A DNA stretch of 64,000 nt from positions 1-64,000 of the forward strand of contig JAHDVS010000002.1 of NCBI GenBank assembly GCA_023382435.1, given 5' to 3'. This document shows positions 1 to 64,000 of the stretch, in pieces. The DNA comes from Thermoleophilia bacterium (GTDB lineage Bacteria > Actinomycetota > Thermoleophilia > Gaiellales > Gaiellaceae). Each line of letters starts with the position of its first letter. Positions within the stretch are counted from its first letter, which is position 1. A program made the translations under genes and the position numbers. A model generated the notes under the pieces. The model was not told the origin of the DNA. It did not search any database and was given only the letters and a program-made list of their open reading frames with translations.

Positions 1-29
1 ACCGCCCGGCGCTCCAACCCAGCGACCTG

Positions 30-404
30 TCAACACGGGACCGGGGAGCGGGGCAAGGCCCAGGCGAGCGCAAACATCAGAGCCGGGCCGACGAGCCAGT
101 TGAGCGCGATCGAAGCGGCGATCAGCCCGCGCTCGGAGCGGAGCCTGCCGAGCTCCTCGTATCGAACCTTCGCGAGGACCGGGTACATCATCAGCAGGAG
201 CCCGAGCGCGATCGGGAGGCTGACCGTGCCGATGCGGAGCTCGTCGAGCCAGTCGTTCAGCCGGGGGACGAGGGCACCCAGCCCGATCCCGGCGGCCATC
301 GCGACGCCGATCCAGAGCGGCAGGAAGCGGTCGAGGGCCGACAACCGCGCGAGGAGGGCGTCGTCCACGGCTTCGGTCGGGGGCGTACGCTCAGCGACGC
401 TCAC
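30..404 (-). pseudogene. Acr3-type arsenite efflux permease, truncated after about 120 residues
   Basis: This is the N-terminal part of an Acr3/ArsB-type (BASS superfamily) arsenite exporter, an inner-membrane protein. A hydrophobic segment follows the motif LPLWIGVAMAAGIGLG, and the Acr3-typical stretch YPVLAKVRYEEL comes next, then a third hydrophobic segment. The match stops at ALAWALP. The frame then reads a few unrelated residues to a stop, although Acr3 proteins are usually about 350 residues long. None of the three frames continues the family in the remaining ~50 nt. The GTG at 404 is preferred as start because it overlaps arsC by 14 nt, as expected in a coupled operon. The gene is either broken here or frameshifted near position 50. 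Confidence 0.75.
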
Positions 405-801
405 GGGCGGCCTCCTGGTGAAGCTCGGCCAGTAGCAGCCCGACGCGGGCGGCGATCTCGTCGCGGATCGCACGCGTCTCGCGGGGTCCCTGGCCGGCCG
501 GATCGTCGAGCTTCCAGTCGACGTAGCGCTTGCCCGGAAGATACGGGCAGTCGTCGCCGCAGCCCATCGTCACGACGACGTCCGCCCACTCCGCGTCGGC
601 GCGCTCGAGGCGGCGCGGCGTCCGCCCGGCCAGCTCGACACCGAGGTCGCGCATCGCCTCCACCACCTCCGGGTGCACGCGCGCGGCCGGTCGCGAGCCG
701 GCGGAGCGAGCCTCGTGCGCGCCACCGGCCGCGAGGCGGAGGAGCGCCTCGGCCAGCTGCGAGCGTCCCGCGTTCTGGACGCACACGAAGAGGACGTTCA
801 C
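391..801 (-). CDS. arsC: Arsenate reductase, low-molecular-weight phosphatase type (ArsC)
   Basis: A cytoplasmic enzyme that reduces arsenate to arsenite for export. The 136-residue product has the CX5R phosphatase-like loop near the N-terminus (LFVCVQNAGRSQ). It also has the later GCGDDCPYLPGKRYVDW block, typical of thioredoxin-coupled or mycothiol-coupled LMW arsenate reductases and carrying the second redox cysteine. The GTG start at 801 overlaps the arsR stop as GTGA, so the two are translationally coupled. Its 3' end overlaps the acr3 start. Whether the electron donor is thioredoxin or mycothiol cannot be decided from sequence. Confidence 0.93.
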   Translation of the reverse strand: MNVLFVCVQNAGRSQLAEALLRLAAGGAHEARSAGSRPAARVHPEVVEAMRDLGVELAGRTPRRLERADAEWADVVVTMGCGDDCPYLPGKRYVDWKLDDPAGQGPRETRAIRDEIAARVGLLLAELHQEAARERR

Positions 802-1142
802 GTCACGCGGTCGCCGCCGCCGAGGAGCGCGCCGACCCGCTCGAGCGCGCCGGGCACGAGCCGGTAGTACGCGTACGTGCCGCGACGCTCGCGCTCGACG
901 AGGCCGGCATCCGCGAGCTGCTTCAGGTGGTAGCTGACGGTCGGTTGGGCGAGCCCGAGGGTCGGTACGAGCTCGCACACGCAGATCGCCTCGTCCCCCG
1001 CCCGAACGAGCATGTTCAGGATCTTGACCCGGTGGCGGTCGCCGAGCGCCCGGAAGAGGCGCTCGAGTTCCTCCGCCTCGCCGTCCGAGAGACTCGTCCC
1101 CGCGAGCGGCGTGCAGCAATCGACGAGCGCGAGCGTCTTCAC
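798..1142 (-). CDS. arsR: ArsR/SmtB-family arsenic-responsive repressor
   Basis: Winged-helix repressor of the ars operon. The 114-residue product contains the ArsR arsenite-sensing motif CVCELV in the recognition region (about residues 55-60). The DNA-recognition helix follows (LAQPTVSYHLKQLADAGLV), then the wing with RRGTYAYYRL. An extra DCC pair sits near the N-terminus (residues 8-10) and could be an accessory metal ligand. GTG at 1142 is the start that gives family length. It is the first gene of arsR-arsC-acr3 and probably represses its own promoter in the 60-nt gap upstream, which also holds a hairpin repeat. Confidence 0.92.
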   Translation of the reverse strand: MKTLALVDCCTPLAGTSLSDGEAEELERLFRALGDRHRVKILNMLVRAGDEAICVCELVPTLGLAQPTVSYHLKQLADAGLVERERRGTYAYYRLVPGALERVGALLGGGDRVT

Positions 1143-1158
1143 GAGGCCAGCGTATCGA

Positions 1159-1199
1159 ATCGTCTCGATGGATCGGGGCGGGTCATGACCCGCCCCTAC
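1159..1199. repeat. REP-like hairpin repeat, copy 1
   Basis: ATCGTCTCG (1159-1167) is followed by a perfect 22-bp palindrome at 1175-1196 (arms GGGGCGGGTCA / TGACCCGCCCC) and ends in CCCGCCCCTAC. A second element with the same flanks and a related stem lies at 55852-55883. Here it sits between the 3' end of the response regulator and the start of arsR, so it could terminate or insulate transcripts. Confidence 0.75.
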
Positions 1200-1203
1200 G
1201 GGA

Positions 1204-1899
1204 TCATTTCGGGATCGCCTCGAGCTTGTAGCCGACCCCGTAACGCGTCTGGATGAAGCTGTGTCGGGGCGAGCAGCGCTCGAGCTTGTCGCGGATCCGC
1301 CGCACAAACACGTCGACCGTCCGGTCGCGCCGCGTCTGCCGACGACCCCAGATCCGCTGCAACAGCTCATCCCGAGACACCACCCGCCCACGCTCCAACG
1401 CCAACGCATACAGAAGCCGGAACTCCGTCGGCGTCAACCCGCAACTCACCCCCGAGACGAACGCCTGCACATCACCCGGATCGACCCGCAACTCCTCGAC
1501 CACGATCGCCTCACCACGCTCCTCACCCTGCGCCCGCACCCCACGCCGCGCAGCCGCCCGCACCCGCGCCACCAACTCCTTCATCGAAAACGGCTTCACC
1601 AGATAATCGTCCGCCCCGATCTCGAGCGCATGCACCCGATCATGCTCCGTCCCCCGAGCAGACACCACCACGATCGGCGTCCCGATCCCCTCACGCCGAG
1701 CCGTCTCGATCAACCGCCACCCATCGACCCCCGGCAACATCAAATCCAACACACACACATCAGGCCGCTCGAACCGCAACCGAGCCAACCCCGCCTCACC
1801 CTTACCCACCCACAACGGATCAAACCCCGCCGCCTGCAAATGACGCGCCATCCCCTGCGCAATCACCTCATCATCCTCGACGATCAACACCCGGGGCAT
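1204..1899 (-). CDS. OmpR/PhoB-family response regulator (phosphate type likely)
   Basis: A 231-residue two-component response regulator. The receiver domain (about 1-120) has the acidic pocket IVEDDE, phospho-acceptor Asp in VLDLMLPGVDGW, the Thr/Ser switch (VVVSARG) and Lys in YLVKPF. The C-terminal winged helix (about 135-228) ends in IQTRYGVGYKL. Neighbouring phoU and pit genes and a PHO box suggest a PhoB/RegX3 role. The codon use is odd: from about 1320 to 1899 the gene strongly prefers TTG for Leu, GAT for Asp and GGG/GGT for Gly. The last ~35 codons and all neighbours prefer CTC/CTG, GAC and GGC. It points away from the kinase gene, with only 13 nt between the two start codons. Confidence 0.9.
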   Translation of the reverse strand: MPRVLIVEDDEVIAQGMARHLQAAGFDPLWVGKGEAGLARLRFERPDVCVLDLMLPGVDGWRLIETARREGIGTPIVVVSARGTEHDRVHALEIGADDYLVKPFSMKELVARVRAAARRGVRAQGEERGEAIVVEELRVDPGDVQAFVSGVSCGLTPTEFRLLYALALERGRVVSRDELLQRIWGRRQTRRDRTVDVFVRRIRDKLERCSPRHSFIQTRYGVGYKLEAIPK

Positions 1900-1912
1900 C
1901 CTTCTTGACAGT

Positions 1913-2902
1913 ATGGAGGCCGTGACCGGTCGGAACGCCGACCCGGACGACCTGGCGGCGCTCCGCCTCGCGGCCGAGCGCGGGCGAAGGCTCGTCGAGG
2001 AGAGCCGCGAGCTCGTGCTCGTGCTCGGTCCCGACCGGCGCGTGCTCGCGTCGAGCCGGCGGGCCCGCGAGTCGCTCGAGGGGATCGAGGAGGGCGCGCC
2101 CGTGCCGGAGGAGCTCCTCCAGGCGGGCTCGCGGCGGGTACCGTTCTCGGTCAGCTACGAGATCGACGGAAGCGAGGAGACGCTGCTCTACCTGACCGAG
2201 CCGGGCGAGCTCGCAGCCTACGAGGAGCTGCGGGCGGGCTTCACGGCCGCGGTCTCCCACGAGCTGCGCACGCCGCTCGCGCGGATCCTCGCGCTGCTCG
2301 AGTCGATCGACCTGCCCGGCGCCGACCCCGCCGAGCTGGTCGAGCAGGCGCGCGGGGAGGTCGAGCAGATCCGGGAGCTGATCGACGACGTGCTCTTCCT
2401 CTCCGAGCTGGAGACCGGCCGGGAGGTCGTCTCGCTCGGCTGGACGCGGGCGCTGCCGGTGCTCGAGGAGGCGGCCGACGCGCTCGCAGAGCGGGCCGCG
2501 CGGGCCGCGATCCGAATGCGGATCGAGTGCGACGAGTCGGTCGAGCTGCCCCTCAGGCCGCGCATGCTGCGCGTCGTCGTCGAGAACCTCGCCGAGAACG
2601 CGCTTCGCTACGCCGGCCCCGGGGCGGACTTCACGCTCCGCGCCGCGAGGGAGGACGGCGCCGTCGTCCTGATCGCGAGCGACACCGGGATCGGCGTCAC
2701 CGATGCCGACCTGCCGCGCCTGTTCGAGCGCTTCTACCGGACCGACCGCGCTCGCGCCTCCCGCGGCACCGGGCTCGGGCTCGGGATCGTGAAACACGTC
2801 GTCACGTCGGCCGGCGGCAGCGTCGAGGCACTCGGCTCGCGCGGCCACGGCCTCACGATCCGCTGCGTGTTCCCGAGCAAGCCGCGCGGGTCGCAGCCAT
2901 GA
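1913..2902 (+). CDS. Sensor histidine kinase, PhoR-like, soluble
   Basis: A 329-residue histidine kinase with no obvious membrane segment. The N-terminal ~100 residues resemble a small PAS-like region. The H box is [14 protein letters not shown] (His near residue 117). The catalytic domain shows the N box ([10 protein letters not shown]), G1 (DTGIGV), F box (FERFYR) and G2 (GTGLGLGI). It is probably the partner of the adjacent divergent response regulator. The C-terminal tail (about the last eight residues, PSKPRGSQP) is not kinase sequence: those bases are an out-of-frame reading of a pstB 3' remnant, so the original end of the gene was lost in a deletion. GTG 1921 is an alternative start. 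Confidence 0.9.
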
Positions 2903-3039
2903 CCGCGTTCTTCGGCGTGAAGGTGGACGACCGCGGCCAGCGAACGGGCATCCTGATCGAGTACGACGACACCGAGAGGGTCTTTACCAACCCCGCGGAT
3001 CCGCGGACGGAGGGCTACGTCACGGGGCGGTTCGGATGA
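2875..3039 (+). pseudogene. pstB: 3' remnant of pstB (phosphate ABC transporter ATPase)
   Basis: One frame between the kinase and phoU encodes [13 protein letters not shown], then [18 protein letters not shown], then [13 protein letters not shown]. These match in order the last ~55 residues of PstB, which typically reads QQAARVSDxTAFF, then a LxEYGPTExIFTxP block, then RTEDYITGRFG at the terminus. Everything upstream (Walker A, signature, Walker B) is gone and replaced by the 3' end of the kinase gene. An ATG at 2899, overlapping the kinase stop as ATGA, could still translate a 46-residue peptide. The stop overlaps the phoU start by 4 nt, as in an intact pstB-phoU pair. Family knowledge supplies the identification; the deletion is inferred. 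Confidence 0.85.
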
Positions 3040-3707
3040 GAGTCGAGCTTCAACAGGAGCTGGATCAGCTCGAGGCAACGCTGCAGGAGGAGGGCGACCT
3101 CGTGCTGCGCGCGCTGCGAGGTGCGCTGAACGCGTTGCGGGAACGTGACGGGGAGCTCGCCGACGAGGTGATCGCGTTCGACGACGAGGTCGACACGCGC
3201 GCGCTCGAGATCGAGCGGCAGGTCGAGTCGGTGCTGGCCCGCCAGACACCGGTCGCGGGCGACCTGCGCCTCGTGCTCGCGATCCTGCACGTGAACCTCC
3301 ACCTCGAGCGGATGGCCGACCTGTGCGTGAACATCGCCAAGATGGCGAAGGTGGGGCGCGCGATCGGCCCGAACGTGGACGTCGTCGTCGAAGGCTTCGA
3401 GGAGATGGGCTCGCGGGCCGAGGAGATGACGCGGATCGCGCTCGAGTCGTTCCGCCTGCGCGATCTCACGCTCGCGGAATCGCTGGTCGCGCTCGACGAG
3501 CTGATCGACCGCTCGAACCGGCGCGCCGTCGGCGAGCTCGCCCGGCTCGAGGGGGACGCGGCACTGCGGGAGTGGGCGCTGCTCATGATCGTCGTCTCTC
3601 GCTGCCTCGAGCGGATCGGCGACAACGCCGTCGACATCGGCGAGCAGACCGCGTACCTCGTCAGCGGCGACTTCCGCGAGTTCGAGGACGCCTCGCACCC
3701 GTCGTAG
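3036..3707 (+). CDS. phoU: Phosphate signalling protein PhoU
   Basis: A 223-residue all-helical protein with the two PhoU repeats. The metal-binding motifs are visible as [15 protein letters not shown] (about residue 90) and [14 protein letters not shown] (about residue 195). PhoU links the Pst transporter to the PhoR kinase and restrains the Pho response when phosphate is plentiful. In this locus the Pst genes are missing except for the pstB tail, so PhoU would have to act with the kinase alone or with the PiT system downstream. The ATG start overlaps the pstB remnant stop. Confidence 0.93.
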
Positions 3708-3719
3708 GGGCCGCGAGCC

Positions 3720-3774
3720 GTCACCGGATGGTAACCACTTCGTAACCACCTGATCACCGTCCCTTCACGCAGGC
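3720..3774 (+). promoter_or_regulatory. Five-unit PHO box upstream of the DUF47-pit operon
   Basis: Five head-to-tail 11-nt units can be read without gaps: GTCACCGGATG, GTAACCACTTC, GTAACCACCTG, ATCACCGTCCC and TTCACGCAGGC. The conserved GTnACC core followed by variable bases at 11-nt phase is the pattern of actinobacterial PhoP/RegX3 PHO boxes (GTTCACC-type direct repeat units). It lies 44 nt upstream of the DUF47 start codon, so phosphate control of the DUF47-pit operon is likely. Confidence 0.75.
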
Positions 3775-3817
3775 TTCGAGCGGCACTGCGAAACCTGACG
3801 CGAAGGAGCGCACGGCG

Positions 3818-4438
3818 GTGAGACTGGCGCTGGTTCCGAAGTCGAGCGAGTTCTACGACCTGTTCATCCGGGCTGGAGAGAACGCGCTCGCATCGGCGCG
3901 TCTTGCGGACGAGCGCTTCCGCGACCATCCGAACACCACGGTCGCGCACAGCGAGGTGAAGCGGCTCGAGAGCATCGGCGACGAGCTCACCCACGAGATC
4001 ATCCAGCTCCTCAACACGCACTACGTGACGCCGTTCGACCGGGAGGACATCTACGAGCTCGCGACCGCGATGGACGACGTCGTCGACGCGATCGAGCAGG
4101 CCTCGGAGCTGCTCGACCTGTACGCCGTCGAGTCGACGAGCAGAAGCGCGATCGACCAGTGCCGCATCCTCGTCACGGCAGCCGAGCAACTCGCCCTCGC
4201 GCTGCGCGAGCTCAAAGGGCGCAAACGAGCGCAGACCGCCCTCGTCGAGGTCAAGCGGCTCGAGGATGACGCAGACCGGGTCGTACGCGACGCGATCGGC
4301 GCCCTCTTCCACGACCCGCGGATCGACCCCCTGCTCGTGATCCGCTGGAAGGACATCTACGAGGCGCTCGAGGAAGCCGTCGACGGCTGCGAACGAGCGG
4401 CGAACGTCGTCGGGAACATCATCGTCAAGAACGCCTGA
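3818..4438 (+). CDS. DUF47 family PhoU-like protein (Pit accessory)
   Basis: A 206-residue helical protein of the DUF47/PhoU-like family. These proteins are commonly encoded just before PiT phosphate transporters and are thought to regulate them. The N-terminal FYDLFIRAGENAL region, the middle YVTPFDREDIYELATAMDDVVD motif and the C-terminal RWKDIYEALEEAVDGCE block are characteristic. The GTG start at 3818 has GAAGGAG just upstream. It is followed after 7 nt by the pit gene. The PHO box in the gap before it indicates phosphate-dependent expression. Confidence 0.9.
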   Translation: MRLALVPKSSEFYDLFIRAGENALASARLADERFRDHPNTTVAHSEVKRLESIGDELTHEIIQLLNTHYVTPFDREDIYELATAMDDVVDAIEQASELLDLYAVESTSRSAIDQCRILVTAAEQLALALRELKGRKRAQTALVEVKRLEDDADRVVRDAIGALFHDPRIDPLLVIRWKDIYEALEEAVDGCERAANVVGNIIVKNA

Positions 4439-4445
4439 GCCGCCC

Positions 4446-5546
4446 GTGGACGGAACGCTGCTGCTCGTCGCGGTCGTCGCGGTCGCGCTCTTCTTCGACT
4501 TCACCAACGGCTTCCACGACGCGGCCAACGCGATCGCGACCGGGATCTCGACGCGCGCGCTGCATCCACGAGTAGCGGTCGTCCTGGCCGCGGTCCTGAA
4601 TTTCGCGGGCGCGTTCGCGTCGTTCAAGGTGGCCGCGACGATCGCCAAGGGGATCGTCAACCCGGATGCGATGACGCTCCGTGTCGTGCTCGCGGGCCTG
4701 ATCGGAGCGATCTCCTGGAACCTGCTGACCTGGTACTTCGGGCTGCCCTCGAGCTCGAGCCACGCTCTCGTCGGCGGAGTGCTCGGTGCGGGCATCGCGA
4801 AGGCGGGGTTCGACGTGATCCTCTGGGACGGACTCACGAACAAGGTGCTGATCCCGTCGCTCAGCGCACCGGTTTTCGGACTCGTCGGCGCGCTCGTGTT
4901 CATGACCGTCTTCATGTGGGTGATCCGACGCCGGGCACCCGGCGTCGTCAACCGTGTCTTCCGCCGGCTCCAGCTCATCTCGTCGAGCTTCCTCGCCTTC
5001 ACCCACGGGACGAACGACGCGCAGAAGACGATGGGGATCATGGCGCTCGCGCTCGTCGCCGCGGGGCACCTCGAGCCGGACTTCGAGCGGCCGCCGACGT
5101 GGGTGATCCTCTCCGCCGCGGCGGCAATCGCCGCCGGCACATACGCGGGTGGTTGGCGCATCATCCGCACGCTCGGACAACGGATCGCGAAGCTGGAACC
5201 GCCGCAGGGCTTCGCGGCCGAAGCCTCGACGGGCCTGACCCTCTACTTCACCGCCCATTACGGCTTCCCGGTCTCGACGACCCACACGGTCTCCGGCTCG
5301 GTGCTCGGTGCCGGCGCCGCCAAGCGCCTCTCCGCCGTCCGCTGGGGCGTCGCCGGCAACATCCTGGCTGCCTGGCTGCTCACGATCCCGTGTGCCGCGC
5401 TCGTCGGCGCCGCCATGCAGGGCGTGACGCGGGTCCCGGGCGGCGCGGCGATCGTGTTCGCGATCGGGGTCATCGTCGCCGTGCTCGCCTTCTCGGCGCG
5501 CACCCGCCAGACGCGGGCGCCCGAGCCGCAGCCGGCCCCCGCGTAG
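4446..5546 (+). CDS. pit: PiT-family inorganic phosphate transporter
   Basis: A 366-residue polytopic inner-membrane symporter for phosphate (metal-phosphate or cation-coupled). Both PiT signature repeats are present: FTNGFHDAANAIATGIS near the N-terminus and AFTHGTNDAQKTMGIM near residue 185. SSSSHALVGG and VSTTHTVSGS loops lie between membrane helices. The GTG start at 4446 lies 7 nt after the DUF47 stop. With pstSCAB missing from the adjacent pho locus, this is the only phosphate importer in the window. Confidence 0.93.
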   Translation: MDGTLLLVAVVAVALFFDFTNGFHDAANAIATGISTRALHPRVAVVLAAVLNFAGAFASFKVAATIAKGIVNPDAMTLRVVLAGLIGAISWNLLTWYFGLPSSSSHALVGGVLGAGIAKAGFDVILWDGLTNKVLIPSLSAPVFGLVGALVFMTVFMWVIRRRAPGVVNRVFRRLQLISSSFLAFTHGTNDAQKTMGIMALALVAAGHLEPDFERPPTWVILSAAAAIAAGTYAGGWRIIRTLGQRIAKLEPPQGFAAEASTGLTLYFTAHYGFPVSTTHTVSGSVLGAGAAKRLSAVRWGVAGNILAAWLLTIPCAALVGAAMQGVTRVPGGAAIVFAIGVIVAVLAFSARTRQTRAPEPQPAPA

Positions 5547-5581
5547 GCGACCGTTCAAGCTTCGTCCGCCACCGCCGATAC

Positions 5582-7309
5582 ATGCGGTGCATGGAAGCAG
5601 CGGCCGCCCTCGGACGGGAGCGCCTTCGCCTCGGGGAGCTCCTCGTGCGCGAGGGCCTGCTCACCCAGGCGCAGCTCGATCAGGTGCTCACGGAGAAGCG
5701 AGGCACCCGCCAGCGTCTGGGTGAGCTCGTCGTCGCGCACGGCTGGGTGACGGAGGTGCAGATCGCGCAGGCGCTCGCCGAGCAGTACCAGCTCGAGTTC
5801 GTCAACCTCGACGCGTCTCCGCCCAATCCGGCTGCCGCCACGCTCCTCCCCGAGAAGTTCGCGCGCCGCTACCGGGCGGTGCCGATCCGTTTCGCGGGAG
5901 ACAGGGTCGTCGTCGCGGTGGCCGACCCGACGAACGTCCTCGCCTCCGACGACCTGCGCATCGCGCTCGGGCTCGAGCTTCAGCTCACCGTCGCCACCGC
6001 GTCGGGCATCGACGCGGCGCTCGAACGCCTCCACCCGGCGGGCGAGCGCGACGACGTCGAGGTCGAAGTCGACGCCGGTGACGGCGCGGCTCCGAGGACC
6101 GTCCGTCGCCTCGACGTCATGGACGTGCGCGAGTCCGCCGACAGCGGCCCGGCGGTCACGCTCGTCAACGAGGTGATCAAGCGGGCGATCGAGGAGGGCG
6201 CATCCGACGTGCACCTCGAGCCGCAGCTCGACCGACTGGTGGTGCGAGCACGCATCGACGGCGTCATGCGCCCGGTGCGCACGATCTCGACGGACCTCAT
6301 GCCCGCGGTCACGACGCGGATCAAGATCATGGCCGAGCTCGACATCGCCGAGCGCCGGATGCCCCAGGACGGCCGCGTGTCGATCCGGTTCGGCGGCGAG
6401 CCGATGGATATCCGCGTCGCCGTCCTCCCGACGATGCACGGGGAACAGGTCGTGCTGCGCATCCTGTACCGAACGTCGAGATCGCTCGACTTTTCCCGGC
6501 TCGGGCTCTCCGACGAGACGACGCAGACCCTGACCAACGCGATCCAGCAGCCCTACGGCTGCGTGATCTCCTGCGGCCCGACGGGCAGCGGCAAGACGAC
6601 CACCCTGTACGCGGCGCTCGACATGCTGAACGACCCGGGCCGCGTCGTGATGACGATCGAGGACCCGGTCGAGTTCCAGCTCGAGGGCGTCAACCAGATC
6701 CAGGTCAATCCGCGCGCCGGGCTCACGTTCGGGCAGGGGCTACGCACGATCCTGCGCTCCGACCCGGACGTGCTCCTGGTCGGCGAGATCCGCGACGACG
6801 AGACCGCGAAGATCGCGGTCCAGGCCGCCATGACCGGGCACCTGGTGCTGACGACGCTGCACGCCGACAACGTGGCGAGCTCGGTGTCGCGCCTCAAGAA
6901 CATGGGCGTCGACCCGTCGCTGCTCGCCTCGACCGTCAACTGCATCTTCGCCCAGCGCCTCGTCCGCAAGCTCTGCGTGGCCTGCATGGAGCCCTACCAG
7001 GCGACCCGCGACGATCTGCGGATCATGGGCCTCGACGACACGGGCCTACCCGAGCGGATCGACGTCCACCGGGCGCGCGGCTGCGCTCTTTGCTCCGACG
7101 GCTACAAGGGACGGCTCGGCATGTTCGAGACGCTCAGGGTCACGCCGGCGATGCGCTTCCTGATCGAGCGCTCGACCGCGGAGGAGCTGTACGCCGCAGC
7201 CGTCGAGTCGGGTATGCACACGCTCCAGCAGGACGGCCTGAGGCTCGCGCTCGCCGGGCAGACCTCCCTCGAGGAAGTCCGCCGCGTCGCGGGCGAGCGG
7301 CGCGTCTAG
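5582..7309 (+). CDS. GspE/PilB-family type II secretion / type IV pilus assembly ATPase
   Basis: A cytoplasmic AAA-like secretion ATPase of about 575 residues. The N-terminal MshEN/T2SSE-N domain (about 10-150) has the repeated LGELLVREG / LGELVVAHGWV pattern that can bind c-di-GMP. The ATPase domain contains Walker A GPTGSGKTTT, Asp box TIEDPVEFQL, Walker B LLVGEIRD and His box HLVLTTLHAD. A C-terminal zinc knuckle is formed by CVAC and CALC. It powers pilus or pseudopilus assembly. No other pilus genes are nearby, so it is an orphan here. Neither ATG 5582 nor ATG 5591 has a clear Shine-Dalgarno sequence, so the start is uncertain by three codons. Confidence 0.9.
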   Translation: MRCMEAAAALGRERLRLGELLVREGLLTQAQLDQVLTEKRGTRQRLGELVVAHGWVTEVQIAQALAEQYQLEFVNLDASPPNPAAATLLPEKFARRYRAVPIRFAGDRVVVAVADPTNVLASDDLRIALGLELQLTVATASGIDAALERLHPAGERDDVEVEVDAGDGAAPRTVRRLDVMDVRESADSGPAVTLVNEVIKRAIEEGASDVHLEPQLDRLVVRARIDGVMRPVRTISTDLMPAVTTRIKIMAELDIAERRMPQDGRVSIRFGGEPMDIRVAVLPTMHGEQVVLRILYRTSRSLDFSRLGLSDETTQTLTNAIQQPYGCVISCGPTGSGKTTTLYAALDMLNDPGRVVMTIEDPVEFQLEGVNQIQVNPRAGLTFGQGLRTILRSDPDVLLVGEIRDDETAKIAVQAAMTGHLVLTTLHADNVASSVSRLKNMGVDPSLLASTVNCIFAQRLVRKLCVACMEPYQATRDDLRIMGLDDTGLPERIDVHRARGCALCSDGYKGRLGMFETLRVTPAMRFLIERSTAEELYAAAVESGMHTLQQDGLRLALAGQTSLEEVRRVAGERRV

Positions 7310-7368
7310 CCACCTCCGCTCGCCACCCTCGCCGGCCGCCGGCCGACCACGTACCCTTACCCGGAGAC

Positions 7369-9201
7369 GTGTCGGGAAAGGGCTACACGGTCTACCGCCC
7401 GCCGGGGCGGCAGCGGCGGCGCGTCTGGCGGGTCGCCGCGCTCGTGGTCGTACTGACGCTCTCAGGCCTGGCAGGGAGCGGAGCCTGGCTCGCGCGCGCG
7501 GAGAGCGGGCATCTGCCGCCCGGCATCGTGATCGGCGGAGTCGACGTCGGCGGCCTCGCCCCCGACGAGGCCAGGCGCCGGCTCGAGCGGGAGGTCGCCG
7601 AACTCGCCGCCCGGCCGATCAAGCTCATTTACGAGGGCGGCAGCCTGCAGACCTCCGGCGAGGAACTCGGCCTGCAGGCCTCGATCGACGAGGCCCTCCG
7701 CGTGGCGCAGGAGAGCCGCGGCAGCATCAGCCGCCTCAAGGCGCGGCTGGGGCTCGCCGACCCGGTCGAGATCCCGATCGCCTACGCCACGCAGCCGAAG
7801 CAGGTTGCCCGGGTGCTCGCGCTCGTCGCGGGAGAAGTCGAGCGAAAGGCCGTCTCCGCGAAGGTGACGCTCTCCGGCGACGCGGTCCTCGTCACACCGG
7901 CCCAGCCGGGCGTCACGGTCGACACCGAAGCGGCCGAGGCAGCGCTTGTCGGCCTGCCGGAAGGCGAGGTCGTGCTCGAGCTGACCGAGACCGCGCCGAG
8001 AGTGACAACCGAGGAGGCCACGGCGGCCAAGGCGTCGATCGAGTCCCTGCTTTCGGAACCGCCCATCGTCTTCTTCCGCAGCACCCGCTGGCAGCCCCCG
8101 TCGGCGCTCGTACGGAAGGCCCTGAAGGTGCGCAACCGGCGAGGGACGATCCGGGTCTCGCTCGATCCTGCCCTGCTCGAGCGTCCACTCAGCCGCGCGT
8201 TCCGCGAGCACGAGCGGGCGCCACGCGACGCCATGTTCCGCGTCAAGGGAAAGCGCGTCGTCGTCGTGCCCGGCCGCAACGGGCGAGCCGTGGCCACCGC
8301 GGAGGTCGCTGCCGCCCTCGTCGGAGCGGCCGGCGAGCCGAAGCTCAAGGTCAGCTTCGAGACACTCGAGCCGAAGCTGACCACGGAGCAGGCCGAGGCG
8401 ATGAAGATCACCGAGCTCGTCTCCGAGTTCACGACTCCGTACCAGTGCTGCCCGGGGCGAGTGACCAACATCAAGCTCGCCGCCCAGTACCTCGACGGCT
8501 ACCTGATCGCGCCCGGCAAGCGCTTCTCCCTGAACGAGGCGCTCGGCGAGCGCACGTCCGCGCGCGGGTTCGTTCCCGCGCCCATGATCCAGGCTGGCAA
8601 GCTCGTCGATTCGGTTGGCGGCGGCGTCAGCCAGGTCGCGACCACGTTCTACAACGCCGCCTTCTTCGCCGGGCTCGACCTGATCCAGCACACCCCGCAC
8701 GAGTTCTACATCTCGCGCTACCCGATGGGCCGTGAGGCGACGGTGTCCTGGGGCGGCCCCGAGCTGATCTTCAAGAACGACTGGCCGGCCGGGGTGCTCG
8801 TCAAGGTGATCGCGACCGACACGTCGATCACGGTTCGCTTCTACTCCTCGAAACTCGGCCGGCGCGTCGAGACCGCCACGGGCGAGCCCTACAACTACAC
8901 GGGGGCGACCACGATCCGCGTCTACAACCCGGCGCTACCCCCCGGAACCGAGACGACCGTCCAGAGCGGCGGGATCTCCGGTTTCACGGTCGCCTACTGG
9001 CGCAAGGTCTACCGCGGTAAGAAGCTGCTCCGCGACGAGGACTGGACGGTGCGCTACCTCCCCGAGAACTCGATCGTCGAGTACGGGCCGAAGAAGCCCA
9101 AGGATCCGACGAAGGGATCGAAAGACGAAGGCGCGGGGGGCGGCGGCGCGGGGGGCGGCGGCTCGGGCGGCGACGTCGGCACGGACACGCCGAACGGCTA
9201 G
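7369..9201 (+). CDS. VanW-family cell-wall protein with PG-binding repeats
   Basis: About 610 residues, probably anchored outside the membrane. A single N-terminal membrane segment (about residues 22-42) is followed by two putative peptidoglycan-binding type 4 repeats (about 55-330) that contain VGGLAPDEARRRLE. The VanW domain (about 370-500) includes YQCCPGRVTNIKLAA, GKRFSLNEALGERT and GGGVSQVATTFYNA. A G5-like segment follows, and the tail is a flexible Gly-rich/KPKDPTKG low-complexity region. VanW proteins occur with vancomycin-resistance and wall-related genes, but their chemistry is unknown. The GTG start at 7369 has a CGGAGA box upstream. Confidence 0.85.
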   Translation: MSGKGYTVYRPPGRQRRRVWRVAALVVVLTLSGLAGSGAWLARAESGHLPPGIVIGGVDVGGLAPDEARRRLEREVAELAARPIKLIYEGGSLQTSGEELGLQASIDEALRVAQESRGSISRLKARLGLADPVEIPIAYATQPKQVARVLALVAGEVERKAVSAKVTLSGDAVLVTPAQPGVTVDTEAAEAALVGLPEGEVVLELTETAPRVTTEEATAAKASIESLLSEPPIVFFRSTRWQPPSALVRKALKVRNRRGTIRVSLDPALLERPLSRAFREHERAPRDAMFRVKGKRVVVVPGRNGRAVATAEVAAALVGAAGEPKLKVSFETLEPKLTTEQAEAMKITELVSEFTTPYQCCPGRVTNIKLAAQYLDGYLIAPGKRFSLNEALGERTSARGFVPAPMIQAGKLVDSVGGGVSQVATTFYNAAFFAGLDLIQHTPHEFYISRYPMGREATVSWGGPELIFKNDWPAGVLVKVIATDTSITVRFYSSKLGRRVETATGEPYNYTGATTIRVYNPALPPGTETTVQSGGISGFTVAYWRKVYRGKKLLRDEDWTVRYLPENSIVEYGPKKPKDPTKGSKDEGAGGGGAGGGGSGGDVGTDTPNG

Positions 9202-9207
9202 ACCGCC

Positions 9208-9235
9208 TTGCGCTTATACCCCGAGTGGGTATAAT
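9208..9235 (+). promoter_or_regulatory. CsoR-controlled promoter of the copper operon
   Basis: TTGCGC (9208-9213), a 16-nt spacer and a perfect TATAAT (9230-9235) form a sigma-70-type promoter. Across the spacer and -10 lies the pseudo-palindrome TATACCCCGAGTGGGTATA (9215-9233), which matches the G/C-tract-flanked-by-AT pattern of CsoR operators. The expected transcription start (about 9242) falls on the GTG that can start copZ, so the mRNA is likely leaderless. csoR itself is the third gene of this operon, giving autoregulation. Confidence 0.8.
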
Positions 9236-9238
9236 CGA

Positions 9239-9445
9239 ATGGTGTCCGAAACCCTGACCTACCGCGTTTCCGGAATGAGTTGCGGCCACTGCCAGGCGGC
9301 GGTGGAGCAGGAACTGGCGGCGGTGCGCGGCGTCGAGGAGGTCGACGTCGACCTCGAGACGAAGCTCGTCACGGTCCGCGGCCGGGAGCTCGACGACGCG
9401 GTGCTGCGTGCCGCGATCGTCGAGGCAGGCTACGAGGCCGAATGA
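9239..9445 (+). CDS. copZ: CopZ-like copper chaperone (HMA domain)
   Basis: A 68-residue single heavy-metal-associated domain with the metal motif GMSCGHC near residue 13 and the usual beta-alpha-beta-beta-alpha-beta pattern. It carries Cu(I) in the cytoplasm to CopA. The ATG at 9239 could start it. GTG 9242 is the better match to a leaderless transcript starting 7 nt after the -10 box, and it costs only one residue. The stop overlaps the copA start as ATGA. Confidence 0.9.
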
Positions 9446-11550
9446 GCGCGACAATCGCCCCACCCCCGCTGCGCACCGAGCTCGAGATCGAGGGGATGAC
9501 CTGTGCGGCCTGTGCCGCGCGGATCGAGAAACGGCTGAATCGCCTGGAGGGCGTCGAGGCAAGCGTCAACTACGCGACGGCGCGAGCGAGCGTCCGCTAC
9601 GACCCGGTAAGCGTCACGCTCGACGACCTGGTCGGTGCGGTCGAGGCGACGGGCTACGGCGCGTCGCTGCCGGGAACCAACGAGGACGGCGACCCGGCCG
9701 TGGCGTTGCGCCCGCGCCTGCTCGCCGCGGCCGTCCTCACCGTTCCCGTCGCGGTGGTCTCGATGATCCCGCCGCTCCGATTCGGCGGCTGGGAGTGGGC
9801 GGCGCTCGCGCTGGCCGCACCCGTCGTGCTCTGGGCCGGCTGGCCCTTCCACCGGGCAGCCGCTCTCAACGCCAGGCACCTCGCCGCGACCATGGACACG
9901 CTGATCTCGATCGGCACGCTCTCGGCGCTCGCCTGGTCCGTCGTGGCCCTGACCGCTTTCGAGGACGCGGAAACGTACTTCGAGGTCGGGGCGGTCGTGA
10001 CGACGCTGATCCTGCTCGGCCGCTATCTCGAGGCGGGGGCACGGCGGCGCTCCGGTGCCGCGATCCGGGCCCTGCTCACGCTCGGTGCGAAGGAGGCGCG
10101 GGTACTGCGCGACGGCGTCGAGGCCGCAGTGCCCGTCGAGGAGCTCCGGGTCGGGGACGTCTTCGTCGTCCGCCCCGGGGAGCGGATCGCGACCGACGGC
10201 GTCGTCGAGGAGGGCAGCTCCGCGGTCGACCGGTCGATGCTGACCGGCGAGCCGGTGCCCGTCGAGGTCGGGCCGGGGCAGGAGGTGGCCGGGGCGACCG
10301 TGAACACGTCGGGACGGCTGCTCGTCCGTGCCACGAAGGTCGGCTCCGAGACGGCGCTCGCGCAGATCACCCGACTCGTCGCCGAGGCGCAGGCCGGGAA
10401 GGCCCCGATCCAGCGGCTGGCCGACCGGGTCGCTGCCGTGTTCGTGCCGATCGTGATCGGGATCTCGCTGGCCACGCTTGCGGCATGGCTCGCGATCACG
10501 GGTGACGCGTCGGCCGCATTCACGGCCTCTGTGGCCGTGCTCATCATTGCCTGCCCCTGCGCCCTCGGCCTCGCCACGCCAACCGCGCTGATGGTCGGGA
10601 CGGGCCGCGGCGCGCAACTCGGAATCCTGATCCGGGGCCCGGAGATTCTCGAGCAGACCCGCCGCGTCACGACGATCGTGCTCGACAAGACCGGAACGGT
10701 GACCGAGGGAAAGCTGCAGCTCACGGGCGTAACACCTCTGAACGGCACGTCCCGAGCGGAGATCCTGCGCCTCGCCGGCGCCGTCGAGGACGCGAGCGAG
10801 CACCCGGTCGGGCGCGCCGTCACGGCAGCAGCCCGCGCCGAGCTCGGCGCGCTCCCACCCGTCGACGGCTTTCGCAACCTTCCCGGCGAGGGCGTGGTGG
10901 GCCGTGTCGAGGGCCACGACGTCGAGGTCCGAAAGGCGACCGGCGGGGTCTCCGTGCGCTGGGACGGGATCGAGCGGGCCCTGCTCGAGGTCGCCGACAC
11001 GGTCAAGCCGACGAGCGCGGAGGCCGTGGCGCAGCTGAAAGCGCTCGGACTGACCCCGGTGCTCTTGACCGGCGACCGCGAGGAGACGGCCCGCGCGATC
11101 GCGACCGCGGTGGGAATCGAGCGCGTGCTCGCGGACGTCCTCCCGGCCGGCAAGGCGGACGAGGTACGGAGGCTCCAGGAGGGCGGCGAGTCAGTTGCGA
11201 TGGTCGGTGACGGCATCAACGACGGGCCCGCGCTCGCCCGCGCCGACCTCGGCCTCGCGATCGGCACCGGCACGGACGTGGCGATCGAGGCGGCCGACGT
11301 CACGCTCGTGTCCGGCGACCTGCGAGCGGCGGCGGACGCGATCCGGCTGTCGAGGCGCGTGCTCGCGACGATCAAGGGGAACCTGTTCTGGGCGTTCGCC
11401 TACAACGTGGCCGCGATCCCGCTCGCCGTCGCCGGCCTGCTCGACCCAATGGTGGCCGCCGCCGCGATGGCCGCGTCGAGCCTGTTCGTGGTCTCGAACT
11501 CGCTTCGGCTGCGACGCTTCCGCTCGACCAGGGAGAATCCCGCGCTATGA
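9442..11550 (+). CDS. copA: Copper-exporting P1B-type ATPase CopA
   Basis: About 702 residues. One N-terminal HMA domain (GMTCAAC near residue 20) precedes eight predicted membrane helices. P-type ATPase landmarks appear in order: TGEP in the actuator domain, the transmembrane CPC motif ([13 protein letters not shown]), the phosphorylation site DKTGT, the HP motif (SEHPVG), the ATP-binding GEGV and the hinge [11 protein letters not shown]. It exports Cu(I) (or Ag(I)) across the cytoplasmic membrane. It is coupled at both ends by 4-nt ATGA overlaps to copZ and csoR, so the three genes form a compact operon under the CsoR operator. Confidence 0.95.
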
Positions 11551-11837
11551 GTCACGGTTACACGGCCGGGAAGGATGGGCTGATCCGGCGCCTGCACCGG
11601 ATCGAGGGGCAGGTGCGCGGGATCGAGCGGATGATCGAGGAGGATCGCTACTGCATCGACATCCTCACCCAGATCTCGGCCGCCACGACGGCGCTCGAGA
11701 GCCTCGCCTTCAGGATTCTCGACGATCACGTCAACCACTGCGTCCGCGGCGCGCTCGAGTCGGGCGACCCGGAGGAGGCGCAGCGAAAGAGCCGGGAGCT
11801 CCTCGATGCCGTCCACCGGTTCTCGCGAGCCAGGTAG
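11547..11837 (+). CDS. csoR: Copper-sensing repressor CsoR
   Basis: A 96-residue member of the DUF156/CsoR family. The Cu(I) ligand set Cys-x-His-Cys is visible as RYCIDILTQ (Cys near 36) and DHVNHCV (His and Cys near 61-65). The [15 protein letters not shown] signature is at the N-terminus. It binds the operator upstream of copZ in the apo state and releases it on binding Cu(I). Its ATG overlaps the copA stop. Confidence 0.94.
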
Positions 11838-12252
11838 ATCGGTTCTCCCCTCCTTCCTGGCGCCGCCGGTCGCCGTCGCGGCGGCCTGGGTGGCGATCGC
11901 CCCGTACGTGCTCACGGAGGCAACGACGCTCGAGCGGGCGCTGATCGGGCCCGTTCCGGGCGGGGTCGCGCTCGTCTTCGCCCTGGCCGACTACGCGCTC
12001 TGGCGCCGCCGCGGCCGCCCCTGGCACGACTGGCACATGATCCTGCTCCTGCTCCCCGCGATCGCCGCGGGTGTGTGGATCGCCGTCGGCGCGCTCGCCC
12101 TCGACGCCGGGCTGACCCGGGAGGAGCTGCTCGCCGCCGGGGTGGGCCCGGGCGTCGCGCTGGTCGGGCTGCTCACGACCACGGTCTCCTACCACGGTCG
12201 CCACCACCCCGACGAGTACCGGACTTCCCGGGAACGAGACCGGGAGAGCTGA
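11806..12252 (+). CDS. Small integral membrane protein, function unknown
   Basis: A 148-residue protein with about three or four hydrophobic segments (around residues 18-35, 47-63, 77-97 and 108-125). A polar WRRRGRPWHDWHM stretch and a charged C-terminal tail (HHPDEYRTSRERDRES) are visible. The start overlaps csoR by 32 nt in another frame, so a later start is possible. It probably belongs to the copper operon transcript. I do not recognise a family. The His-rich HGRHHP and WHDWH stretches could be metal-related, but that is speculative. Confidence 0.6.
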   Translation: MPSTGSREPGRSVLPSFLAPPVAVAAAWVAIAPYVLTEATTLERALIGPVPGGVALVFALADYALWRRRGRPWHDWHMILLLLPAIAAGVWIAVGALALDAGLTREELLAAGVGPGVALVGLLTTTVSYHGRHHPDEYRTSRERDRES

Positions 12253-12319
12253 CGCTACGTCTCGAGCGGCCCGACGGCCGGATCCAGCTCGCCTCGACGG
12301 CCACGTACACACCGCGCAC

Positions 12320-12436
12320 GGCCCCAAGCGCGATCGCGAACTCGGCGACGTGCCACGCGTTGCCGCCCCAGGCAAGCAGACGGGCGCGGCGAACGAGGCT
12401 GGCGTGCTGGGCGGGAGTCGCGCCTTCAGCATAGGA
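12320..12436 (-). pseudogene. N-terminal fragment of a cation-efflux (CDF-like) membrane protein
   Basis: On the minus strand one frame reads HASLVRRARLLAWGGNAWHV and then AEFAIALGA. This resembles the first transmembrane helix of actinobacterial cation-transporter/CDF-like proteins, whose N-termini typically read LxRRARxLAWxTxxWNVxEAxVALxAG. No start codon precedes it in frame, and the similarity ends after about 37 codons. The stretch between the membrane protein and the M19 dipeptidase is otherwise empty. The identification rests on pattern memory alone. Confidence 0.35.
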
Positions 12437-12443
12437 TCAGCAG

Positions 12444-13472
12444 GTGGCCTCGCCGGAGCTGCTCGCGCGCGCGGAGGCGCTCCACCGAGCGCATCCGGTC
12501 GTCGACTGCCACTCGGACATACCGGTCGATCTCTACCGGCGCCGTCGCCTCGGCGAGCCCGATCCGCTCACCGACGACTGGCTCGGCCGCCTGCGCGCCG
12601 GCGGCGTCCGTTTCGCGTTCCTGACGGTCGGCGGCGACGTCCCGGACGACCACGACGCCAGCGGCCGGCCCAACCTGCGGGCGCTCCAGATGATCGACGA
12701 CGTGCGCACGGAGGCCGACCCGTCCCCCGCGCTGCGCGTGGTCGAATGGGCGGGCGACGTCGACGCGACGATCGCCGCGGACCAGGTCGGGCTCCTGCTG
12801 CATCTCGAGGGCCTGCGCCCCCTCGTCGGCCGCCTCGACCTCATCCGTCACTTCCACCGCCTCGGCGTGCGCTCGGCCCAGCTGACCTGGAACGGCCCGG
12901 GCGAGCTCGCGAACGGGGTCGGCGTCGACGTTCCCGGCGGCCTGACCCCGCTCGGCCGCGAGATCGTCGCCGAGCTCGACCGCCACCGGATCCTGATCGA
13001 CGTCTCGCACCTCGCCGAGCCGGGCTTCTGGGAGCTCGTCGCGCTCGCGCGGGGCCCGCTCGTGGCCTCGCACGCGAACGCCGCCGCCGTCCGCCCGCAC
13101 CCGCGCAACCTCCGCGACGACCAGATCCGGGCGATCGCCGAGACCGGCGGCTACGTCGGCATCTGCTTCGTCCCTGACTTGATCGGCGAGGACGCCAGCC
13201 TCGAGCGCCTGCTCGACCACGTCGACCACATCGCCGGCCTCGTCGGCGTGGACGCGGTCGCTGCCGGCCCCGACCACGCGGAGTACCTGGGGGCGGCCGC
13301 CGGAATGCACCCCGCCCTCGACCGACTCTTCCCCGAGGGCCTGCGTCGCGTGGAGACGCTGCCGGTGTTCACAGCCGGCCTCCTCGGGCGCGGCTACACC
13401 GAGGCCGAGACGGCGAAGATCGTCGGCGGCAACGCCCTCCGGGTCCTGCGAGCGACTCTCCCCACCCTCTAG
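12444..13472 (+). CDS. Membrane dipeptidase, peptidase family M19
   Basis: A 342-residue zinc-dependent dipeptidase of the renal dipeptidase (M19) family with a TIM-barrel fold. Metal ligands appear in the expected order: VVDCHSDIP (His/Asp), LLHLEGL (bridging Glu), LIDVSH and VASHANA. It hydrolyses dipeptides, including some with a D-residue or dehydro residue. The GTG start at 12444 follows a CAGCAGG box. It is followed after 21 nt by the diol dehydratase genes on the same strand and may be co-transcribed with them, although no pathway link is obvious. Confidence 0.9.
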   Translation: MASPELLARAEALHRAHPVVDCHSDIPVDLYRRRRLGEPDPLTDDWLGRLRAGGVRFAFLTVGGDVPDDHDASGRPNLRALQMIDDVRTEADPSPALRVVEWAGDVDATIAADQVGLLLHLEGLRPLVGRLDLIRHFHRLGVRSAQLTWNGPGELANGVGVDVPGGLTPLGREIVAELDRHRILIDVSHLAEPGFWELVALARGPLVASHANAAAVRPHPRNLRDDQIRAIAETGGYVGICFVPDLIGEDASLERLLDHVDHIAGLVGVDAVAAGPDHAEYLGAAAGMHPALDRLFPEGLRRVETLPVFTAGLLGRGYTEAETAKIVGGNALRVLRATLPTL

Positions 13473-13493
13473 GGAAACGGTTACCCTGCGCGG

Positions 13494-13931
13494 GTGCCCG
13501 CCTTCGATCCGCGCACCGACTACCCCCTCGGGGCGCGGCGACCCGACCTCGTGAGGACACCCTCCGGGCTCTCGCTCGGCGAGCTCGATCTTGCGGCGCT
13601 GCGGACGGGACGGATCGGCTCCGCGGACCTCCGCGCGACCGGCGAGACGCTGCGCCGCCAGGCGGAGATCGCGGCAGCGGCCGGACGGCCGCAGCTCGCC
13701 GACAGCCTCGGTCGGGCCGCCGAGCTCGCCTCCGTGCCCGACGACGTGATCCTCGCCGTCTACACGGCGCTGCGGCCGCGGCGATCGACCGCGGACGAGC
13801 TCGACGCGTGGGCCGAGCGGCTCGAGCACGAGCACGCGGCCCCCGGCGTGGCGGCGTTCGTCCGGGAGGCACGGGTGGCCTACGCCGAGCGAGGCCTTCT
13901 CTCCCACGCCCCCACGGGCGCGAGACGATGA
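13494..13931 (+). CDS. B12-dependent diol/glycerol dehydratase, small subunit
   Basis: A 145-residue gamma subunit (PduE/DhaB3 family). The N-terminal region YPLGARRPDLVRTPSG and the middle DLRATGETLRRQAEIA and VYTALRPRRSTADEL blocks are diagnostic. It assembles with the large and medium chains into the adenosylcobalamin-dependent dehydratase that turns 1,2-diols or glycerol into aldehydes. The GTG start at 13494 gives family length. The stop overlaps the start of the fused large-medium gene (ATGA). The usual gene order (large, medium, small) is changed here: the small subunit comes first. Confidence 0.9.
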   Translation: MPAFDPRTDYPLGARRPDLVRTPSGLSLGELDLAALRTGRIGSADLRATGETLRRQAEIAAAAGRPQLADSLGRAAELASVPDDVILAVYTALRPRRSTADELDAWAERLEHEHAAPGVAAFVREARVAYAERGLLSHAPTGARR

Positions 13932-16156
13932 GCGTCTCGCGGCGGGCCGAGGCGCGCGCCGAGCGCGAGCTGCGCAGGGAGACGCTGATCGAGGCGAGCG
14001 CGGAGCTCGGCCTGGTCGCGCTGAACGGGCCGGCAGACCCGGAGCCAAGCCTCGTGCTCGAGGGCGGGCGAGTGGTCGAGCTGGACGGGCGACCCGAGGC
14101 CGCATTTGACGTGATCGACCGCTTCGTCGCGGCCCACGGGATCGACCCGGGTGCGGCTGCCGAGGCGGCGGCGCTCGCGGATGGGGAGATCGCACGGCGC
14201 CTCGTCGACGTCGACGTCCCGCGTGAGGCGCTCGTGCGGCTCTCGGCCGGGCTCACGCCGGCGCGGCTCGCGCGGATTGCCGCCATGCTCGATCCGGTCG
14301 AGCTGATGTTCGCGCTCAAGAAGCTGCGAGCGCGTCGCCGTCCGGCGAACCAGGCCCACGTCACGAACCGCAAGGAGAGCCCGGCGCTGCTGGCCGCCGA
14401 CGCCGCCGAAGCGGCCGCGCGCGGCTTCGCGGAGATCGAGACGACGGTCGGCGTCGCCCGCTACGCGCCGCTGAATGCGATCGCGATCCTCGCCGGCTCC
14501 CAGGTGGGTCGCCCCGGCGTGCTCACGCAGTGCTCGGTCGAGGAGCGCCGCAACCTCCAGCTCGGCATCCAGGGGCTGACCGCGTACTCGGAGACGCTGT
14601 CCGTGTACGGCACCGAGCCGTGCTTCGTCGACGGGGACGACACGCCGTGGTCGAAGGCGTTCCTCGCATCCGCCTACGCGTCGCGAGGGATCAAGGTCAG
14701 GTTCACGTCGGGCGCCGGCTCCGAGGCCCTGATGGGGCACGCGCAGGGATGCTCGATGCTGTACCTCGAGGCAAGGTGCCTCTGCGCCGTGCGGGCTGCC
14801 GGCTCACAGGGCGTCCAGAACGGCGGCATCTCCACCGTCGCGCTCGCCCTGGCTCTCCCCGGCGGTACGCGGGCGATCCTGGCCGAGAACCTGATCGCGG
14901 CCTGGCTCGATCTCGAGGTCGCCTCGGGCAACGACGCGATCGCCTCGCACTCGCCGATCCGCAAGACCGCCAAGCTGATGGGGCAGTTCCTGCCCGGAAC
15001 GGACTTCGTCACGTCGGGCTACAGCGTCATGCCGAGGTACGACAACATGTTCGGCGGCGGCAACTACGACTCCGACGACCTCGACGAGTGGCTGACGATC
15101 CAGCGCGACTGGCAGGTCGACGCCGGCATCGAGCCCCTGTCCGAGGAGGAGGCGGTTGCGGTACGCGAGCGGGCCGCGCGCGCGGTTCAGGCGGTCTTCG
15201 CGGAGCTCGAGTTCCCGGAGATCACCGACGAGGAGGTTGCCCTGGCGGTGACGGCACGCGACAGCCGCGACCTGCCCGACCGCGACCGGGCGGCAGACGT
15301 TGCCGCTGGCGACCGGGTGCTGGACGAGGGAATCGGCGGCGTCGACGTGGCGCTCGCCCTCGACCGGGCCGGGTTCACGGACGTGGCCGAGGCGATCCTC
15401 GGCCTCCAGCGCCTGCGCGTCGCCGCCGACACCCTCCAGACGGCAGCGATCGTCGGGCCGGGCTGGGCGGTCGAGTCGGCGGTCAACGACCCGAACGACT
15501 ACCGGGGCCCCGGGAGCGGCTACCGGCTGGAAGGCGAGCGCTGGAAGCTCCTGCGGGCGCTGCCCCACGAGGTCGATCCCGCAACGCTGGCGCTCCAGGA
15601 TCGCTCGGGAGAGCCGAAGCTGGTCGTGCGCGGCGAGGCGGGCGCCGGCACGCAGCCGGACGAGGTCGTGATCGCGATCGGTCCCGCGTTCCTCGACCGG
15701 CTGCGGGAGACGATCGGGGGGCTGCCGCACGAGGCGGTGCTGACCGCGATCGCGGACGGGGTCAGGGCGGAGGGGGCCCGCCCGAGAATCGTCCGGGTGC
15801 TCCGCTCCTCGGACGTCGCCTTCATCGGCCATGACGGTGCGGCGCTGTCCGGCTCCGGGATCGCCGTCGGCCTCCAGTCGAAGGGAACGGCCGTTATCCA
15901 TCGCGCCGACCTCCAGCCGCTCGACAACCTCGAGCTGTTCGGGATGGCACCGCTCCTGACGCTCGAGTCCTACCGGGCGATCGGGCGGAACGCGGCCGCG
16001 TACGCCCTCGCGCAGCCGGTCGGGCCTGTCCCCGTCGAGCTCGACAACTTCGCGCGGGCCAAGCTGATCGTGAAGACGACGCTCCTGCACGCGGCCGAGA
16101 CGGAGGAGATCGACCCGGGCGCCCGGCCGCTCGAGCTGGCGCTCGAGCTCGCCTGA
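13928..16156 (+). CDS. B12-dependent diol/glycerol dehydratase, fused large and medium subunits
   Basis: About 742 residues. The first ~560 form the large (PduC/DhaB1-like) TIM-barrel subunit: GLTPARLARI, RRRPANQAHVTN, QGLTAYSETLSVYGTE, the substrate-site stretch SGAGSEALMGHAQGCSMLYL and GVQNGGIS. After a linker near residue 570, the medium-subunit domain begins (DEVVIAIGPAFLDRL, ARPRIVRVLRSSDVAFIGHD, SGIAVGLQSKGTAVIHRADL) and runs to the end. Enterobacterial enzymes keep these as separate proteins; a fused form is seen in some actinobacteria. Adenosylcobalamin is the expected cofactor. No reactivase (DdrA/DdrB) and no microcompartment shell genes occur in the window. Confidence 0.92.
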   Translation: MSVSRRAEARAERELRRETLIEASAELGLVALNGPADPEPSLVLEGGRVVELDGRPEAAFDVIDRFVAAHGIDPGAAAEAAALADGEIARRLVDVDVPREALVRLSAGLTPARLARIAAMLDPVELMFALKKLRARRRPANQAHVTNRKESPALLAADAAEAAARGFAEIETTVGVARYAPLNAIAILAGSQVGRPGVLTQCSVEERRNLQLGIQGLTAYSETLSVYGTEPCFVDGDDTPWSKAFLASAYASRGIKVRFTSGAGSEALMGHAQGCSMLYLEARCLCAVRAAGSQGVQNGGISTVALALALPGGTRAILAENLIAAWLDLEVASGNDAIASHSPIRKTAKLMGQFLPGTDFVTSGYSVMPRYDNMFGGGNYDSDDLDEWLTIQRDWQVDAGIEPLSEEEAVAVRERAARAVQAVFAELEFPEITDEEVALAVTARDSRDLPDRDRAADVAAGDRVLDEGIGGVDVALALDRAGFTDVAEAILGLQRLRVAADTLQTAAIVGPGWAVESAVNDPNDYRGPGSGYRLEGERWKLLRALPHEVDPATLALQDRSGEPKLVVRGEAGAGTQPDEVVIAIGPAFLDRLRETIGGLPHEAVLTAIADGVRAEGARPRIVRVLRSSDVAFIGHDGAALSGSGIAVGLQSKGTAVIHRADLQPLDNLELFGMAPLLTLESYRAIGRNAAAYALAQPVGPVPVELDNFARAKLIVKTTLLHAAETEEIDPGARPLELALELA

Positions 16157-16161
16157 GCGCG

Positions 16162-16300
16162 TCAGCGGCCCAGGTAGCCTCCGTCCACGGCCAGGACCGC
16201 TCCATGGACGTAGCGGGCGGCCGGGGAGACCAGCAAGACGATCGCGTCCGCGACCTCCCCGTCGCGCCCCCACCTTCCGGCCGGAATCCGGATCCCGCCC
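16162..16300 (-). pseudogene. C-terminal tail of a short-chain dehydrogenase
   Basis: About 45 codons read GRWGRDGEVADAIVLLVSPA, then YVHGAVLAVDGGYLGR and a stop. This is the conserved C-terminus of classical SDR enzymes (GRxGxPxEVAxAVxFLxS then xxVxGxxLxVDGG). The Rossmann core and catalytic residues are absent because the ppk2 gene occupies the upstream DNA. It is a leftover from a deletion or rearrangement at about 16300. Confidence 0.7.
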
Positions 16301-16301
16301 T

Positions 16302-17117
16302 CTACTCGACGACGATCCCGCTCATGTCCTCGGCTGGCTCGGGAAATTGCGGGTCGAGCTCCCGCAACGTCTCGACGAGCAGGCTCGCGACGGCGGCATT
16401 GCGCACCCACTTGCGATCGGCCGGCACCACGTACCAGGGAGCCCAGGCCGTGGATGTCTTGGTGAGCGCGTCCTCGTAGGCGTCCGTGTAGGCGTCCCAG
16501 AGCGCGCGATCCTCGAGGTCTGCCGCCCGGAACTTCCAGCGTTTCTCCGGATCGTCGAGACGGGCCTGGAGGCGCTCGCGTTGCTCACCGGGCGAAATGT
16601 GGAGGAACACCTTCACGATTGTCGTGCCCTCCTCCGCCAGGATGCGCTCGAGCTCCCGCACGTGCCGGTAGCGCCGACGCCAGACCGCCCTGGGCACGAG
16701 CTTCTTGACGCGGACGACGAGCAGGTCCTCGTAGTGGGAGCGGTTGAAGATGCCGATCTCGCCCCGGGCGGGGCAGACCGCGTGCACGCGCCAGAGGTAG
16801 TCGTGGGCGAGCTCGGTGACGGTCGGCACCTTGAAGGATGCGACCCGGCAGCCCTGCGGGTTCACACCGTGGAAGACATGGCGGATCGTCCCGTCCTTTC
16901 CGGACGTGTCGAGACCCTGGAGGACGACGAGCAGACTGCGGCGAGCCTCCGCCCAGAGACGCTCCTGGAGACCGCGCAGCTCGAGGATCAGCGTGTCGAC
17001 CAGCTCCTGCGACTCCTCCTTGCCGTCGAGCCCGAGCCGGTCGGCAGGATCGCGGTCGCGGATCCCGGCGGCCCGCCCCGGCTGGACGAGCAGGCGCTCG
17101 CGGATCCCGTCGATCAC
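16302..17117 (-). CDS. ppk2: Polyphosphate kinase 2 family protein
   Basis: A 271-residue P-loop kinase of the PPK2 family, which transfers phosphate between polyphosphate and nucleotides. Walker A is LQGLDTSGKDGTI, the following RHVFHGVNPQGCRVASFK region is PPK2-typical, and Walker B lies in IFNRSHYEDLLVVRV. The lid region has RWKFRAADLEDRALWDAY, and the C-terminus has WYVVPADRKWVRN. The length and GVNPQG motif fit the short one-domain class, but ADP versus AMP preference cannot be read here. GTG 17117 overlaps the glutamate dehydrogenase stop (GTGA), making it the last gene of the FNT-gdh-ppk2 operon. Confidence 0.92.
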   Translation of the reverse strand: MIDGIRERLLVQPGRAAGIRDRDPADRLGLDGKEESQELVDTLILELRGLQERLWAEARRSLLVVLQGLDTSGKDGTIRHVFHGVNPQGCRVASFKVPTVTELAHDYLWRVHAVCPARGEIGIFNRSHYEDLLVVRVKKLVPRAVWRRRYRHVRELERILAEEGTTIVKVFLHISPGEQRERLQARLDDPEKRWKFRAADLEDRALWDAYTDAYEDALTKTSTAWAPWYVVPADRKWVRNAAVASLLVETLRELDPQFPEPAEDMSGIVVE

Positions 17118-18376
17118 GGATAGAGGCCCCGTGTCTTCGTCGCGTCGGCGAGCCGCTGCACGCCGAGCCCGTAGGCGGCCAGCCGCATGCTGAGGCCCCG
17201 CTCCTCGTGCAGCGCCCAGGTCTCGTCGAACGCGCTCGTCATCACGATCTCGAGCTGCGCGTTCACCTCGGCCTCCGACCAGAAGTACTTCTGGATCCCC
17301 TGCACCCACTCGAAGTAGGAGACGACGACTCCGCCCGCGTTCGCGAGCACGTCCGGGAGAACGAGCACGCCTCGCTGCTCGAGGATCACATCCGCAGCCG
17401 GGGTGACGGGACCGTTCGCGCCCTCGAGAACGACCCGGGCCCGGACCCGGTCAGCATTGCCCTCGTGAATCACCTGCTCGAGCGCGCAGGGCGCCAGCAG
17501 GTCGCACTCGGTGAGCAAGAGCTCCTCGTTCGTGATCGGCCGGGCCCCGGGCAAGCCGGCGAGCGACCCGGTCGTCGCCTTGTGGGCGAGCGCCGCCTCG
17601 ACGTCGAGCCCGGCCGGGTCGTGAACCCCACCGCTCGAGTCCGAGAGCGCGACGACCCGCGCGCCGTCGCCGGCCAGGAAGCGGGCGAGGAAGCCGCCTA
17701 CGTTCCCGAGACCCTGGATCGCGACGGTCTGCTCGGAGAGCGGGCGCCCCAGCTTCTCGGCCGTGCTGCGGGCGCAGAAGAGCGCGCCGCGCGACGTGGC
17801 CTCGAGGCGGCCATGCGAACCACCGACCTCGAGCGGCTTGCCGGTGACGACCTCCCGCTCCGAGTAGCCCACGTGCATCGAGTACGTGTCGAAGACCCAC
17901 GCCATCACACTCGGGTCGGTGCCGACGTCGGGCGCGAGGATGTCCCGTTCCGGGCCGATGTCGGCGATGATCTCCGCGGTGTAGCGGCGCGTGAGGCGCT
18001 CGAGCTCGCCGCGGGAGAGCTGCTTGGGGTCGCAGGCGATGCCGCCCTTGGCGCCGCCGAACGGGATGCCGGTGAGCGCGCACTTCCAGCTCATCCACAT
18101 CGAAAGCGCACGCACCTCGTCGAGAGTGACGTCCGGGTGGTAGCGGATACCGCCTTTCGCCGGGCCACGTGCGACGTTGTGGGCGACCCGGTAGCCCTCG
18201 AACACCTTCACCGTGCCGTCGTCCATCCGCACCGGTATCGACACGATCAGGGACTTCTTGCAGCGACCGAGGATCTCCGCGATGCTCGGGTCGATCTCGA
18301 ACGCGGCGGCCACCCGCGCGAGTTGCTCGCGGGCGAGCTCGAGCGGGTTCTCGCGCAGGTGCGAGACGGGGCTCAC
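17114..18376 (-). CDS. gdhA: Glutamate dehydrogenase (Glu/Leu/Phe/Val family)
   Basis: A 420-residue amino-acid dehydrogenase interconverting glutamate with 2-oxoglutarate and ammonium. The glutamate-site motif ARGPAKGGIRYHPDV, the catalytic Lys region WKCALTGIPFGGAKGGI and the ILAPDVGTDPSVMAWV segment are all present. The Rossmann GxGxxG is AIQGLGNVGGF. The GTG start at 18376 overlaps the upstream channel gene stop (GTGA), and its own stop overlaps ppk2. The coupling to a channel gene suggests that substrate or ammonium/nitrite traffic is linked to it, but that is inference. Confidence 0.94.
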   Translation of the reverse strand: MSPVSHLRENPLELAREQLARVAAAFEIDPSIAEILGRCKKSLIVSIPVRMDDGTVKVFEGYRVAHNVARGPAKGGIRYHPDVTLDEVRALSMWMSWKCALTGIPFGGAKGGIACDPKQLSRGELERLTRRYTAEIIADIGPERDILAPDVGTDPSVMAWVFDTYSMHVGYSEREVVTGKPLEVGGSHGRLEATSRGALFCARSTAEKLGRPLSEQTVAIQGLGNVGGFLARFLAGDGARVVALSDSSGGVHDPAGLDVEAALAHKATTGSLAGLPGARPITNEELLLTECDLLAPCALEQVIHEGNADRVRARVVLEGANGPVTPAADVILEQRGVLVLPDVLANAGGVVVSYFEWVQGIQKYFWSEAEVNAQLEIVMTSAFDETWALHEERGLSMRLAAYGLGVQRLADATKTRGLYP

Positions 18377-19275
18377 GACCGTACCGCCCCGCCCGCGCGA
18401 GCAGGACGCAGGTACACGAACCAGTAGAGGGCGCCGACGAGGAGGGTTCCGCCGACGATGTTGCCGATCGTGACCGGGATCAGGTTGTCGACGAAGAACG
18501 CGCCCCAGGTCAGGCCGGAGAGGTCGGGCAGGCTGTCGAGCGAGGCGACGAAGCCGGCGTCGCTCTTCACGAACAGCCCGATCGGAATGAAGTACATGTT
18601 CGCGACGGAATGCTCGAAGCCGGCTGCCACGAACGCGGCGATCGGAAGCACGATCGCGAGGATCCGGTCGGTCGTGGTGCGGGCACTGTAACAGAGCCAG
18701 ACCGCCATGCAGACGAGCGCGTTGCACATCACCCCGAGCGCGACCGCCTGGCCGAAGCCGAGCCCGGTCTTGGCGCTCGCGATCGCGAGCGCCTGCGCTC
18801 CGACGGCGCCCCGGCCGAACGTGTGCTGCTGTGTGCCGAACATGAGCGCGGCCGTCGCGATCGCGCCGACGAAGTTCCCCGTGTAGACGACCGCCCAGTT
18901 GCGGGCGAGCTCGACCGTGGAGACCCGCCTGCTCGCCCAGGCCATCACGATCAGGTTGTTGCCGGTGAACAGCTCGGCCCCCGCGATCACGACGAGGATC
19001 AGTCCGAGCGAGAAGACGAGGCCGGCGAGGAGTCTCGCGACGCCGTACGGCAACTCGGTGCCGTTCGCGGTCACCGTGGTGGCGAAGATCGCACCCATCG
19101 CGATGAAGGCGCCCGCGAGGACAGCGAGCGCGAACATGCTCGCGATCGGCAGGGTCGCCTTCACCCGCCCCACGTCGGCCGCGCGCCGCGCCATCTCCGC
19201 GGGGGGCAGGGCGTCGAGGCCGCCCCCGGGGAACGCGGGAGCGACCGGGATCGCGTCACCGGGGGGCACCTTCAT
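18373..19275 (-). CDS. Formate/nitrite transporter (FNT/FocA-NirC) family channel
   Basis: A 300-residue inner-membrane channel with six predicted membrane helices. FNT family marks include the early SMFALAVLAGAFIAMGAIFA segment, the AGAELFTGNN loop, RNWAVVYTGNFVGA, LGVMCNALVCMAVW and the late GFEHSVANMYFIPIGL loop. Members conduct formate, nitrite, hydrosulfide or lactate; which one applies here is not evident. It is the first gene of a minus-strand operon and is translationally coupled to glutamate dehydrogenase. The 156-nt gap upstream is shared with a divergent diguanylate cyclase gene and must hold both promoters. Confidence 0.9.
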   Translation of the reverse strand: MKVPPGDAIPVAPAFPGGGLDALPPAEMARRAADVGRVKATLPIASMFALAVLAGAFIAMGAIFATTVTANGTELPYGVARLLAGLVFSLGLILVVIAGAELFTGNNLIVMAWASRRVSTVELARNWAVVYTGNFVGAIATAALMFGTQQHTFGRGAVGAQALAIASAKTGLGFGQAVALGVMCNALVCMAVWLCYSARTTTDRILAIVLPIAAFVAAGFEHSVANMYFIPIGLFVKSDAGFVASLDSLPDLSGLTWGAFFVDNLIPVTIGNIVGGTLLVGALYWFVYLRPARAGGAVRS

Positions 19276-19431
19276 CTGCGCGCCGTTTCGGCGTCGCGGG
19301 GCGAATACCTGCCAGCGGGCCTCGTTGGACCGTCCCCCGGAAGGGGCACTGCCGCCACGCGGGAGCGGGGATCGGTCGAGTCGACGCCGGTGCCGTTACA
19401 CGAGGCAAGAGCACGTCGACCCCGCCCACCG

Positions 19432-20352
19432 ATGGCTGCGGTGAAACCCCTCTCAACCACCAGGCGAAACGGCACTCCGCTGCGAGTGCTCCTGATCGAG
19501 GGCGACCCGAGCACCGCCCGGCAGCTGCAGGACGCTCTGGCCGCGCGAGGCACGGAGGATTTCGAGCTCGAGTGGGTGCGGGAGCTCGTGCCCGGGCTCG
19601 ACCGGCTCGGCGAGGGCACGGCCGACGTGTGCGTGCTCGACATCGCCCTCGCCGGGTCGGCCGGTGCACGCGCCGTGCTCGCGGCCCGGGTGCAGGCACC
19701 CGGGACGCCGGTGATCGTCCTGGCCGGAGAGGCCGACGAGGAGCAGGCGGCGAAGGCCGTGGCCGAGGGTGCCCACGACTACCTCCTCCGCGAGCAGCTA
19801 CACCCCGATCTGGTCGCGTGGGGAATCACGCAGGCCGCCTACCGCGCGCGCCGATCGCCGCGCTTCCAGAAGGCGCCGATGCTCGACGAGCTGACCGGGA
19901 TCCTGAACGGCCGCGGCCTCGCGACCGTGGGGGAGCGCCAGGTGCGAGTGGCGGCGTTCACGCGGCGCCCGTTCGCGGTCCTGTACGTGGACGTGGACGG
20001 TCTGGCAGGCGTCAACGACCGTCACGGCCGGGAGGCCGGCGACCGGCTGCTGGTCGACGTGGTGACGCTGCTCGCCGGCACGTTCCGCGCCTCCGACGTG
20101 ATCGCGCGCGTCGGCGGCGACGAGGTCTGCGTCGTCCTCTGCGACGTCACCCCGGACGGCTTCGGGGAGGAGCGGGCCCAGGAGCGGCTGGCCGAGTCGC
20201 TCGCGCGCCTGAACGCGAGACGCGAGCATGCCCCCCGGATCGCCCTGACCGTGGGCGCCGCCCGGCTCGACCCGGGCGCCCCCTGCACGTTCGATCAGCT
20301 CCTGCGACGCGCGAGGCACGCGATGCGCGACCGCAAGCGTGCAGCCGCCTGA
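19432..20352 (+). CDS. Diguanylate cyclase with receiver domain (REC-GGDEF)
   Basis: About 306 residues. The N-terminal receiver-like domain (about 15-135) has VLLIEGD, the putative phospho-acceptor Asp in CVLDIAL and a VIVLAGEADEE stretch. The usual KPF Lys region is replaced by YLLREQL, so it may not be a standard phospho-receiver. The C-terminal GGDEF domain (about 145-300) has the active-site variant RVGGDEV. The RxxD inhibitory site RASD lies five residues upstream of it. It should make c-di-GMP from two GTP. A MshEN-containing secretion ATPase occurs at 5.6 kb as a possible effector, but the link is speculative. Confidence 0.87.
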   Translation: MAAVKPLSTTRRNGTPLRVLLIEGDPSTARQLQDALAARGTEDFELEWVRELVPGLDRLGEGTADVCVLDIALAGSAGARAVLAARVQAPGTPVIVLAGEADEEQAAKAVAEGAHDYLLREQLHPDLVAWGITQAAYRARRSPRFQKAPMLDELTGILNGRGLATVGERQVRVAAFTRRPFAVLYVDVDGLAGVNDRHGREAGDRLLVDVVTLLAGTFRASDVIARVGGDEVCVVLCDVTPDGFGEERAQERLAESLARLNARREHAPRIALTVGAARLDPGAPCTFDQLLRRARHAMRDRKRAAA

Positions 20353-20406
20353 CCGGGTGCGGCCCCAGCGGGTACGCTCACCGCGAGAATTCGACGAGGA
20401 GGGGGC

Positions 20407-20844
20407 ATGGCAGGGATCTTTCGGTCGTGCGTGATCGACGCGCCGGCGGAGGCCGTCTGGGCGCGCATTCGCGACTTCAACGGGCTGCCCGGGTGGCACC
20501 CGGCGATCGCGACGAGCGAGATCGAGGAGGGGCGTCCGTCCGACTCGGTCGGCTGCGTGCGCAGCTTCAGGCTCCAGGACGGCGGCCACATCCGGGAGCG
20601 GCTGCTCTCGCTCTCCGACCGCGACCGCTCGTACACCTACTCGATCCTCGAGGCGGCGATGCCGGTGAGCGACTACGTCGCCACGCTGAGCGTGACACCT
20701 GTCACCGACGGGCAGCGCTCCTACGTGCAGTGGACAGCCGAGTTCGTCTGCGACCCGACAGACGAGGCGGGGCTCGTCGAGCTCGTCGGCGACGGGGTGT
20801 TCCAGGGCGGGTTCGACGCCCTGAAAGCGAGCTTCAGCGGATGA
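20407..20844 (+). CDS. SRPBCC family protein (polyketide cyclase/dehydrase-like)
   Basis: A 145-residue START/SRPBCC helix-grip protein. It opens with SCVIDAPAEAVWARIRDFNGLPGWHPAI, the standard N-terminal signature of this family, and ends with the long C-terminal helix GVFQGGFDALKASF. Members bind hydrophobic ligands, and specific roles vary too much to predict. A strong GAGGAGG box lies just before the ATG. The 3' end overlaps the decayed hydantoinase gene on the other strand by 11 nt. Confidence 0.85.
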   Translation: MAGIFRSCVIDAPAEAVWARIRDFNGLPGWHPAIATSEIEEGRPSDSVGCVRSFRLQDGGHIRERLLSLSDRDRSYTYSILEAAMPVSDYVATLSVTPVTDGQRSYVQWTAEFVCDPTDEAGLVELVGDGVFQGGFDALKASFSG

Positions 20845-21298
20845 CGAGGCTCGTCGAGATCCGGCCGACGGCCTCCTCGTGCACGGGGTTCGCGATCGAC
20901 CAGAGCAGGCACACGCCGACCGCCTCGACGGAGCGGGCGGATAGGCTCCGGACGAGCTCGCGCGTCCGGGCCTCGTCGAGCGGCTCGACGATCTCGCCCC
21001 GCGCGCCGATTCGCTCTCGCACCTCGAACGTGAGCCGCCGCGGCACGTACGGTCCGGGTACGGCTCGCCGAAGTCGAACGGATTCGTCTTGCCGCCCTCG
21101 CGCCGCACGAGGACGTCGGGAAATCTCTCCGTCACGAGAAACGCGGTGCGGGCGGTCGTGCGCTCCAGGATCGCGTTCGTCGCGTGGTTCGTCGGGTACA
21201 CGAACAGGTCGGCCCGGGCGAGCAGGTCGGCCGCCGCGAGCCCGTCGAAGATCCGCGCTCAACGTCCCGCCGACGTCGGAGGTGATCCGGTAGCTCAT
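20834..21298 (-). pseudogene. Hydantoinase/oxoprolinase A (HyuA), deleted and frameshifted
   Basis: Pieces of a HyuA N-terminal domain lie in two frames. The start MSYRITSDVGGT is in one frame. IFDGLAAADLLARADLFVYP, TNHATNAILERTTARTAFLV and the following GGKTNPFDFGEPYP are in a second. The rest, PYVPRRLTFEVRERI to EEAVGRIS, is back in the first. Comparison with the family suggests an internal deletion at about 21262 and a 1-nt loss near 21052. The protein also stops after about 150 codons, whereas HyuA is about 680. The ATG overlaps the acyl-CoA synthetase stop as ATGA, so it was once the third gene of that operon. Confidence 0.8.
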
Positions 21299-23241
21299 GC
21301 GCCTCCCGGGTTCAGAGCCCGGATCGCGTCGAGCGACTCCGGGTTCTCGACGGACGAGAGATCGCCGGGGTTGTGCCCCACGGCGACCGCACGCACCGCG
21401 CGGCGGACGATCTTCGCGCTGCGCGTCTTCGGTAGAGCGGGCACGAACACGACCCGGTCGGGCCGGAAGGCCTTGCCGAGCGCCGCCGCGACCGCGGCTG
21501 CAACCTCGCCTGCGAGGACTTCGGACGCCTCGTGCCCGGGCACGAGCACGCAGTAGAGCCAGGCGACCTCACCCTTGACGTCGTGGGGGACGCCCACTGC
21601 GGCCGCCTCGAGCACGGCCTCGTGTCCGACGGCTGCGGACTCGAGCTCGGCCGGACCGACGCGCTTGCCCGCGATGTTGAGCGTGTCGTCGGAGCGCCCG
21701 TGCAGGTACCAGTAGCCGTCCTCGTCGATCGAGGCGAAGTCACCGTGCATCCAGAGGCCGGGAATCGTGCGCCAGTAGGCGTCGAGGTAGCGCTCCCGAT
21801 CGCGCCAGAAGCCCCGTGTCATCCCGGGCCAGGGCCTGCGACAGACGAGCTCGCCGACGTCCCCGCGGACGGGCGCCCCGCCGCGGTCGACGCAGTCGAT
21901 CGCCATGCCGAGGGCGGGGAAGCCGAGCGAGCACTCCTTGATCGGCTCGACGTGCGTGCAGGAGAGGAAGCAGGCGGCGACCTCGGTGCCGCCGGAGATG
22001 TTCACGATCGGGACGCGCCCGCCGCCCACGGTCTCGGCGAGCCAGCGGTACGGCCCGGGGTTCCAGGGCTCCCCGGTCGTGACGAGCGTCCGCAGCGCCG
22101 AGAGGTCGTGGCGGCGCACGATCTCCCCGCCGTGCGGGACGAGCGCCCGAACGAGCGTCGGGGAGAGCCCGATCGCGCCGGCGCGCTCGGAGGCCGCGAG
22201 CGCCCACAGGCGGTCGGGCTCGGGCCAGTCCGGGGCCCCTTCCATGAAGACGACGGTGCCGCCGAGCGCGTGCGCGCCGACCACCGTCCACGGCCCCATG
22301 ATCCAGCCCATGTCGGTGGCGAAGAGGAGCGGCTCGCCCGCCTCGAGATCGGCCTGGTAGGCGACCTCGGCGGCGATCTTGACAAGGAAGCCGCCCTGGA
22401 CGTGCACCGCCCCCTTCGGCTTGCCGGTCGTGCCGGACGTGTAGGCGATCAGGTAGGGGTGTTCCGCTTCGACCGCGAGCGGCGGCAGCGTGCCGGGGGA
22501 GCCGGCGACGGTCTCCTCCCAGTCGAGATCGCGCCCGGAGGTCATCGGGCAGTCGAGACCGAGCCGCCGCCACACGACGACGTGCTCGACGGACGGAGCG
22601 GACGCGAGCGCCTCGTCGAGGATCGCCTTGGCCGGGTGGGGCTTGCCGCGGCGGAGCGCCCCGTCGGCGCAGATCACGACCTTCACCTCGGCGTGCGCGA
22701 GGCGCTCGGCCACCGCGGGGGCGGCGAAGCCGGAGAAGATCGGCACCTGCACCGCGCCGAGGTGCGCGCAGGCGTGGCTGGCGATCGCCACCTCCGGAGA
22801 CATCGGGAGGTACAGACCGACCCGGTCGCCGGCCTCGACGCCGAGCGCGGCCAGGCCCTCCGCGAAGCGGGTGACCTCGCGCGACAGCTCCGCGTACGTG
22901 AGCCGCCCACGCTCCCCGGCCTCGCCGGCGAACACGCAGGCATCGACGGAGGCGAGCCCCGAGCGGGCGTGGCGGTGCACGCACGCCTCGGCGATGTTGA
23001 GGGTCACACCGCGAAACCACGTCGCCCACTCGATCCCGCCGGACTCGTCGAGGATGCGCTCCCATGGCGTCTCGAACGGCAGCTCAAGGTCCTCGACGAC
23101 CGCGGGCCAGAACCACTCGGGCTCCTCCTGCGAGCGCGCCACGAGCTCGCGGTAGCTCTCGATGCCGTGGCGGCGCATGAGCCGGGTCACGTTGGCGCGC
23201 TCGACGACCTCCGGGCTCGGGCTCCAGACGACGTCGGCCAT
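21295..23241 (-). CDS. Acetyl-CoA synthetase-like AMP-forming acyl-CoA ligase
   Basis: A 648-residue ANL-superfamily enzyme that activates a carboxylate with ATP and CoA. Core motifs: the phosphate-binding loop YTSGTTGKPKG, the A5 motif NISGGTEV, the A7-A8 hinge WYLHGRSDDTLNIAGKRVGPAELE and the catalytic Lys near the C-terminus in PKTRSAKIVRR. The N-terminal FDPP-like domain with WFRGVTLNIAEACVHRH is typical of acetyl/propionyl-CoA synthetases rather than long-chain enzymes. The start overlaps the stop of a beta-keto-acid cleavage enzyme remnant by one base. The substrate is probably a short organic acid, released or used together with that former partner. Confidence 0.9.
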   Translation of the reverse strand: MADVVWSPSPEVVERANVTRLMRRHGIESYRELVARSQEEPEWFWPAVVEDLELPFETPWERILDESGGIEWATWFRGVTLNIAEACVHRHARSGLASVDACVFAGEAGERGRLTYAELSREVTRFAEGLAALGVEAGDRVGLYLPMSPEVAIASHACAHLGAVQVPIFSGFAAPAVAERLAHAEVKVVICADGALRRGKPHPAKAILDEALASAPSVEHVVVWRRLGLDCPMTSGRDLDWEETVAGSPGTLPPLAVEAEHPYLIAYTSGTTGKPKGAVHVQGGFLVKIAAEVAYQADLEAGEPLLFATDMGWIMGPWTVVGAHALGGTVVFMEGAPDWPEPDRLWALAASERAGAIGLSPTLVRALVPHGGEIVRRHDLSALRTLVTTGEPWNPGPYRWLAETVGGGRVPIVNISGGTEVAACFLSCTHVEPIKECSLGFPALGMAIDCVDRGGAPVRGDVGELVCRRPWPGMTRGFWRDRERYLDAYWRTIPGLWMHGDFASIDEDGYWYLHGRSDDTLNIAGKRVGPAELESAAVGHEAVLEAAAVGVPHDVKGEVAWLYCVLVPGHEASEVLAGEVAAAVAAALGKAFRPDRVVFVPALPKTRSAKIVRRAVRAVAVGHNPGDLSSVENPESLDAIRALNPGGA

Positions 23242-23680
23242 CAGATCCTGGTCGCCTCCGCGCCCTTGAGCGCGAGCAGCCCGCGGGCCTCGTCGGGGGT
23301 TGCGGGCTCGAGCGACAGCTCGCGCAGGATCCGCACGATCTTCGCGACCTGGTCGGCGTTCGACTGCGCCAGTTCGCCCTTCGCGTAGTAGAGGCTGTCC
23401 TCGAGGCCGACCCGCACGTTGCCCCCCATGATCGCCCCGATCGTGACGAGACGCGTCTGGTGGCGACCGGCGCCGAGGATCGACCAGACGTAGGCGTCCC
23501 CGAACAGGCGATCCGCGGTCCGGCGCATGTGCAGGAGATGATCGGGCTCGGGACCGATGCCGCCGAGGATCCCGAACACCGTCTGCACGAACAGGGGCGG
23601 CTCGACGAGGCCGCGGTCGAGGAAGTGGGCGAGCGTGTACAGGTGCCCGACGTCGTAGCACTCGAACTCGAACCGGGTGC
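23241..23680 (-). pseudogene. Beta-keto acid cleavage enzyme (BKACE, DUF849), 5'-truncated
   Basis: The C-terminal half of a BKACE protein, beginning at TRFEFECYDVGHLYTLA and continuing through FVQTVFGILGGIGPEPDHL, GAIMGGNVRVGLEDSLYY and ADQVAKIVRILRELSLEP to a stop. The N-terminal half with the zinc-binding His residues is missing. BKACE proteins are usually about 270-310 residues, and only about 145 match here. The 19 codons upstream of the match are unrelated. Family members cleave beta-keto acids with acetyl-CoA. The break at about 23680 is the left edge of the segment carrying the GcvP-like genes. Confidence 0.8.
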
Positions 23681-24022
23681 CTAACGCGCCTACTCGCGAC
23701 AGACGCAACGAAGGACACGGAAGCGGATAGCCCACTCAGAAAATGCTCGTTTGCAGGTTTTTTTCTGGGCGGAACCGTCTCTGATGTAGCCCAATGTAGT
23801 GCGGCTCCTCGAGACCGCCGAAGCCGGGATAGGTACGCTCGGGCACGAAGCGCTCGCCATGCGCCGCCCCCTCGACGTCCACCTCGAAGCCTGCAACGAC
23901 CCTCAGACCGTCAACTCAAACGAGCCCGAAACCCTGCCACATCCGTGACGCGGGACAGAGAGACGGTCGCTCGGGGTTATCCTCGCCATGAGCGCGTACC
24001 CCCTTCACTCAGACTGGTCAGG
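23681..24022. other. Non-genic junction region at the left edge of the GcvP-like segment
   Basis: No intact gene. On the minus strand from 23915 one frame reads VDGLRVVAGFEVDVEGAAHG, then ERFVPERTYPGFGGLEEPHY, and stops near 23734. This looks like coding sequence, but I do not recognise the family; it may be another remnant. An imperfect hairpin with arms CTCAGAAAA (about 23735-23743) and TTTTCTGGG is followed on one side by a T-run. Base composition is lower in GC than the flanks. No tRNA, integrase or direct repeat was found. Confidence 0.4.
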
Positions 24023-25642
24023 TCAAGCAGAGGCTACGCCCTCCTCAGGCTTTGCCCCCGCTCGCGAGACGACAGCCGGCTCACCCGAACGGACCGCGGC
24101 GCGCTTCTTCGTGTGCGCTCGCCATGTCATGGCCCAATGTGCGGGGTCTTCCACGTGACGAGTGTCGGGCCGGTGGATGGCCTGGTTGTGGGGCGCCGAC
24201 TTGACGAGCTCGGGGTCCGAGTAGGCTTCTCTCGAGACTTCCTCGAGCACCGCGACCCAGTAGTCGAGGTCCTCCTTTGACCAGGCCTCACCGGCCTCGG
24301 GCGTGATCGGCTGAGGAATGAGCCAAGGCTCGTGGCTCAGCCAGGGCGCATCGATTCCGAAGTCCGTCATCCGATTCTGGACGTCGACCGCGGTGACGCC
24401 CGTGTCTTGCTCGAGGGTCTCCAGGCTGTAGCGAGTCATCTCCATGCGCCACTGAGCGTTCTCCGGGTTTGACTTCGTGACCCCCGGGATCTTGAGCATC
24501 CGTTGCTCCATGTAGTTGTTGGCGAGCACGGACAGATCGCGGGCCTCGTGGATACCCTCCGTGCCCATGGCCCGCAGCCAGGAGTACGCCTTGACGATCT
24601 GCGGCACGTTGCCCCAGAACTCGCGGACCTTCCCGATGCTGTCGGGGCGGTCGACGTCGAGCCTGTACTTCTCACCGTCGAAGTCGATGATTGGGTTGGG
24701 GAGGAATCTGGCGAGCTCGGCCGTGCAGCCGTACGCGCCAACTGCCGGCCCGAGTCCTCCTTTGGGTGCGCCGAAGGTCTTGTGGAGCATGTACATGCAC
24801 GCGTCGAAACCGAGCTCGCGCGCGCGGATCTTCCCCATGACGCCATTGGAGTTCGCGTGGTCCCAGAAGCACAGCCCACCGGCGTCGTGGACGATGTCTA
24901 CCCACTGTTTGATGTCGGGGTTGTAGATGCCCATATCGTCGGGATTGTTGACCATCAGTGCCGCCGTTCGATCGGACACAGCCGCTTTCAGCGCCTCCAC
25001 CGAGGGGTAGCCGTTCTCCTCGAGCATCAGGGTGACGACCTCGAAACCCGCCGCTGCGGCGGTCGCAGGACAGCACGGGTGTGTCTGGATGGTGACGATG
25101 ACCTGATCCCGTTGCTCGAGCTCGCCCCGCGCCGCGAGGTAGCCGCGAGTGACGCAGGCGTGGGTGTACGCGCCGTGTGCGCCACCCCCAGCCTGGAACG
25201 AGAACTGATCCATTCCGGACAGCTCGCGCAGCATGAGATCGCAGTGATAAATGGGCTCGAGAATGCCCTGGAGCGAGTCCTCGTCCTGGTACGGATGGAC
25301 CTCAGCGATCTCGGGCCGAGCGGCGATCAACTCGTTCAGTCTCGGGTTGTACTTCATCGTGCAGGTGCCGAAGAGACTGATGCCAATCATTCCGAGCGTC
25401 TCCTGGGAGAGATGGAGATAGTGCCGGAGCACCTCGTGCTCGGACAGCTCGGGCAGCGCGAGCCGGGTTGATCGGCGCACCCTCGCAGGGACGAGTTCCT
25501 CGGGGCTTCCAGCGAGACTGGCGACCGCCTGCTCGGGCTCGGCGAAGACGATACCCCGGCGGCCAGGCCGGCCCATTTCCATCACGACAGGCTCGTCCCA
25601 CACGGGGGCGTGGTACCTGCGAAGTCCAGGAATCGCAGTCAT
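24023..25642 (-). CDS. GcvPB-like PLP enzyme (glycine dehydrogenase P-protein subunit 2 family)
   Basis: A 539-residue member of the two-subunit P-protein family, the subunit that carries the PLP lysine. The motif MYMLHKTFGAPKGGLGPAVG contains the expected Lys in HKTF. The following loop differs from the usual HKTFSTPHGGGGPG. Other P-protein marks are SLFGTCTMKYNP, AEVHPYQDEDSLQG, THPCCPATAAAAGFEV and NNPDDMGIYN. A C-terminal extension of ~25 residues rich in Ala/Val is unusual. It overlaps the GcvPA-like gene by 4 nt. No H, T or L protein of the glycine cleavage system is present, so the reaction may not be canonical glycine cleavage. Confidence 0.82.
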   Translation of the reverse strand: MTAIPGLRRYHAPVWDEPVVMEMGRPGRRGIVFAEPEQAVASLAGSPEELVPARVRRSTRLALPELSEHEVLRHYLHLSQETLGMIGISLFGTCTMKYNPRLNELIAARPEIAEVHPYQDEDSLQGILEPIYHCDLMLRELSGMDQFSFQAGGGAHGAYTHACVTRGYLAARGELEQRDQVIVTIQTHPCCPATAAAAGFEVVTLMLEENGYPSVEALKAAVSDRTAALMVNNPDDMGIYNPDIKQWVDIVHDAGGLCFWDHANSNGVMGKIRARELGFDACMYMLHKTFGAPKGGLGPAVGAYGCTAELARFLPNPIIDFDGEKYRLDVDRPDSIGKVREFWGNVPQIVKAYSWLRAMGTEGIHEARDLSVLANNYMEQRMLKIPGVTKSNPENAQWRMEMTRYSLETLEQDTGVTAVDVQNRMTDFGIDAPWLSHEPWLIPQPITPEAGEAWSKEDLDYWVAVLEEVSREAYSDPELVKSAPHNQAIHRPDTRHVEDPAHWAMTWRAHTKKRAAVRSGEPAVVSRAGAKPEEGVASA

Positions 25643-27051
25643 CTCGAGATCACCTCGCTCAGCGCATCGACCAGCCGGTCGATGTCGTCCTGGGAATGAA
25701 CTTCGGTCACGCAGTACAGGGCGCTCTGTCCGAGCTCCGGAAAGTCCCTGGAGAGGTCCTTGCCGCCGAATATCCCGTGGCGCCGCAACGCCAGATTGAT
25801 GTCCGCCACCGTCTTCCCCGTGTCGTCGAAACCCACGACGAACTCCTTGAAGAACCCTGCTGGGAAGGCGATGCGCACGCCGTCGAGCTCATCCAGCCTC
25901 TTCGCGGCGTAGTGGCTGCGGGAGATGATCGAGCCCCCAGCTTCGGCGAAGCCCTCGGGCCCCATGAGCGCCATGTACGTCGCGCTCACGATCGCCCACA
26001 GATGGACCGTGTGACCGGTCCAGTCCTTCCCTTCCTCGCGGGCGTCGTAGGACGACTGCTCCAACAGAGTCATCGTGAAGCCACGCTCCCCAGTCTCGAC
26101 GGTTTCGCAGAGGCTGAGCAGGAGCGTCGGGTACTCCCGCACGTATCGCTCTTCGTCGCGAGCCGCGATGAACCCGCCCATGCTGCCCCCGCAGCTCAGG
26201 TGGAGACCCAGAGGCTGGATCGTCCCGACGGCGATGTCCGCGCCGTAGTCGGCAGGGGCGGCCAGCAGGCCGAGGGAGATCGGGTCGACACCGACGATCG
26301 TCTCGGCGCCGCAATCGTGTGCTAGGCGAGCGACCTCCGCGCCTTCCGTCTCGATCACACCCAGGTACGAGGGATTCTCGAGATAGACCGCCGCTGCGCT
26401 CTGAGACATCTTCGAAGCAAGATCCTCGAGATCGATCCGACCCGACTCGAAGTCGTAGTCGACCATGATCACGTTGATGTGGTTTCGCGTCTCGGCCGGC
26501 TCGCAGTAATTGCGGATCACGGACAGGCGCTCGGGATCGAGCGAGCGCGGGATCAGCACCTCACGGCGGCCGGTCATCCGAGCGGCCATCCGGATCGCGT
26601 GCCCGGCGGCGCAGCCCCAGCTGTAGACGGGCAGACCGACGCAGTCCATGTTCACGAGCTCACCGATCTGACTGCAGAATTCAAACAGCGCCTGATTCCG
26701 TCCGTGGTCGGACGACGTTGTTCCCCAGATGTTCGTGACGAACTCGCTCCGTCCGGCTATCTCGTCGCAGATGGCCGGGACGTGGTGTTGCCAGCAGCCG
26801 GCGCCCAGAAAGCTGAGATTCTCTTCGCAGGTCTCGTTCTTGGCAAGTGTCTGCAGGAGATGCCGGCGGAGGTCGAGCTCGGACATCAGTGCCTTTGGCA
26901 ACTTGAGATCACCCTTGATGCGATGGTCGGCGGGAATCTGCTCGTACAACTCATCGACCTCGGCGATCCCGAGCGCGTCGAGCATCTCCTGCTTCGTACG
27001 AGGTTCGGAATTCGGCATATAGGGATGGGCGATCGAACCAGGCAACGCCAT
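25639..27051 (-). CDS. GcvPA-like protein (glycine dehydrogenase P-protein subunit 1 family)
   Basis: A 470-residue partner of the GcvPB-like subunit. The N-terminus HPYMPNSEPRTKQEMLDALG and then IPADHRIKGDLKLP resembles the standard PA opening (YIPHTxxDxxxMLxxIG). SFLGAGCWQHHVPAICDEI, ENPSYLGVIE and the SCGGSMGGFIAARDEERYVR block are also PA-like. The region NIWGTTSSDHGRNQALFEFC replaces the usual TPYQPEVSQGTLQAIFEYQ, so the subunit is clearly divergent. The two subunits together should form the alpha2beta2 PLP decarboxylase. An AcoX-like gene lies 27 nt upstream in the same direction. Confidence 0.82.
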   Translation of the reverse strand: MALPGSIAHPYMPNSEPRTKQEMLDALGIAEVDELYEQIPADHRIKGDLKLPKALMSELDLRRHLLQTLAKNETCEENLSFLGAGCWQHHVPAICDEIAGRSEFVTNIWGTTSSDHGRNQALFEFCSQIGELVNMDCVGLPVYSWGCAAGHAIRMAARMTGRREVLIPRSLDPERLSVIRNYCEPAETRNHINVIMVDYDFESGRIDLEDLASKMSQSAAAVYLENPSYLGVIETEGAEVARLAHDCGAETIVGVDPISLGLLAAPADYGADIAVGTIQPLGLHLSCGGSMGGFIAARDEERYVREYPTLLLSLCETVETGERGFTMTLLEQSSYDAREEGKDWTGHTVHLWAIVSATYMALMGPEGFAEAGGSIISRSHYAAKRLDELDGVRIAFPAGFFKEFVVGFDDTGKTVADINLALRRHGIFGGKDLSRDFPELGQSALYCVTEVHSQDDIDRLVDALSEVISR

Positions 27052-27078
27052 GTCAAACCTCCGGAGACGTTGGTTGAT

Positions 27079-28233
27079 TCACGAGGCGGCTACCCGGATC
27101 ACGGCACTCTGGCGAAAACCCGTTCGTACGAAGACGTGGCCCGCGAGCATCCGGTCCGTTTCGGGATCGCCGGTATCGACCAGCAACCGGCGTTGGGGTA
27201 GTCCGGCGAGCTTGTTCAGGGTGGCGAGGACGATGATGTTGTCGCGACCGACCAGGCGGAGCACTTGCGGGCTGAGCTGCTGATTGCCGCGGCCGAAGAT
27301 GTACCCCTGCGTACCGATGACGGAGACGATGATCTTCGTTCGCGGGGAGCCAGCAAGGAGCTGGAGGATCTCGCTCTCGCTCAGGTCGTGCCCGACGAGC
27401 CGGCGGCCCTGGAGCGCGTCGACGCCGAGGAGAGTCTTGGCCAAGCCCATGCGCTCGAAGAGCCGGCGCGTCGTCGTTCCAGAGCCTACGACGTAGGCGG
27501 TCGCGTCGTCGAGCTCCGAGATGAGGTTAGTGGCGATCGCGTCGACCGCCGCGTCGTCCGACGCCGACCGAGTGCTCTTGGCGCCTTGCATGAGCCGACG
27601 CTCGCTGGGAACACGCAGGTAGCCATAAAGGCGGGCGGAAAGCCGATCGGCACGATACGCGTCCTCGTCGATATCCATTACCTCGGCGTGCCGCAAAGTC
27701 CGGCGTGCCGAGTCTGTCGACGCGTAACACGCTGCGAGTTCGCCAGCGGCGGTCGGCGTCGTCGCGAAGACGGCGGAGTGCATCTTGCACCCGGCAGGGA
27801 TGCCGAGCGCCGGGAGACGGCCGTCGACCGCGTCCATGATGTCCCGGGCCGTACCATCGCCGCCAGCAAAGAGGATCAAGTCGACCTGAGCGCCGACGAA
27901 CGCTCGAACAGCGGCGAGCGTGTCCTCCCGCGTGGTCGCCTCAGCACTCGCACCTCCTACTACCTCGGGGCTCAGCGCCGCTGCGCGAGCCGCCTCCGCG
28001 CCCATCGCGCCTGCATAGGTGATGACATCGACGGCGGGAGCAAGTCGCACCAGCGTCCGAAGCGCCTGAACGGCTCGGCACGCGGCTTCTGGGCGCGCGC
28101 CTAGCCTGCGCGCTAGTTCAAGTGCGTCAGGTCCGTCCGTTCCCTTGAGCCCAACCCGACCGCCCATACCCGCGACCGGGTTGACAACAAGTCCGATGCT
28201 TGCCCTCACCTCACCCGGCCAGCTGTGCGACAC
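27079..28233 (-). CDS. ATP-NAD kinase-fold protein, AcoX-like
   Basis: A 384-residue protein with the NAD-kinase/diacylglycerol-kinase nucleotide fold. GLVVNPVAGMGGRVGLKGTDG at the N-terminus, the kinase motif LILFAGGDGTARDI near residue 125 and LGIPAGCKMHSAVFATTP are typical of the AcoX family, found beside acetoin and other dehydrogenase operons. The C-terminal domain contains TKIIVSVIGTQGYIFGRGNQQ. Its exact role in such operons is not established in the literature known to me. It is upstream of, and co-directional with, the GcvP-like pair, so it probably belongs to the same pathway. The start is uncertain between GTG 28233 and GTG 28209. Confidence 0.8.
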   Translation of the reverse strand: MSHSWPGEVRASIGLVVNPVAGMGGRVGLKGTDGPDALELARRLGARPEAACRAVQALRTLVRLAPAVDVITYAGAMGAEAARAAALSPEVVGGASAEATTREDTLAAVRAFVGAQVDLILFAGGDGTARDIMDAVDGRLPALGIPAGCKMHSAVFATTPTAAGELAACYASTDSARRTLRHAEVMDIDEDAYRADRLSARLYGYLRVPSERRLMQGAKSTRSASDDAAVDAIATNLISELDDATAYVVGSGTTTRRLFERMGLAKTLLGVDALQGRRLVGHDLSESEILQLLAGSPRTKIIVSVIGTQGYIFGRGNQQLSPQVLRLVGRDNIIVLATLNKLAGLPQRRLLVDTGDPETDRMLAGHVFVRTGFRQSAVIRVAAS

Positions 28234-28449
28234 CGCCAGCGAGCCCCGGCTCAGAGAGGCCCCTCATGAGGCCAGCATGTTACCGCGGATGTCAAGGCCG
28301 GTCGCCAGGCGGCGAGAGCGCTCTCGACGAGAGCTGCTCTGTCACCACGAGAGCAGACGAAGGATGATGGCCTCCGCCGCTGCCCGATGCCTTCATGGCT
28401 ATGATGACATCCTCGCCGGTCGATCGTCCAGCTCGTCCGAGAACTACGA

Positions 28450-29391
28450 ATGGGGCCGCCCATGTTCAAGGGTGTCGATCATATCGGTATCGGTGTGGAC
28501 GACGTCGCCGTGGGAAAGCGATTCTACGGGGATCTCGGCTTCACGTCGGTCGTGTTCGAGTACCGCGGGGAGCTTCCCGGACTCGAGGCCCTCACCGGTC
28601 GTCGGCGAGCCGAGGCCGAGGTCGTGATGCTCCGGACCGAGCAGCCCGGCCCGCTCGGACTCGGACTCATCAAGCTCGTCCGTTTGCTCGACATGGACCC
28701 GCCGCCGATGCCGGAGGGCCTTGCCTGGGGTGAGATCGGCGTCTGTGAGGTCTGCGTTCACGCTCGCGACCAGGACAACGTGTTTCGCCATCTTGTGGGC
28801 GAGAGGAGCCACACTCCGCTGATGGAGCCGCTCGTGACTCCTCTGCCCCCGCACGACACAATCGCAAACCTGTCCTACGTGGCTGATCCGTGGGGTGGAA
28901 AAGTAGAACTGATCGAGTGGTCTGACCTCTGCAAGGGATGGCCGAGCGGGCAGCCGCACGTGGAAGGCGTGAACCACGTTGCCTTCGGCGTGTCCGACAT
29001 GGACCGCTCGCGCGACTTCTACGCCAGGCTCGGGTTCACGGAGCTCTTGTTCGACTACGACGGCTACTTCGGCCCGATGGCTCCCTGGTACACCGACGAG
29101 CCCCCGAAGCAGCGGATCGTGATGCTCACGAACCCGTACGGGGCCGGGATCGAGCCTGTCCAGCACTTCCCGCCCGCCAAGGACATGCGCGGCGAGTGGG
29201 GCCACCTCGGGCCAATGGATTTCGCCGTGGGCGTGACGAACCTCGGCAAGGCGTACGAGAGCCTCAAGACGGAGGGAGTGGAGTTCGTGTCTGAACCGCA
29301 GACCGTGGATGTCGGGACCGGCGAGTGGCAATACGCGTACGTACTCGACCCGGACGGCATCTACGTGTCGCTCGTCGAGGCTCGGTACTAG
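28450..29391 (+). CDS. Two-domain VOC (glyoxalase/dioxygenase superfamily) protein
   Basis: A 313-residue protein with two vicinal-oxygen-chelate modules. Module 1 (about 5-155) begins VDHIGIGVDDVAVGKRFYGD and ends WGGKVELIEW. Module 2 (about 175-310) begins VNHVAFGVSDMDRSRDFYAR and ends DPDGIYVSLVEA. The His and Glu positions (VDHI, VELIEW, VNHV, SLVE) fit metal coordination at least in one module. Family members include dioxygenases, lyases and isomerases. It diverges from the AcoX-GcvP-like operon over a 216-nt gap that likely holds both promoters. ATG 28462 is an alternative start. Confidence 0.82.
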   Translation: MGPPMFKGVDHIGIGVDDVAVGKRFYGDLGFTSVVFEYRGELPGLEALTGRRRAEAEVVMLRTEQPGPLGLGLIKLVRLLDMDPPPMPEGLAWGEIGVCEVCVHARDQDNVFRHLVGERSHTPLMEPLVTPLPPHDTIANLSYVADPWGGKVELIEWSDLCKGWPSGQPHVEGVNHVAFGVSDMDRSRDFYARLGFTELLFDYDGYFGPMAPWYTDEPPKQRIVMLTNPYGAGIEPVQHFPPAKDMRGEWGHLGPMDFAVGVTNLGKAYESLKTEGVEFVSEPQTVDVGTGEWQYAYVLDPDGIYVSLVEARY

Positions 29392-29576
29392 AAGGCAGGG
29401 GCGGAGGCCGGCGACCTACGGGCTAGCGGCTTCTCCCGTCGGCCGAGAGTGCCCCAGGGGGTCGCCGGGCGTTGGTGGCGATCGGCAAACAGGAGGCGCC
29501 AAGCGGTGCCGACTCAGGCCGACCGCATCGTTGCTTGCGAGGGCGAGTTCTTGATTTCCTTGGGCCCGTGTGTTCG

Positions 29577-29797
29577 ATCGGCGCTGCCGCGTTGCCGTGC
29601 ACGAGCGACGTGAAGTTGTTGACGCAGTCGATGAGCTCGTTGCCGTCCACGTCCCAGAGGCGCCAACCGGCGCCGCGGGCGAGCGCGAGCGGGTAGGGCG
29701 GGTAGAACGTCCCGGTGCGGGTGTCGCCGCCGGGCAGCAGGCCGCGGAGGCGTTCGGCCAGCTCGGCGGAGCGGGTGGTGGGGATGTCGTAGTCCAC
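29577..29797 (-). pseudogene. Class-III aminotransferase (GSA-aminomutase-like), only the first ~74 codons
   Basis: A GTG at 29797 with a strong GGAGGACC box begins a protein reading AELAERLRGLLPGGDTRTGT, then a glycine-rich GAGWRLWDVDGNELIDCVNNF stretch read in two pieces, then TSLVHGNA. This is the N-terminus of class-III PLP aminotransferases such as glutamate-1-semialdehyde aminomutase relatives. After HGNA the similarity ends and the frame runs into unrelated sequence. The PLP lysine and most of the enzyme are absent. The break at about 29580 is the right edge of the VOC/AcoX/GcvP segment. It lies just downstream of the GntR gene, which presumably regulated it. Confidence 0.8.
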
Positions 29798-29822
29798 GGT
29801 CGGTCCTCCTGTCGCGGCCGGG

Positions 29823-30491
29823 TCAGCTGTCGAACAGCTCGGAGTGCTCGCGCAGCGCGAGGCGCGTGCGCCTGATGTGAATGGCGAGGAGCCGCTCGGC
29901 GTCGACCGGGTCGCCGCGCTCGGCAGCATCGAGCAGGAGCCTGTGCTCCATGTGCCCGATCAGGAGCGACTCGGGGAACGAGGTCTGGAGATAGGCCAGC
30001 CGGTAGGGGCGCGCGACGTTCCAGAGGCGCGCGATCATCCGCCGAACCTCGGGAAGCGGCGCCCGCGAGAGCAGGGTGCGGTGGAAGTCGACGTCGATCG
30101 CGAGCCAGCCCGCGGTGTCCCCGGCGGCGGCGATCCGCTCCATCTCCTCGGCGTGCTCCCTGATCGCGCGGAGATCCTCGGCGGTCAGAAGCGGGACGCT
30201 CTCCGCGATCGCGGCCGGCTCGAGCCGCTCGCGCAGCCAGTAGATCTCGTCGAGCTCGGTCGCGTCGAGCCTGACCACCCGCGCACCCGCGTTCGGGACG
30301 ATCGTGACGAGACCCTCGTTCTGAAGCGCCCGCAGCGCTTCGCGCACCGGCAGCCGGCTGACGCCGAACCGCTCGGCGACGGCAGCCTGGCCGATCCGCT
30401 CGCCCGGCGCGAGGAATCCGTCGAGAATCTCGTTGCGGAGCTCGCGCGTGACGAGCTGGATCGCCTCGCCCCGGCTCGATGCCTGCTTCAT
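29823..30491 (-). CDS. GntR-family regulator, FadR/FCD subfamily
   Basis: A 222-residue one-component regulator. The N-terminal winged helix (about 8-75) contains ILDGFLAPGERIGQAAVAER and FGVSRLPVREALRALQNEGLV. The C-terminal FCD ligand domain (about 85-215) has the metal-binding Asp/His pattern (DVDFHRTLL, HMEHRLLLDA, HIRRTRLALREH). FCD regulators bind small organic acids. A direct repeat of ATTGGATCCT lies at and just upstream of its start codon and may be its operator. It precedes the truncated aminotransferase and is divergent in context from the GlcD-type oxidase. Confidence 0.88.
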   Translation of the reverse strand: MKQASSRGEAIQLVTRELRNEILDGFLAPGERIGQAAVAERFGVSRLPVREALRALQNEGLVTIVPNAGARVVRLDATELDEIYWLRERLEPAAIAESVPLLTAEDLRAIREHAEEMERIAAAGDTAGWLAIDVDFHRTLLSRAPLPEVRRMIARLWNVARPYRLAYLQTSFPESLLIGHMEHRLLLDAAERGDPVDAERLLAIHIRRTRLALREHSELFDS

Positions 30492-30552
30492 TGGATCCTA
30501 CTAGTCAGTGTTATCGCCTGCGCCGGCCGACAATCCGGTCGAATTGGATCCT
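30490..30552. promoter_or_regulatory. Direct repeat ATTGGATCCT, candidate GntR operator
   Basis: The 10-mer ATTGGATCCT occurs at 30490-30499 (overlapping the GntR start codon) and again at 30543-30552, about five helical turns apart. It lies in the 140-nt gap between the regulator and the end of the GlcD-type gene. Spacing and position fit autoregulation by the FCD regulator. This is inference from repetition alone. Confidence 0.4.
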
Positions 30553-30631
30553 TACATGCCCTGACGGCGGTGTCAACGCCGTGGCGGAGACGCGCACCGC
30601 GCCTCCCGGGCCAGCACGCCGGCGACCGCGC

Positions 30632-32032
30632 TCAGGGCCGCGGCAGCACTTTGCCCGGGTTCATCAGCCCATCGGGATCGAACGCTGCCTTCACGTGGCG
30701 CATCAGCGCGACGCCACCGTCCCCGTGCTCGAGCGGCAGGTACTTCGCCTTCCCGTAGCCGACACCGTGCTCGCCCGTGCACGTGCCGCCGAGCGCGATC
30801 GCCCGGCGCACCAGGCGATCGTGGATCTGCTCGACGCGCGCGAGCTCGCCCGGTTCGTCGGGGTCGATGAGGAAGCTGACGTGGAAGTTGCCGTCGCCGA
30901 CATGCCCGACGATGGGGGCGACGAGACCGGCCTCGTCGATCTCGCGACGGGTGGCTGAGATGCACTCGGCGAGTCGGGAGATCGGAACGCACACGTCCGT
31001 CGAGAAGCCCCTCGCCCCCGGGCGCAGCGCCCGGCTCGCTTCGTAGGCGCCGTGGCGGGCCTCCCAGAGCGCCCGCCGCTGCTCCTCGCTCGCCGCCCAG
31101 CGAAAGCCGCCGCCGCCCGACTCCGCGACCAGCTCGCCGACCGCCTGGGCCGCCTCGTCGACGCCGGCCCGGCTGCCGTGGAACTCGAGGAACAGCGTCG
31201 GCTGGAGCGGATGGCCGAGCCCGAAACGGCGCTCGATCGCGTCCATCTGCACCTCGTCCAGGAGCTCGATTCGCGCCACGGGCAGCCCGAGCTGGATCAC
31301 GTGGATCACACAGGCGACCGCACCGTCGAGGGTCGGGAACGAGCAGACCGCGGCTGAGGTCGCCTCCGGGGTCGGGTAGAGCCTGAGCGTGGCCTCGGTC
31401 ACGATCCCGAGCGTCCCCTCGGAGCCGATGAACAGGCGGGTGAGGTCGTAGCCGGCCGACGACTTGCGGGCGCGGGAGCGGGTGCGGACGACGTCGCCGG
31501 CGGCGGTGACGACGGTGAGCGAAAGGACGTTCTCGCGCATCGTCCCGTAGCGGACGGTGGTCGTGCCGGACGCGCCGGTCGCGATCATCCCGCCGATGGT
31601 CGCGTCCGCGCCGGGATCGACCGGGAAGAAGACCCCCTCCGGCCTGAGCCTGGCGTCGAGCTGCTTGCGCGTGACGCCCGCCTCCACGGTCACGTCGAGG
31701 TCGTCGACGGAGACGCGCACGATCCGGTTCAGCCCCGAGAGATCGACGCAGACGCCGCCCTCGAGCGCGGCGATCTGCCCCTCGAGCGACGTCCCCGCCC
31801 CGTAGGGGACGATCGGCACACGCTCGTCACGGCAGGCGGCAACGATCCGCGCCACCTCCGCGGTCGAACGCGGGAAGGCGACGAGGTCGGGCGGCGCCGG
31901 CGCGTGGTAGGACTCGCCCTCGCCGTGGCGTGCCCGCACCGCCTCGCTCGCGGAGACGCGCTCCGGCCCGAGCTCGGCCGCGAGTCGACTCGCGAGCCGC
32001 TCGATCGCGTTGGCGGGAGTCCGCTGGGCCAT
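30632..32032 (-). CDS. FAD-binding oxidase, GlcD / D-lactate dehydrogenase type
   Basis: A 466-residue flavoprotein. The N-terminal PCMH-type FAD-binding domain (about 45-220) shows VPIVPYGAGTSLEGQ, a PGADATIGGMIATGASG stretch and RLFIGSEGTLGIVTEA. The C-terminal FAD-linked oxidase domain has HVGDGNFHVSFLID and CTGEHGVGYGKAKYL. Such enzymes oxidise D-2-hydroxy acids (glycolate, D-lactate and analogues) and pass electrons to quinone or cytochrome. GlcE/GlcF partners are not present. An SDR and a 2-hydroxyacid dehydrogenase nearby suggest a 2-hydroxy-acid pathway. Confidence 0.9.
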   Translation of the reverse strand: MAQRTPANAIERLASRLAAELGPERVSASEAVRARHGEGESYHAPAPPDLVAFPRSTAEVARIVAACRDERVPIVPYGAGTSLEGQIAALEGGVCVDLSGLNRIVRVSVDDLDVTVEAGVTRKQLDARLRPEGVFFPVDPGADATIGGMIATGASGTTTVRYGTMRENVLSLTVVTAAGDVVRTRSRARKSSAGYDLTRLFIGSEGTLGIVTEATLRLYPTPEATSAAVCSFPTLDGAVACVIHVIQLGLPVARIELLDEVQMDAIERRFGLGHPLQPTLFLEFHGSRAGVDEAAQAVGELVAESGGGGFRWAASEEQRRALWEARHGAYEASRALRPGARGFSTDVCVPISRLAECISATRREIDEAGLVAPIVGHVGDGNFHVSFLIDPDEPGELARVEQIHDRLVRRAIALGGTCTGEHGVGYGKAKYLPLEHGDGGVALMRHVKAAFDPDGLMNPGKVLPRP

Positions 32033-32123
32033 GGCCCCGACTCTAGCTAGCGCGGCCTCGGCGTCGAGCGATAGGATCGCCCGGCCTTGCTACTTGCTGG
32101 CGCACCGGCCGCTGCCCGACGGC

Positions 32124-32900
32124 ATGGCTCACATGGGTGAGGCGGTCGCGCTCGTCACCGGCGGCTCGAGCGGGATCGGCGAGGCGACCGCGACGGCGTT
32201 CCTGGCGGCCGGCTACCGCGTTGCCATCTGCGCCCGCGACAGCGAGCGCCTGGCCGAGGCCGAGGGGAGGCTATCCAACGCCGGGCGGGTGCTCGCGCGC
32301 AGGTGCGACGTCTCGGATCCCGAGCAGGCATCCTCGCTCGTCGTTGCGACGATCGAGCGATTCGGGCGCCTGGACGCGGTCGTCAACGCACACGGGGTCG
32401 CCGGCGAACCGTCGCCGATCGAGGAGCTGGCGCCGTCCGACTGGAGCGAGCTGCTCGGGATCAACCTGCTCGGCCCGATCCACGTGACCAGGGCCGCGAT
32501 CCCCTCGCTGCGCTTGACGCGCGGGAGCATCGTCAACATCTCGTCGCTGAACGCCCACCGGGCCGAGCCCGGCATGGCACCGTATGGCGTCGCCAAGGCC
32601 GGGCTGGAATCGTTCACGCGCTACGCGGCGCACGAGCTCGCGGCCGACGGGATCCGCGTCAACGCGATCGCCCCCGGCTGGATCATGACGCCGATGGCGC
32701 AGCCCTTCCTCGAGCGGCTCGACCTCGTCGGCAAGCCGCTCGACTCGATGATGATGGGCCGCGTCGGAAAGCCGGAGGAGGTTGCAGCCGTGGCGGTGTT
32801 CCTGGCGAGCAGCGGGGCCTCGTACGTCACCGGCGAGACGGTCGTCGTCGACGGCGGCAGGCTCTCCAAGCTCGAGCCCCTGCGCGAACGGATCGAGTAG
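32124..32900 (+). CDS. Short-chain dehydrogenase/reductase
   Basis: A classical SDR of about 258 residues. The cofactor motif TGGSSGIG is at about residue 13, then NAHGV, the catalytic Ser in IVNISSLNAH and the YxxxK motif YGVAK. The C-terminus YVTGETVVVDGGRL is standard. The first ATG (32124) and ATG 32133 are both possible starts; neither has a clear Shine-Dalgarno box. It is transcribed toward the 2-hydroxyacid dehydrogenase and divergently from the GlcD-type oxidase. The substrate is unknown. Confidence 0.87.
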   Translation: MAHMGEAVALVTGGSSGIGEATATAFLAAGYRVAICARDSERLAEAEGRLSNAGRVLARRCDVSDPEQASSLVVATIERFGRLDAVVNAHGVAGEPSPIEELAPSDWSELLGINLLGPIHVTRAAIPSLRLTRGSIVNISSLNAHRAEPGMAPYGVAKAGLESFTRYAAHELAADGIRVNAIAPGWIMTPMAQPFLERLDLVGKPLDSMMMGRVGKPEEVAAVAVFLASSGASYVTGETVVVDGGRLSKLEPLRERIE

Positions 32901-32943
32901 CGCTCGCCGGCGAGAACGTGCTCGAGCACGGCGCGCCTAGCCC

Positions 32944-33915
32944 CTACACGGGGAGATCGGGTGGACTGCCTGGCTCGACGACGGAGCCCGGGTGCCTGCC
33001 TGAGAGCGCCGCGACGAGGTTCTCGACCGCGGTTCGCCGCAGGTCCTCGAGCGACTCCTCCGAGTAATAGCCCATGTGCGGAGTCACGACCACGTTGTCC
33101 ATGACCAGGAGCGGCTCGTCGGGCGCGGGTGGCTCCGACGGCAGCACGTCGAGGCCGGCGCCGGCGAGATGACCGTCGCGGAGGGCCTCGACGAGGGCGT
33201 CGTGGTCGACGACCGCGCCACGGCTCGCGTTGACGAGCACGGCACCCGGGCGCAGACGGCGCAACTCCTCCCGGCCGATCAGTCCCGCCGTCTCGGCGGT
33301 CAGCGGCACGTGCAGGCAGAGGACGTCACAGCTCGCGAGCACCTCGTCGAGCCGGCAGAGCCGAACGTTCGCGCTCGCGACCAGCGGATCGTGCGCGACG
33401 ACCGTCATCCCGAACGCCCGCGCCCGCTCGGCCACCCCGCGCCCGATCGCCCCGAAACCGACGAGGCCGAGCGTCCGGCCCGCGAGTCGCCGAACGGGAC
33501 GCAGGCCGTCGAGGTCCCAGCTTCCGCAGCGGGCGATTGCCTCCGCGGCTCGCAGCTTGCGCCAGACGGCGAGGAGGAGCGCCAGGGTGTGGTCGGCCAC
33601 CTCGGCGGCGCAGTAGTGGGGCACGTTCGTGACGACGATCCCGCGCACGGCCGCCGCCGCGAGGTCGACGACGTCCGTGCCGGCAGCGGCGACGCTGATC
33701 GCGCGGCAGCGCTCCATGCGCGCGAGCCGCTCCGCGTCGAAGGTGGTGAGGGTCTCCGTCAGCACGCCCACGGCCTCCCGCAGGTGCGCGTCGAGGGCCG
33801 TCTCGGAAGCGTGCCGGGCGTCGAGCAGAGTCGCGCCGATCCCGGCGAGCGCGGCCGCCTCGAGCTCGAGGTCAGTCGGGATCCCGTAGCCCGTGAGGAC
33901 GACGAGTCGAGACAC
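32944..33915 (-). CDS. D-isomer-specific 2-hydroxyacid dehydrogenase
   Basis: A 323-residue NAD-dependent dehydrogenase interconverting 2-hydroxy and 2-keto acids. The Rossmann motif is LVGFGAIGRGVAERA. The catalytic residues are visible as Arg in VNASRGAVVD, Glu in LDVLPSEPP and His in VVTPHMGYY. The GTG start at 33915 lies one nucleotide after the stop of the upstream SDR, so the two are co-transcribed. It is the last gene of the HyuA-HyuB-zinc ribbon-SDR-2HADH run on the minus strand. Confidence 0.9.
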   Translation of the reverse strand: MSRLVVLTGYGIPTDLELEAAALAGIGATLLDARHASETALDAHLREAVGVLTETLTTFDAERLARMERCRAISVAAAGTDVVDLAAAAVRGIVVTNVPHYCAAEVADHTLALLLAVWRKLRAAEAIARCGSWDLDGLRPVRRLAGRTLGLVGFGAIGRGVAERARAFGMTVVAHDPLVASANVRLCRLDEVLASCDVLCLHVPLTAETAGLIGREELRRLRPGAVLVNASRGAVVDHDALVEALRDGHLAGAGLDVLPSEPPAPDEPLLVMDNVVVTPHMGYYSEESLEDLRRTAVENLVAALSGRHPGSVVEPGSPPDLPV

Positions 33916-33916
33916 G

Positions 33917-34684
33917 CTACGCCGCCGTGTAGCCGCCGTCGACCGAGATCGACGCGCCGGTGACCGAGCCTGACTCGTCGGAGGCGAGGTAGACGACGGC
34001 GCTCGCGACATCCTCGGGATCGGAGAACCGCCCGAGCGGGATCGCCCCCTCGTGGCGGCGGCGAAACGCGTCCGGCTCGGGCTGCTCCTCGATCCAGAGC
34101 GTGACCATCGGGGTCTCGGTCAAGCCCGGTGCGACCGCGTTCACCCGGATGCCGAGCGGAGCGAGCTCTACCGCCGCTCCGAACGTGAGGCTCTGGAGGG
34201 CCCCCTTCGACGCGCCGTAGACCGCCGAGCCGGGTAGCCCGACCAGCGCGAGGCGGGATGTCACGTTGACGATCGAGCCGCCCCGTCTCCCCATCGCCCG
34301 CGCGCAGGCCTGGAGCATCGAGAGCGCACCGAAGACGTTGACGTCGAAGATGCGACGCGCCTCCTCGAGCGTCGTCTCGAGGAGCGGGATGCCCGACAGA
34401 TCGAGGCCGGCGTTGTTGACGAGTATGTCGAGGGCGCCGTGGCGCCTGAGCGTCTCGGCGACGGCGCGATCGGCCGTCGCCGGATCTCCGACATCGCCCT
34501 GGACGAGCGAGGCGACCTCGGCACCGAGCTCGGCGACGAGCCGCTCGCCGGGCTCGGCCCGCCGCGCGACGAGGACGACGCGTGCACCCTGACGGACGAA
34601 GGCGTGCGAGACCGCGTACCCGATCCCCTCGGTCGCGCCGGTGACGATCGCCGTCTTCCCGGCGAGGCGTCCCGGCCGGCTCAC
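33917..34684 (-). CDS. Short-chain dehydrogenase/reductase
   Basis: A classical SDR of about 255 residues. It shows TGATEGIG in the cofactor site, LVNNAG, the catalytic VNVTSRLAL serine and YGASK, and ends SVTGASISVDGGYTA. The GTG at 34684 is chosen because it lies 4 nt after the zinc-ribbon gene stop and gives a standard N-terminus (GRLAGKTAIVTG). It is part of the minus-strand hydantoinase gene run. The substrate is not predictable. Confidence 0.88.
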   Translation of the reverse strand: MSRPGRLAGKTAIVTGATEGIGYAVSHAFVRQGARVVLVARRAEPGERLVAELGAEVASLVQGDVGDPATADRAVAETLRRHGALDILVNNAGLDLSGIPLLETTLEEARRIFDVNVFGALSMLQACARAMGRRGGSIVNVTSRLALVGLPGSAVYGASKGALQSLTFGAAVELAPLGIRVNAVAPGLTETPMVTLWIEEQPEPDAFRRRHEGAIPLGRFSDPEDVASAVVYLASDESGSVTGASISVDGGYTAA

Positions 34685-34688
34685 GGGA

Positions 34689-34886
34689 TCACCGGACGAT
34701 CGACTCCTCCCAGAGCGCCGCCTCGCCGTATTTCGGCACCTTGTAGCTATCGAAGACCTCGATGCACCTCTCCGAGCAGAAGAGGAGCGGGTGACCGAGC
34801 CGCTCGACCCTGATGCCACCGACGCTGACGAGCTTCCCGCAGGAGCCGCAGTGCGGGAGCTCGTTCACCTCCCTATAGACCGGCAC
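34689..34886 (-). CDS. Small zinc-ribbon (TRASH-like) protein linked to HyuAB
   Basis: A 65-residue protein with a four-cysteine pattern: HCGSCGKL near the N-terminus and LLFCSERCIEVF about 20 residues later. This CxxC...CxxxC spacing with FCSxxC is characteristic of TRASH/YHS-like metal-binding ribbons. The rest (VPKYGEAALWEE) is a short acidic tail. It overlaps the end of hyuB by 14 nt and precedes the SDR, so it is translated with the HyuAB pair. Acetone carboxylases, which share the HyuA/HyuB folds, carry a third small zinc-containing subunit. An analogous role here is plausible but unproven. Confidence 0.72.
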   Translation of the reverse strand: MPVYREVNELPHCGSCGKLVSVGGIRVERLGHPLLFCSERCIEVFDSYKVPKYGEAALWEESIVR

Positions 34887-36669
34887 CGCCCCTCCTCTCG
34901 CTCCGCAGGGCCTCGGTCGCCGCGGCGTCGACGCTCCCCGCCGCCTCGTCGATGACGACGCCGTAGTGCTCGCGGGCCTGCTCGGCGGAGAGGAGCTCGT
35001 CGCGCCAGTCGATCAGGACGAGCTCCGGGTCTCGCTCGAGCGGTTCGCCGTAGCCGCCGCCCGAGGGGGTGACGAACAGCATCTCGTCGCCTTCGTTCAT
35101 GACGATGTTCGAGAACTTGCCGTAGGAGGCCGAGCCGAAGGCCTCACGGGCCCGCACCCACTCGGTCTCGCCAGCGCGACGGAAGGCGAGGATCGTGTTC
35201 GTCCCCTCTCCGCCGCCGAACAGCCCCCAGGCCTTGACGCGGTGGCGGTTCGTGTGCGAGCTGATGTGGACACCGTCGGCGAGGAAGCGAAAGACGCGGC
35301 GTGAGCCGAAGCCACCGCGGTGCTTGCCGTGGCCGACCTGACCCGGCTCGAGCTGGTACTCGATGTTCAGGAACGGGTAGCGCGCCTCGGCGACCTCGAC
35401 CGGCGTGTTCGCGCAGTTCCCGTTCTTGACGAACTGGACGTCGTTCCCGTCGGCGTCCGCGCGTCCGCCCCAGCCGACGCCCTCGAGGTGGAGATGGGCG
35501 TACGGCTCGCCCGTCTCCGGGTCCTGACCACCGAAGCCGATGCAGCCGCACGTGCCGCCATCGGCGGCGGAGCTCCGACCGGAGAACTGCGAGAAAGCCT
35601 CGAGGAGCACGTCCACGGTCGTCGGGTGCGTGTCCGAGTTCCCGCCGACGCATGCGCCCGGGTAGCTCACGTTCATGAAGCTCCCGGGCGGCGCGATCAC
35701 CGAGATCGGGCGATAGCAGCCGTGGTTGTAGGGGATGTCGCTCGACACCATGTGCAGGACGGCGTTGTAGGCGGCGGAAGCCGTCGTGCCGAACGTCTGG
35801 TTCGCCGGTCCGAAGCACTGCGAATCGGAGCCGGTGAAGTCGACGATCAACTCGTCCCCGCGGATGACGAGCGTCGCCTTGATCTTCCACGGCCGGTCGG
35901 GCACGACGCCGTCGTCCTCGAGCAGGCCCTCGGCCTCGTACTCGCCGTCCGGCCAGGCCGCGATCTCCGCTCGCATCAGGCGCTCGGAGACGAGCTTGAC
36001 GTCGTCGCAGCACTGCTCGAACGTCTCGACGCCGTGGCGCGTGACGAGCTCGTCGATCCGCCGTTCGGCGAGGTAGAGCGACCCGATCATCGCCTTCATG
36101 TCACCGTAGGAGTGCTTCGGCGTGCGGACGTTGGAGATCAGGATCTTGAAGACGGACTCGATCTCCTCGTCGCGCTCGTAGATCTTCACGGGCGGAAAGC
36201 GGATGCCTTCCTGGAAGATGTTCTGGTGGTCGCCGAAGGCGGCGGGCACCATGCCGCCCACGTCCGTCATGTGGGCGATGTTGGCCGTGTAGGCGAGTAT
36301 GCGGCCGTCCTTGAAGTACGGCTTGACGACGACGAACTCGGGCAAGTGGCAGTTCGAGCGGTACGGGTCGTTGGTGAAGATGACATCGCCGGGCTCGAGA
36401 TTCTCGGCCCCGACCTCGGCAATCGCCGTCGGGACAACGTGGACGGTCGAGCCGATCTGGGCCGGCACGTACGGGGCCTGCGCGACCATCTCCCCCTTGC
36501 CGTCGAAGACAACGCACGAGAAGTCGAGCGCCTCGTTGAACATCGGCGAGTAGCTTGTCCGCATCATCGCGATCCCCATCTCCTTGCAGGTGGTGATGAG
36601 GAAGTTGCGGATGATCTCGAGCAGGAACGGATCCGTCCTGATCTCGGTCGAGGTCGCTGCGACAGCCAT
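34873..36669 (-). CDS. Hydantoinase B / oxoprolinase family subunit (HyuB)
   Basis: A 598-residue HyuB-family protein. Family marks: MRTSYSPMFNEALDFSCVVF near residue 40, GDVIFTNDPYRSNCHLPEF, the metal-region NIAHMTDVGG, DFTGSDSQCFGPANQTFG and late GRVSSHTNRH-like and VTPSGGGYGEP motifs. HyuB works with HyuA to open cyclic amides such as hydantoins or 5-oxoproline with ATP, or to carboxylate ketones in related complexes. It starts 15 nt downstream of hyuA and overlaps the zinc-ribbon gene. The substrate is unknown. Confidence 0.9.
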   Translation of the reverse strand: MAVAATSTEIRTDPFLLEIIRNFLITTCKEMGIAMMRTSYSPMFNEALDFSCVVFDGKGEMVAQAPYVPAQIGSTVHVVPTAIAEVGAENLEPGDVIFTNDPYRSNCHLPEFVVVKPYFKDGRILAYTANIAHMTDVGGMVPAAFGDHQNIFQEGIRFPPVKIYERDEEIESVFKILISNVRTPKHSYGDMKAMIGSLYLAERRIDELVTRHGVETFEQCCDDVKLVSERLMRAEIAAWPDGEYEAEGLLEDDGVVPDRPWKIKATLVIRGDELIVDFTGSDSQCFGPANQTFGTTASAAYNAVLHMVSSDIPYNHGCYRPISVIAPPGSFMNVSYPGACVGGNSDTHPTTVDVLLEAFSQFSGRSSAADGGTCGCIGFGGQDPETGEPYAHLHLEGVGWGGRADADGNDVQFVKNGNCANTPVEVAEARYPFLNIEYQLEPGQVGHGKHRGGFGSRRVFRFLADGVHISSHTNRHRVKAWGLFGGGEGTNTILAFRRAGETEWVRAREAFGSASYGKFSNIVMNEGDEMLFVTPSGGGYGEPLERDPELVLIDWRDELLSAEQAREHYGVVIDEAAGSVDAAATEALRSERRGGAGL

Positions 36670-36684
36670 TCTGCGGAGCCCCTT

Positions 36685-38712
36685 TCAGGCCGTGATGAGG
36701 AGGTTCCCGTACTCGTCCACCCGCGCCGAGCTGCCGGGCAGCAGCAGCGTCGTCGCGTCGATCTGCCCGATCAGCGCCGGACCCTGGACCTGGCAGCCGG
36801 CCGGGAACGTCTCGCGGCGGTAGACGGCGGTCTCGACCGGGCCGTCGTCAGCGCGGAAGACGACACCGCGCCGATCGATCGGCGCGGGCGCCGGGCCCGG
36901 CTCGATCCGCGGGAGCTCGACCGTATGGCGGGCGCCGACGGCGGCGACGTTGAAGGTCAGCAATTCGATCTCCTCGCCGGGAATCGAGTACCCGTAGAAG
37001 CGCTCGTGCTCTCGCTCGAAGAGCGTTGCCGCCCGCTCGAAGTCCTCGGAGCCAAGCGTGCCGCCGGGCATGGCGACGCTGAGCTCCCAGTTCTGGCCGA
37101 CGTAGCGCATGTCGGTCGAGCGCACGAGCCGCGGCGCCTCCGCGAAGCCCTCGCGCCGGAAGTCGTCCAGGGCGCGCCGCTCGAGCGCCTCGAAAAGCTC
37201 GTTGGCGCGGCCGAGGTCGAGGAAGCGGAGCTGCATCCAGGCGGTCTGGGTGTAGTCGAAGCGGGTGTCGGCGAGGAGCGCCCCGAAGGCCGAGAACGCC
37301 CCCGGGTAGTAGGGCACGAGAACCTGGCGGATCTGGAGTGCCCGCGCGAGCTCGCAGGCGTGCAGCGGCCCCGCACCCCCGTAGGCGACGAGGGTCGATC
37401 CCCGCGGATCGTAGCCGCGGTCGGTCGAGACGAGGCGAAGCGCCTGCGCCATGTTGTGGTTCGCGACGTCGACGATCCCCTGGGCGACCCGCTCTCGGCT
37501 CAGGCCGAGCCGCCCGGCCAGGGCATCGAGCACCCGCGCGGCCGCCTCGACGTCGAGCTCGAGGTCACCGGCGAGCAGGAACTCGGGCGCGAGGCGGCCG
37601 AGCACGGCGTTCGCGTCGGTGACCGTGGCCTGCGTGCCGCCGCGCCCGTAGCAGGCGGGGCCGGGATCCGCGCCCGCGCTTTCGGGGCCGACCTTGAGGA
37701 TGCCGGCGGCATCGACCCAGGCGAGGCTGCCCCCGCCGGCGCCGATCGCGCGGGCGTCGACCATGGTCAGGGCGATCGGCACGCCGTCCTCGAGCTCCTC
37801 GAGGTTCGTGAACGTTGGCTCCGAGCCGGGTAAGAGGCACGCCTCGAAACTGGTCCCCCCCATGTCGCAGGCAATCAGATCGCCGAGCCCGAGCCGCTTG
37901 CCGACGTGGCTCGACGCCATGATCCCGCCCGAGGGACCGGAGCGGACGAGGGCGACGGGCTGCTCGCGCGCCTTCTGCGAAGTCATCACGCCGCCGTTCG
38001 AGCGGAGGATGAGCAGCTGCCCGATGCCGCCAGCTTCGCACTCGTCCTCGAGCTGCTGCATGTAGTCGTGCATGAGCGGCTTGAGGTAGGCGTCGAGCAC
38101 CGTGGTCGACGTCCGCTCGTACTCGCGCCAGCGAGGCAGCACCTCGTGCGAGAGCGAGACCTGCACGCCGGGCCAGAGCTCCTCGAGGAGCTCACGGGTG
38201 CGGAGCTCGTGCTCCGGATGAACGAAGGAGAACAGATAGGAGACGGCGACTGCCGAGACCCCGTTCGAGTGCCGGAGCCGCACGATCTCCTCGCGGAGAC
38301 GCTCCTCGTCGAGCGGGACGAGGACGGATCCGTCCCGGAGAACACGCTCGGGCACGCCGATGCAGCGGGATCGCGGCACGAAATGCTTTGGCTTCACCCA
38401 GTGGAGGTCGAAGTGCCGCGGCCGCGTCACCCGCTGGATTCGCAGGATGTCGCGGAAGCCGTCCGTGGTGAGGAGCGCCACCTCGGCGCCCTTCCGCTCG
38501 ATCAGCGCGTTCGTGGCCACGGTCATGCCGTGGACGAAGTAGGAGATGTCGCGAGTGTCGAGACCCGCTTTGGCGAACGCGTCGAACACGGCCGTGGAGG
38601 GATGGCTCGGGGTCGAGAGGACCTTCGTGATCCGGATCTCGCCGGTCGCCTCGTCCAGAGCGACGAGGTCGGTGAAAGTCCCGCCCGTGTCGACGCCGGC
38701 CCTTGTGCTCAT
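36685..38712 (-). CDS. Hydantoinase A / oxoprolinase family subunit (HyuA)
   Basis: A 675-residue ATP-dependent subunit with the actin-like ASKHA fold. The N-terminal phosphate loop is VDTGGTFTDLVALD, followed by HGMTVATNALIERKGA. The middle has LRSNGGVMTSQKA, the second phosphate loop ACDMGGTSFEACL, GAGGGSLAWVD and GPESAGADPGPACYGRGG. The C-terminal half has LVAYGGAGPLHACELA. It starts at 38712 behind a GGAAGGACGG box. It heads a five-gene minus-strand operon: HyuA, HyuB, zinc ribbon, SDR and 2-hydroxyacid dehydrogenase. A decayed second hyuA lies at 20.8-21.3 kb. Confidence 0.92.
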   Translation of the reverse strand: MSTRAGVDTGGTFTDLVALDEATGEIRITKVLSTPSHPSTAVFDAFAKAGLDTRDISYFVHGMTVATNALIERKGAEVALLTTDGFRDILRIQRVTRPRHFDLHWVKPKHFVPRSRCIGVPERVLRDGSVLVPLDEERLREEIVRLRHSNGVSAVAVSYLFSFVHPEHELRTRELLEELWPGVQVSLSHEVLPRWREYERTSTTVLDAYLKPLMHDYMQQLEDECEAGGIGQLLILRSNGGVMTSQKAREQPVALVRSGPSGGIMASSHVGKRLGLGDLIACDMGGTSFEACLLPGSEPTFTNLEELEDGVPIALTMVDARAIGAGGGSLAWVDAAGILKVGPESAGADPGPACYGRGGTQATVTDANAVLGRLAPEFLLAGDLELDVEAAARVLDALAGRLGLSRERVAQGIVDVANHNMAQALRLVSTDRGYDPRGSTLVAYGGAGPLHACELARALQIRQVLVPYYPGAFSAFGALLADTRFDYTQTAWMQLRFLDLGRANELFEALERRALDDFRREGFAEAPRLVRSTDMRYVGQNWELSVAMPGGTLGSEDFERAATLFEREHERFYGYSIPGEEIELLTFNVAAVGARHTVELPRIEPGPAPAPIDRRGVVFRADDGPVETAVYRRETFPAGCQVQGPALIGQIDATTLLLPGSSARVDEYGNLLITA

Positions 38713-39000
38713 CCAGCCGTCCTTCCGTCAGGGAGCAGAGCCGCGGATGCTATGCGGCTGTGATCGTCGGTGTCAAACCCCTGCTGTCACGAGCTGGGCA
38801 TCAACCGGAGCATCAGCGCAGCCGGCGATCCCTCTGAGTCGTCCGGCCTGGTCAGGAGGGGATACCGGGCGGTCCGAGGATCTCCATTCCGGGTCGGAAC
38901 GGGGTCGGTCTTCACCGTGTCGCACCGCGACCGTCGCCGCCACGCGCGACGAGCGAGGCGGAGGTCGTTCTGGCTCGAGGCGACGAACCGACTCGAGTCC
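38713..39000. other. Intergenic region upstream of hyuA
   Basis: About 290 nt between the hyuA start and the terminator hairpin of tRNA-Ala. Reading frames here do not resemble protein families. It should contain the hyuA promoter on the minus strand, but I see no clear -35/-10 pair and no recognisable riboswitch. Confidence 0.5.
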
Positions 39001-39021
39001 GGCCCGCGCTGCGCGCGGGCC
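39001..39021 (-). terminator. GC-rich hairpin downstream of tRNA-Ala
   Basis: A perfect inverted repeat with arms GGCCCGCGC and GCGCGGGCC around a 3-nt loop, 21 nt past the 3' end of the tRNA gene in the direction of transcription. There is no T-run, but strong GC-only hairpins commonly end transcripts in high-GC actinobacteria. Confidence 0.55.
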
Positions 39022-39041
39022 ATGACGCCCCGAGTCGGAAG

Positions 39042-39114
39042 TGGAGCGTGCGGGATTCGAACCCGCGACCTCCGGCTTGCAAAGCCGGCGCTCTCCCAGC
39101 TGAGCTAACGCCCC
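39042..39114 (-). tRNA. tRNA-Ala (anticodon TGC)
   Basis: A 73-nt cloverleaf read on the minus strand. The 7-bp acceptor stem is GGGGCGT with ACGCTCC, with one G-T pair. The D arm is GCTC...GAGC with AGCTGGGA. The anticodon stem CCGGC/GCCGG holds the loop TTTGCAA (anticodon TGC), and the T arm GCGGG-TTCGAAT-CCCGC is intact. The discriminator base is A and no CCA is encoded. No attachment-site duplication is seen nearby. Confidence 0.96.
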
Positions 39115-39174
39115 GCGACAGGCTCACTGTAGCCGCGCTAGGCTCCGCCACCCACCGCAACGAGGGGAGGCGAG

Positions 39175-39645
39175 ATGCGCACACGGACGGTGATCGGAGC
39201 GCTGGCGGCAGCAGCCGCGCTCGCGGCACCCGCCGCGACGGCCGCGAACGAGCCGGCCGCGTACGGGATGGCGACGAGCTCGACGCTGACCGTCGTCAGC
39301 GGCGTCGTCGTGTCGGCCAAGTCCGTCGACCTGCGCGGCGTCTGGCTCGACGAGACGAAGCCGTGCACCCAGACCCGGAAGCTCCGCGTCTCGATCGAGG
39401 TCTTCTACTCGTCGGGCTCGGGCGCGACCAGGCGCACGAAGCTGGCGAAGAAGGGCCCGGTCGCCAACTGCGCCGAGGGCGGCCCGAACTTCGGCTACAC
39501 GTTCAAGGCGGCTGCGCGCGGCTACGCCTGCGCGAGCGGCGCGTGGAGGCCGGGCAGCTACTCGTTCGTCACGACGACGCGGGACACCGTGAGCGGCCTC
39601 GTCGCCAGCGCCAGCCTGAACTGGACGAAAAAGGGCTCCTGCTAG
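39175..39645 (+). CDS. Secreted protein of unknown function
   Basis: A 156-residue protein with a Sec signal peptide (MRTRTVIGALAAAAALAAPA, probable cleavage after ATAAN or nearby). The mature part is predicted mostly beta and has four cysteines (KPCTQT, VANCAEG, GYACASG and the C-terminal Cys), which could form two disulfides outside the cell. I do not recognise a family. A short GAGGGGAGG box precedes the ATG at 39175. The stop overlaps the stop of the convergent gene by 4 nt. Confidence 0.75.
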   Translation: MRTRTVIGALAAAAALAAPAATAANEPAAYGMATSSTLTVVSGVVVSAKSVDLRGVWLDETKPCTQTRKLRVSIEVFYSSGSGATRRTKLAKKGPVANCAEGGPNFGYTFKAAARGYACASGAWRPGSYSFVTTTRDTVSGLVASASLNWTKKGSC

Positions 39646-39953
39646 TCGCCCCAGTTGAAGTCGCGCGAGCGGCCCCAGAGCGTGTCCTCGTCCGGCTCGG
39701 CGGCCGGAGGGCTCTCCTCTGTCGGCCACGCGAGGGCGTAGCTCGGCTCGTTCATGTCCATGGGCTGCGTGCCCCCGAGCGTCTCCTCGAGCAGCGCCTG
39801 CTCCTCGGACTTGAACAGCGGATGATTCTCGAACGGATCTGCGGTCTTGTACCGCTCGATCGGCATCTCGCGGTTGAGAGCGGCGTTCTGCCGCTTCAGC
39901 TCGAGATGCTCCTCGATCACCTTCGCGAACGACTGGCTGCCGTCCACCGTCAT
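39642..39953 (-). CDS. Small hydrophilic protein of unknown function
   Basis: A 103-residue acidic, soluble protein with no signal or membrane segment. The N-terminal part SQSFAKVIEEHLELKRQNAA is likely a helix or short coiled coil. The middle has MPIERYKTADPFENHPLFKS, and the C-terminus is low-complexity, ending GRSRDFNWGD. The ATG at 39953 has an AGGTGGG box directly upstream. I recognise no family. Regular codon use and the ribosome-binding site support it as a real gene. Confidence 0.7.
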   Translation of the reverse strand: MTVDGSQSFAKVIEEHLELKRQNAALNREMPIERYKTADPFENHPLFKSEEQALLEETLGGTQPMDMNEPSYALAWPTEESPPAAEPDEDTLWGRSRDFNWGD

Positions 39954-40035
39954 CCCACCTCCGTGCTCGGGATCAGGGCTGCCCCAGTGTAGACGAATCG
40001 CCCGCGGAACAGAACCGAACCGGCCTCCCGCGAGG

Positions 40036-40326
40036 TCAGAAGAGCGGCCGGTCGAGGAAGACGCAGACAATCATTCCGGCCAGCCAGCCGAGCGTCGCCA
40101 CCGCGACGGCGAGCGCGGTCAGCCTGCTGATCGTGCGGCCGATCGCGGCCGCGACGAACGCGATCACGATCGCGGCGAGCCCGATCCGACCCGGGTAGTA
40201 CACGATCGCCGCAAGCCCGCCGAAGATCGCGAGCGCCGCCAGGTAGCCGGCGACGACCTGGGAGGCGACGGCCCTTCCTGGCCCCCCGTACTCCTGCGCC
40301 CGGTACTCCTCACGGCTCACGCTCAC
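40036..40326 (-). CDS. Small membrane protein of unknown function
   Basis: A 96-residue protein with a short hydrophilic N-terminus (SREEYRAQEYGGPGRA). About three hydrophobic segments follow (around residues 20-40, 43-60 and 66-86), and the tail is LDRPLF. The GTG at 40326 overlaps the stop of the upstream small membrane protein (GTGA), so the pair is co-translated. No family is recognised. Confidence 0.65.
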   Translation of the reverse strand: MSVSREEYRAQEYGGPGRAVASQVVAGYLAALAIFGGLAAIVYYPGRIGLAAIVIAFVAAAIGRTISRLTALAVAVATLGWLAGMIVCVFLDRPLF

Positions 40327-40592
40327 GGCCGCTGTCTCATCCCCTCTCTCGTCGGCGTCGCGGCGGGACGGCGGGCGGGCGAGCCACGCGGACCGCTTCC
40401 TCGCGGGGCGCGCCTTCGTGTGCGCCACCACCAGTCGCCGGGCCCGTGACCGCTCGCATCGGGGTCATCCTCGCCGCCAGGATACCGGGCCTGGGGCGAC
40501 GGCGGATCCTTCACCGCCCACCAGACGACGTAGCAGAGATAGGCGACGGGAATCTTCAGCAGGACGAGGAAGACCAGCGTGAAGAGGAGCAT
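40323..40592 (-). CDS. Small single-span membrane protein of unknown function
   Basis: An 89-residue protein starting MLLFTLVFLVLLKIPVAYLC, one membrane-spanning helix. A WWAVKDPPSP motif and a long Arg/Pro/Gly-rich cytoplasmic tail follow. The ATG at 40592 has a GAAGAGGAGC-like purine-rich stretch only downstream, so the start is less certain. It is coupled to the next small membrane protein by a GTGA overlap and diverges from the MFS transporter gene. Confidence 0.6.
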   Translation of the reverse strand: MLLFTLVFLVLLKIPVAYLCYVVWWAVKDPPSPQARYPGGEDDPDASGHGPGDWWWRTRRRAPRGSGPRGSPARRPAATPTREGMRQRP

Positions 40593-40759
40593 CGGCTGTC
40601 CGATCTCGGCAGTCCGCGGTTCAGTGTACCCCCGGCTCCGATCCCGTGTTCCCGACGTCGATCGCGAGCAGGCAGACGCGCGGGGGCCGATCGGGAATAG
40701 TTGCGGTCGGCGCGCGTTAGAAGCGCCGTAGCCGGGGAACGAGACCAAGGGGGAGCACC

Positions 40760-42196
40760 ATGAACGCGGCCGCCGCCGACCCGAGGCGCTGGAAGGCGCT
40801 TGCCATCCTCGGCGTCGCCTACCTGATGGTCGTCCTCGACATCTCGATCGTCAACGTCGCCCTGCCGTCGATCCAGACCGATCTCGGCTTCAAGCCGGAG
40901 GACCTCCAGTGGGTGATCTCGGCCTACGCCCTCACGTTCGGAGGCTTCCTGCTGCTCGGCGGGCGCGCGGGCGACCTGCTCGGGCGACGGCGCCTGTTCA
41001 TGGTCGGGCTCGCTCTGTTCGCGATCTTCTCGCTGCTCGCGGGGCTGTCGGCGTCGGCGGGGATGCTGATCGCCGCCCGCGCCCTCCAGGGTGCCGCGGG
41101 CGCCGTGCTCTCCCCGTCGGTGTTCTCGATCACGATGGTCACGTTCGACGAGGGCGCCGAGCGCAACAAGGCGCTCGGGATCCTCGGGGCGATCGCCGGG
41201 TCGGGCGCTGCGATCGGCGTGCTCCTCGGGGGCGTGCTCACGGAGTACATCGGATGGGAGTGGATCTTCTTCGTCAACGTGCCGATCGGGGTGGCCGCCC
41301 TCCTCCTCGTGCCGCGGCTCGTGCGCGAGAGCCGCGCGCAGGGGATGGAGCGCCACTTCGACTCGCTCGGCGCGGTCACGATCACCGCCGGTCTGATGCT
41401 GCTCGTCTACGCGCTGACCCAGGCGAACAATGCGGGCTGGGCGTCCGCCCAGACGATCGGCCTGCTGCTCGCGTCGGCGGCATTGCACGTGGCGTTCGTG
41501 GGGGTCGAGATGCGGTCCCGCTCTCCGCTCGTGCCGCTCCGCTTCTTTCGCCGGCGCACCCCGACGGGGGCGAACGTGATCGGTTTCGGGCTCGGGACGA
41601 TGGTCTTCGGGATGTTCTTCCTGCTGTCGCTCTACATGCAGCAGGTGCTCGGCTTCTCGGCGCTCGAGACCGGCGTCGGCTACCTCGCCGTCGCGCTCAC
41701 GGCGATCGTCGCGTCGGGCCTGGCGCAGGCGCTCGTGACGAAGGCGGGTGTGAAGCCGGTACTGGCCGTGGGCATGATCCTGCTCGCGGGCGGGCTGCTC
41801 TACTTCACGCAGATCTCCGTGGACGGCTCCTACGCTGCCGACCTGTTGCCGGGCTTCATCCTGGTCGGCGTCGGGCTCGGCTTCGCGTTCGTGCCCGTGT
41901 CGATCGCCGCGCTGGCGGGTGTGCCCCCGATCGAGGCGGGACTCGCCTCCGGGCTGATCAACACGTCGCAGCAGATCGGCGGCGCGCTCGGCGTCGCGAT
42001 CCTGACCACCGTCTCGACAACACGTACGGAGGGGCTGCTCGCCGACGGCGTCGACCCGGCGACCGCGTTCACGGAGGGGTTCAGCCTCGCGTTCTGGGTT
42101 GGCGTCGCGTTCGCCGCCGCTTCGTTCCTCGCGACGCTGGTGGCGCTGCGCCGGGACGAGTTGCAGGCGGTACCGGCGGGCGCACCCGTCGGGTAG
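40760..42196 (+). CDS. MFS drug/metabolite exporter, DHA2 (EmrB/QacA) family, 14 TM
   Basis: A 478-residue major-facilitator protein with the 14-helix DHA2 layout. Motif D1 (VVLDISIVNVALPSI) lies in helix 1. Motif A (GRAGDLLGRRRLFMVGL) follows helix 2. Motif C (GSGAAIGVLLGGVLTEYIGW) is the proton-antiport hallmark. The second half has LYMQQVLGFSALETGVGYL and GLINTSQQIGGALG. It should export small hydrophobic compounds by proton antiport. A GGGGGAGC box precedes the ATG. The gene end is 5 nt from the convergent KDPG aldolase end. Confidence 0.92.
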   Translation: MNAAAADPRRWKALAILGVAYLMVVLDISIVNVALPSIQTDLGFKPEDLQWVISAYALTFGGFLLLGGRAGDLLGRRRLFMVGLALFAIFSLLAGLSASAGMLIAARALQGAAGAVLSPSVFSITMVTFDEGAERNKALGILGAIAGSGAAIGVLLGGVLTEYIGWEWIFFVNVPIGVAALLLVPRLVRESRAQGMERHFDSLGAVTITAGLMLLVYALTQANNAGWASAQTIGLLLASAALHVAFVGVEMRSRSPLVPLRFFRRRTPTGANVIGFGLGTMVFGMFFLLSLYMQQVLGFSALETGVGYLAVALTAIVASGLAQALVTKAGVKPVLAVGMILLAGGLLYFTQISVDGSYAADLLPGFILVGVGLGFAFVPVSIAALAGVPPIEAGLASGLINTSQQIGGALGVAILTTVSTTRTEGLLADGVDPATAFTEGFSLAFWVGVAFAAASFLATLVALRRDELQAVPAGAPVG

Positions 42197-42201
42197 CCGC
42201 G

Positions 42202-42864
42202 CTACCGCAGCGAGTCGAGCAGCCGGCGGGTTGCGTCCGTCAGCACCGCGAAGTCCCGTCCGACGGCGTCGGGCTGGCCGAGCCTGGAGGTCGAGACGCC
42301 GACCGCAACGGCCCCGGCATCGACGAAGGCGCGAGCGCAGGATTCGTCCACGCCACCGGTGACGACCAGCTCCACGTCGCGGAGCGGCGCCAGCACGGCC
42401 TTCACGTACCCGACGCCGACGTCGACGCCAGGGAACAGCTTCACGAACGTCGCACCCTGCTGCCAGGCGGCGTCGATCTCGGTGGGAGACAGGGCACCGG
42501 GCAGGCACGGGACGCCGAGCTCGAGCGAGCGCTCGACCACCGCCTGGTCGTAGATCGGAGCAACGACGAACTGCGCGCCGGCATCAACGGCCGCATCGAC
42601 CATGTCCGCCTGCCGCACCGTGCCGGCCCCGACGAACGCCTTCCCGGTCGCGCTCCAGCGGGCGATCGAGTCGAGCGCGCCCTCGCTGTCGACCGTGAAC
42701 TCGACGACCCTGAGGCCACCTTCGAGCAGCGCCTCCACGGTGGCGTCGACGACGGTGGTCGGCAGGCGACGCATGATCCCGACGACGCGCTCGCGCCGGA
42801 TCGTCTCCGCGAGCTCCGAGCGGCGCAGTCTCTCCGCCGCACCCATCGCCTGGCGAACCGCCAT
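42202..42864 (-). CDS. KDPG/KHG aldolase family (2-keto-3-deoxy-6-phosphogluconate aldolase)
   Basis: A class-I aldolase of about 220 residues that splits 2-keto-3-deoxy sugar acids (or their phosphates) to pyruvate and an aldehyde. The Schiff-base Lys is in GATFVKLFPG. The general-base Glu is in ALLEGGLRVVEFT, and GKAFVGAGTVR and VVTGGVDE line the site. Starts at GTG 42873, ATG 42864 or ATG 42846 are possible. It is the terminal gene of the minus-strand sugar cluster and a natural last step after oxidation and dehydration of a sugar. No dehydratase is seen in this window. Confidence 0.9.
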   Translation of the reverse strand: MAVRQAMGAAERLRRSELAETIRRERVVGIMRRLPTTVVDATVEALLEGGLRVVEFTVDSEGALDSIARWSATGKAFVGAGTVRQADMVDAAVDAGAQFVVAPIYDQAVVERSLELGVPCLPGALSPTEIDAAWQQGATFVKLFPGVDVGVGYVKAVLAPLRDVELVVTGGVDESCARAFVDAGAVAVGVSTSRLGQPDAVGRDFAVLTDATRRLLDSLR

Positions 42865-42931
42865 CGTGCTCACATGGTACGCGCCCGGGACGTGGGGCGA
42901 CGCCTCCCGCGATCGGCGTCGCGCTCCGCGC

Positions 42932-43699
42932 CTACGGGACTGCGCTGACGTAGCCGCCGTCGACCTGGAACGCCGCCCCGCTGACATAGGAGGCGGCTGG
43001 CGAGAGCAGGAACGCCGCCACACGGGCCAGCTCGGCCGGATGGCCGTAGCGGCCGAGCGGGATCGCGGCCTCGTTCCGCGCGCGCTGCTCCTCGGGGGTG
43101 ATCCCGGCAGCCTGCGCGCGGGCCTCGTCGAGCCAGCGCACGCGGTCGGTGTCGATGCGACCGGGCGCGATCGTGTTCACGCGCACGCGCGGGCCGAGCT
43201 CGAGCGCGAGGCACTTCGCAAGCGCCGCCACACCCGGGCGTAGCACGTTCGAGGAGTCGAGACCCGCGATCGGCTGCCGCACCGACGAGGAGGTCACGAA
43301 CAGAACGGCGCTACCTTCGCGAAGCTGCGGCACGAGGGCTCGCAGAAGCCGGATCGGGCCGCCGACGAGGAGCATGAACGCGTGCAGCCACTGCTCGTCG
43401 TCGAGGACGAGCGCGGCGCCGCCCGGGGGCCCGCCGGCGTTGACGAGGATCCCGTCGAGCCCGCCCAACTCCCGGGCGATCTCCGCAACCCGGTCGACGT
43501 CCCCGGAGCGAGAGAGGTCGGCGGCGCACACCGACGCCCGCTCCCCGAGCTCGCCGGCGGCACGCGTCAGCTCGTTCCCGTCGCGGGCGACGAGCAGGAC
43601 GCTGGCCCCCTCGGCAACGAGCTCGCCGGCCACGGCCCGGCCGATGCCGCGGCTCGCGCCGCCGACGAGGAACACCTTGCCATCGAGGCCGAGGTTCAC
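42932..43699 (-). CDS. SDR-family oxidoreductase, Tyr-less active-site variant
   Basis: A 255-residue SDR with VGGASRGIG in the cofactor site and ILVNAGGPPGG. The usual YxxxK is replaced: after TSSSVRQPIAGL the sequence reads DSSNVLRPGVAALAK, so Asn takes the Tyr position and an Arg sits between it and the Lys region. This SN-x-x-R type forms a recognised subset of SDRs, annotated as 3-oxoacyl reductase-like or BacC-like, whose chemistry is less certain. GTG 43699 overlaps the DUF4432 stop (GTGA), so the two are co-translated. Confidence 0.85.
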   Translation of the reverse strand: MNLGLDGKVFLVGGASRGIGRAVAGELVAEGASVLLVARDGNELTRAAGELGERASVCAADLSRSGDVDRVAEIARELGGLDGILVNAGGPPGGAALVLDDEQWLHAFMLLVGGPIRLLRALVPQLREGSAVLFVTSSSVRQPIAGLDSSNVLRPGVAALAKCLALELGPRVRVNTIAPGRIDTDRVRWLDEARAQAAGITPEEQRARNEAAIPLGRYGHPAELARVAAFLLSPAASYVSGAAFQVDGGYVSAVP

Positions 43700-44805
43700 C
43701 CGGCCGGCTCCGGTGCGAGCGCCCGGACACGGGCCGCGAAGACGTCGATCGCGTCCCGCCCGTCCAGCACGCCGAGCTCGAGGTCGTACTCGCGCCGCTC
43801 GCCCGCGCGCAGCTCGATCAGCTCGCCGCGGGCACGGGCGTCGAGACGGCCCGCCGCGCGATTCGTGCTCGGCTCGATGCCGACCACGTACGTTCCCTGC
43901 CCGAGCATGCGCCACGCGAAGTGGAACGGGAGCTGGTCGCGGCGGTAGAGCTCGTAGACGCCGAGCCCGAGCTCGCGGTTGACGACCGCGACGGGAACGA
44001 TCCCGTCGGCATCGGCGGCGACATCGTGTTCGAACACCTGCTCGACGAAACCTTCCGCCGGAGCCACGAGCGTGCGGTAGCCCTCGACGGGGTGATCGCC
44101 GCGCGCCTCGACGCCGCGCGCCGGAACGACCAGCTCCGAGCCGGCGTCGACGACCGGGAAACCGACGTTTACGTGGTAGAGGAGCATGTGCGGGGTCGTG
44201 TCGAAGCCGATGTTCTCGACCGTGTCGTGGACACGCACGCGCGACTCGCCGACACGAGCCTCGATCCGCCGGCGCAGCAGGAGCTGCTCGCCGAACACGG
44301 AGACCTGGAGCACCTCGCCCTCCGCCCACAGCACGCACTCCTGGCCGTCCCAGCGCTCACCGTAACCGGTCAGGCGCGCCGGGCGGTTCGAGACGCGCCC
44401 GTGCAGGCCGAAGCTCTCCGTCTGCTTCGGCGGGAAGTGGTACTGCGCGGCCGTGTCCTCGGCCATGAAGAGCGCGTGGTCGATCCCGCAGGTCGTCAGG
44501 AGCCCGCCGCCCCAGGTACGGAAGAAGCCGAGGTCCTCCGGCTCACCGAACCACGGCCCCGCGAAGCCGACGCCCGAGCACCAGGCGAGCGGGCGACCGC
44601 GGTGCTCGCAGCGCCCGAGATCGAAGGCGCGGTCGACGAGCACGTCGACCGCGAAGCCACTGCCGGTGCGGAGCTCGAGCACGCGCACGCCCCGCTCGGC
44701 ACCGTCCCCGAGCGTGACGAGGCGAATGCCCGCGACCTGGTCGAGCCGCCCGACCCTCTCGAGCAGCTCGGCCTTCCTGTACGCCCGCCCCCACAGCTCG
44801 GGCAC
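43696..44805 (-). CDS. DUF4432 family protein (aldose-1-epimerase-like)
   Basis: A 369-residue beta-sandwich protein of the DUF4432 / galactose mutarotase-like superfamily. Visible blocks are DVLVDRAFDLGRCEHRGRPL, GGGLLTTCGIDH, ESFGLHGRVSNRPARL and TPHMLLYHVNVGFPV. The His residues in GLHGR and YHVN sit where mutarotases bind sugar. It probably epimerises or isomerises a sugar made or taken up by this cluster. GTG 44805 is chosen because GGAAGGAGAG lies just upstream. It overlaps the SDR downstream by 4 nt. Confidence 0.85.
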   Translation of the reverse strand: MPELWGRAYRKAELLERVGRLDQVAGIRLVTLGDGAERGVRVLELRTGSGFAVDVLVDRAFDLGRCEHRGRPLAWCSGVGFAGPWFGEPEDLGFFRTWGGGLLTTCGIDHALFMAEDTAAQYHFPPKQTESFGLHGRVSNRPARLTGYGERWDGQECVLWAEGEVLQVSVFGEQLLLRRRIEARVGESRVRVHDTVENIGFDTTPHMLLYHVNVGFPVVDAGSELVVPARGVEARGDHPVEGYRTLVAPAEGFVEQVFEHDVAADADGIVPVAVVNRELGLGVYELYRRDQLPFHFAWRMLGQGTYVVGIEPSTNRAAGRLDARARGELIELRAGERREYDLELGVLDGRDAIDVFAARVRALAPEPAG

Positions 44806-44911
44806 CCGCTCTCCTTCCCCGCCGCCGACGACTACGTCCGGGCGGGAACCTAGCGGACCGCCCGGCGAGCGGCGCACGCGAGCCCGACCGGGGGCCTCGC
44901 CCAGCCGACCG

Positions 44912-45676
44912 TCAGTGCATCATCCAGCCGCCGTCGATCTCGACCAGCTGGCCGGTGATGAAGGACGACGCATCGCTCGCGAGGAACACGGCCAGGTTAC
45001 CGACGTCCTCCGGCGTGCCCCGACGCTTGAGCGACTGCTGATCGAGGATCCACCGGTTGTATCCCTCCGGATCGGGATGGATCTTCTCGGCGGCGGTGGG
45101 GAAGGCCCCGGGCGAGATCGCGTTGACCGTGACCCCGTCCGATCCGACCTCGCGCGCGAGCGCGCGCGTGAAGCCCACCACGCCGCCCTTGGACGACACG
45201 TACGGCAGGAGCTGGGGCAGGTTGCCGAAGAACGTGACCGAGGCCAGGTTGACGATCCGCCCGCGCCCCCGCTCGACCATGGACGGGTAGCACGCCCGAG
45301 CACAGAGGAAGTACCCCTTCAGGTTCGTGTCGAGCACCGCGTCCCATTCTTCCTCCGGAACCTCCGTCCAGGGCCGCCGCGGATAGATCGCCGCGTTGTT
45401 GACGAGCACGTCGATCCCGCCGAGCTCGCGCTCGACCGTCCGCGCCAGCGCCTCGACCGTCGTGCGGTCGGTGACGTCGACGGCCACGGCGGTCGCCGTG
45501 CCGCCGGCGCTTCGCACCCGTGCGGCGCAGGCCTCGGCCAGCTCGAGCTCGATGTCGGCGACGCAAACCGAGGCCCCCGCCGCGGCGAGGGCGAGGGAGA
45601 TCCCCTCGCCCAGCCCGCCGCCGCCGCCCGTGACGATCCCGACGCGCCCGTCGAGGCGAAACGCATCGACGCTCAT
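44912..45676 (-). CDS. Short-chain dehydrogenase/reductase (sugar dehydrogenase-like)
   Basis: A 254-residue classical SDR. TGGGGGLG in the cofactor site, LVNNAAIYPRRP, IVNLASVTFFG with the catalytic Ser, YVSSK and the C-terminus FITGQLVEIDGGWMM are all present. Similar proteins oxidise sugars or sugar alcohols, but the substrate is not predictable. The ATG overlaps the stop of the upstream Gfo/Idh/MocA gene (ATGA). Confidence 0.88.
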   Translation of the reverse strand: MSVDAFRLDGRVGIVTGGGGGLGEGISLALAAAGASVCVADIELELAEACAARVRSAGGTATAVAVDVTDRTTVEALARTVERELGGIDVLVNNAAIYPRRPWTEVPEEEWDAVLDTNLKGYFLCARACYPSMVERGRGRIVNLASVTFFGNLPQLLPYVSSKGGVVGFTRALAREVGSDGVTVNAISPGAFPTAAEKIHPDPEGYNRWILDQQSLKRRGTPEDVGNLAVFLASDASSFITGQLVEIDGGWMMH

Positions 45677-46764
45677 CCGATGCCCGCCTCGCCGAGGATC
45701 TCCGCCAGCGCGACCGCACGGCCCTCCGCGACCGAACGGTAGGCGGCCTCGATCAACGCCATCGTGCGCAGGTTGTCGCGGCCCGGGATCTCGGGCTCGC
45801 CGCCGGTCTCGAGCGCCGCCATCAGCTGCGCCATCGTGCCCACGAACGCCTGCGGGAACCACCGCTCGTCCCACCGGGGACGGTGCCATTCGCCCTCTTC
45901 CGAGCGGAGGTGGTAGTCGATCGTGCTCGGGCTTCCGGCCGGATAGTCGGGCCAGCCGATCGTCCCCTTCGCCAGCCCGTCCGTGCCCTCGACCCGCCAC
46001 TCGATCCGGTGGTCGGCCCAGGTGAAGCAGTTGTCGAGGCCGATCGCGCGCAGGCCGTCCGCGTACTCGAGGATGTAGAAGGCCATCCCGTCGTCATGGG
46101 GGAAGTCCCAGCTCGGATCGGGGCGGACGCTCGCGAGGATCCGCTCGGGGTCGCCGAACAGGTAGCGAAACGCGTCGAGATGGTGGATCGACATGTTCAG
46201 GATCGCTATCCGCCCGTAGCCGCGGATGAACTCCTGCCAGTGCGGGCGCGCGTTCATGACGATCTCGCCCACGATCGGCGTGCCCAGGTGCCCGCCCGAG
46301 AGCAGAGCCTTCAGCGCCCGCATCGACTGGTCGTAGCGCATGTTCTGGTTGACGGCGAGCGTGATGCCCGCGTCCTCGCACAGCCGCACGATCTCGATCG
46401 CGTCGGCGAGCGTCGAGGCGAGGGGCTTCTGGGCGAGGATGCCCCTGATGTGGTCGCGGTGCTCGACCGCCGCGCGCACCACGTCGAGCTGAAGGTGCGC
46501 CGGGTACGCGACGTCGAGGATCTCGACCCGGGGGTCGGCGAGCAGGTCGTCGACCGTGTCGTGGACGGTTTCGATTCCGTTCTGCTCTGCCGCGGCACGG
46601 GCATGCTCGGGCGTCCGCGACGCGATCGCGACCACGTCGAAGCCGGCCTCGGCGTAGGCGACGAGGTGGATGTCGCGCATGATGAAGCCCGCGCCGACGG
46701 CACCGATGCCGTGGTCGATGCGCGCCGGCAGCGTGGCAGCGGTCATGAGGTCGATCTCGGTCAT
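45673..46764 (-). CDS. Gfo/Idh/MocA-family oxidoreductase
   Basis: An NAD(P)-dependent sugar oxidoreductase of about 363 residues. The N-terminal Rossmann motif is IGAVGAGFIM. The usual EKP reads QKP (GILAQKPLAS), and the NQNMRYDQSM strand is typical. The C-terminal alpha/beta domain has HWQEFIRGYGRIAILNMSIH with the substrate-site His. It oxidises or epimerises a sugar, inositol or glycoside. It is adjacent to a TIM-barrel isomerase, an arrangement common in sugar and 3-keto-glycoside pathways. ATG 46764 is preferred over GTG 46788, which would overlap the upstream gene by 14 nt. Confidence 0.88.
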   Translation of the reverse strand: MTEIDLMTAATLPARIDHGIGAVGAGFIMRDIHLVAYAEAGFDVVAIASRTPEHARAAAEQNGIETVHDTVDDLLADPRVEILDVAYPAHLQLDVVRAAVEHRDHIRGILAQKPLASTLADAIEIVRLCEDAGITLAVNQNMRYDQSMRALKALLSGGHLGTPIVGEIVMNARPHWQEFIRGYGRIAILNMSIHHLDAFRYLFGDPERILASVRPDPSWDFPHDDGMAFYILEYADGLRAIGLDNCFTWADHRIEWRVEGTDGLAKGTIGWPDYPAGSPSTIDYHLRSEEGEWHRPRWDERWFPQAFVGTMAQLMAALETGGEPEIPGRDNLRTMALIEAAYRSVAEGRAVALAEILGEAGIG

Positions 46765-46774
46765 CGCCGCCGCC

Positions 46775-47596
46775 TCACGCCCGGACACCGAGCTCGCGCA
46801 TGATCGCGGCCGTGCCGTCGTAGGCCCGCTGCGCCCACGCGACGATCTGGCCGGGGTCCGGTGAGTACTCGAGCTCGATCGAGACGGTGCCGTCGTAGCC
46901 CGTGTCGCGGATCGCGGCGAGGTACTCCCGGATCGGAGTCACGCCCATCCCGGCGGGCAGGTCGCCGTGCACCTGCCCGTCGCAGTCGGAGAGGTGGATG
47001 TGGCCGATCAGGCCGGTCAGCTTCTTCACGTCATCGAACGAGGCGCCCGAGAGGTGCAGGTGCGAGATGTCGGCGTTGGCGCGCACGGCCGGATGGTCGA
47101 TCTCGCGCACGAAGCGGGCGAGCTCGTCGACGTCTTTGAGGAGCGCTTCCGTGAACGGCTCGAGCTCGAGCACGATCTCGAGACCCTTCGAGGCGGCGTA
47201 CTCCCCGGCCTGCGCGACGAGCTCCTTGGCCAGGTCCCAGATCGCCGACCGCGGGAAGACCTCGCCGTCCCAGAAGTACTCCCCGACGACGAGCAGCACG
47301 TTGCGCGCGCCGAAGTACGCACCCTGGTCGACGTAGGCCTTGATCCGGTCGAGTGTGAAGCGGCGTACGGACGGGTTGAAATCGACGATCCCGAACGCGA
47401 CGCAGACGACCGAGCGGATCGGCAGGCCGGCATCCGCACACGTGTCGCGGATCAGCGTGCGCGTCGCGTCGTCGATGTCGAGCGGGTCCTCGAAGATGTC
47501 GTACGTGTCGAAGCCGATCTCCTTCGCCCTGCGGATCCCCTCCTCGAGCCCGACCTTGGTGCCGATCCAGGTGGAGCTGATCATCCCGAGTTCCAT
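46775..47596 (-). CDS. Sugar phosphate isomerase/epimerase family (TIM barrel, AP endonuclease 2 fold)
   Basis: A 273-residue TIM-barrel protein of the xylose-isomerase-like superfamily. Divalent-metal ligands are visible: Glu in IVLELEPFT, His in ISHLHLSGAS, His/Asp in GHIHLSDCDG and the C-terminal Glu in TVSIELEY. Members isomerise or epimerise sugars, or cleave 3-keto-glycosides. An AGGAGGAAACGG box precedes the ATG at 47596. It starts 35 nt after the MBL-fold gene and ends 10 nt before the Gfo/Idh/MocA gene. Confidence 0.87.
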   Translation of the reverse strand: MELGMISSTWIGTKVGLEEGIRRAKEIGFDTYDIFEDPLDIDDATRTLIRDTCADAGLPIRSVVCVAFGIVDFNPSVRRFTLDRIKAYVDQGAYFGARNVLLVVGEYFWDGEVFPRSAIWDLAKELVAQAGEYAASKGLEIVLELEPFTEALLKDVDELARFVREIDHPAVRANADISHLHLSGASFDDVKKLTGLIGHIHLSDCDGQVHGDLPAGMGVTPIREYLAAIRDTGYDGTVSIELEYSPDPGQIVAWAQRAYDGTAAIMRELGVRA

Positions 47597-47631
47597 CCGT
47601 TTCCTCCTTGGTGTGTGCTGTTTCCCCGGTG

Positions 47632-48585
47632 CTACCCCTGGCGCAGCGCACGCCAGGTCAGGCCGTCCGGCGACTCCTCCGCGCTCCCCGCTGCGACGAG
47701 CTCCCGCAGGTGCGCGCGGAGGGGCCCGGCCAGCTCGTTGGGCATCGAGCTGAACGGGCCGAGCCGGGGATCGGCCAGCTCACGCGCCCGCGCGAGCGTC
47801 ACCTCCCCCTCGGTGGCGAGGATCTGGGCGGTGACGGCGCGCGCGTCCCGCACGAACTCGAGCGTGTCGGCGAGGAACCCGTCGACGGCCGCGCCCTCGA
47901 TCACGTCGTAGTGGGCGGTCAGGAGCCGCGCGGGCGCGAGCCGCTGGAGCGTCCGCACCGAACCCTCGTACGCGGCCGCGTCGAAATACGGCGACGGGTG
48001 GATCACGTTGCCCTCCGTGTCGAGGAGGCCTCGCGCCATCACGGCGTCCTGGACGATCGCGGTGCGCGACGCGGGCACCCACAGGCCCAGGTGACCCGCC
48101 GTGTGCCCGGGCAGGTGCAGGACGCGAGCCTCGAGCTCCGGTCCGAGGCGGAACGCCTCGCCGCCGCGCAGACGCACGTCGACCGGCGTGTCCGCTCCCA
48201 TCCCCTCACGCAACCACGCGCCGACCTCGGGCGCGTACGGAATCCCGTGCGCCGCGTACCAGCCGTAGCGCTCGAGCAGGATCCGCTCCGCGCTCTCGAT
48301 CCAGGGGACGTCGAGCTCGTGCGCGCACACGAGCGCGCGCGGCGCGGCGACGCGGGTCGCCGCGTTGCCGCCGAAGTGGTCGACATCGGCGTGCGAGACG
48401 AGCACGAGATCGAGTCGCGCGGGGTCCAATCCCACCCGCGCGAGGAACGGCAGGATCACGTCGGCCGGAGTGGCAGCGACGCCGGTGTCGACGAGCAGAG
48501 TCCGCTCGCCCGAGAGCAGGTACTGAGAGAACGGCCTCGGGCCGAGAACGCTCTCGATTCGATGGATTCCGGGTGCGACTTCCAC
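47632..48585 (-). CDS. Metallo-beta-lactamase fold hydrolase, lactonase-like
   Basis: A 317-residue MBL-fold protein. The first metal motif reads SHADVDHFGGN, where the second His of HxHxDH is replaced by Asp. The later GHTAGHL and C-terminal LLTAHYDV supply further ligands. The fold is common to glyoxalase II, lactonases and phosphodiesterases. In a sugar-oxidation cluster a lactonase role is attractive but unproven. It is the first gene of the minus-strand sugar operon. The 395-nt gap upstream is shared with the divergent ABC transporter. Confidence 0.83.
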   Translation of the reverse strand: MEVAPGIHRIESVLGPRPFSQYLLSGERTLLVDTGVAATPADVILPFLARVGLDPARLDLVLVSHADVDHFGGNAATRVAAPRALVCAHELDVPWIESAERILLERYGWYAAHGIPYAPEVGAWLREGMGADTPVDVRLRGGEAFRLGPELEARVLHLPGHTAGHLGLWVPASRTAIVQDAVMARGLLDTEGNVIHPSPYFDAAAYEGSVRTLQRLAPARLLTAHYDVIEGAAVDGFLADTLEFVRDARAVTAQILATEGEVTLARARELADPRLGPFSSMPNELAGPLRAHLRELVAAGSAEESPDGLTWRALRQG

Positions 48586-48980
48586 TGGGCGGCTCCCTTC
48601 AGACGTCGACGCGCCGGCGCCCGGCGCTGCTCCGCAGCGTGAGGCTAGCCGACCGGTCCGGGCCGGCTGCCGGAGGCCGGCCCGGACACCTGGAATGGCC
48701 TAGACACCTAGCCAGTGGCTGTGGTACGGTTTGGCGCCCGGCCGGTCGGGCCGGACATGCAGTGGGAGGTGAAAGCAACGGCAGAGGCGACGGGCTGACC
48801 GCGGGACTAACAACCTCCCGCAGTTCGACGTCCAAGATCCATGCAAGCACGGTCAGTCGCGGCATCCAGGCACACGCTCGTGACAGGTAGAGGCTGCACC
48901 CTATAGGATATTGCGGCGGGTGCGCGCGGCTGTCCACTGGTCAGGTGCAGCAGGCGCCGAGGAACCAATAAGGAGGCTCG
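48586..48980. promoter_or_regulatory. Divergent control region between the MBL-led operon and the ABC importer
   Basis: No gene fits here. For the importer, GTGACA (48880-48885), an 18-nt spacer and TAGGAT (48904-48909) make a reasonable promoter. The palindrome CCTATAGG (48900-48907) overlaps the -10 box and continues as CCCTATAGGAT. A near-identical element lies at 61160-61171. Direct repeats GACACCTGG and GACACCTAG lie 18 nt apart at about 48685 and 48703 and may serve another regulator. Confidence 0.55.
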
Positions 48981-50735
48981 ATGAAGAAGCGGTTGGAGAG
49001 ACTCGGGCGAGAGCTCCCGGGAGAAGAGGCGCTCGCTAGGCCGATCTCCCGCCGGCAGCTCGTCGCCGGAGCAGGCGCGACCAGCCTCGCGCTGCTGCTT
49101 GCCGCGTGCGGCGGCGGCGACGGCGAGGCGGAGCCCGCCGCGACGACGGAGGAGACCCCACCGGCCGACACGGGGGAGACCCCACCGGCCGACACGGGGG
49201 AGACCCCACCGGCCGAGACACCCGGCCTTGCGGGCGTCGCGGGCGGCTTCTCGGGCTTCGAGGGTGCCGAGCGCTACTCGTGGACGGAGGATTCGGCCGC
49301 CGGACGCGCGATCGCGCTCGCGCAGAAGCTCAAGGCCGACGGCAAGGCCCCGGACAAGCTCGTCGTCGGCAGCTACGCCGGCTCGATCGGCGCCTACGAG
49401 GAGCCGTTCCCCGAAGGCGCGCAAGCCGTCAACGCGCTCTGGGAGGAGCTGACCGGGATCAAGATCGAGTTCGTCGGGATCCCGCCGGAGCAGGTGTTCC
49501 CGAAGACCGTCCAGATGGCAGCCACCAAGGACGGCTCGCAGAACCTGATCCAGATGGACTACCACTCGACCGGAACGCTCGCCGAGGCCGGGCTGATCAT
49601 CCCGCTGACGGAGTGGGTGGACGCCTACCAGCCCGACTGGGACGATCCGGAGACCGGCTACATCGGAGCGCCGCTGACGACGCAGGCGTTCAACTACTAC
49701 AACGGCGAGCCCTACGCGGTCGCCCAGGACGGCGATCTCCAGGTGTTCTACGTCCGCAAGGACCTGTTCGAGGACTCGAAGGAGCAGGCCGACTTCAAGG
49801 CCAAGTACGGCTACGACCTCGCCCCGCCGAAGACCTGGGACGAGCATCGCGACATGGCCGAGTTCTTCCACCGGCCGGATCAGGGGCTCTTCGGTGCCAC
49901 CGACCTGCGCTCGCCGGCGTGGGGCTGGATCAACTTCGTCCATCGCTACGTCTCGACGGCGAACCCGGTCCAGTTCTACTTCGACGACGAGATGAACCCG
50001 CTCGTCAACTCGGAGCAGGGCCTCAAGGCGCTGAACGACCTGATCGAGACGACGAAGTTCGGGTCGCCGGACGCGCTCACGTGGACGTGGGAGCAGCAAT
50101 ATCCGAACTGGGGCGCGCGCGGCGCGGCGATGACGGTCGGCTTCAACAACATGACGAAGTTCATCACGGCGGGAAGCCCGCTCGACACGGCCGACGCCGG
50201 CTCGGTGACGTCCGCGTTCCCGATGCCCGGCTGGGACGTCGACGGCACGCTCGTCCGCCACAACTCGATCTACTTCAACGCCTCCTGGGGCATCAACCAG
50301 TACGCGGACCCGAAGTACCGCGAGGCCGCGTTCGCCTACATGCTCTGGACCGGCTACGGCAAGATCTACACGCTCATCAACGCCAACCCGGCCGGCTACC
50401 AGGACGTGGCGCGCACCTACGCGCTGACCGATCCGCTCGCCGTCAAGTCCTACACGCAGCGGACGATGGACGTGCTCGGCGCCACGTACCCGGGCCACGC
50501 GCCGTCGTTCTCGGGCGCGCTGAACGGCGCGTACGAGTACATCCAGGGCCTCGAGATCAACATGCTCGAGGCGCTTTCCGGGCAGGCCTCGCCCGAGCAG
50601 TCGCTGGCCTCGATCGAGTCCGCCTGGCAGAAGGCCACGGACAAGCTCGGTCGCGAGACGCAGATCGCGGCCTGGCAGACCTCCAAGGCCGGCTGGCCCA
50701 CGACCCCCGACTCGGCCGGCGCGGACTTCGTCTAG
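48981..50735 (+). CDS. ABC transporter substrate-binding lipoprotein (COG1653-like, sugar/polyol type)
   Basis: A 584-residue secreted lipoprotein. The N-terminus carries a twin-Arg-like SRRQLVAG, a hydrophobic stretch and the lipobox LLAACGGG. A repeated Pro/Thr linker (TGETPPAD units, about residues 56-80) leads to the solute-binding domain. FKAKYGYDLAPPKTWDEHRD and the NWGARGAAMTVGFNNM region are typical of family-1 sugar/polyol binding proteins. It is larger than the usual ~430 residues, similar to the GlpV glycerol-binding proteins of rhizobial GlpSTPQV systems. A strong AAGGAGG box precedes the ATG. The ligand is unknown. Confidence 0.9.
   Translation: MKKRLERLGRELPGEEALARPISRRQLVAGAGATSLALLLAACGGGDGEAEPAATTEETPPADTGETPPADTGETPPAETPGLAGVAGGFSGFEGAERYSWTEDSAAGRAIALAQKLKADGKAPDKLVVGSYAGSIGAYEEPFPEGAQAVNALWEELTGIKIEFVGIPPEQVFPKTVQMAATKDGSQNLIQMDYHSTGTLAEAGLIIPLTEWVDAYQPDWDDPETGYIGAPLTTQAFNYYNGEPYAVAQDGDLQVFYVRKDLFEDSKEQADFKAKYGYDLAPPKTWDEHRDMAEFFHRPDQGLFGATDLRSPAWGWINFVHRYVSTANPVQFYFDDEMNPLVNSEQGLKALNDLIETTKFGSPDALTWTWEQQYPNWGARGAAMTVGFNNMTKFITAGSPLDTADAGSVTSAFPMPGWDVDGTLVRHNSIYFNASWGINQYADPKYREAAFAYMLWTGYGKIYTLINANPAGYQDVARTYALTDPLAVKSYTQRTMDVLGATYPGHAPSFSGALNGAYEYIQGLEINMLEALSGQASPEQSLASIESAWQKATDKLGRETQIAAWQTSKAGWPTTPDSAGADFV
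49152..49216 (+). repeat. 24-nt tandem repeat in the lipoprotein linker
   Basis: Two perfect 24-nt units (49152-49175 and 49176-49199) and a third partial unit encode TGETPPAD repeats. They lie in the flexible tether between the lipid anchor and the solute-binding domain. Copy number may vary between strains by slippage without frameshift. Confidence 0.85.
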
Positions 50736-50750
50736 GCCGGACGCGCGATC

Positions 50751-50792
50751 GGCGGGAGGGCCCGGCGAACCCGGGCCCTCCCGCCTCTCTTT
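50751..50792 (+). terminator. Strong intercistronic stem-loop after the binding-protein gene
   Basis: Arms GGCGGGAGGGCCCGG and CCGGGCCCTCCCGCC (15 bp, perfect) enclose the loop CGAAC and are followed by TCTCTTT. It sits between the binding protein and the first permease gene. It can act as a partial terminator or 3' stabiliser, giving more binding protein than membrane components. Confidence 0.8.
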
Positions 50793-50829
50793 CGCATAGC
50801 AGCGAAATCCGGGAGAATCCCCACCACCG

Positions 50830-51801
50830 ATGTCCACAGTCGAAGAGACCGGTCTGACCGCGCCCGGCCCGGCCGTCGAGCCGCCCGCCCCGAGGCAGTC
50901 GCCGCTCGACGCCGCCGAGCGCAAGCTCGGGCGACTGCTCGTCGCGCCCGGCCAGCTGCTCCTCGTCCTGCTGGTCGCCTTCCCGATCGTGATGGAGATC
51001 TACATCTCCCTCACGGCGTGGACGCCGACCGGGGGCTCCAACTGGTACGTCGCCTACAGGGACTGGATCTGGTTCGACAACTTCATCGAGGGCCTCACGT
51101 CCGAGAGCTTCCTGTCCGCTGTCGTGCGGACGGTCCTGATCACGATCGTGGCCGTCGGAATCCAGTTCGTGATCGGCTTCCTGCTCGCCCTGCTCTTCGT
51201 CGAGAAGTTCCCGGGCAGGCGAATCGCGACGATCCTGTTCCTCCTGCCGATGATGATCATCCCGGCCGTCTCCGGCTTCATCTGGTTCCTCCTGCTCCAG
51301 ACCGACGGCCCGATCAACAAGATGCTCTCGTTCGTCGCGCCCGGCGACATCCGCTGGCAGTGGCTCTCCGACCCGAGCTTCGCCCCCGTCGCAGTCACGA
51401 TCGTGGACATCTGGCAGTGGACGCCGCTCATGTTCCTGATCCTGCTCTCCGGCGTCATGGCGGTCCCGGAGGATCAGCTGAACGCGGCGAACATCCTCGG
51501 TGCCTCGTACTGGCAGAAGCTGCGCCACGTGATCCTGCCGATCATGACCCCGATCATCATCATCGCCCTGATCATCCGCGCGATGGAGGCCTTCAAGATC
51601 TTCGATGCCGCCTGGCTACTCACGCAGGGCGGACCCGGTGAAGCCTCCTCGACGATCTCGGTGCACCTCTACCGGCAGGCGTTCATCAACTCCCAGTGGA
51701 GCTACGTGGCAGCCCTTGCGATCGTCGTCATGATCGGCGTCTCGATCGCCGCGGCGCAGGCGATCAAACCGATCGAGCGACGTCAGGCGGCCGAGGCATG
51801 A
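50830..51801 (+). CDS. ABC transporter permease (MalF/UgpA-like)
   Basis: A 323-residue inner-membrane permease with about six helices after a Pro-rich cytoplasmic N-terminus. The EAA loop that contacts the ATPase is AANILGASYWQKLRHVILP, followed by MTPIIIIALIIRAMEAFKIF and LLTQGGPGEASSTISV, typical of MalF/UgpA-type subunits. It forms the channel with the second permease. The stop overlaps the next start as ATGA. Confidence 0.93.
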   Translation: MSTVEETGLTAPGPAVEPPAPRQSPLDAAERKLGRLLVAPGQLLLVLLVAFPIVMEIYISLTAWTPTGGSNWYVAYRDWIWFDNFIEGLTSESFLSAVVRTVLITIVAVGIQFVIGFLLALLFVEKFPGRRIATILFLLPMMIIPAVSGFIWFLLLQTDGPINKMLSFVAPGDIRWQWLSDPSFAPVAVTIVDIWQWTPLMFLILLSGVMAVPEDQLNAANILGASYWQKLRHVILPIMTPIIIIALIIRAMEAFKIFDAAWLLTQGGPGEASSTISVHLYRQAFINSQWSYVAALAIVVMIGVSIAAAQAIKPIERRQAAEA

Positions 51802-52676
51802 GCGCGAAGACGCTCCGCACCACCGCGCGCACCGTCGTGATCGCGCTCATCCTCGCGCTCTTCCTGTTCCCCGTCTACTGGATGATCACGATGGCGTTCA
51901 AGCCGCAGCCCCAGTGGGCGCCGACGACCGGCGAGACGTACTGGTTCCCCGAGTCGCCGACCTTCGGGAACTTCAAGCGGATCTTCGGTGGCGAGCCCAC
52001 CGACGAGAGCGGGCTCGGCTTCCTCACGTCCACTCCGATCGACGCCACGGACTCGATCATCACGAGCCTGATCGTCGCCGGCCTCGGGACCGTGCTGGCC
52101 CTGCTCGTCGGGATCAGCACCGCTTACGGGATCTCGCGGTTTCGCGCCGGCGGCAAGCTGCTGCCCTTCGCGATCCTCCAGCTGCGGATGTTCCCGCCGA
52201 TCGCCGTGATCATCCCCATTTTGTTCCTCTGGACATACCTCCAGCTCAACGACACGTACTGGGGCCTGATCCTGATCTACGGCGCGGTCACGTTCCCGTT
52301 CGTCGTCTGGCTGATGCGCAGCTTCTTCGACGAGATCCCGCGCGAGATCGCCGAGGCCGCGATCGTGGACGGCTGCTCGAACTTCGGGGCGTTCCGCAAG
52401 GCGATCCTGCCGCTCGTCAAGGGCGGGCTCGCGACAACGGCGCTGTTCGTGTTCATCCTCAACTGGTCGGACTACCTGATCGCGCTCGTGCTCGCCGGCA
52501 GCAGGGTGATCACCGCGCCCGTCTTCCTGAGCCAGATCCGCTCGGCGTCGACAGGCGTCGAGTTCGGATCGCAGGCGGCTCTGGCCCTGATCCTGATCCT
52601 GCCGCCCGTGATTCTCGCGATCGCGATCCAGAAGCACCTCGTCCGCGGCCTGACCTTCGGCGCGATCAAGCGATAG
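51798..52676 (+). CDS. ABC transporter permease (MalG/UgpE-like)
   Basis: A 292-residue permease with six predicted helices. The EAA motif is EIAEAAIVDGCSNFGAFRKA, followed by ILPLVKGGLATTALFVFI and LNWSDYL. The N-terminal LFLFPVYWMITMAFKP is the MalG-type first helix. It pairs with the preceding MalF-like permease. A GTG-started ATPase gene follows 8 nt downstream. Confidence 0.93.
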   Translation: MSAKTLRTTARTVVIALILALFLFPVYWMITMAFKPQPQWAPTTGETYWFPESPTFGNFKRIFGGEPTDESGLGFLTSTPIDATDSIITSLIVAGLGTVLALLVGISTAYGISRFRAGGKLLPFAILQLRMFPPIAVIIPILFLWTYLQLNDTYWGLILIYGAVTFPFVVWLMRSFFDEIPREIAEAAIVDGCSNFGAFRKAILPLVKGGLATTALFVFILNWSDYLIALVLAGSRVITAPVFLSQIRSASTGVEFGSQAALALILILPPVILAIAIQKHLVRGLTFGAIKR

Positions 52677-52684
52677 GGGCCAGG

Positions 52685-53788
<1,104 letters not shown>

Positions 53789-53809
53789 CGCCGCCGATGG
53801 AGGTCACTC

Positions 53810-54946
53810 ATGGCTGACGTGCGGCTCGAGCGGATCACCAAGCGCTTCGGCGACGTGGTGGCGCTGAACGAGCTCGATCTCCACATCGAGGACGGCGAGT
53901 TCTTCTGCGTTCTCGGGCCGCCGGGCGCGGGCAAGACCACGATGCTTCGCACGATCGTCGGGCTCGAGCGCCCCAGCGAGGGCTCCGTGTACGTCGGCGG
54001 CACCGAGGTCACGGATGTGCCGCCGGGCGAGCGGAACGTCTCGATCGTCTTCCAGAACCTCGCGCTGTACCCGGACAAGAGCGTCTACGACAACCTTGCC
54101 TTCCCGCTGCGCCAGCAGAAGCCGAGGCCACCGAAGGAAGAGATCGACAAGCGCGTGCGTGACGCCGCCAAGATCCTGCGCATCGAGCAACTCCTCGACC
54201 GCAAGCCGGCGCGACTGTCGGGCGGGGAACGCCAGCGGGTCGCAATCGGGCGCTCGCTCGTGCGCGCCCCGCTCGTCTACCTGCTCGACGAGCCGTTGTC
54301 GGCCCTCGACGCGCTGCTTCGACTCGAGATGCGGGCCGAGCTCAAGTACCTCCAGCGCGACCTGAAGCGAACGCTCGTCTACGTGACGCACGATCAGGTC
54401 GAAGCGATGAGCATGTCCGACCGTATCTGCGTGCTGCGGGCCGGCGCCGTACAGCAGGTCGCTCCGCCCGAGATCGTCTACAACGAGCCTGCCAACACGT
54501 TCGTCGGGCAGACCGTCGGCACGCCGCCCATGAACCTCTTGCCGCTCCGCGCCGACCACGCCAACGGTGGCGTCGAGCTCCGCTCCCAGAGCTTCGCAAT
54601 CGCAGGACGGGGCGGGGACGCCCTGTCGGCGCTCGCCGCCCGCGCCGGTCAGGCTGTGCAGTTCGGCGCGCGCGCCGAAGACGTACGGATCGGCCAGGAC
54701 GCTGCCGGCTCCCCGCTCCGGTCTCGCGTGATCGCGGTCGAGCCGCTCGGCGGCGAGGTGATCGTCGATCTCGACGTCGACGGGCACATCGTGAAGGCGA
54801 TGACCCCGCCGGGCATCCAGATCGAGCCGGACGAGCTCGTCCCGCTCAGCTTCGACTTCACGCGGGTGCACGTGTTCGAGAACGAGGGAAGCGCGGTCTA
54901 CCGGGCCGGCGGGGAGGCCCACCTCTCGATCTCCGCTCCGGCGTGA
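53810..54946 (+). CDS. ABC transporter ATPase 2 (canonical signature)
   Basis: A 378-residue ATPase. Walker A (GPPGAGKTT), the Q loop (IVFQNLALYP), the full signature RLSGGERQRVAIGRS, Walker B (VYLLDEPLSALDAL) and switch His (YVTHDQVEAMSMSD) are all canonical. The C-terminal MalK-like OB/TOBE domain (about 240-378) has FGARAEDVRIG and ends VFENEGSAVYRAG. It partners with the preceding, signature-degenerate ATPase. A GAGGTCACTC-type box precedes the ATG. Confidence 0.94.
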   Translation: MADVRLERITKRFGDVVALNELDLHIEDGEFFCVLGPPGAGKTTMLRTIVGLERPSEGSVYVGGTEVTDVPPGERNVSIVFQNLALYPDKSVYDNLAFPLRQQKPRPPKEEIDKRVRDAAKILRIEQLLDRKPARLSGGERQRVAIGRSLVRAPLVYLLDEPLSALDALLRLEMRAELKYLQRDLKRTLVYVTHDQVEAMSMSDRICVLRAGAVQQVAPPEIVYNEPANTFVGQTVGTPPMNLLPLRADHANGGVELRSQSFAIAGRGGDALSALAARAGQAVQFGARAEDVRIGQDAAGSPLRSRVIAVEPLGGEVIVDLDVDGHIVKAMTPPGIQIEPDELVPLSFDFTRVHVFENEGSAVYRAGGEAHLSISAPA

Positions 54947-54969
54947 GCCGCCCCTAGCCACCTCGCGAG

Positions 54970-55743
54970 ATGTCCGTCGAGTCGCACATCGGCTACGAGA
55001 CCCGGGAGGCGATTGCGCTCATCACGCTGCGCCGGCCGGAGAAGGCGAACGCGATGACCGTGCGAATGGCCGCCGACCTGCACGAGCTGTGCCGGCGCGC
55101 CGATGCCGACGATGCGGTGAGAGTCGTCGTCCTCACGGGCGAGGGCAAGACGTTCTGCGCGGGCTCGGACATCACCACCCTCGACGACTACCCCACCCCC
55201 TGGGCGTTCCGAAACCGGCTCGACTACTGCGACGCGATCCTCGGGCTGCGCAAGCCGGCGGTCGCAGCGGTCAACGGAGCCGCGTTCGGCGGCGGGCTCG
55301 AGCTGGCGATCAGCTGCGACGTCGTGGTCGCCAGCACCGCTGCGCGCTTCGCCGCACCCGAGGTGAAGCTGGGCTGGATCGGTGGCGGTGGTGCCTCCCA
55401 GCTCCTGCCTCGGATCTGCGGCCTCGCCAACGCCTCGCTGATGTTGCTCACAGGTGATCCCGTCGACGCGCCTGAGGCGCTGCGAATCGGGATCGCGCAG
55501 AGGGTCGTCGACCCGGATGCCCTCCTCCCGGCGACATTCGAGATCGCGCGGTCGATCGCCGCGAACGCCCCGATCGCGACGCAGGCGGCGAAGGCGGCCG
55601 CGCGCGCGTCGCTTTCGTTGGGCCTCGATGCGGGCATGCGGTACGAGGAGGAGCTCGTCACCATCTGCATGGGCAGCGAGGACCGCGACGAGGGAATCGC
55701 CGCCTTCGCCGCAAAGCGCCCGCCGGACTTCCGCGGACGCTAG
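54970..55743 (+). CDS. Enoyl-CoA hydratase/isomerase family (crotonase) protein
   Basis: A 257-residue crotonase-fold protein, last gene of the importer operon. The CoA-binding and oxyanion segments are seen as FCAGSDITTL and AVNGAAFGGGLELAISCD. The first catalytic Glu is kept in AAPEVKLGWIGGGG. The second, equivalent to rat Glu164, appears replaced: the aligned stretch NASLMLLTGD has Leu there. It may therefore not be a standard hydratase and could act as an isomerase, decarboxylase or hydrolase on a CoA thioester. The two CoA-transferases on the opposite strand would supply such thioesters. Confidence 0.88.
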   Translation: MSVESHIGYETREAIALITLRRPEKANAMTVRMAADLHELCRRADADDAVRVVVLTGEGKTFCAGSDITTLDDYPTPWAFRNRLDYCDAILGLRKPAVAAVNGAAFGGGLELAISCDVVVASTAARFAAPEVKLGWIGGGGASQLLPRICGLANASLMLLTGDPVDAPEALRIGIAQRVVDPDALLPATFEIARSIAANAPIATQAAKAAARASLSLGLDAGMRYEEELVTICMGSEDRDEGIAAFAAKRPPDFRGR

Positions 55744-55851
55744 TGCGGCCTCTCATGACGTCCGACCTCAAACCGCTGGACCGGATCGATCGCGACGATC
55801 TAGGGACCGGACCTGTCCGGCCCGCAACCCGTCCCGTTTCCCGCTGCACGC

Positions 55852-55883
55852 ATCGTCTCGGGCGGGACGGGTCCCGCCCCTAC
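55852..55883. repeat. REP-like hairpin repeat, copy 2
   Basis: ATCGTCTCG (55852-55860) leads directly into arms GGGCGGGAC (55860-55868) and GTCCCGCCC (55871-55879), ending in CCCGCCCCTAC. The flanks match those of the element at 1159-1199. It lies between two convergent operons and is well placed to end transcription from both sides. Confidence 0.75.
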
Positions 55884-55934
55884 ACCTCCCTCCGCGTTTC
55901 CAGCGCAACGCCGTGAGACGCCGCGCTAGCCGGC

Positions 55935-56633
55935 TCACTCGCAGTCGGAGAGCCCGTCGGCGGCCTCGGCACGCGCCGCGAGCAGGCGCTCGCCGCCCCG
56001 CAGGATGTGGTCGCTGACCGCTTCCTCGGCCGACGCCGGGTCCCGGCGCTCGAAGGCGCGGATGATGCGGACATGCTCCTCGGCGATCTCACCGAGATCG
56101 GGGATGCCGCGATCGTGGAGGGTGCGGGCGATCAGGAGATCGTGGTACAGGCCGCGGAGCGCGTCGAGCAGGAAGGAGTTGCCGCTCGTCTCGACGATCC
56201 GCTCGTGAAAGACCCGGTTCAGGCGCACGAAGGTCGCGTAGCCGTCGAACCGCCCGTCGTAGCCCTGCGCCGCCAACCGGTCGGCGATCTCGACCAGCTC
56301 CCGCACCTGCTCCCGCGTCGCCCGCTCGCACCCGACCCGGGCGGCGAACGCCTCGATCCCCCGCCGCGCCTCGAAGGACGCCTCGATCTCCCGCCGGGTT
56401 GGCTCCGCCAGCACGGTGAAGCCGCGGTACGGCTCGGACACGATCAGTCGCTCGGCAGCGAGGCGTGCGAGCGCGTCCCGGACCGGCGTGGCGCTGACAC
56501 CGAGCTCCCCCGCCAGATGGTCGATCACGAGCCGATCGCCGGGCCGGAAATGCATGTCGAGGATCCGGCGCTGAATCGCCTCGTAGACCTGGTCGGCGAG
56601 GCCGGCCCGAACGACGCGGGGCTCGTCCGGCAC
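55935..56633 (-). CDS. GntR-family regulator, FCD subfamily
   Basis: A regulator of about 232 residues. The winged-helix domain contains VYEAIQRRILDMHFRPGDRL and LGVSATPVRDALARLAAERLI. The FCD ligand domain (about 90-220) has the Asp/His metal positions (FVRLNRVFHERIV, EEHVRIIRAFE, DHILRGGERLL). It is closely similar in layout to the GntR gene at 62490-63200, so the two flank the CoA-transferase/oxidoreductase set at both ends. It follows the CoA-transferase gene by 7 nt and is co-transcribed with it. The ligand is unknown. Confidence 0.88.
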   Translation of the reverse strand: MPDEPRVVRAGLADQVYEAIQRRILDMHFRPGDRLVIDHLAGELGVSATPVRDALARLAAERLIVSEPYRGFTVLAEPTRREIEASFEARRGIEAFAARVGCERATREQVRELVEIADRLAAQGYDGRFDGYATFVRLNRVFHERIVETSGNSFLLDALRGLYHDLLIARTLHDRGIPDLGEIAEEHVRIIRAFERRDPASAEEAVSDHILRGGERLLAARAEAADGLSDCE

Positions 56634-56640
56634 GGGACGC

Positions 56641-57846
56641 TCAGGCCCCGGCGGCGCCGGGCCGCCAGATGCAGCCGGACTCCTCGATCGTCGCCCGCTC
56701 GGCTGCGTCGAGCGCGAGCTCCGCGAGGATCTCGTCGGCGTGCTCGGACACGCGCGGCGGATGCGTGTAGCCGGGTGGGTGCGCGGAAAAGCTGACGGCC
56801 CCGTCCGGACCGGTGAACGACCCGCCACCCGGCAGCGGGATCTCCCGGAAGTAGCCCTCCACCCGGATGTGCTCATTGGCCGGGAGGTCCTCGTAGCGGT
56901 GCACGGGCCCGCACCAGACGCCGTGCGTATCGAGAACCTCGATCCACTCCCGCGACGTACGACCCCGCAGCGCGCGACTGACCTCGTCGTGAACAAGCTG
57001 ACCGTTCTCGGCGGCCGCCTCCCAGGAGCCGAGCGCCCGGACGGCCCCGGAGCCGATCGCCTCACCGAGCGCCACCGGGTCGGCCATGGCGATCGCGACC
57101 CACCCGTCGCGCGTCTCGTAGACCCCGTACGGCGGATTCAGCATCGCGTGCGCCGCCGGAAAGGCCGGGCGCTCCATGCCGATGCCGAGGTTCAGGAAAG
57201 TGATCAGCTCCTGCATCTGGGAGTCGAGCATCGCCCCGAGCATGCTGACCTCCACGACCTGCCCCTCCCCCGTGCGGCCGCGCTCGATCAGGGCGGCCAT
57301 CACCGCCTCGGCCAGGAAGTGGGAAGCAAGCACGTCGGCAGCGAAGATCGGCCCCGCGTTCGGGCGATCGTCGCGCGAGCCAACCGAGAACATCACGCCG
57401 CTGTAGGCCTGGAGCAGGAGGTCCTGGCCCGGTCTGCGGCTGTCGGGACCGAGCGATCCGTAGCCCGTGACGAAGCCGTAGACGATCCGGGGGTTGCGGG
57501 CGCGAACGACGTCGGGAGCGAGACCCAGCCGGTCGATCACGCCCGGGCGGAAATTGTGGCAGAACACGTCGGCGGTCTCGACCAGCTTCAGCACGAGCTC
57601 GGGGCCCGCCGGGTTTTTGAGGTCGATCGCGATCGAGCGCTTGTTGCGGTTGAAGCCGACGAAGCTCGTCGTCTCGCCGTCGATGAACGCGTTGCGGATC
57701 GGATGCACGCGGCTCCACTCGCCCGTGACCGGCGGCTCGACCTTGATCACGTCCGCGCCCCAGTCGCCGAGCCGCTGCGTGGCCGCCGGGCCCGCAAGCG
57801 CGAGCGTCAGGTCGACGATGCGGGTGCCTTCGAGCGGGCCCCTCAC
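56641..57846 (-). CDS. CaiB/BaiF family CoA-transferase (family III)
   Basis: A CoA-transferase of about 401 residues that moves CoA between carboxylic acids. The opening EGTRIVDLTLALAGPAATQR is family-typical. The catalytic Asp lies in RRPGQDLLLQAYSG, and NPPYGVYETRDGWVAIAM is also conserved. GTG 57846 overlaps the upstream Gfo/Idh/MocA stop (GTGA). A paralog lies at 61247-62440, sharing the GPAATQRLxDxGAxVxKVE block. Its link with sugar oxidoreductases is unusual. Confidence 0.9.
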   Translation of the reverse strand: MRGPLEGTRIVDLTLALAGPAATQRLGDWGADVIKVEPPVTGEWSRVHPIRNAFIDGETTSFVGFNRNKRSIAIDLKNPAGPELVLKLVETADVFCHNFRPGVIDRLGLAPDVVRARNPRIVYGFVTGYGSLGPDSRRPGQDLLLQAYSGVMFSVGSRDDRPNAGPIFAADVLASHFLAEAVMAALIERGRTGEGQVVEVSMLGAMLDSQMQELITFLNLGIGMERPAFPAAHAMLNPPYGVYETRDGWVAIAMADPVALGEAIGSGAVRALGSWEAAAENGQLVHDEVSRALRGRTSREWIEVLDTHGVWCGPVHRYEDLPANEHIRVEGYFREIPLPGGGSFTGPDGAVSFSAHPPGYTHPPRVSEHADEILAELALDAAERATIEESGCIWRPGAAGA

Positions 57847-58925
57847 AGATCGCCCTCCGCTCCGATTGCCACCGTCCGCCGCTCGGCGGCGGAGCGCAGC
57901 AGCCCCTCCAGGATCTCGATCGCGCGTGCGGACGCCTCCGCCGGCGAGTCGTTCCGGTCGCTGAGCCCACGCACGAGCTCGATGAAGCGGTGCGGCGGAC
58001 CGGTGCACTCGTACGCCCCGCTGCCGGGTTGCACCGAGACGATCTCGTCGCTGCCGTCATGGCGGCGAAGGACACACCGCTCGCGCTCCACGTCCAGGAG
58101 CAACATGCCGTCGGAGCCGAACACGCGGATATCGACCTGAAAACCCGCGTGCGCGGGTGCGAGCCCGCAGCCGGAAAGCGAACCGAGCGCCCCGCCCTCG
58201 AACTCGACCACAGCCGCGTCGACGACGTCCACGCCTGTTCCGCTCGCCGTCGAGCGGGCGCTCACCGACGCTCCCCGCAGACCCGTGAGCCAGCAGAGCA
58301 GACCGACCGAGTGGGCCATCTGCCCGAGCGCGTAGCCGCCCCGGTGTCCGGTCGAGGCCCACGTCCCGGGCGAGGCCTCGAACACGAGCCCCTCGATCTC
58401 GACCGTCCCGTAGCCGCCCCGGCCCTCGAACAGCTCGACGGTGGGAGAGGCCATGTGGCAGAGGACGTGGCGGATCTCCCCCAACGCGCCGGACCGGGCG
58501 AGCTCGTACGCAGCACGGACGAACGGCTTGTAGTGCCAGCCATGCGGGACAAGCGCGATGAGGTCGCGCGCCCGGGCAGCGTCGACGATCGCCCACGCTT
58601 CCCGGGCCGTCGGGGCGAGCGGCTTCTCGACCATCACGTGCAGGCCGCGCTCGATCGCAGCAAGCGCGTGGTCGCGGTGAAGGTCGTTGGGGCCGCAGAT
58701 CACGGCGGCGTCGACCCCGGCGTCGAGCGCCTCGACCACGTCCTCCGTCGCGATCCGGAAGCCAAAGCGCCGCTGGATGACGTCGAGCTCCCGCCGGCCG
58801 AGTCGGCATACGGACACGAGCTCGACATCGTCACGCCCGGCCAACTCCGGGATGTGGTTGGCGACGGCCCAGAAGCCGGCGCCGACCACGGCCACCCGTA
58901 CACGCGAGAGTGCGGCTCCGCTCAT
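57843..58925 (-). CDS. Gfo/Idh/MocA-family oxidoreductase
   Basis: A 360-residue NAD(P)-dependent oxidoreductase. The Rossmann motif is VAVVGAGFWA. The conserved HVMVEKPLAPTAREA carries the catalytic Lys, and PHGWHYKPFVRAAYE follows it. The C-terminal domain has GGYALGQMAHSVGLLCWLTG with the substrate-site His. It probably oxidises a sugar or related polyol. It overlaps the downstream CoA-transferase start by 4 nt and lies 19 nt after another Gfo/Idh/MocA gene. Confidence 0.88.
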   Translation of the reverse strand: MSGAALSRVRVAVVGAGFWAVANHIPELAGRDDVELVSVCRLGRRELDVIQRRFGFRIATEDVVEALDAGVDAAVICGPNDLHRDHALAAIERGLHVMVEKPLAPTAREAWAIVDAARARDLIALVPHGWHYKPFVRAAYELARSGALGEIRHVLCHMASPTVELFEGRGGYGTVEIEGLVFEASPGTWASTGHRGGYALGQMAHSVGLLCWLTGLRGASVSARSTASGTGVDVVDAAVVEFEGGALGSLSGCGLAPAHAGFQVDIRVFGSDGMLLLDVERERCVLRRHDGSDEIVSVQPGSGAYECTGPPHRFIELVRGLSDRNDSPAEASARAIEILEGLLRSAAERRTVAIGAEGDL

Positions 58926-58944
58926 GCGGAGCGCCCCGGACGCC

Positions 58945-60030
58945 TCACCGTCGCTCGACGGTCACGCATGAGCCGCCGGCCCTGCTCGACTCGTAACAGG
59001 CCTCCATCACGATCGCGACGTCCCGCGCCTGCGCCGGCGGGATCGTGACGGGCGCCTCGCCACGCGCGGCGGCGCGGAAGGCGGCGATCTCGCGGAAGAA
59101 GAACGACTTGTTGGCGACGACGTGCCATTTCTCCCACGGGGTCGGCTCGTCGGCCCAGGGCACGGCAAACGTCGTCTGATTCCAGCGCGTCCAGCCCTTC
59201 CTGAACTCCGCGGTGTCGGCCTTCAGGTACAGCTCGTACGTCTCGGGTAGCACCCGGAAGAAGAGCGTCCCCTTCGTCCCGTAGAGCGCGAACTCCCACG
59301 TCTCGAGCCAGTCGTTCGCCTCCCAGGACGTGAAATCGAACGCGAGCAGCATGTCGTCGTATTCGAGCGCGGCGACCGCGGCATCCTCGAGCGAGTCCGC
59401 ACCCGAGACGGACGCGAACTTCGACACTTTCGCGGTGGCGTTGTTCGGCATCCCGAACAGGTGGATGATCAGGTCAACGATGTGGCAGCCGTCCTCCCAG
59501 AAGCAGCCACCGACGTCGCCGGGCAGGTTGTACCAGCGGTGGGTCCCGTCGCCGGCCGGCCCGGCCGCGTGGACTCGCGCCTGAACGACTTTGCCGAGGA
59601 CGCCCTCGGCAAGCATGCGCGCCGCGAAGTCGACCATCGGCGAGAAGCGGAAGTTGTAGCCGACCTGGACAACCCTGCCGGCAGCCCCCTCGACGAGGCG
59701 GTCGAGATCGTCGGGATTGGAGCCCGCCGGCTTCTCGACGAGCACGGCCTTGCCGGCGTGCGCGCACTCGAGGCTGAGGTCGACCATCTCGTACGTCCAG
59801 GGCTCGATGATCACCCCGTGAACCGCCGGGTCGGCGAGGAGCTCCTCCTTCGACCGTACCGGGGCGCCGAGGTGCTCACCGAGCGCCGCGAGGCCCTCCT
59901 GGTTGGCGGGATCGGGATCGGCGACACCGACGAGCTCGATCCCGTCGATGCGCCTCGCGACGTCCAGACGCACGGACACGTGCGGGTGGGTGATGCCGAG
60001 ACACGCTATGCCAAATGGCTCGCTCAACAA
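58945..60030 (-). CDS. Gfo/Idh/MocA-family oxidoreductase with a non-standard Rossmann loop
   Basis: A 361-residue member. The N-terminal loop reads GIACLGITHPHVSVRLDVA, which lacks the usual GxGxxG pattern, whereas AVLVEKPAGSNPDDL (catalytic Lys) and FRFSPMVDFAARM are intact. The C-terminal region GGCFWEDGCHIVDLIIHLFG carries the substrate-site His. The TTG at 60030 is the likely start because AGGAGGA lies just before it. The GITHPH-type loop is seen in a subset of the family. Cofactor binding may differ from that of its neighbour. Confidence 0.86.
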   Translation of the reverse strand: MLSEPFGIACLGITHPHVSVRLDVARRIDGIELVGVADPDPANQEGLAALGEHLGAPVRSKEELLADPAVHGVIIEPWTYEMVDLSLECAHAGKAVLVEKPAGSNPDDLDRLVEGAAGRVVQVGYNFRFSPMVDFAARMLAEGVLGKVVQARVHAAGPAGDGTHRWYNLPGDVGGCFWEDGCHIVDLIIHLFGMPNNATAKVSKFASVSGADSLEDAAVAALEYDDMLLAFDFTSWEANDWLETWEFALYGTKGTLFFRVLPETYELYLKADTAEFRKGWTRWNQTTFAVPWADEPTPWEKWHVVANKSFFFREIAAFRAAARGEAPVTIPPAQARDVAIVMEACYESSRAGGSCVTVERR

Positions 60031-60045
60031 TCCTCCTTCGTCGTC

Positions 60046-61152
60046 CTATCCCCAGTACAGGAACGGCCGGTTCGTATGGGCCGCGTAGAGCAGACTGTCG
60101 GCGACGGCACCTGAGCCGTCGGCAGGCGTCCAGAGCGCGCGAGCGTCGGCGAGCAGCCAGTAGAGCAGGCTCGTCGAGCCGCGCAGGTAGTCCCAGAGGT
60201 AGTAGGCGCGCGCGTAGGCGGCGACGCCCAGCTCGAGCCGCCCGTCCTCATGCTCGACCTCGATCCTCCAGCCGACGGGCACCTCGACGCCGCTGCGCGG
60301 GTCGCGCCAGTGCTCGGTCTCCTCGACCCGAAGGGAGTCGCGTCCGAATCCGAGCCGACGGCCGGCGATCACGAGCTGCCCGTTCGCGAGGCCCGGCCGC
60401 TCGCCCGGCTGGTTCGCGAGCACCGAGAACGCGAGCTCCCGGCCCGCGCCGACATGCCAGATGTGCCGATCCGCGACCGGCGAAGTCGCCCAGCCGGCAC
60501 CGTCGGTGCGCTGGATCGGCACGGACGTGTGCACTTTCTCGTGCTGGGCGACGCCCTCCACTGAGAACGTGCGCCCGCCCGTCTCGATCGTTCCCCGGAC
60601 GCGCGCCAGCGCCTCGAACCCCTCGATCAGCTCGAACCCGTCGAACCAGGAGACCGGGGCAAGCGCCTCGAGATCCAGGTCGACGGTGAGCGGGCCTGCG
60701 GCACCGACCAGGCGCCAGCGAGGCGAGGCTCCCTCGTGGCGACGGCCGGCAAGCTGCCAGACGGCACCATCGCCGTCGAGCACGCACGTGAGCTCCCCGG
60801 GAGCACGGTACTCGCTCCAGTGAACACCGGCGGCGGTGAACGGCGTGTCGTGCATGGACGAGCGAGCCCCGGCCGGGAACTCGCCGTGAACCGCGATCGC
60901 CTGGTCGACACGCACGTCGCCGACCGTGAAGCGCCCACCTGGTGCGCCCTTCAGGATGTAGAACGCGATCCAGAGCAGGAACTCGTGCGCGCCGTCGGAA
61001 GCGCGGACGCAGAAGCCGTGGTTCTCCCAGAGCTCCGCGCCCGCCCGCAACCCCTCCAGGTGTGGAAGCTCGTCACGCGCGCACGCTCCCGCACCGTCGC
61101 TGCTTTCCCCCTCGACAGCCGCGGGAGACCCAGCGGCGACCCCCCAGCCCAT
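60046..61152 (-). CDS. Protein of unknown function, possibly lipocalin-like
   Basis: A soluble protein of about 368 residues without a signal peptide. It is rich in beta-prone sequence, with many Trp/Tyr residues (for example WSEYRAPGELTCVLDGDGAV, WATSPVADRHIWHVGAGREL and YLWDYLRGSTSLLYWL). The pattern of repeated strands and FSVEGVAQHEKVH recalls two-domain lipocalin-like proteins of the AttH/CrtC group, but I cannot assign it with confidence. The ATG at 61152 lies 7 nt downstream of the ATCCTATAGGAT operator and its TAGGAT could be a -10 box, so its mRNA may be leaderless. It sits between CoA-transferase and oxidoreductase genes. Confidence 0.65.
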   Translation of the reverse strand: MGWGVAAGSPAAVEGESSDGAGACARDELPHLEGLRAGAELWENHGFCVRASDGAHEFLLWIAFYILKGAPGGRFTVGDVRVDQAIAVHGEFPAGARSSMHDTPFTAAGVHWSEYRAPGELTCVLDGDGAVWQLAGRRHEGASPRWRLVGAAGPLTVDLDLEALAPVSWFDGFELIEGFEALARVRGTIETGGRTFSVEGVAQHEKVHTSVPIQRTDGAGWATSPVADRHIWHVGAGRELAFSVLANQPGERPGLANGQLVIAGRRLGFGRDSLRVEETEHWRDPRSGVEVPVGWRIEVEHEDGRLELGVAAYARAYYLWDYLRGSTSLLYWLLADARALWTPADGSGAVADSLLYAAHTNRPFLYWG

Positions 61153-61159
61153 GCGAAGT

Positions 61160-61171
61160 ATCCTATAGGAT
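61160..61171. promoter_or_regulatory. Palindromic operator ATCCTATAGGAT
   Basis: A perfect 12-bp palindrome 7 nt upstream of the start codon at 61152. It matches 11 of 12 bases of the element at 48898-48909 in front of the ABC importer. Its length and symmetry fit a GntR/FCD dimer site, and two such regulators are encoded in this region. The right half (TAGGAT) may also be the -10 box of the gene downstream. Confidence 0.6.
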
Positions 61172-61246
61172 CGCTCTGGGCGACGCTCTCCTCGCGCCGG
61201 ATCGTGGCCCGCACACCCCCGCGCTCGAGCGTGACGTGGCGCGCGC

Positions 61247-62440
61247 TCACGCCGCGCCGTCTGCCCGCAGCCCGGCGACCTCGGCGCTCGTGTAGCCCGC
61301 CTCGGCCAGCACCTCCTCCGTGTGCTCGCCGAGTCGCGGCGGGGGCTCCGGCGCCCACCCGTTGCGAGAGCCGTCGAACACGAACGGGGAGGCAACGACC
61401 CTCACCTCGCCCGCGTCCGGGTGCTCGATCACGGTGACGAGACCGTTCTCGATCACCTGCGGATGCGTGACCATCGAGTCGTACGACAGCACCGGGCCCG
61501 CCCAGACTCCCCGCTCGGTCAGACTGAGCACCCATTCGTCCGACCGGCCGCCAACGAGCGCGGCGGCCACGGCCCTGAAGACCGCGTCGCGATCGTGCGC
61601 GAGCCTGTCGAGCCCGGGGGCTCCGATTGCCTCGCCGACTGCGCCCAGATCGGCCATCGCGACGGCCACGTAGCCGTCGGCAGTCGGGTAGACGCCGTAC
61701 GGGGACGCGAGCATCGTGTGCCCGACCCGCTCCGCGGAACGCTTCGGCGAGCGTCCCGTAGCGAGATAGGTCGCGATCTCTTGCGCCTGCGCCTCGAGCA
61801 GCCCGCCAAGCAGGCTGACCTCGACCGCCCGACCGCGGCCGGTACGCGCCGCGTCGTAGAGGACGGCGAGCGCACCCTCGACCGCGAGGTGCGACCCGAT
61901 CGCGTCCGCGACGAAGACGGGCGCGGGAATGGGCGGGTCGCCTTCGTTGCCCACGTTCCACATCAGGCCCGAGAAGGCCTGGATGAGTAGATCCTGGCCC
62001 GGATGTCCCGCCAGCGGCCCCTTGGAGCCCCACCCCGAGATCGACACGTAGGCGAGTCGGGGATTGCGCGCGAGCAGCGCGTCGGAGTCGATCCCGAGTC
62101 GCTCGACCACTCCCGGGCGGAAGTTCTGGATCAGGATGTCACAGCCGTCGGCGAGGCGACGGAACGCCTCGGCGCCACGCGGATGCTTCAGGTTGAGGGT
62201 GACCGAGCGCTTCGCGCGGTTCAACGCGACGAACGAGGTGGTCGTGCCACCCGGAAGCCACACATCGGAGATCGGATAGCGACGGGAGAAGTCCCCCGTC
62301 CCGGGCGCCTCGACCTTGACCACCCGGGCGCCGAGATCGGCCAGGCGCTGGGTCGCAGCGGGGCCCGCCATCGCGAGCGTGAGATCGAGGACACGGACGC
62401 CCTCGAGCGGCGGACGGCCGGTCAGTTGAGGGGAAGACAC
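61247..62440 (-). CDS. CaiB/BaiF family CoA-transferase (family III)
   Basis: A 397-residue CoA-transferase. Its opening EGVRVLDLTLAMAGPAATQR is almost the same as that of the paralog at 56641-57846. The catalytic Asp lies in AGHPGQDLLIQAFSG, and SPYGVYPTADGYVAVAMADL is conserved. The C-terminal domain includes GPVLSYDSMVTHPQVIENG. The GTG start is at 62440. An inverted repeat (TATCGT/ACGATA) lies 6-19 nt upstream of the start and may control it. The acid substrate and CoA donor are unknown. Confidence 0.9.
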   Translation of the reverse strand: MSSPQLTGRPPLEGVRVLDLTLAMAGPAATQRLADLGARVVKVEAPGTGDFSRRYPISDVWLPGGTTTSFVALNRAKRSVTLNLKHPRGAEAFRRLADGCDILIQNFRPGVVERLGIDSDALLARNPRLAYVSISGWGSKGPLAGHPGQDLLIQAFSGLMWNVGNEGDPPIPAPVFVADAIGSHLAVEGALAVLYDAARTGRGRAVEVSLLGGLLEAQAQEIATYLATGRSPKRSAERVGHTMLASPYGVYPTADGYVAVAMADLGAVGEAIGAPGLDRLAHDRDAVFRAVAAALVGGRSDEWVLSLTERGVWAGPVLSYDSMVTHPQVIENGLVTVIEHPDAGEVRVVASPFVFDGSRNGWAPEPPPRLGEHTEEVLAEAGYTSAEVAGLRADGAA

Positions 62441-62445
62441 AGCTT

Positions 62446-62459
62446 TATCGTGGACGATA
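62446..62459. promoter_or_regulatory. Inverted repeat TATCGT-GG-ACGATA upstream of the CoA-transferase
   Basis: Perfect 6-bp arms with a 2-nt spacer in the 49-nt gap between the GntR gene and the CoA-transferase start. On the minus strand it follows ATCCTGTA, which partly resembles the ATCCTATA half of the other operator. It is a candidate GntR site. Confidence 0.4.
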
Positions 62460-62489
62460 CAGGATCACCGTTGAGTCGCGGCACGCGCC

Positions 62490-63200
62490 CTAGGCGCAGG
62501 CGGCATCGGCGGCTGCGGCGCCGACCATGCGCCGCGCACCACGGCGGATGTGCGCCCGCACCGCCGCCTCGATCGCGTCCGGGTCGCGAGCGCGCAGCGC
62601 CGCGACGATCGCTGCATGCTCCTCGTAGTTATCGCTGAGATCCGGGACGCCGCGCCCTCGCGTCGCCCGGGCAATCAGGGCGTCGTAGTTCATGCTCCGG
62701 AACGCGCGCAACAGGGGCGCGTTCCCCGACGCGCGTACGAGCGTCTCGTGGAACTCCTGGTTGTCCGTCACGAAGCCGGCATAGTCGGCATACGCGTCGG
62801 CGCCGTAGCTGCGGGAGACGATTCGCTCGTTGATCTCCTCGAGCCGCGCGATCTCCGCTTCGTCCATCCGCCGCGCCGCCAGCCGCCCCGCGCAACCCTC
62901 GATCGCCTCGCGCACGACGAACAGCTGCGCGATCTCCTCCCGGGACGGCTTGGGCTGGATCGCGTAGCCGATGTATGGCTCGACGCTCACGAGCTGCTCG
63001 GCCGCCAGGCGCGCCAACGCCTCGCGGATCGGCGTCGCGCTCACCCCCATCTGCCGGGCCAGCTCGTCGATCACGATCCGCTCGCCGGGCGGGAGCTTGT
63101 CGTTGATGATGTCCGACTTGAGCACCTGGTAGACCTGCTCGGAGAGCCCGGTCCGCACGACCCGCCGCGTCGACCTCGCCGTGCCGCGCTCGGCGCTCAT
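62490..63200 (-). CDS. GntR-family regulator, FCD subfamily
   Basis: A 236-residue regulator. The winged helix has VYQVLKSDIINDKLPPGERI and MGVSATPIREALARLAAEQLV. The FCD domain (about 90-225) has the metal-type pattern FVTDNQEFHETLV, EEHAAIVAALR and HIRRGARRMV. It is similar to the GntR protein at 55935-56633, pointing to an old duplication. It is the first gene of the minus-strand CoA-transferase/oxidoreductase set, follows the GH4-like gene by 72 nt, and has a GTGACCGATCAC half-palindrome upstream. Confidence 0.88.
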   Translation of the reverse strand: MSAERGTARSTRRVVRTGLSEQVYQVLKSDIINDKLPPGERIVIDELARQMGVSATPIREALARLAAEQLVSVEPYIGYAIQPKPSREEIAQLFVVREAIEGCAGRLAARRMDEAEIARLEEINERIVSRSYGADAYADYAGFVTDNQEFHETLVRASGNAPLLRAFRSMNYDALIARATRGRGVPDLSDNYEEHAAIVAALRARDPDAIEAAVRAHIRRGARRMVGAAAADAACA

Positions 63201-63272
63201 CCCAGCCCCCCTGCCCGCTCCACGCGCATGTGATCGGTCACTCTACGCCACGACGACTCGGCCGACCGGCGC

Positions 63273-64000
63273 TCAGTCCGCGAGGTTCCCGAGATTCGAG
63301 CCCCAGGCGGCGCCGACGAGGACATCCTGCTCGGGGACGCCCTCGGGCATCGGCGCCTCGGGCGTCATCGTGTTCGTCGGCGCCGGCTCCACGAGACCCA
63401 CTCGACCACGCGGGCCAGGCCTGCGCAGGGCCGCGACGAGCTCGGGATCGAGATACCGGGCATTGACGTCGAGCAGGTCGTCGAGGAGCGCCTCGCAGTC
63501 GTAGAGGTCACGAACGGTCGGCTCGAACGCGATCGACTGGAGCGCCGCCTCGCGACTGCGATGGACGCATGCCTCGACGGCCTTCTCGTGGCAGACGAGC
63601 ATGCGCTGACAGAGGCTCGCGAGCGTGGCCGGTAGCTCGCCGACCGCGAACCCCCGAGGCCCGTGCGCGTCGAGCGTGCCGGGAACCTCGACGATCGAGC
63701 CCGGTGGCAGGTTCGTGATGTGACCGTCGTTCGGAACGTTGATCGCCTCGACCTGGTGCGGGCCCGTGCGGCCGGACAGAGCCAGCATCCAGTCGCCCGA
63801 CTCCTCGGTGCGAGGCGGGTTGAGGAAGCGCTCGAGCACGGCCGGGTCGCTCCGGATGCGCTCGGGCCCGCCCAGGACGCCGAGCCGGTTCTGCGCGAGC
63901 CCGTCCTTGATCAGCTCCACGGGCGGAAACGCCATGTCGAGCTTCGGGATCGGCGTCGAGTGCTGCATCTCCCTGCTCACGAACGGGAGCTGGTCGGCGA
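63273..64000 (-). CDS. Glycoside hydrolase family 4, C-terminal part (runs off the window)
   Basis: The last ~240 residues of a GH4 (LplD/MelA-type) NAD+- and metal-dependent glycosidase; the 5' part lies beyond 64000. GH4 marks are AINVPNDGHITNLPPGSIVE and VPGTLDAHGPRGFAVGELPA, followed by a helical C-terminal domain (ASLCQRMLVCHEKAVEACVH and LQSIAFEPTVRDLYDCEALL). GH4 enzymes cleave alpha- or beta-glycosides by a transient 3-keto sugar. The open frame continues to the window edge without a start. The gene points to a glycoside as the input of the neighbouring cluster. Confidence 0.85.
   Translation of the reverse strand, partial: ADQLPFVSREMQHSTPIPKLDMAFPPVELIKDGLAQNRLGVLGGPERIRSDPAVLERFLNPPRTEESGDWMLALSGRTGPHQVEAINVPNDGHITNLPPGSIVEVPGTLDAHGPRGFAVGELPATLASLCQRMLVCHEKAVEACVHRSREAALQSIAFEPTVRDLYDCEALLDDLLDVNARYLDPELVAALRRPGPRGRVGLVEPAPTNTMTPEAPMPEGVPEQDVLVGAAWGSNLGNLAD

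What the first reader, a model, noticed from the sequence alone, without database searches (positions are those of the whole stretch)
24023..29391. Orphan GcvPA/GcvPB-like pair with AcoX-like and two-domain VOC genes: candidate undescribed PLP pathway
Seen: two subunits related to the glycine-cleavage P-protein (PLP Lys in HKTF kept, neighbouring loops changed), overlapping by 4 nt. An NAD-kinase-fold AcoX-like gene lies upstream and a two-domain VOC gene is divergent. Known: canonical P-protein needs H, T and L proteins, and AcoX has no settled function. Inferred: the pair decarboxylates or rearranges a different amino acid, with the VOC enzyme acting on the product. No H-protein gene is in the window.
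Basis: partly seen in the sequence, partly recalled or inferred. Interest (0 to 1): 0.75.

Follow-up and report, generated by a model that had tools for sequence, protein, structure and literature searches.

The report
Kinase-partnered glycine-decarboxylase look-alike gene trio
Three neighbouring genes, two of them routinely annotated as glycine-cleavage enzyme subunits and one a kinase-like gene, turn out to be a separate, rare but widely scattered trio that has lost the parts needed to dock with the glycine-cleavage machinery and probably breaks down some other amino compound.

Summary
Window 24023-28233(-) carries a kinase-fold gene, a GcvPA-like gene and a GcvPB-like gene. The last two overlap by 4 nt and the PLP lysine motif HKTF is kept. 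They are not the genome's glycine decarboxylase: a standard T-H-PA-PB set lies on another contig. Both subunits fall in clades separate from canonical P-protein (support 100). The family spans many phyla, including archaea. Residues invariant in the canonical set are replaced. The two basic residues modelled as contacting H-protein are both basic in 22/22 canonical PA but in 1/90 family PA. The kinase-family gene is the real partner: in 397 actinobacterial genomes, PB-family and kinase occur in exactly the same three. One Firmicutes MAG has two such modules and no detectable H, T or canonical P. The VOC gene is not part of the core (only two other loci). Anaerobe-type copies sit in SDR-SDR-PA-PB-kinase operons; aerobe-type copies sit with amino-acid permeases, amine oxidases, aminotransferases or CoA ligases. 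Best reading: an H-protein-independent PLP lyase or decarboxylase for a substrate other than glycine, obligately coupled to a small-molecule-kinase-fold partner, in amine/amino-acid catabolism. The substrate is unknown. NCBI models call both subunits true GcvP, so misannotation is systematic.

The parts
24023..25642 (-). GcvPB-like PLP subunit (539 aa), HKTF PLP lysine K288
   Evidence: PLP residues kept, family-specific residues T93, P189, D236, G267, A303, R404, H437, T447; separate clade from canonical PB; fold matches 1wyt_B
25639..27051 (-). GcvPA-like subunit (470 aa), overlaps PB by 4 nt
   Evidence: separate clade, support 100; H-protein contact positions are A337 and E340 instead of R and K
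27079..28233 (-). NAD-kinase/DAG-kinase-fold partner ('AcoX-like'), GGDGT motif 124-128
   Evidence: Pfam NAD_kinase, perfect co-occurrence with the PA/PB family, motif invariant in 67 relatives; no close PDB structure
28450..29391 (+). two-domain VOC-fold protein, divergent; accessory at most
   Evidence: relatives near the module only in L051 and L066
21295..23241 (-). AMP-binding CoA ligase (ACS-like) downstream on the same strand; possible pathway member
   Evidence: acetate/acetoacetate-CoA-ligase-like, below equivalog cut-offs; unrelated acyl-CoA ligases also sit beside other modules

Best explanation
The core is a three-gene module, kinase-PA-PB. PA and PB form a P-protein-type heteromer with one PLP site that no longer passes an aminomethyl group to lipoyl-H-protein. 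It acts on an amino compound other than glycine, most likely a hydroxylated amino acid or amino alcohol taken up by amino-acid permeases or ABC transporters. SDR dehydrogenases adjust the hydroxyl/keto state of the substrate in many versions. The kinase-fold partner primes the substrate by phosphorylation (my preferred version), and the PLP heteromer then breaks a C-C or C-O bond or decarboxylates it. Downstream oxidases, aminotransferases or CoA ligases process the fragments. Shown here: separate clade, altered active and docking residues, obligate kinase association, SDR/amine-catabolism context, one genome without detectable H/T. Inferred: heteromer, loss of H-protein docking, substrate class, phosphorylation, bond broken.
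For: Trees: PB family apart from canonical on a 1.9-length branch with support 100; PA family one clade, support 100, branch 2.3. Fixed replacements at positions invariant in canonical. H-docking residues R373/K376 of human GLDC (docking model and NKH mutations, PMC7259800) map to A337/E340; both basic in 22/22 canonical and 1/90 family. The kinase-family gene is within 6 kb in 46 of 54 loci with enough flank. Co-occurrence is perfect in 397 genomes (3/3; p 1e-5 without own), and 16/16 named genomes have it. Each of the 6 proteobacterial genomes checked has exactly one further NAD_kinase_C gene besides this one; the window genome has two others, on C18 and C31. Firmicutes MAG G502 has two modules and no detectable H, T or canonical P. 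In the anaerobe type, 37 of 72 flanking proteins are SDRs. APC permease, SDR, CoA ligase and Cu amine oxidase neighbours occur in annotated plasmids.
Against: No activity was shown. Most genomes with the module also encode H-protein (22 of 24 checked), so H could in principle serve in trans. [quoted passage not shown] Neighbour genes vary widely between lineages, so no single substrate is implied. G502 is a MAG of unknown completeness, and H, T and P usually cluster, so one missing contig could explain their absence.
Confidence: 0.55

Rival explanations
1. PA/PB is a plain alpha-amino-acid decarboxylase: the canonical first half-reaction is kept, the carbanion is protonated instead of being passed to lipoate, and the amine goes to amine oxidase, aminotransferase or DAO. 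The kinase-fold protein is a helper that keeps the enzyme or cofactor active.
For: Catalytic PLP residues are kept. Copper amine oxidase lies beside the module in Gemmobacter and Pseudomonas. Class-III aminotransferases, SDRs and DAO are the commonest aerobe-type neighbours. Acetoin AcoX is an essential helper without known kinase activity.
Against: Does not explain the tandem SDRs of the anaerobe type, nor why a kinase with an intact GGDGT motif is so strictly linked.
Confidence: 0.25
2. PA/PB cleaves 2-amino-3-oxo acids made by the SDRs (retro-Claisen type, like 2-amino-3-ketobutyrate CoA ligase) into glycine or a substituted glycine plus an acyl unit, which the CoA ligase activates.
For: Tandem SDRs, CoA ligases next to the module, and sarcosine reductase GrdG/GrdF genes near one module.
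Against: No CoA-binding feature was identified, and many loci have no CoA ligase or glycine-using enzyme nearby.
Confidence: 0.15
3. It is a second, slightly diverged glycine decarboxylase that uses the genome's H, T and L proteins in trans.
For: NCBIfam scores both subunits above the GcvPA/GcvPB cut-offs. H-protein is present in 22 of 24 genomes checked.
Against: Separate clade, docking residues lost, active-site replacements fixed, a canonical set also present in the window's genome, a genome with the module but no detectable H or T, and the strict kinase link.
Confidence: 0.07

Closest known systems
Glycine cleavage P-protein, heteromeric GcvPA/GcvPB (1wyt, 9a73)
   Same: Fold, two-subunit layout, PLP lysine HKTF and core PLP residues
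   Different: Separate clade; PA TPYQPE and NITT loops and PB HG(T/S)N, NPxT and HGGGGPG loops replaced; H-docking basic pair lost; not with gcvH/gcvT; linked to a kinase-family gene
AcoX of acetoin operons (NAD-kinase family, unknown function)
   Same: Kinase-fold family; encoded beside a C-C-cleaving cofactor enzyme; reported essential for acetoin dehydrogenase in E. coli (PMC10943186)
   Different: Partner here is a PLP enzyme; no acetoin dehydrogenase genes in the module; no acetoin AcoX sequence available here for a direct comparison
Cysteine desulfurase SufS and other class-V PLP enzymes
   Same: Next most similar fold after P-proteins
   Different: Homodimers with a catalytic Cys; no PA-like partner
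Kinase plus PLP-lyase pairs (for example hydroxylysine kinase with phospholyase; recalled, not tested)
   Same: Works-like analogy: a kinase strictly paired with a PLP enzyme
   Different: Different protein families on both sides

Membership tests
Glycine cleavage P-protein (GcvPA/GcvPB) | Sequence above NCBIfam equivalog cut-offs | tested here: met
   PB 502.8 vs 441 bits, PA 450.2 vs 364 bits; the cut-offs evidently do not separate this family
Glycine cleavage P-protein (GcvPA/GcvPB) | PLP-binding lysine and core fold | tested here: met
   H287-K288-T289-F290 kept; best PDB fold hits are P-proteins
Glycine cleavage P-protein (GcvPA/GcvPB) | Placement within the canonical clade | tested here: not met
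Glycine cleavage P-protein (GcvPA/GcvPB) | Conserved H-protein contact residues (R373/K376 of human GLDC) | tested here: not met
   Both basic in 1/90 family vs 22/22 canonical; the interface itself is a published docking model
Glycine cleavage P-protein (GcvPA/GcvPB) | Linked gcvH/gcvT genes | tested here: not met
   The only full H gene is on C56 beside canonical PA/PB
Glycine cleavage P-protein (GcvPA/GcvPB) | Glycine decarboxylation with lipoyl-H-protein | not testable with these tools
   Needs enzyme assay
AcoX (acetoin catabolism protein X) | NAD-kinase-family domains | tested here: met
   PF01513 and PF20143
AcoX (acetoin catabolism protein X) | Linked to acetoin dehydrogenase acoABC | tested here: not met
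   None seen beside any examined module
AcoX (acetoin catabolism protein X) | Sequence orthology with acetoin-operon AcoX | not tested
   No acetoin-operon AcoX sequence was obtained; the Pseudomonas genomes searched held only one other NAD_kinase_C protein each besides this one

The most novel reading that the evidence does not exclude
A new catabolic enzyme system: a glycine-decarboxylase-derived PLP heteromer that has dispensed with the lipoyl carrier and instead works on a substrate primed by a dedicated kinase of the NAD-kinase/DAG-kinase superfamily, spread by horizontal transfer across bacteria and archaea and hidden under GcvPA/GcvPB annotations.
Probability: 0.4. Interest if true: 0.8.

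Novelty: new variant of a known kind. Interest (0 to 1): 0.6.

Why it matters
It would be a P-protein lineage that works without H-protein, and it gives the poorly understood AcoX/ATP-NAD-kinase family a strict enzymatic partner, so its function becomes testable. NCBI models name both subunits as true glycine dehydrogenase, so glycine-cleavage and reductive-glycine-pathway predictions from genomes may be wrong where only this pair is present. The plasmid-borne copies in well-known genera (Rhodococcus, Sphingomonas, Paracoccus, Gemmobacter) are genetically tractable starting points.

Tried and rejected
(1) A vicinal Cys-Cys at PB 190-191 as an internal replacement for lipoate: rejected, Cys191 is in 2 of 85 sequences. 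(2) VOC as part of the core: rejected, two other loci only. (3) H-independence argued from absence of gcvH across genomes: mostly not usable, since 22 of 24 have H; only G502 is informative. (4) Literature on the module: ten full-text searches gave no description of a GcvPA/GcvPB-like pair with an ATP-NAD kinase. The library holds open-licence papers only. (5) Substrate from neighbours: amine oxidase, DAO/SoxA-like, DHDPS, aminotransferase, creatininase/M20 and methylamine methyltransferase genes all recur in parts of the family; no single pathway fits all, so I did not name a substrate. (6) Kinase fold search: only weak DAG-kinase hits (best E 9e-4, TM 0.21). (7) The two primary P-protein structure papers are not in the held library.

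Full report
Check of the observation. The four ORFs, the 4-nt overlap, the HKTF lysine and the lack of an H-protein gene in the window are all confirmed. The window lies in a 2.73 Mb actinobacterial MAG, 96% complete, with nearest family members in Thermoleophilia. Its ordinary glycine cleavage genes T, H, PA and PB are clustered on contig C56. Two more divergent pairs lie on C31 and C62.

Relationship to P-protein. Family PA and PB from other genomes are roughly 42-72% identical to the window's, while canonical PA/PB from relatives are 29-40%. In the PB tree 80 family rows form one side of a branch with support 100 and length 1.9. In the PA tree 87 family rows do so, support 100, length 2.3. 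Within the family there is an 'aerobe' clade (59 PB rows, with the window) and a more basal, mostly anaerobe-derived set.

Active site and docking. Core PLP residues are shared, but many positions invariant in canonical proteins are fixed to something else. In PB these are S to T93, G to P189, T to D236, A to G267, P to A303, V to R404, Y to H437 and M to T447. In PA the TPYQPE loop loses a residue and the SNITTN loop becomes DWTG. In human GLDC, R373 and K376 were modelled to contact H-protein and carry disease mutations, and Y161/Y164 and T894 are listed as active-site residues (PMC7259800). The mapping uses the alignments. R373/K376 correspond to window A337/E340. Both are basic in 22 of 22 canonical but 1 of 90 family sequences. 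Y164 is deleted, Y161 is I108, and T894 aligns with W434. The single-chain PB model is low-confidence (pLDDT below 50) at 81-93 and 292-298, the segments leading into GTCTMK and just after HKTF, as expected if PA completes the site (inference). Its best solved matches are P-proteins, then SufS.

The kinase-family partner. It is within 6 kb of PA in 46 of 54 loci with enough flank, usually on the same strand. In 397 genomes spread over the phylum, the PB family and the kinase family are each found in exactly three, the same three. Among 61 closer relatives the kinase occurs in nine of the ten genomes with family PB and nowhere else; the tenth has only a contig-edge PB fragment. All 16 named genomes tested have it. 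Each of the 6 proteobacterial genomes checked has exactly one further NAD_kinase_C gene besides this one; the window genome has two others, on C18 and on C31 beside the second PA/PB pair. GGDGT is invariant. The predicted fold has only weak DAG-kinase matches in the PDB. Distant relatives also exist alone in Aeromonas, Pseudoalteromonas and archaea, and beside another PLP enzyme in Peptoclostridium. Acetoin AcoX, of the same broad family, has no known activity yet is required for acetoin dehydrogenase (PMC10943186).

Context. Anaerobe-type operons are typically SDR-SDR-PA-PB-kinase, and 37 of 72 flanking proteins are SDRs. One also has sarcosine reductase genes nearby and one lies beside methylamine methyltransferases. 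Aerobe-type neighbours include APC permease, SDR, acyl-CoA ligase, copper amine oxidase, class-III aminotransferase, DAO and DHDPS genes. The haloarchaeon Natronosalvus carries PA/PB and the kinase on one plasmid about 57 kb apart. The VOC gene recurs only in L051 and L066.

H-protein independence. Most genomes with the module also have H-protein. Firmicutes MAG G502 has two modules, no H, no T, and P-type matches only at the divergent level. Its completeness is unknown.

Verdict. The family is a divergent P-protein lineage bound to a kinase-fold partner. That it does not use H-protein is strongly suggested. The reaction and substrate are inferred only; I favour a kinase-primed PLP lyase, with a plain decarboxylase plus helper as the main rival.

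Noticed in passing
window 23241-23735 (-), 29423-29929 (-), 20834-21298 (-): Remnants beside the module: the C-terminal half of a BKACE enzyme (profile 158-308 of 310), and by eye a class-III aminotransferase start and a hydantoinase-A start. The surroundings look decayed or rearranged.
   Followed up: partly
window 30632-36669: A catabolic gene stretch: FAD-linked oxidase, two SDRs, D-2-hydroxyacid dehydrogenase and hydantoinase B-like gene; apart from SDRs in general, none recurs in the other module loci at useful identity.
   Followed up: partly
L192 4573-5655 (-): A dimethylamine methyltransferase gene ends in TAG with the frame open for about 120 codons beyond it, as for pyrrolysine, in an actinobacterial MAG beside MttB and the PB-like gene.
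   Followed up: partly
L108 12053-13102 (+): A sarcosine/glycine reductase component B gene ends in TGA with the frame continuing, as for selenocysteine, near the module.
   Followed up: partly
L210 8992-11068 (+): In Peptoclostridium acidaminophilum the same kinase family overlaps a class I/II PLP enzyme gene, a second kinase-PLP pairing.
   Followed up: no
L039 (G000 contig C62): A third, long-branched PA/PB pair in the same genome, with no kinase gene found on its 8.6 kb contig.
   Followed up: no
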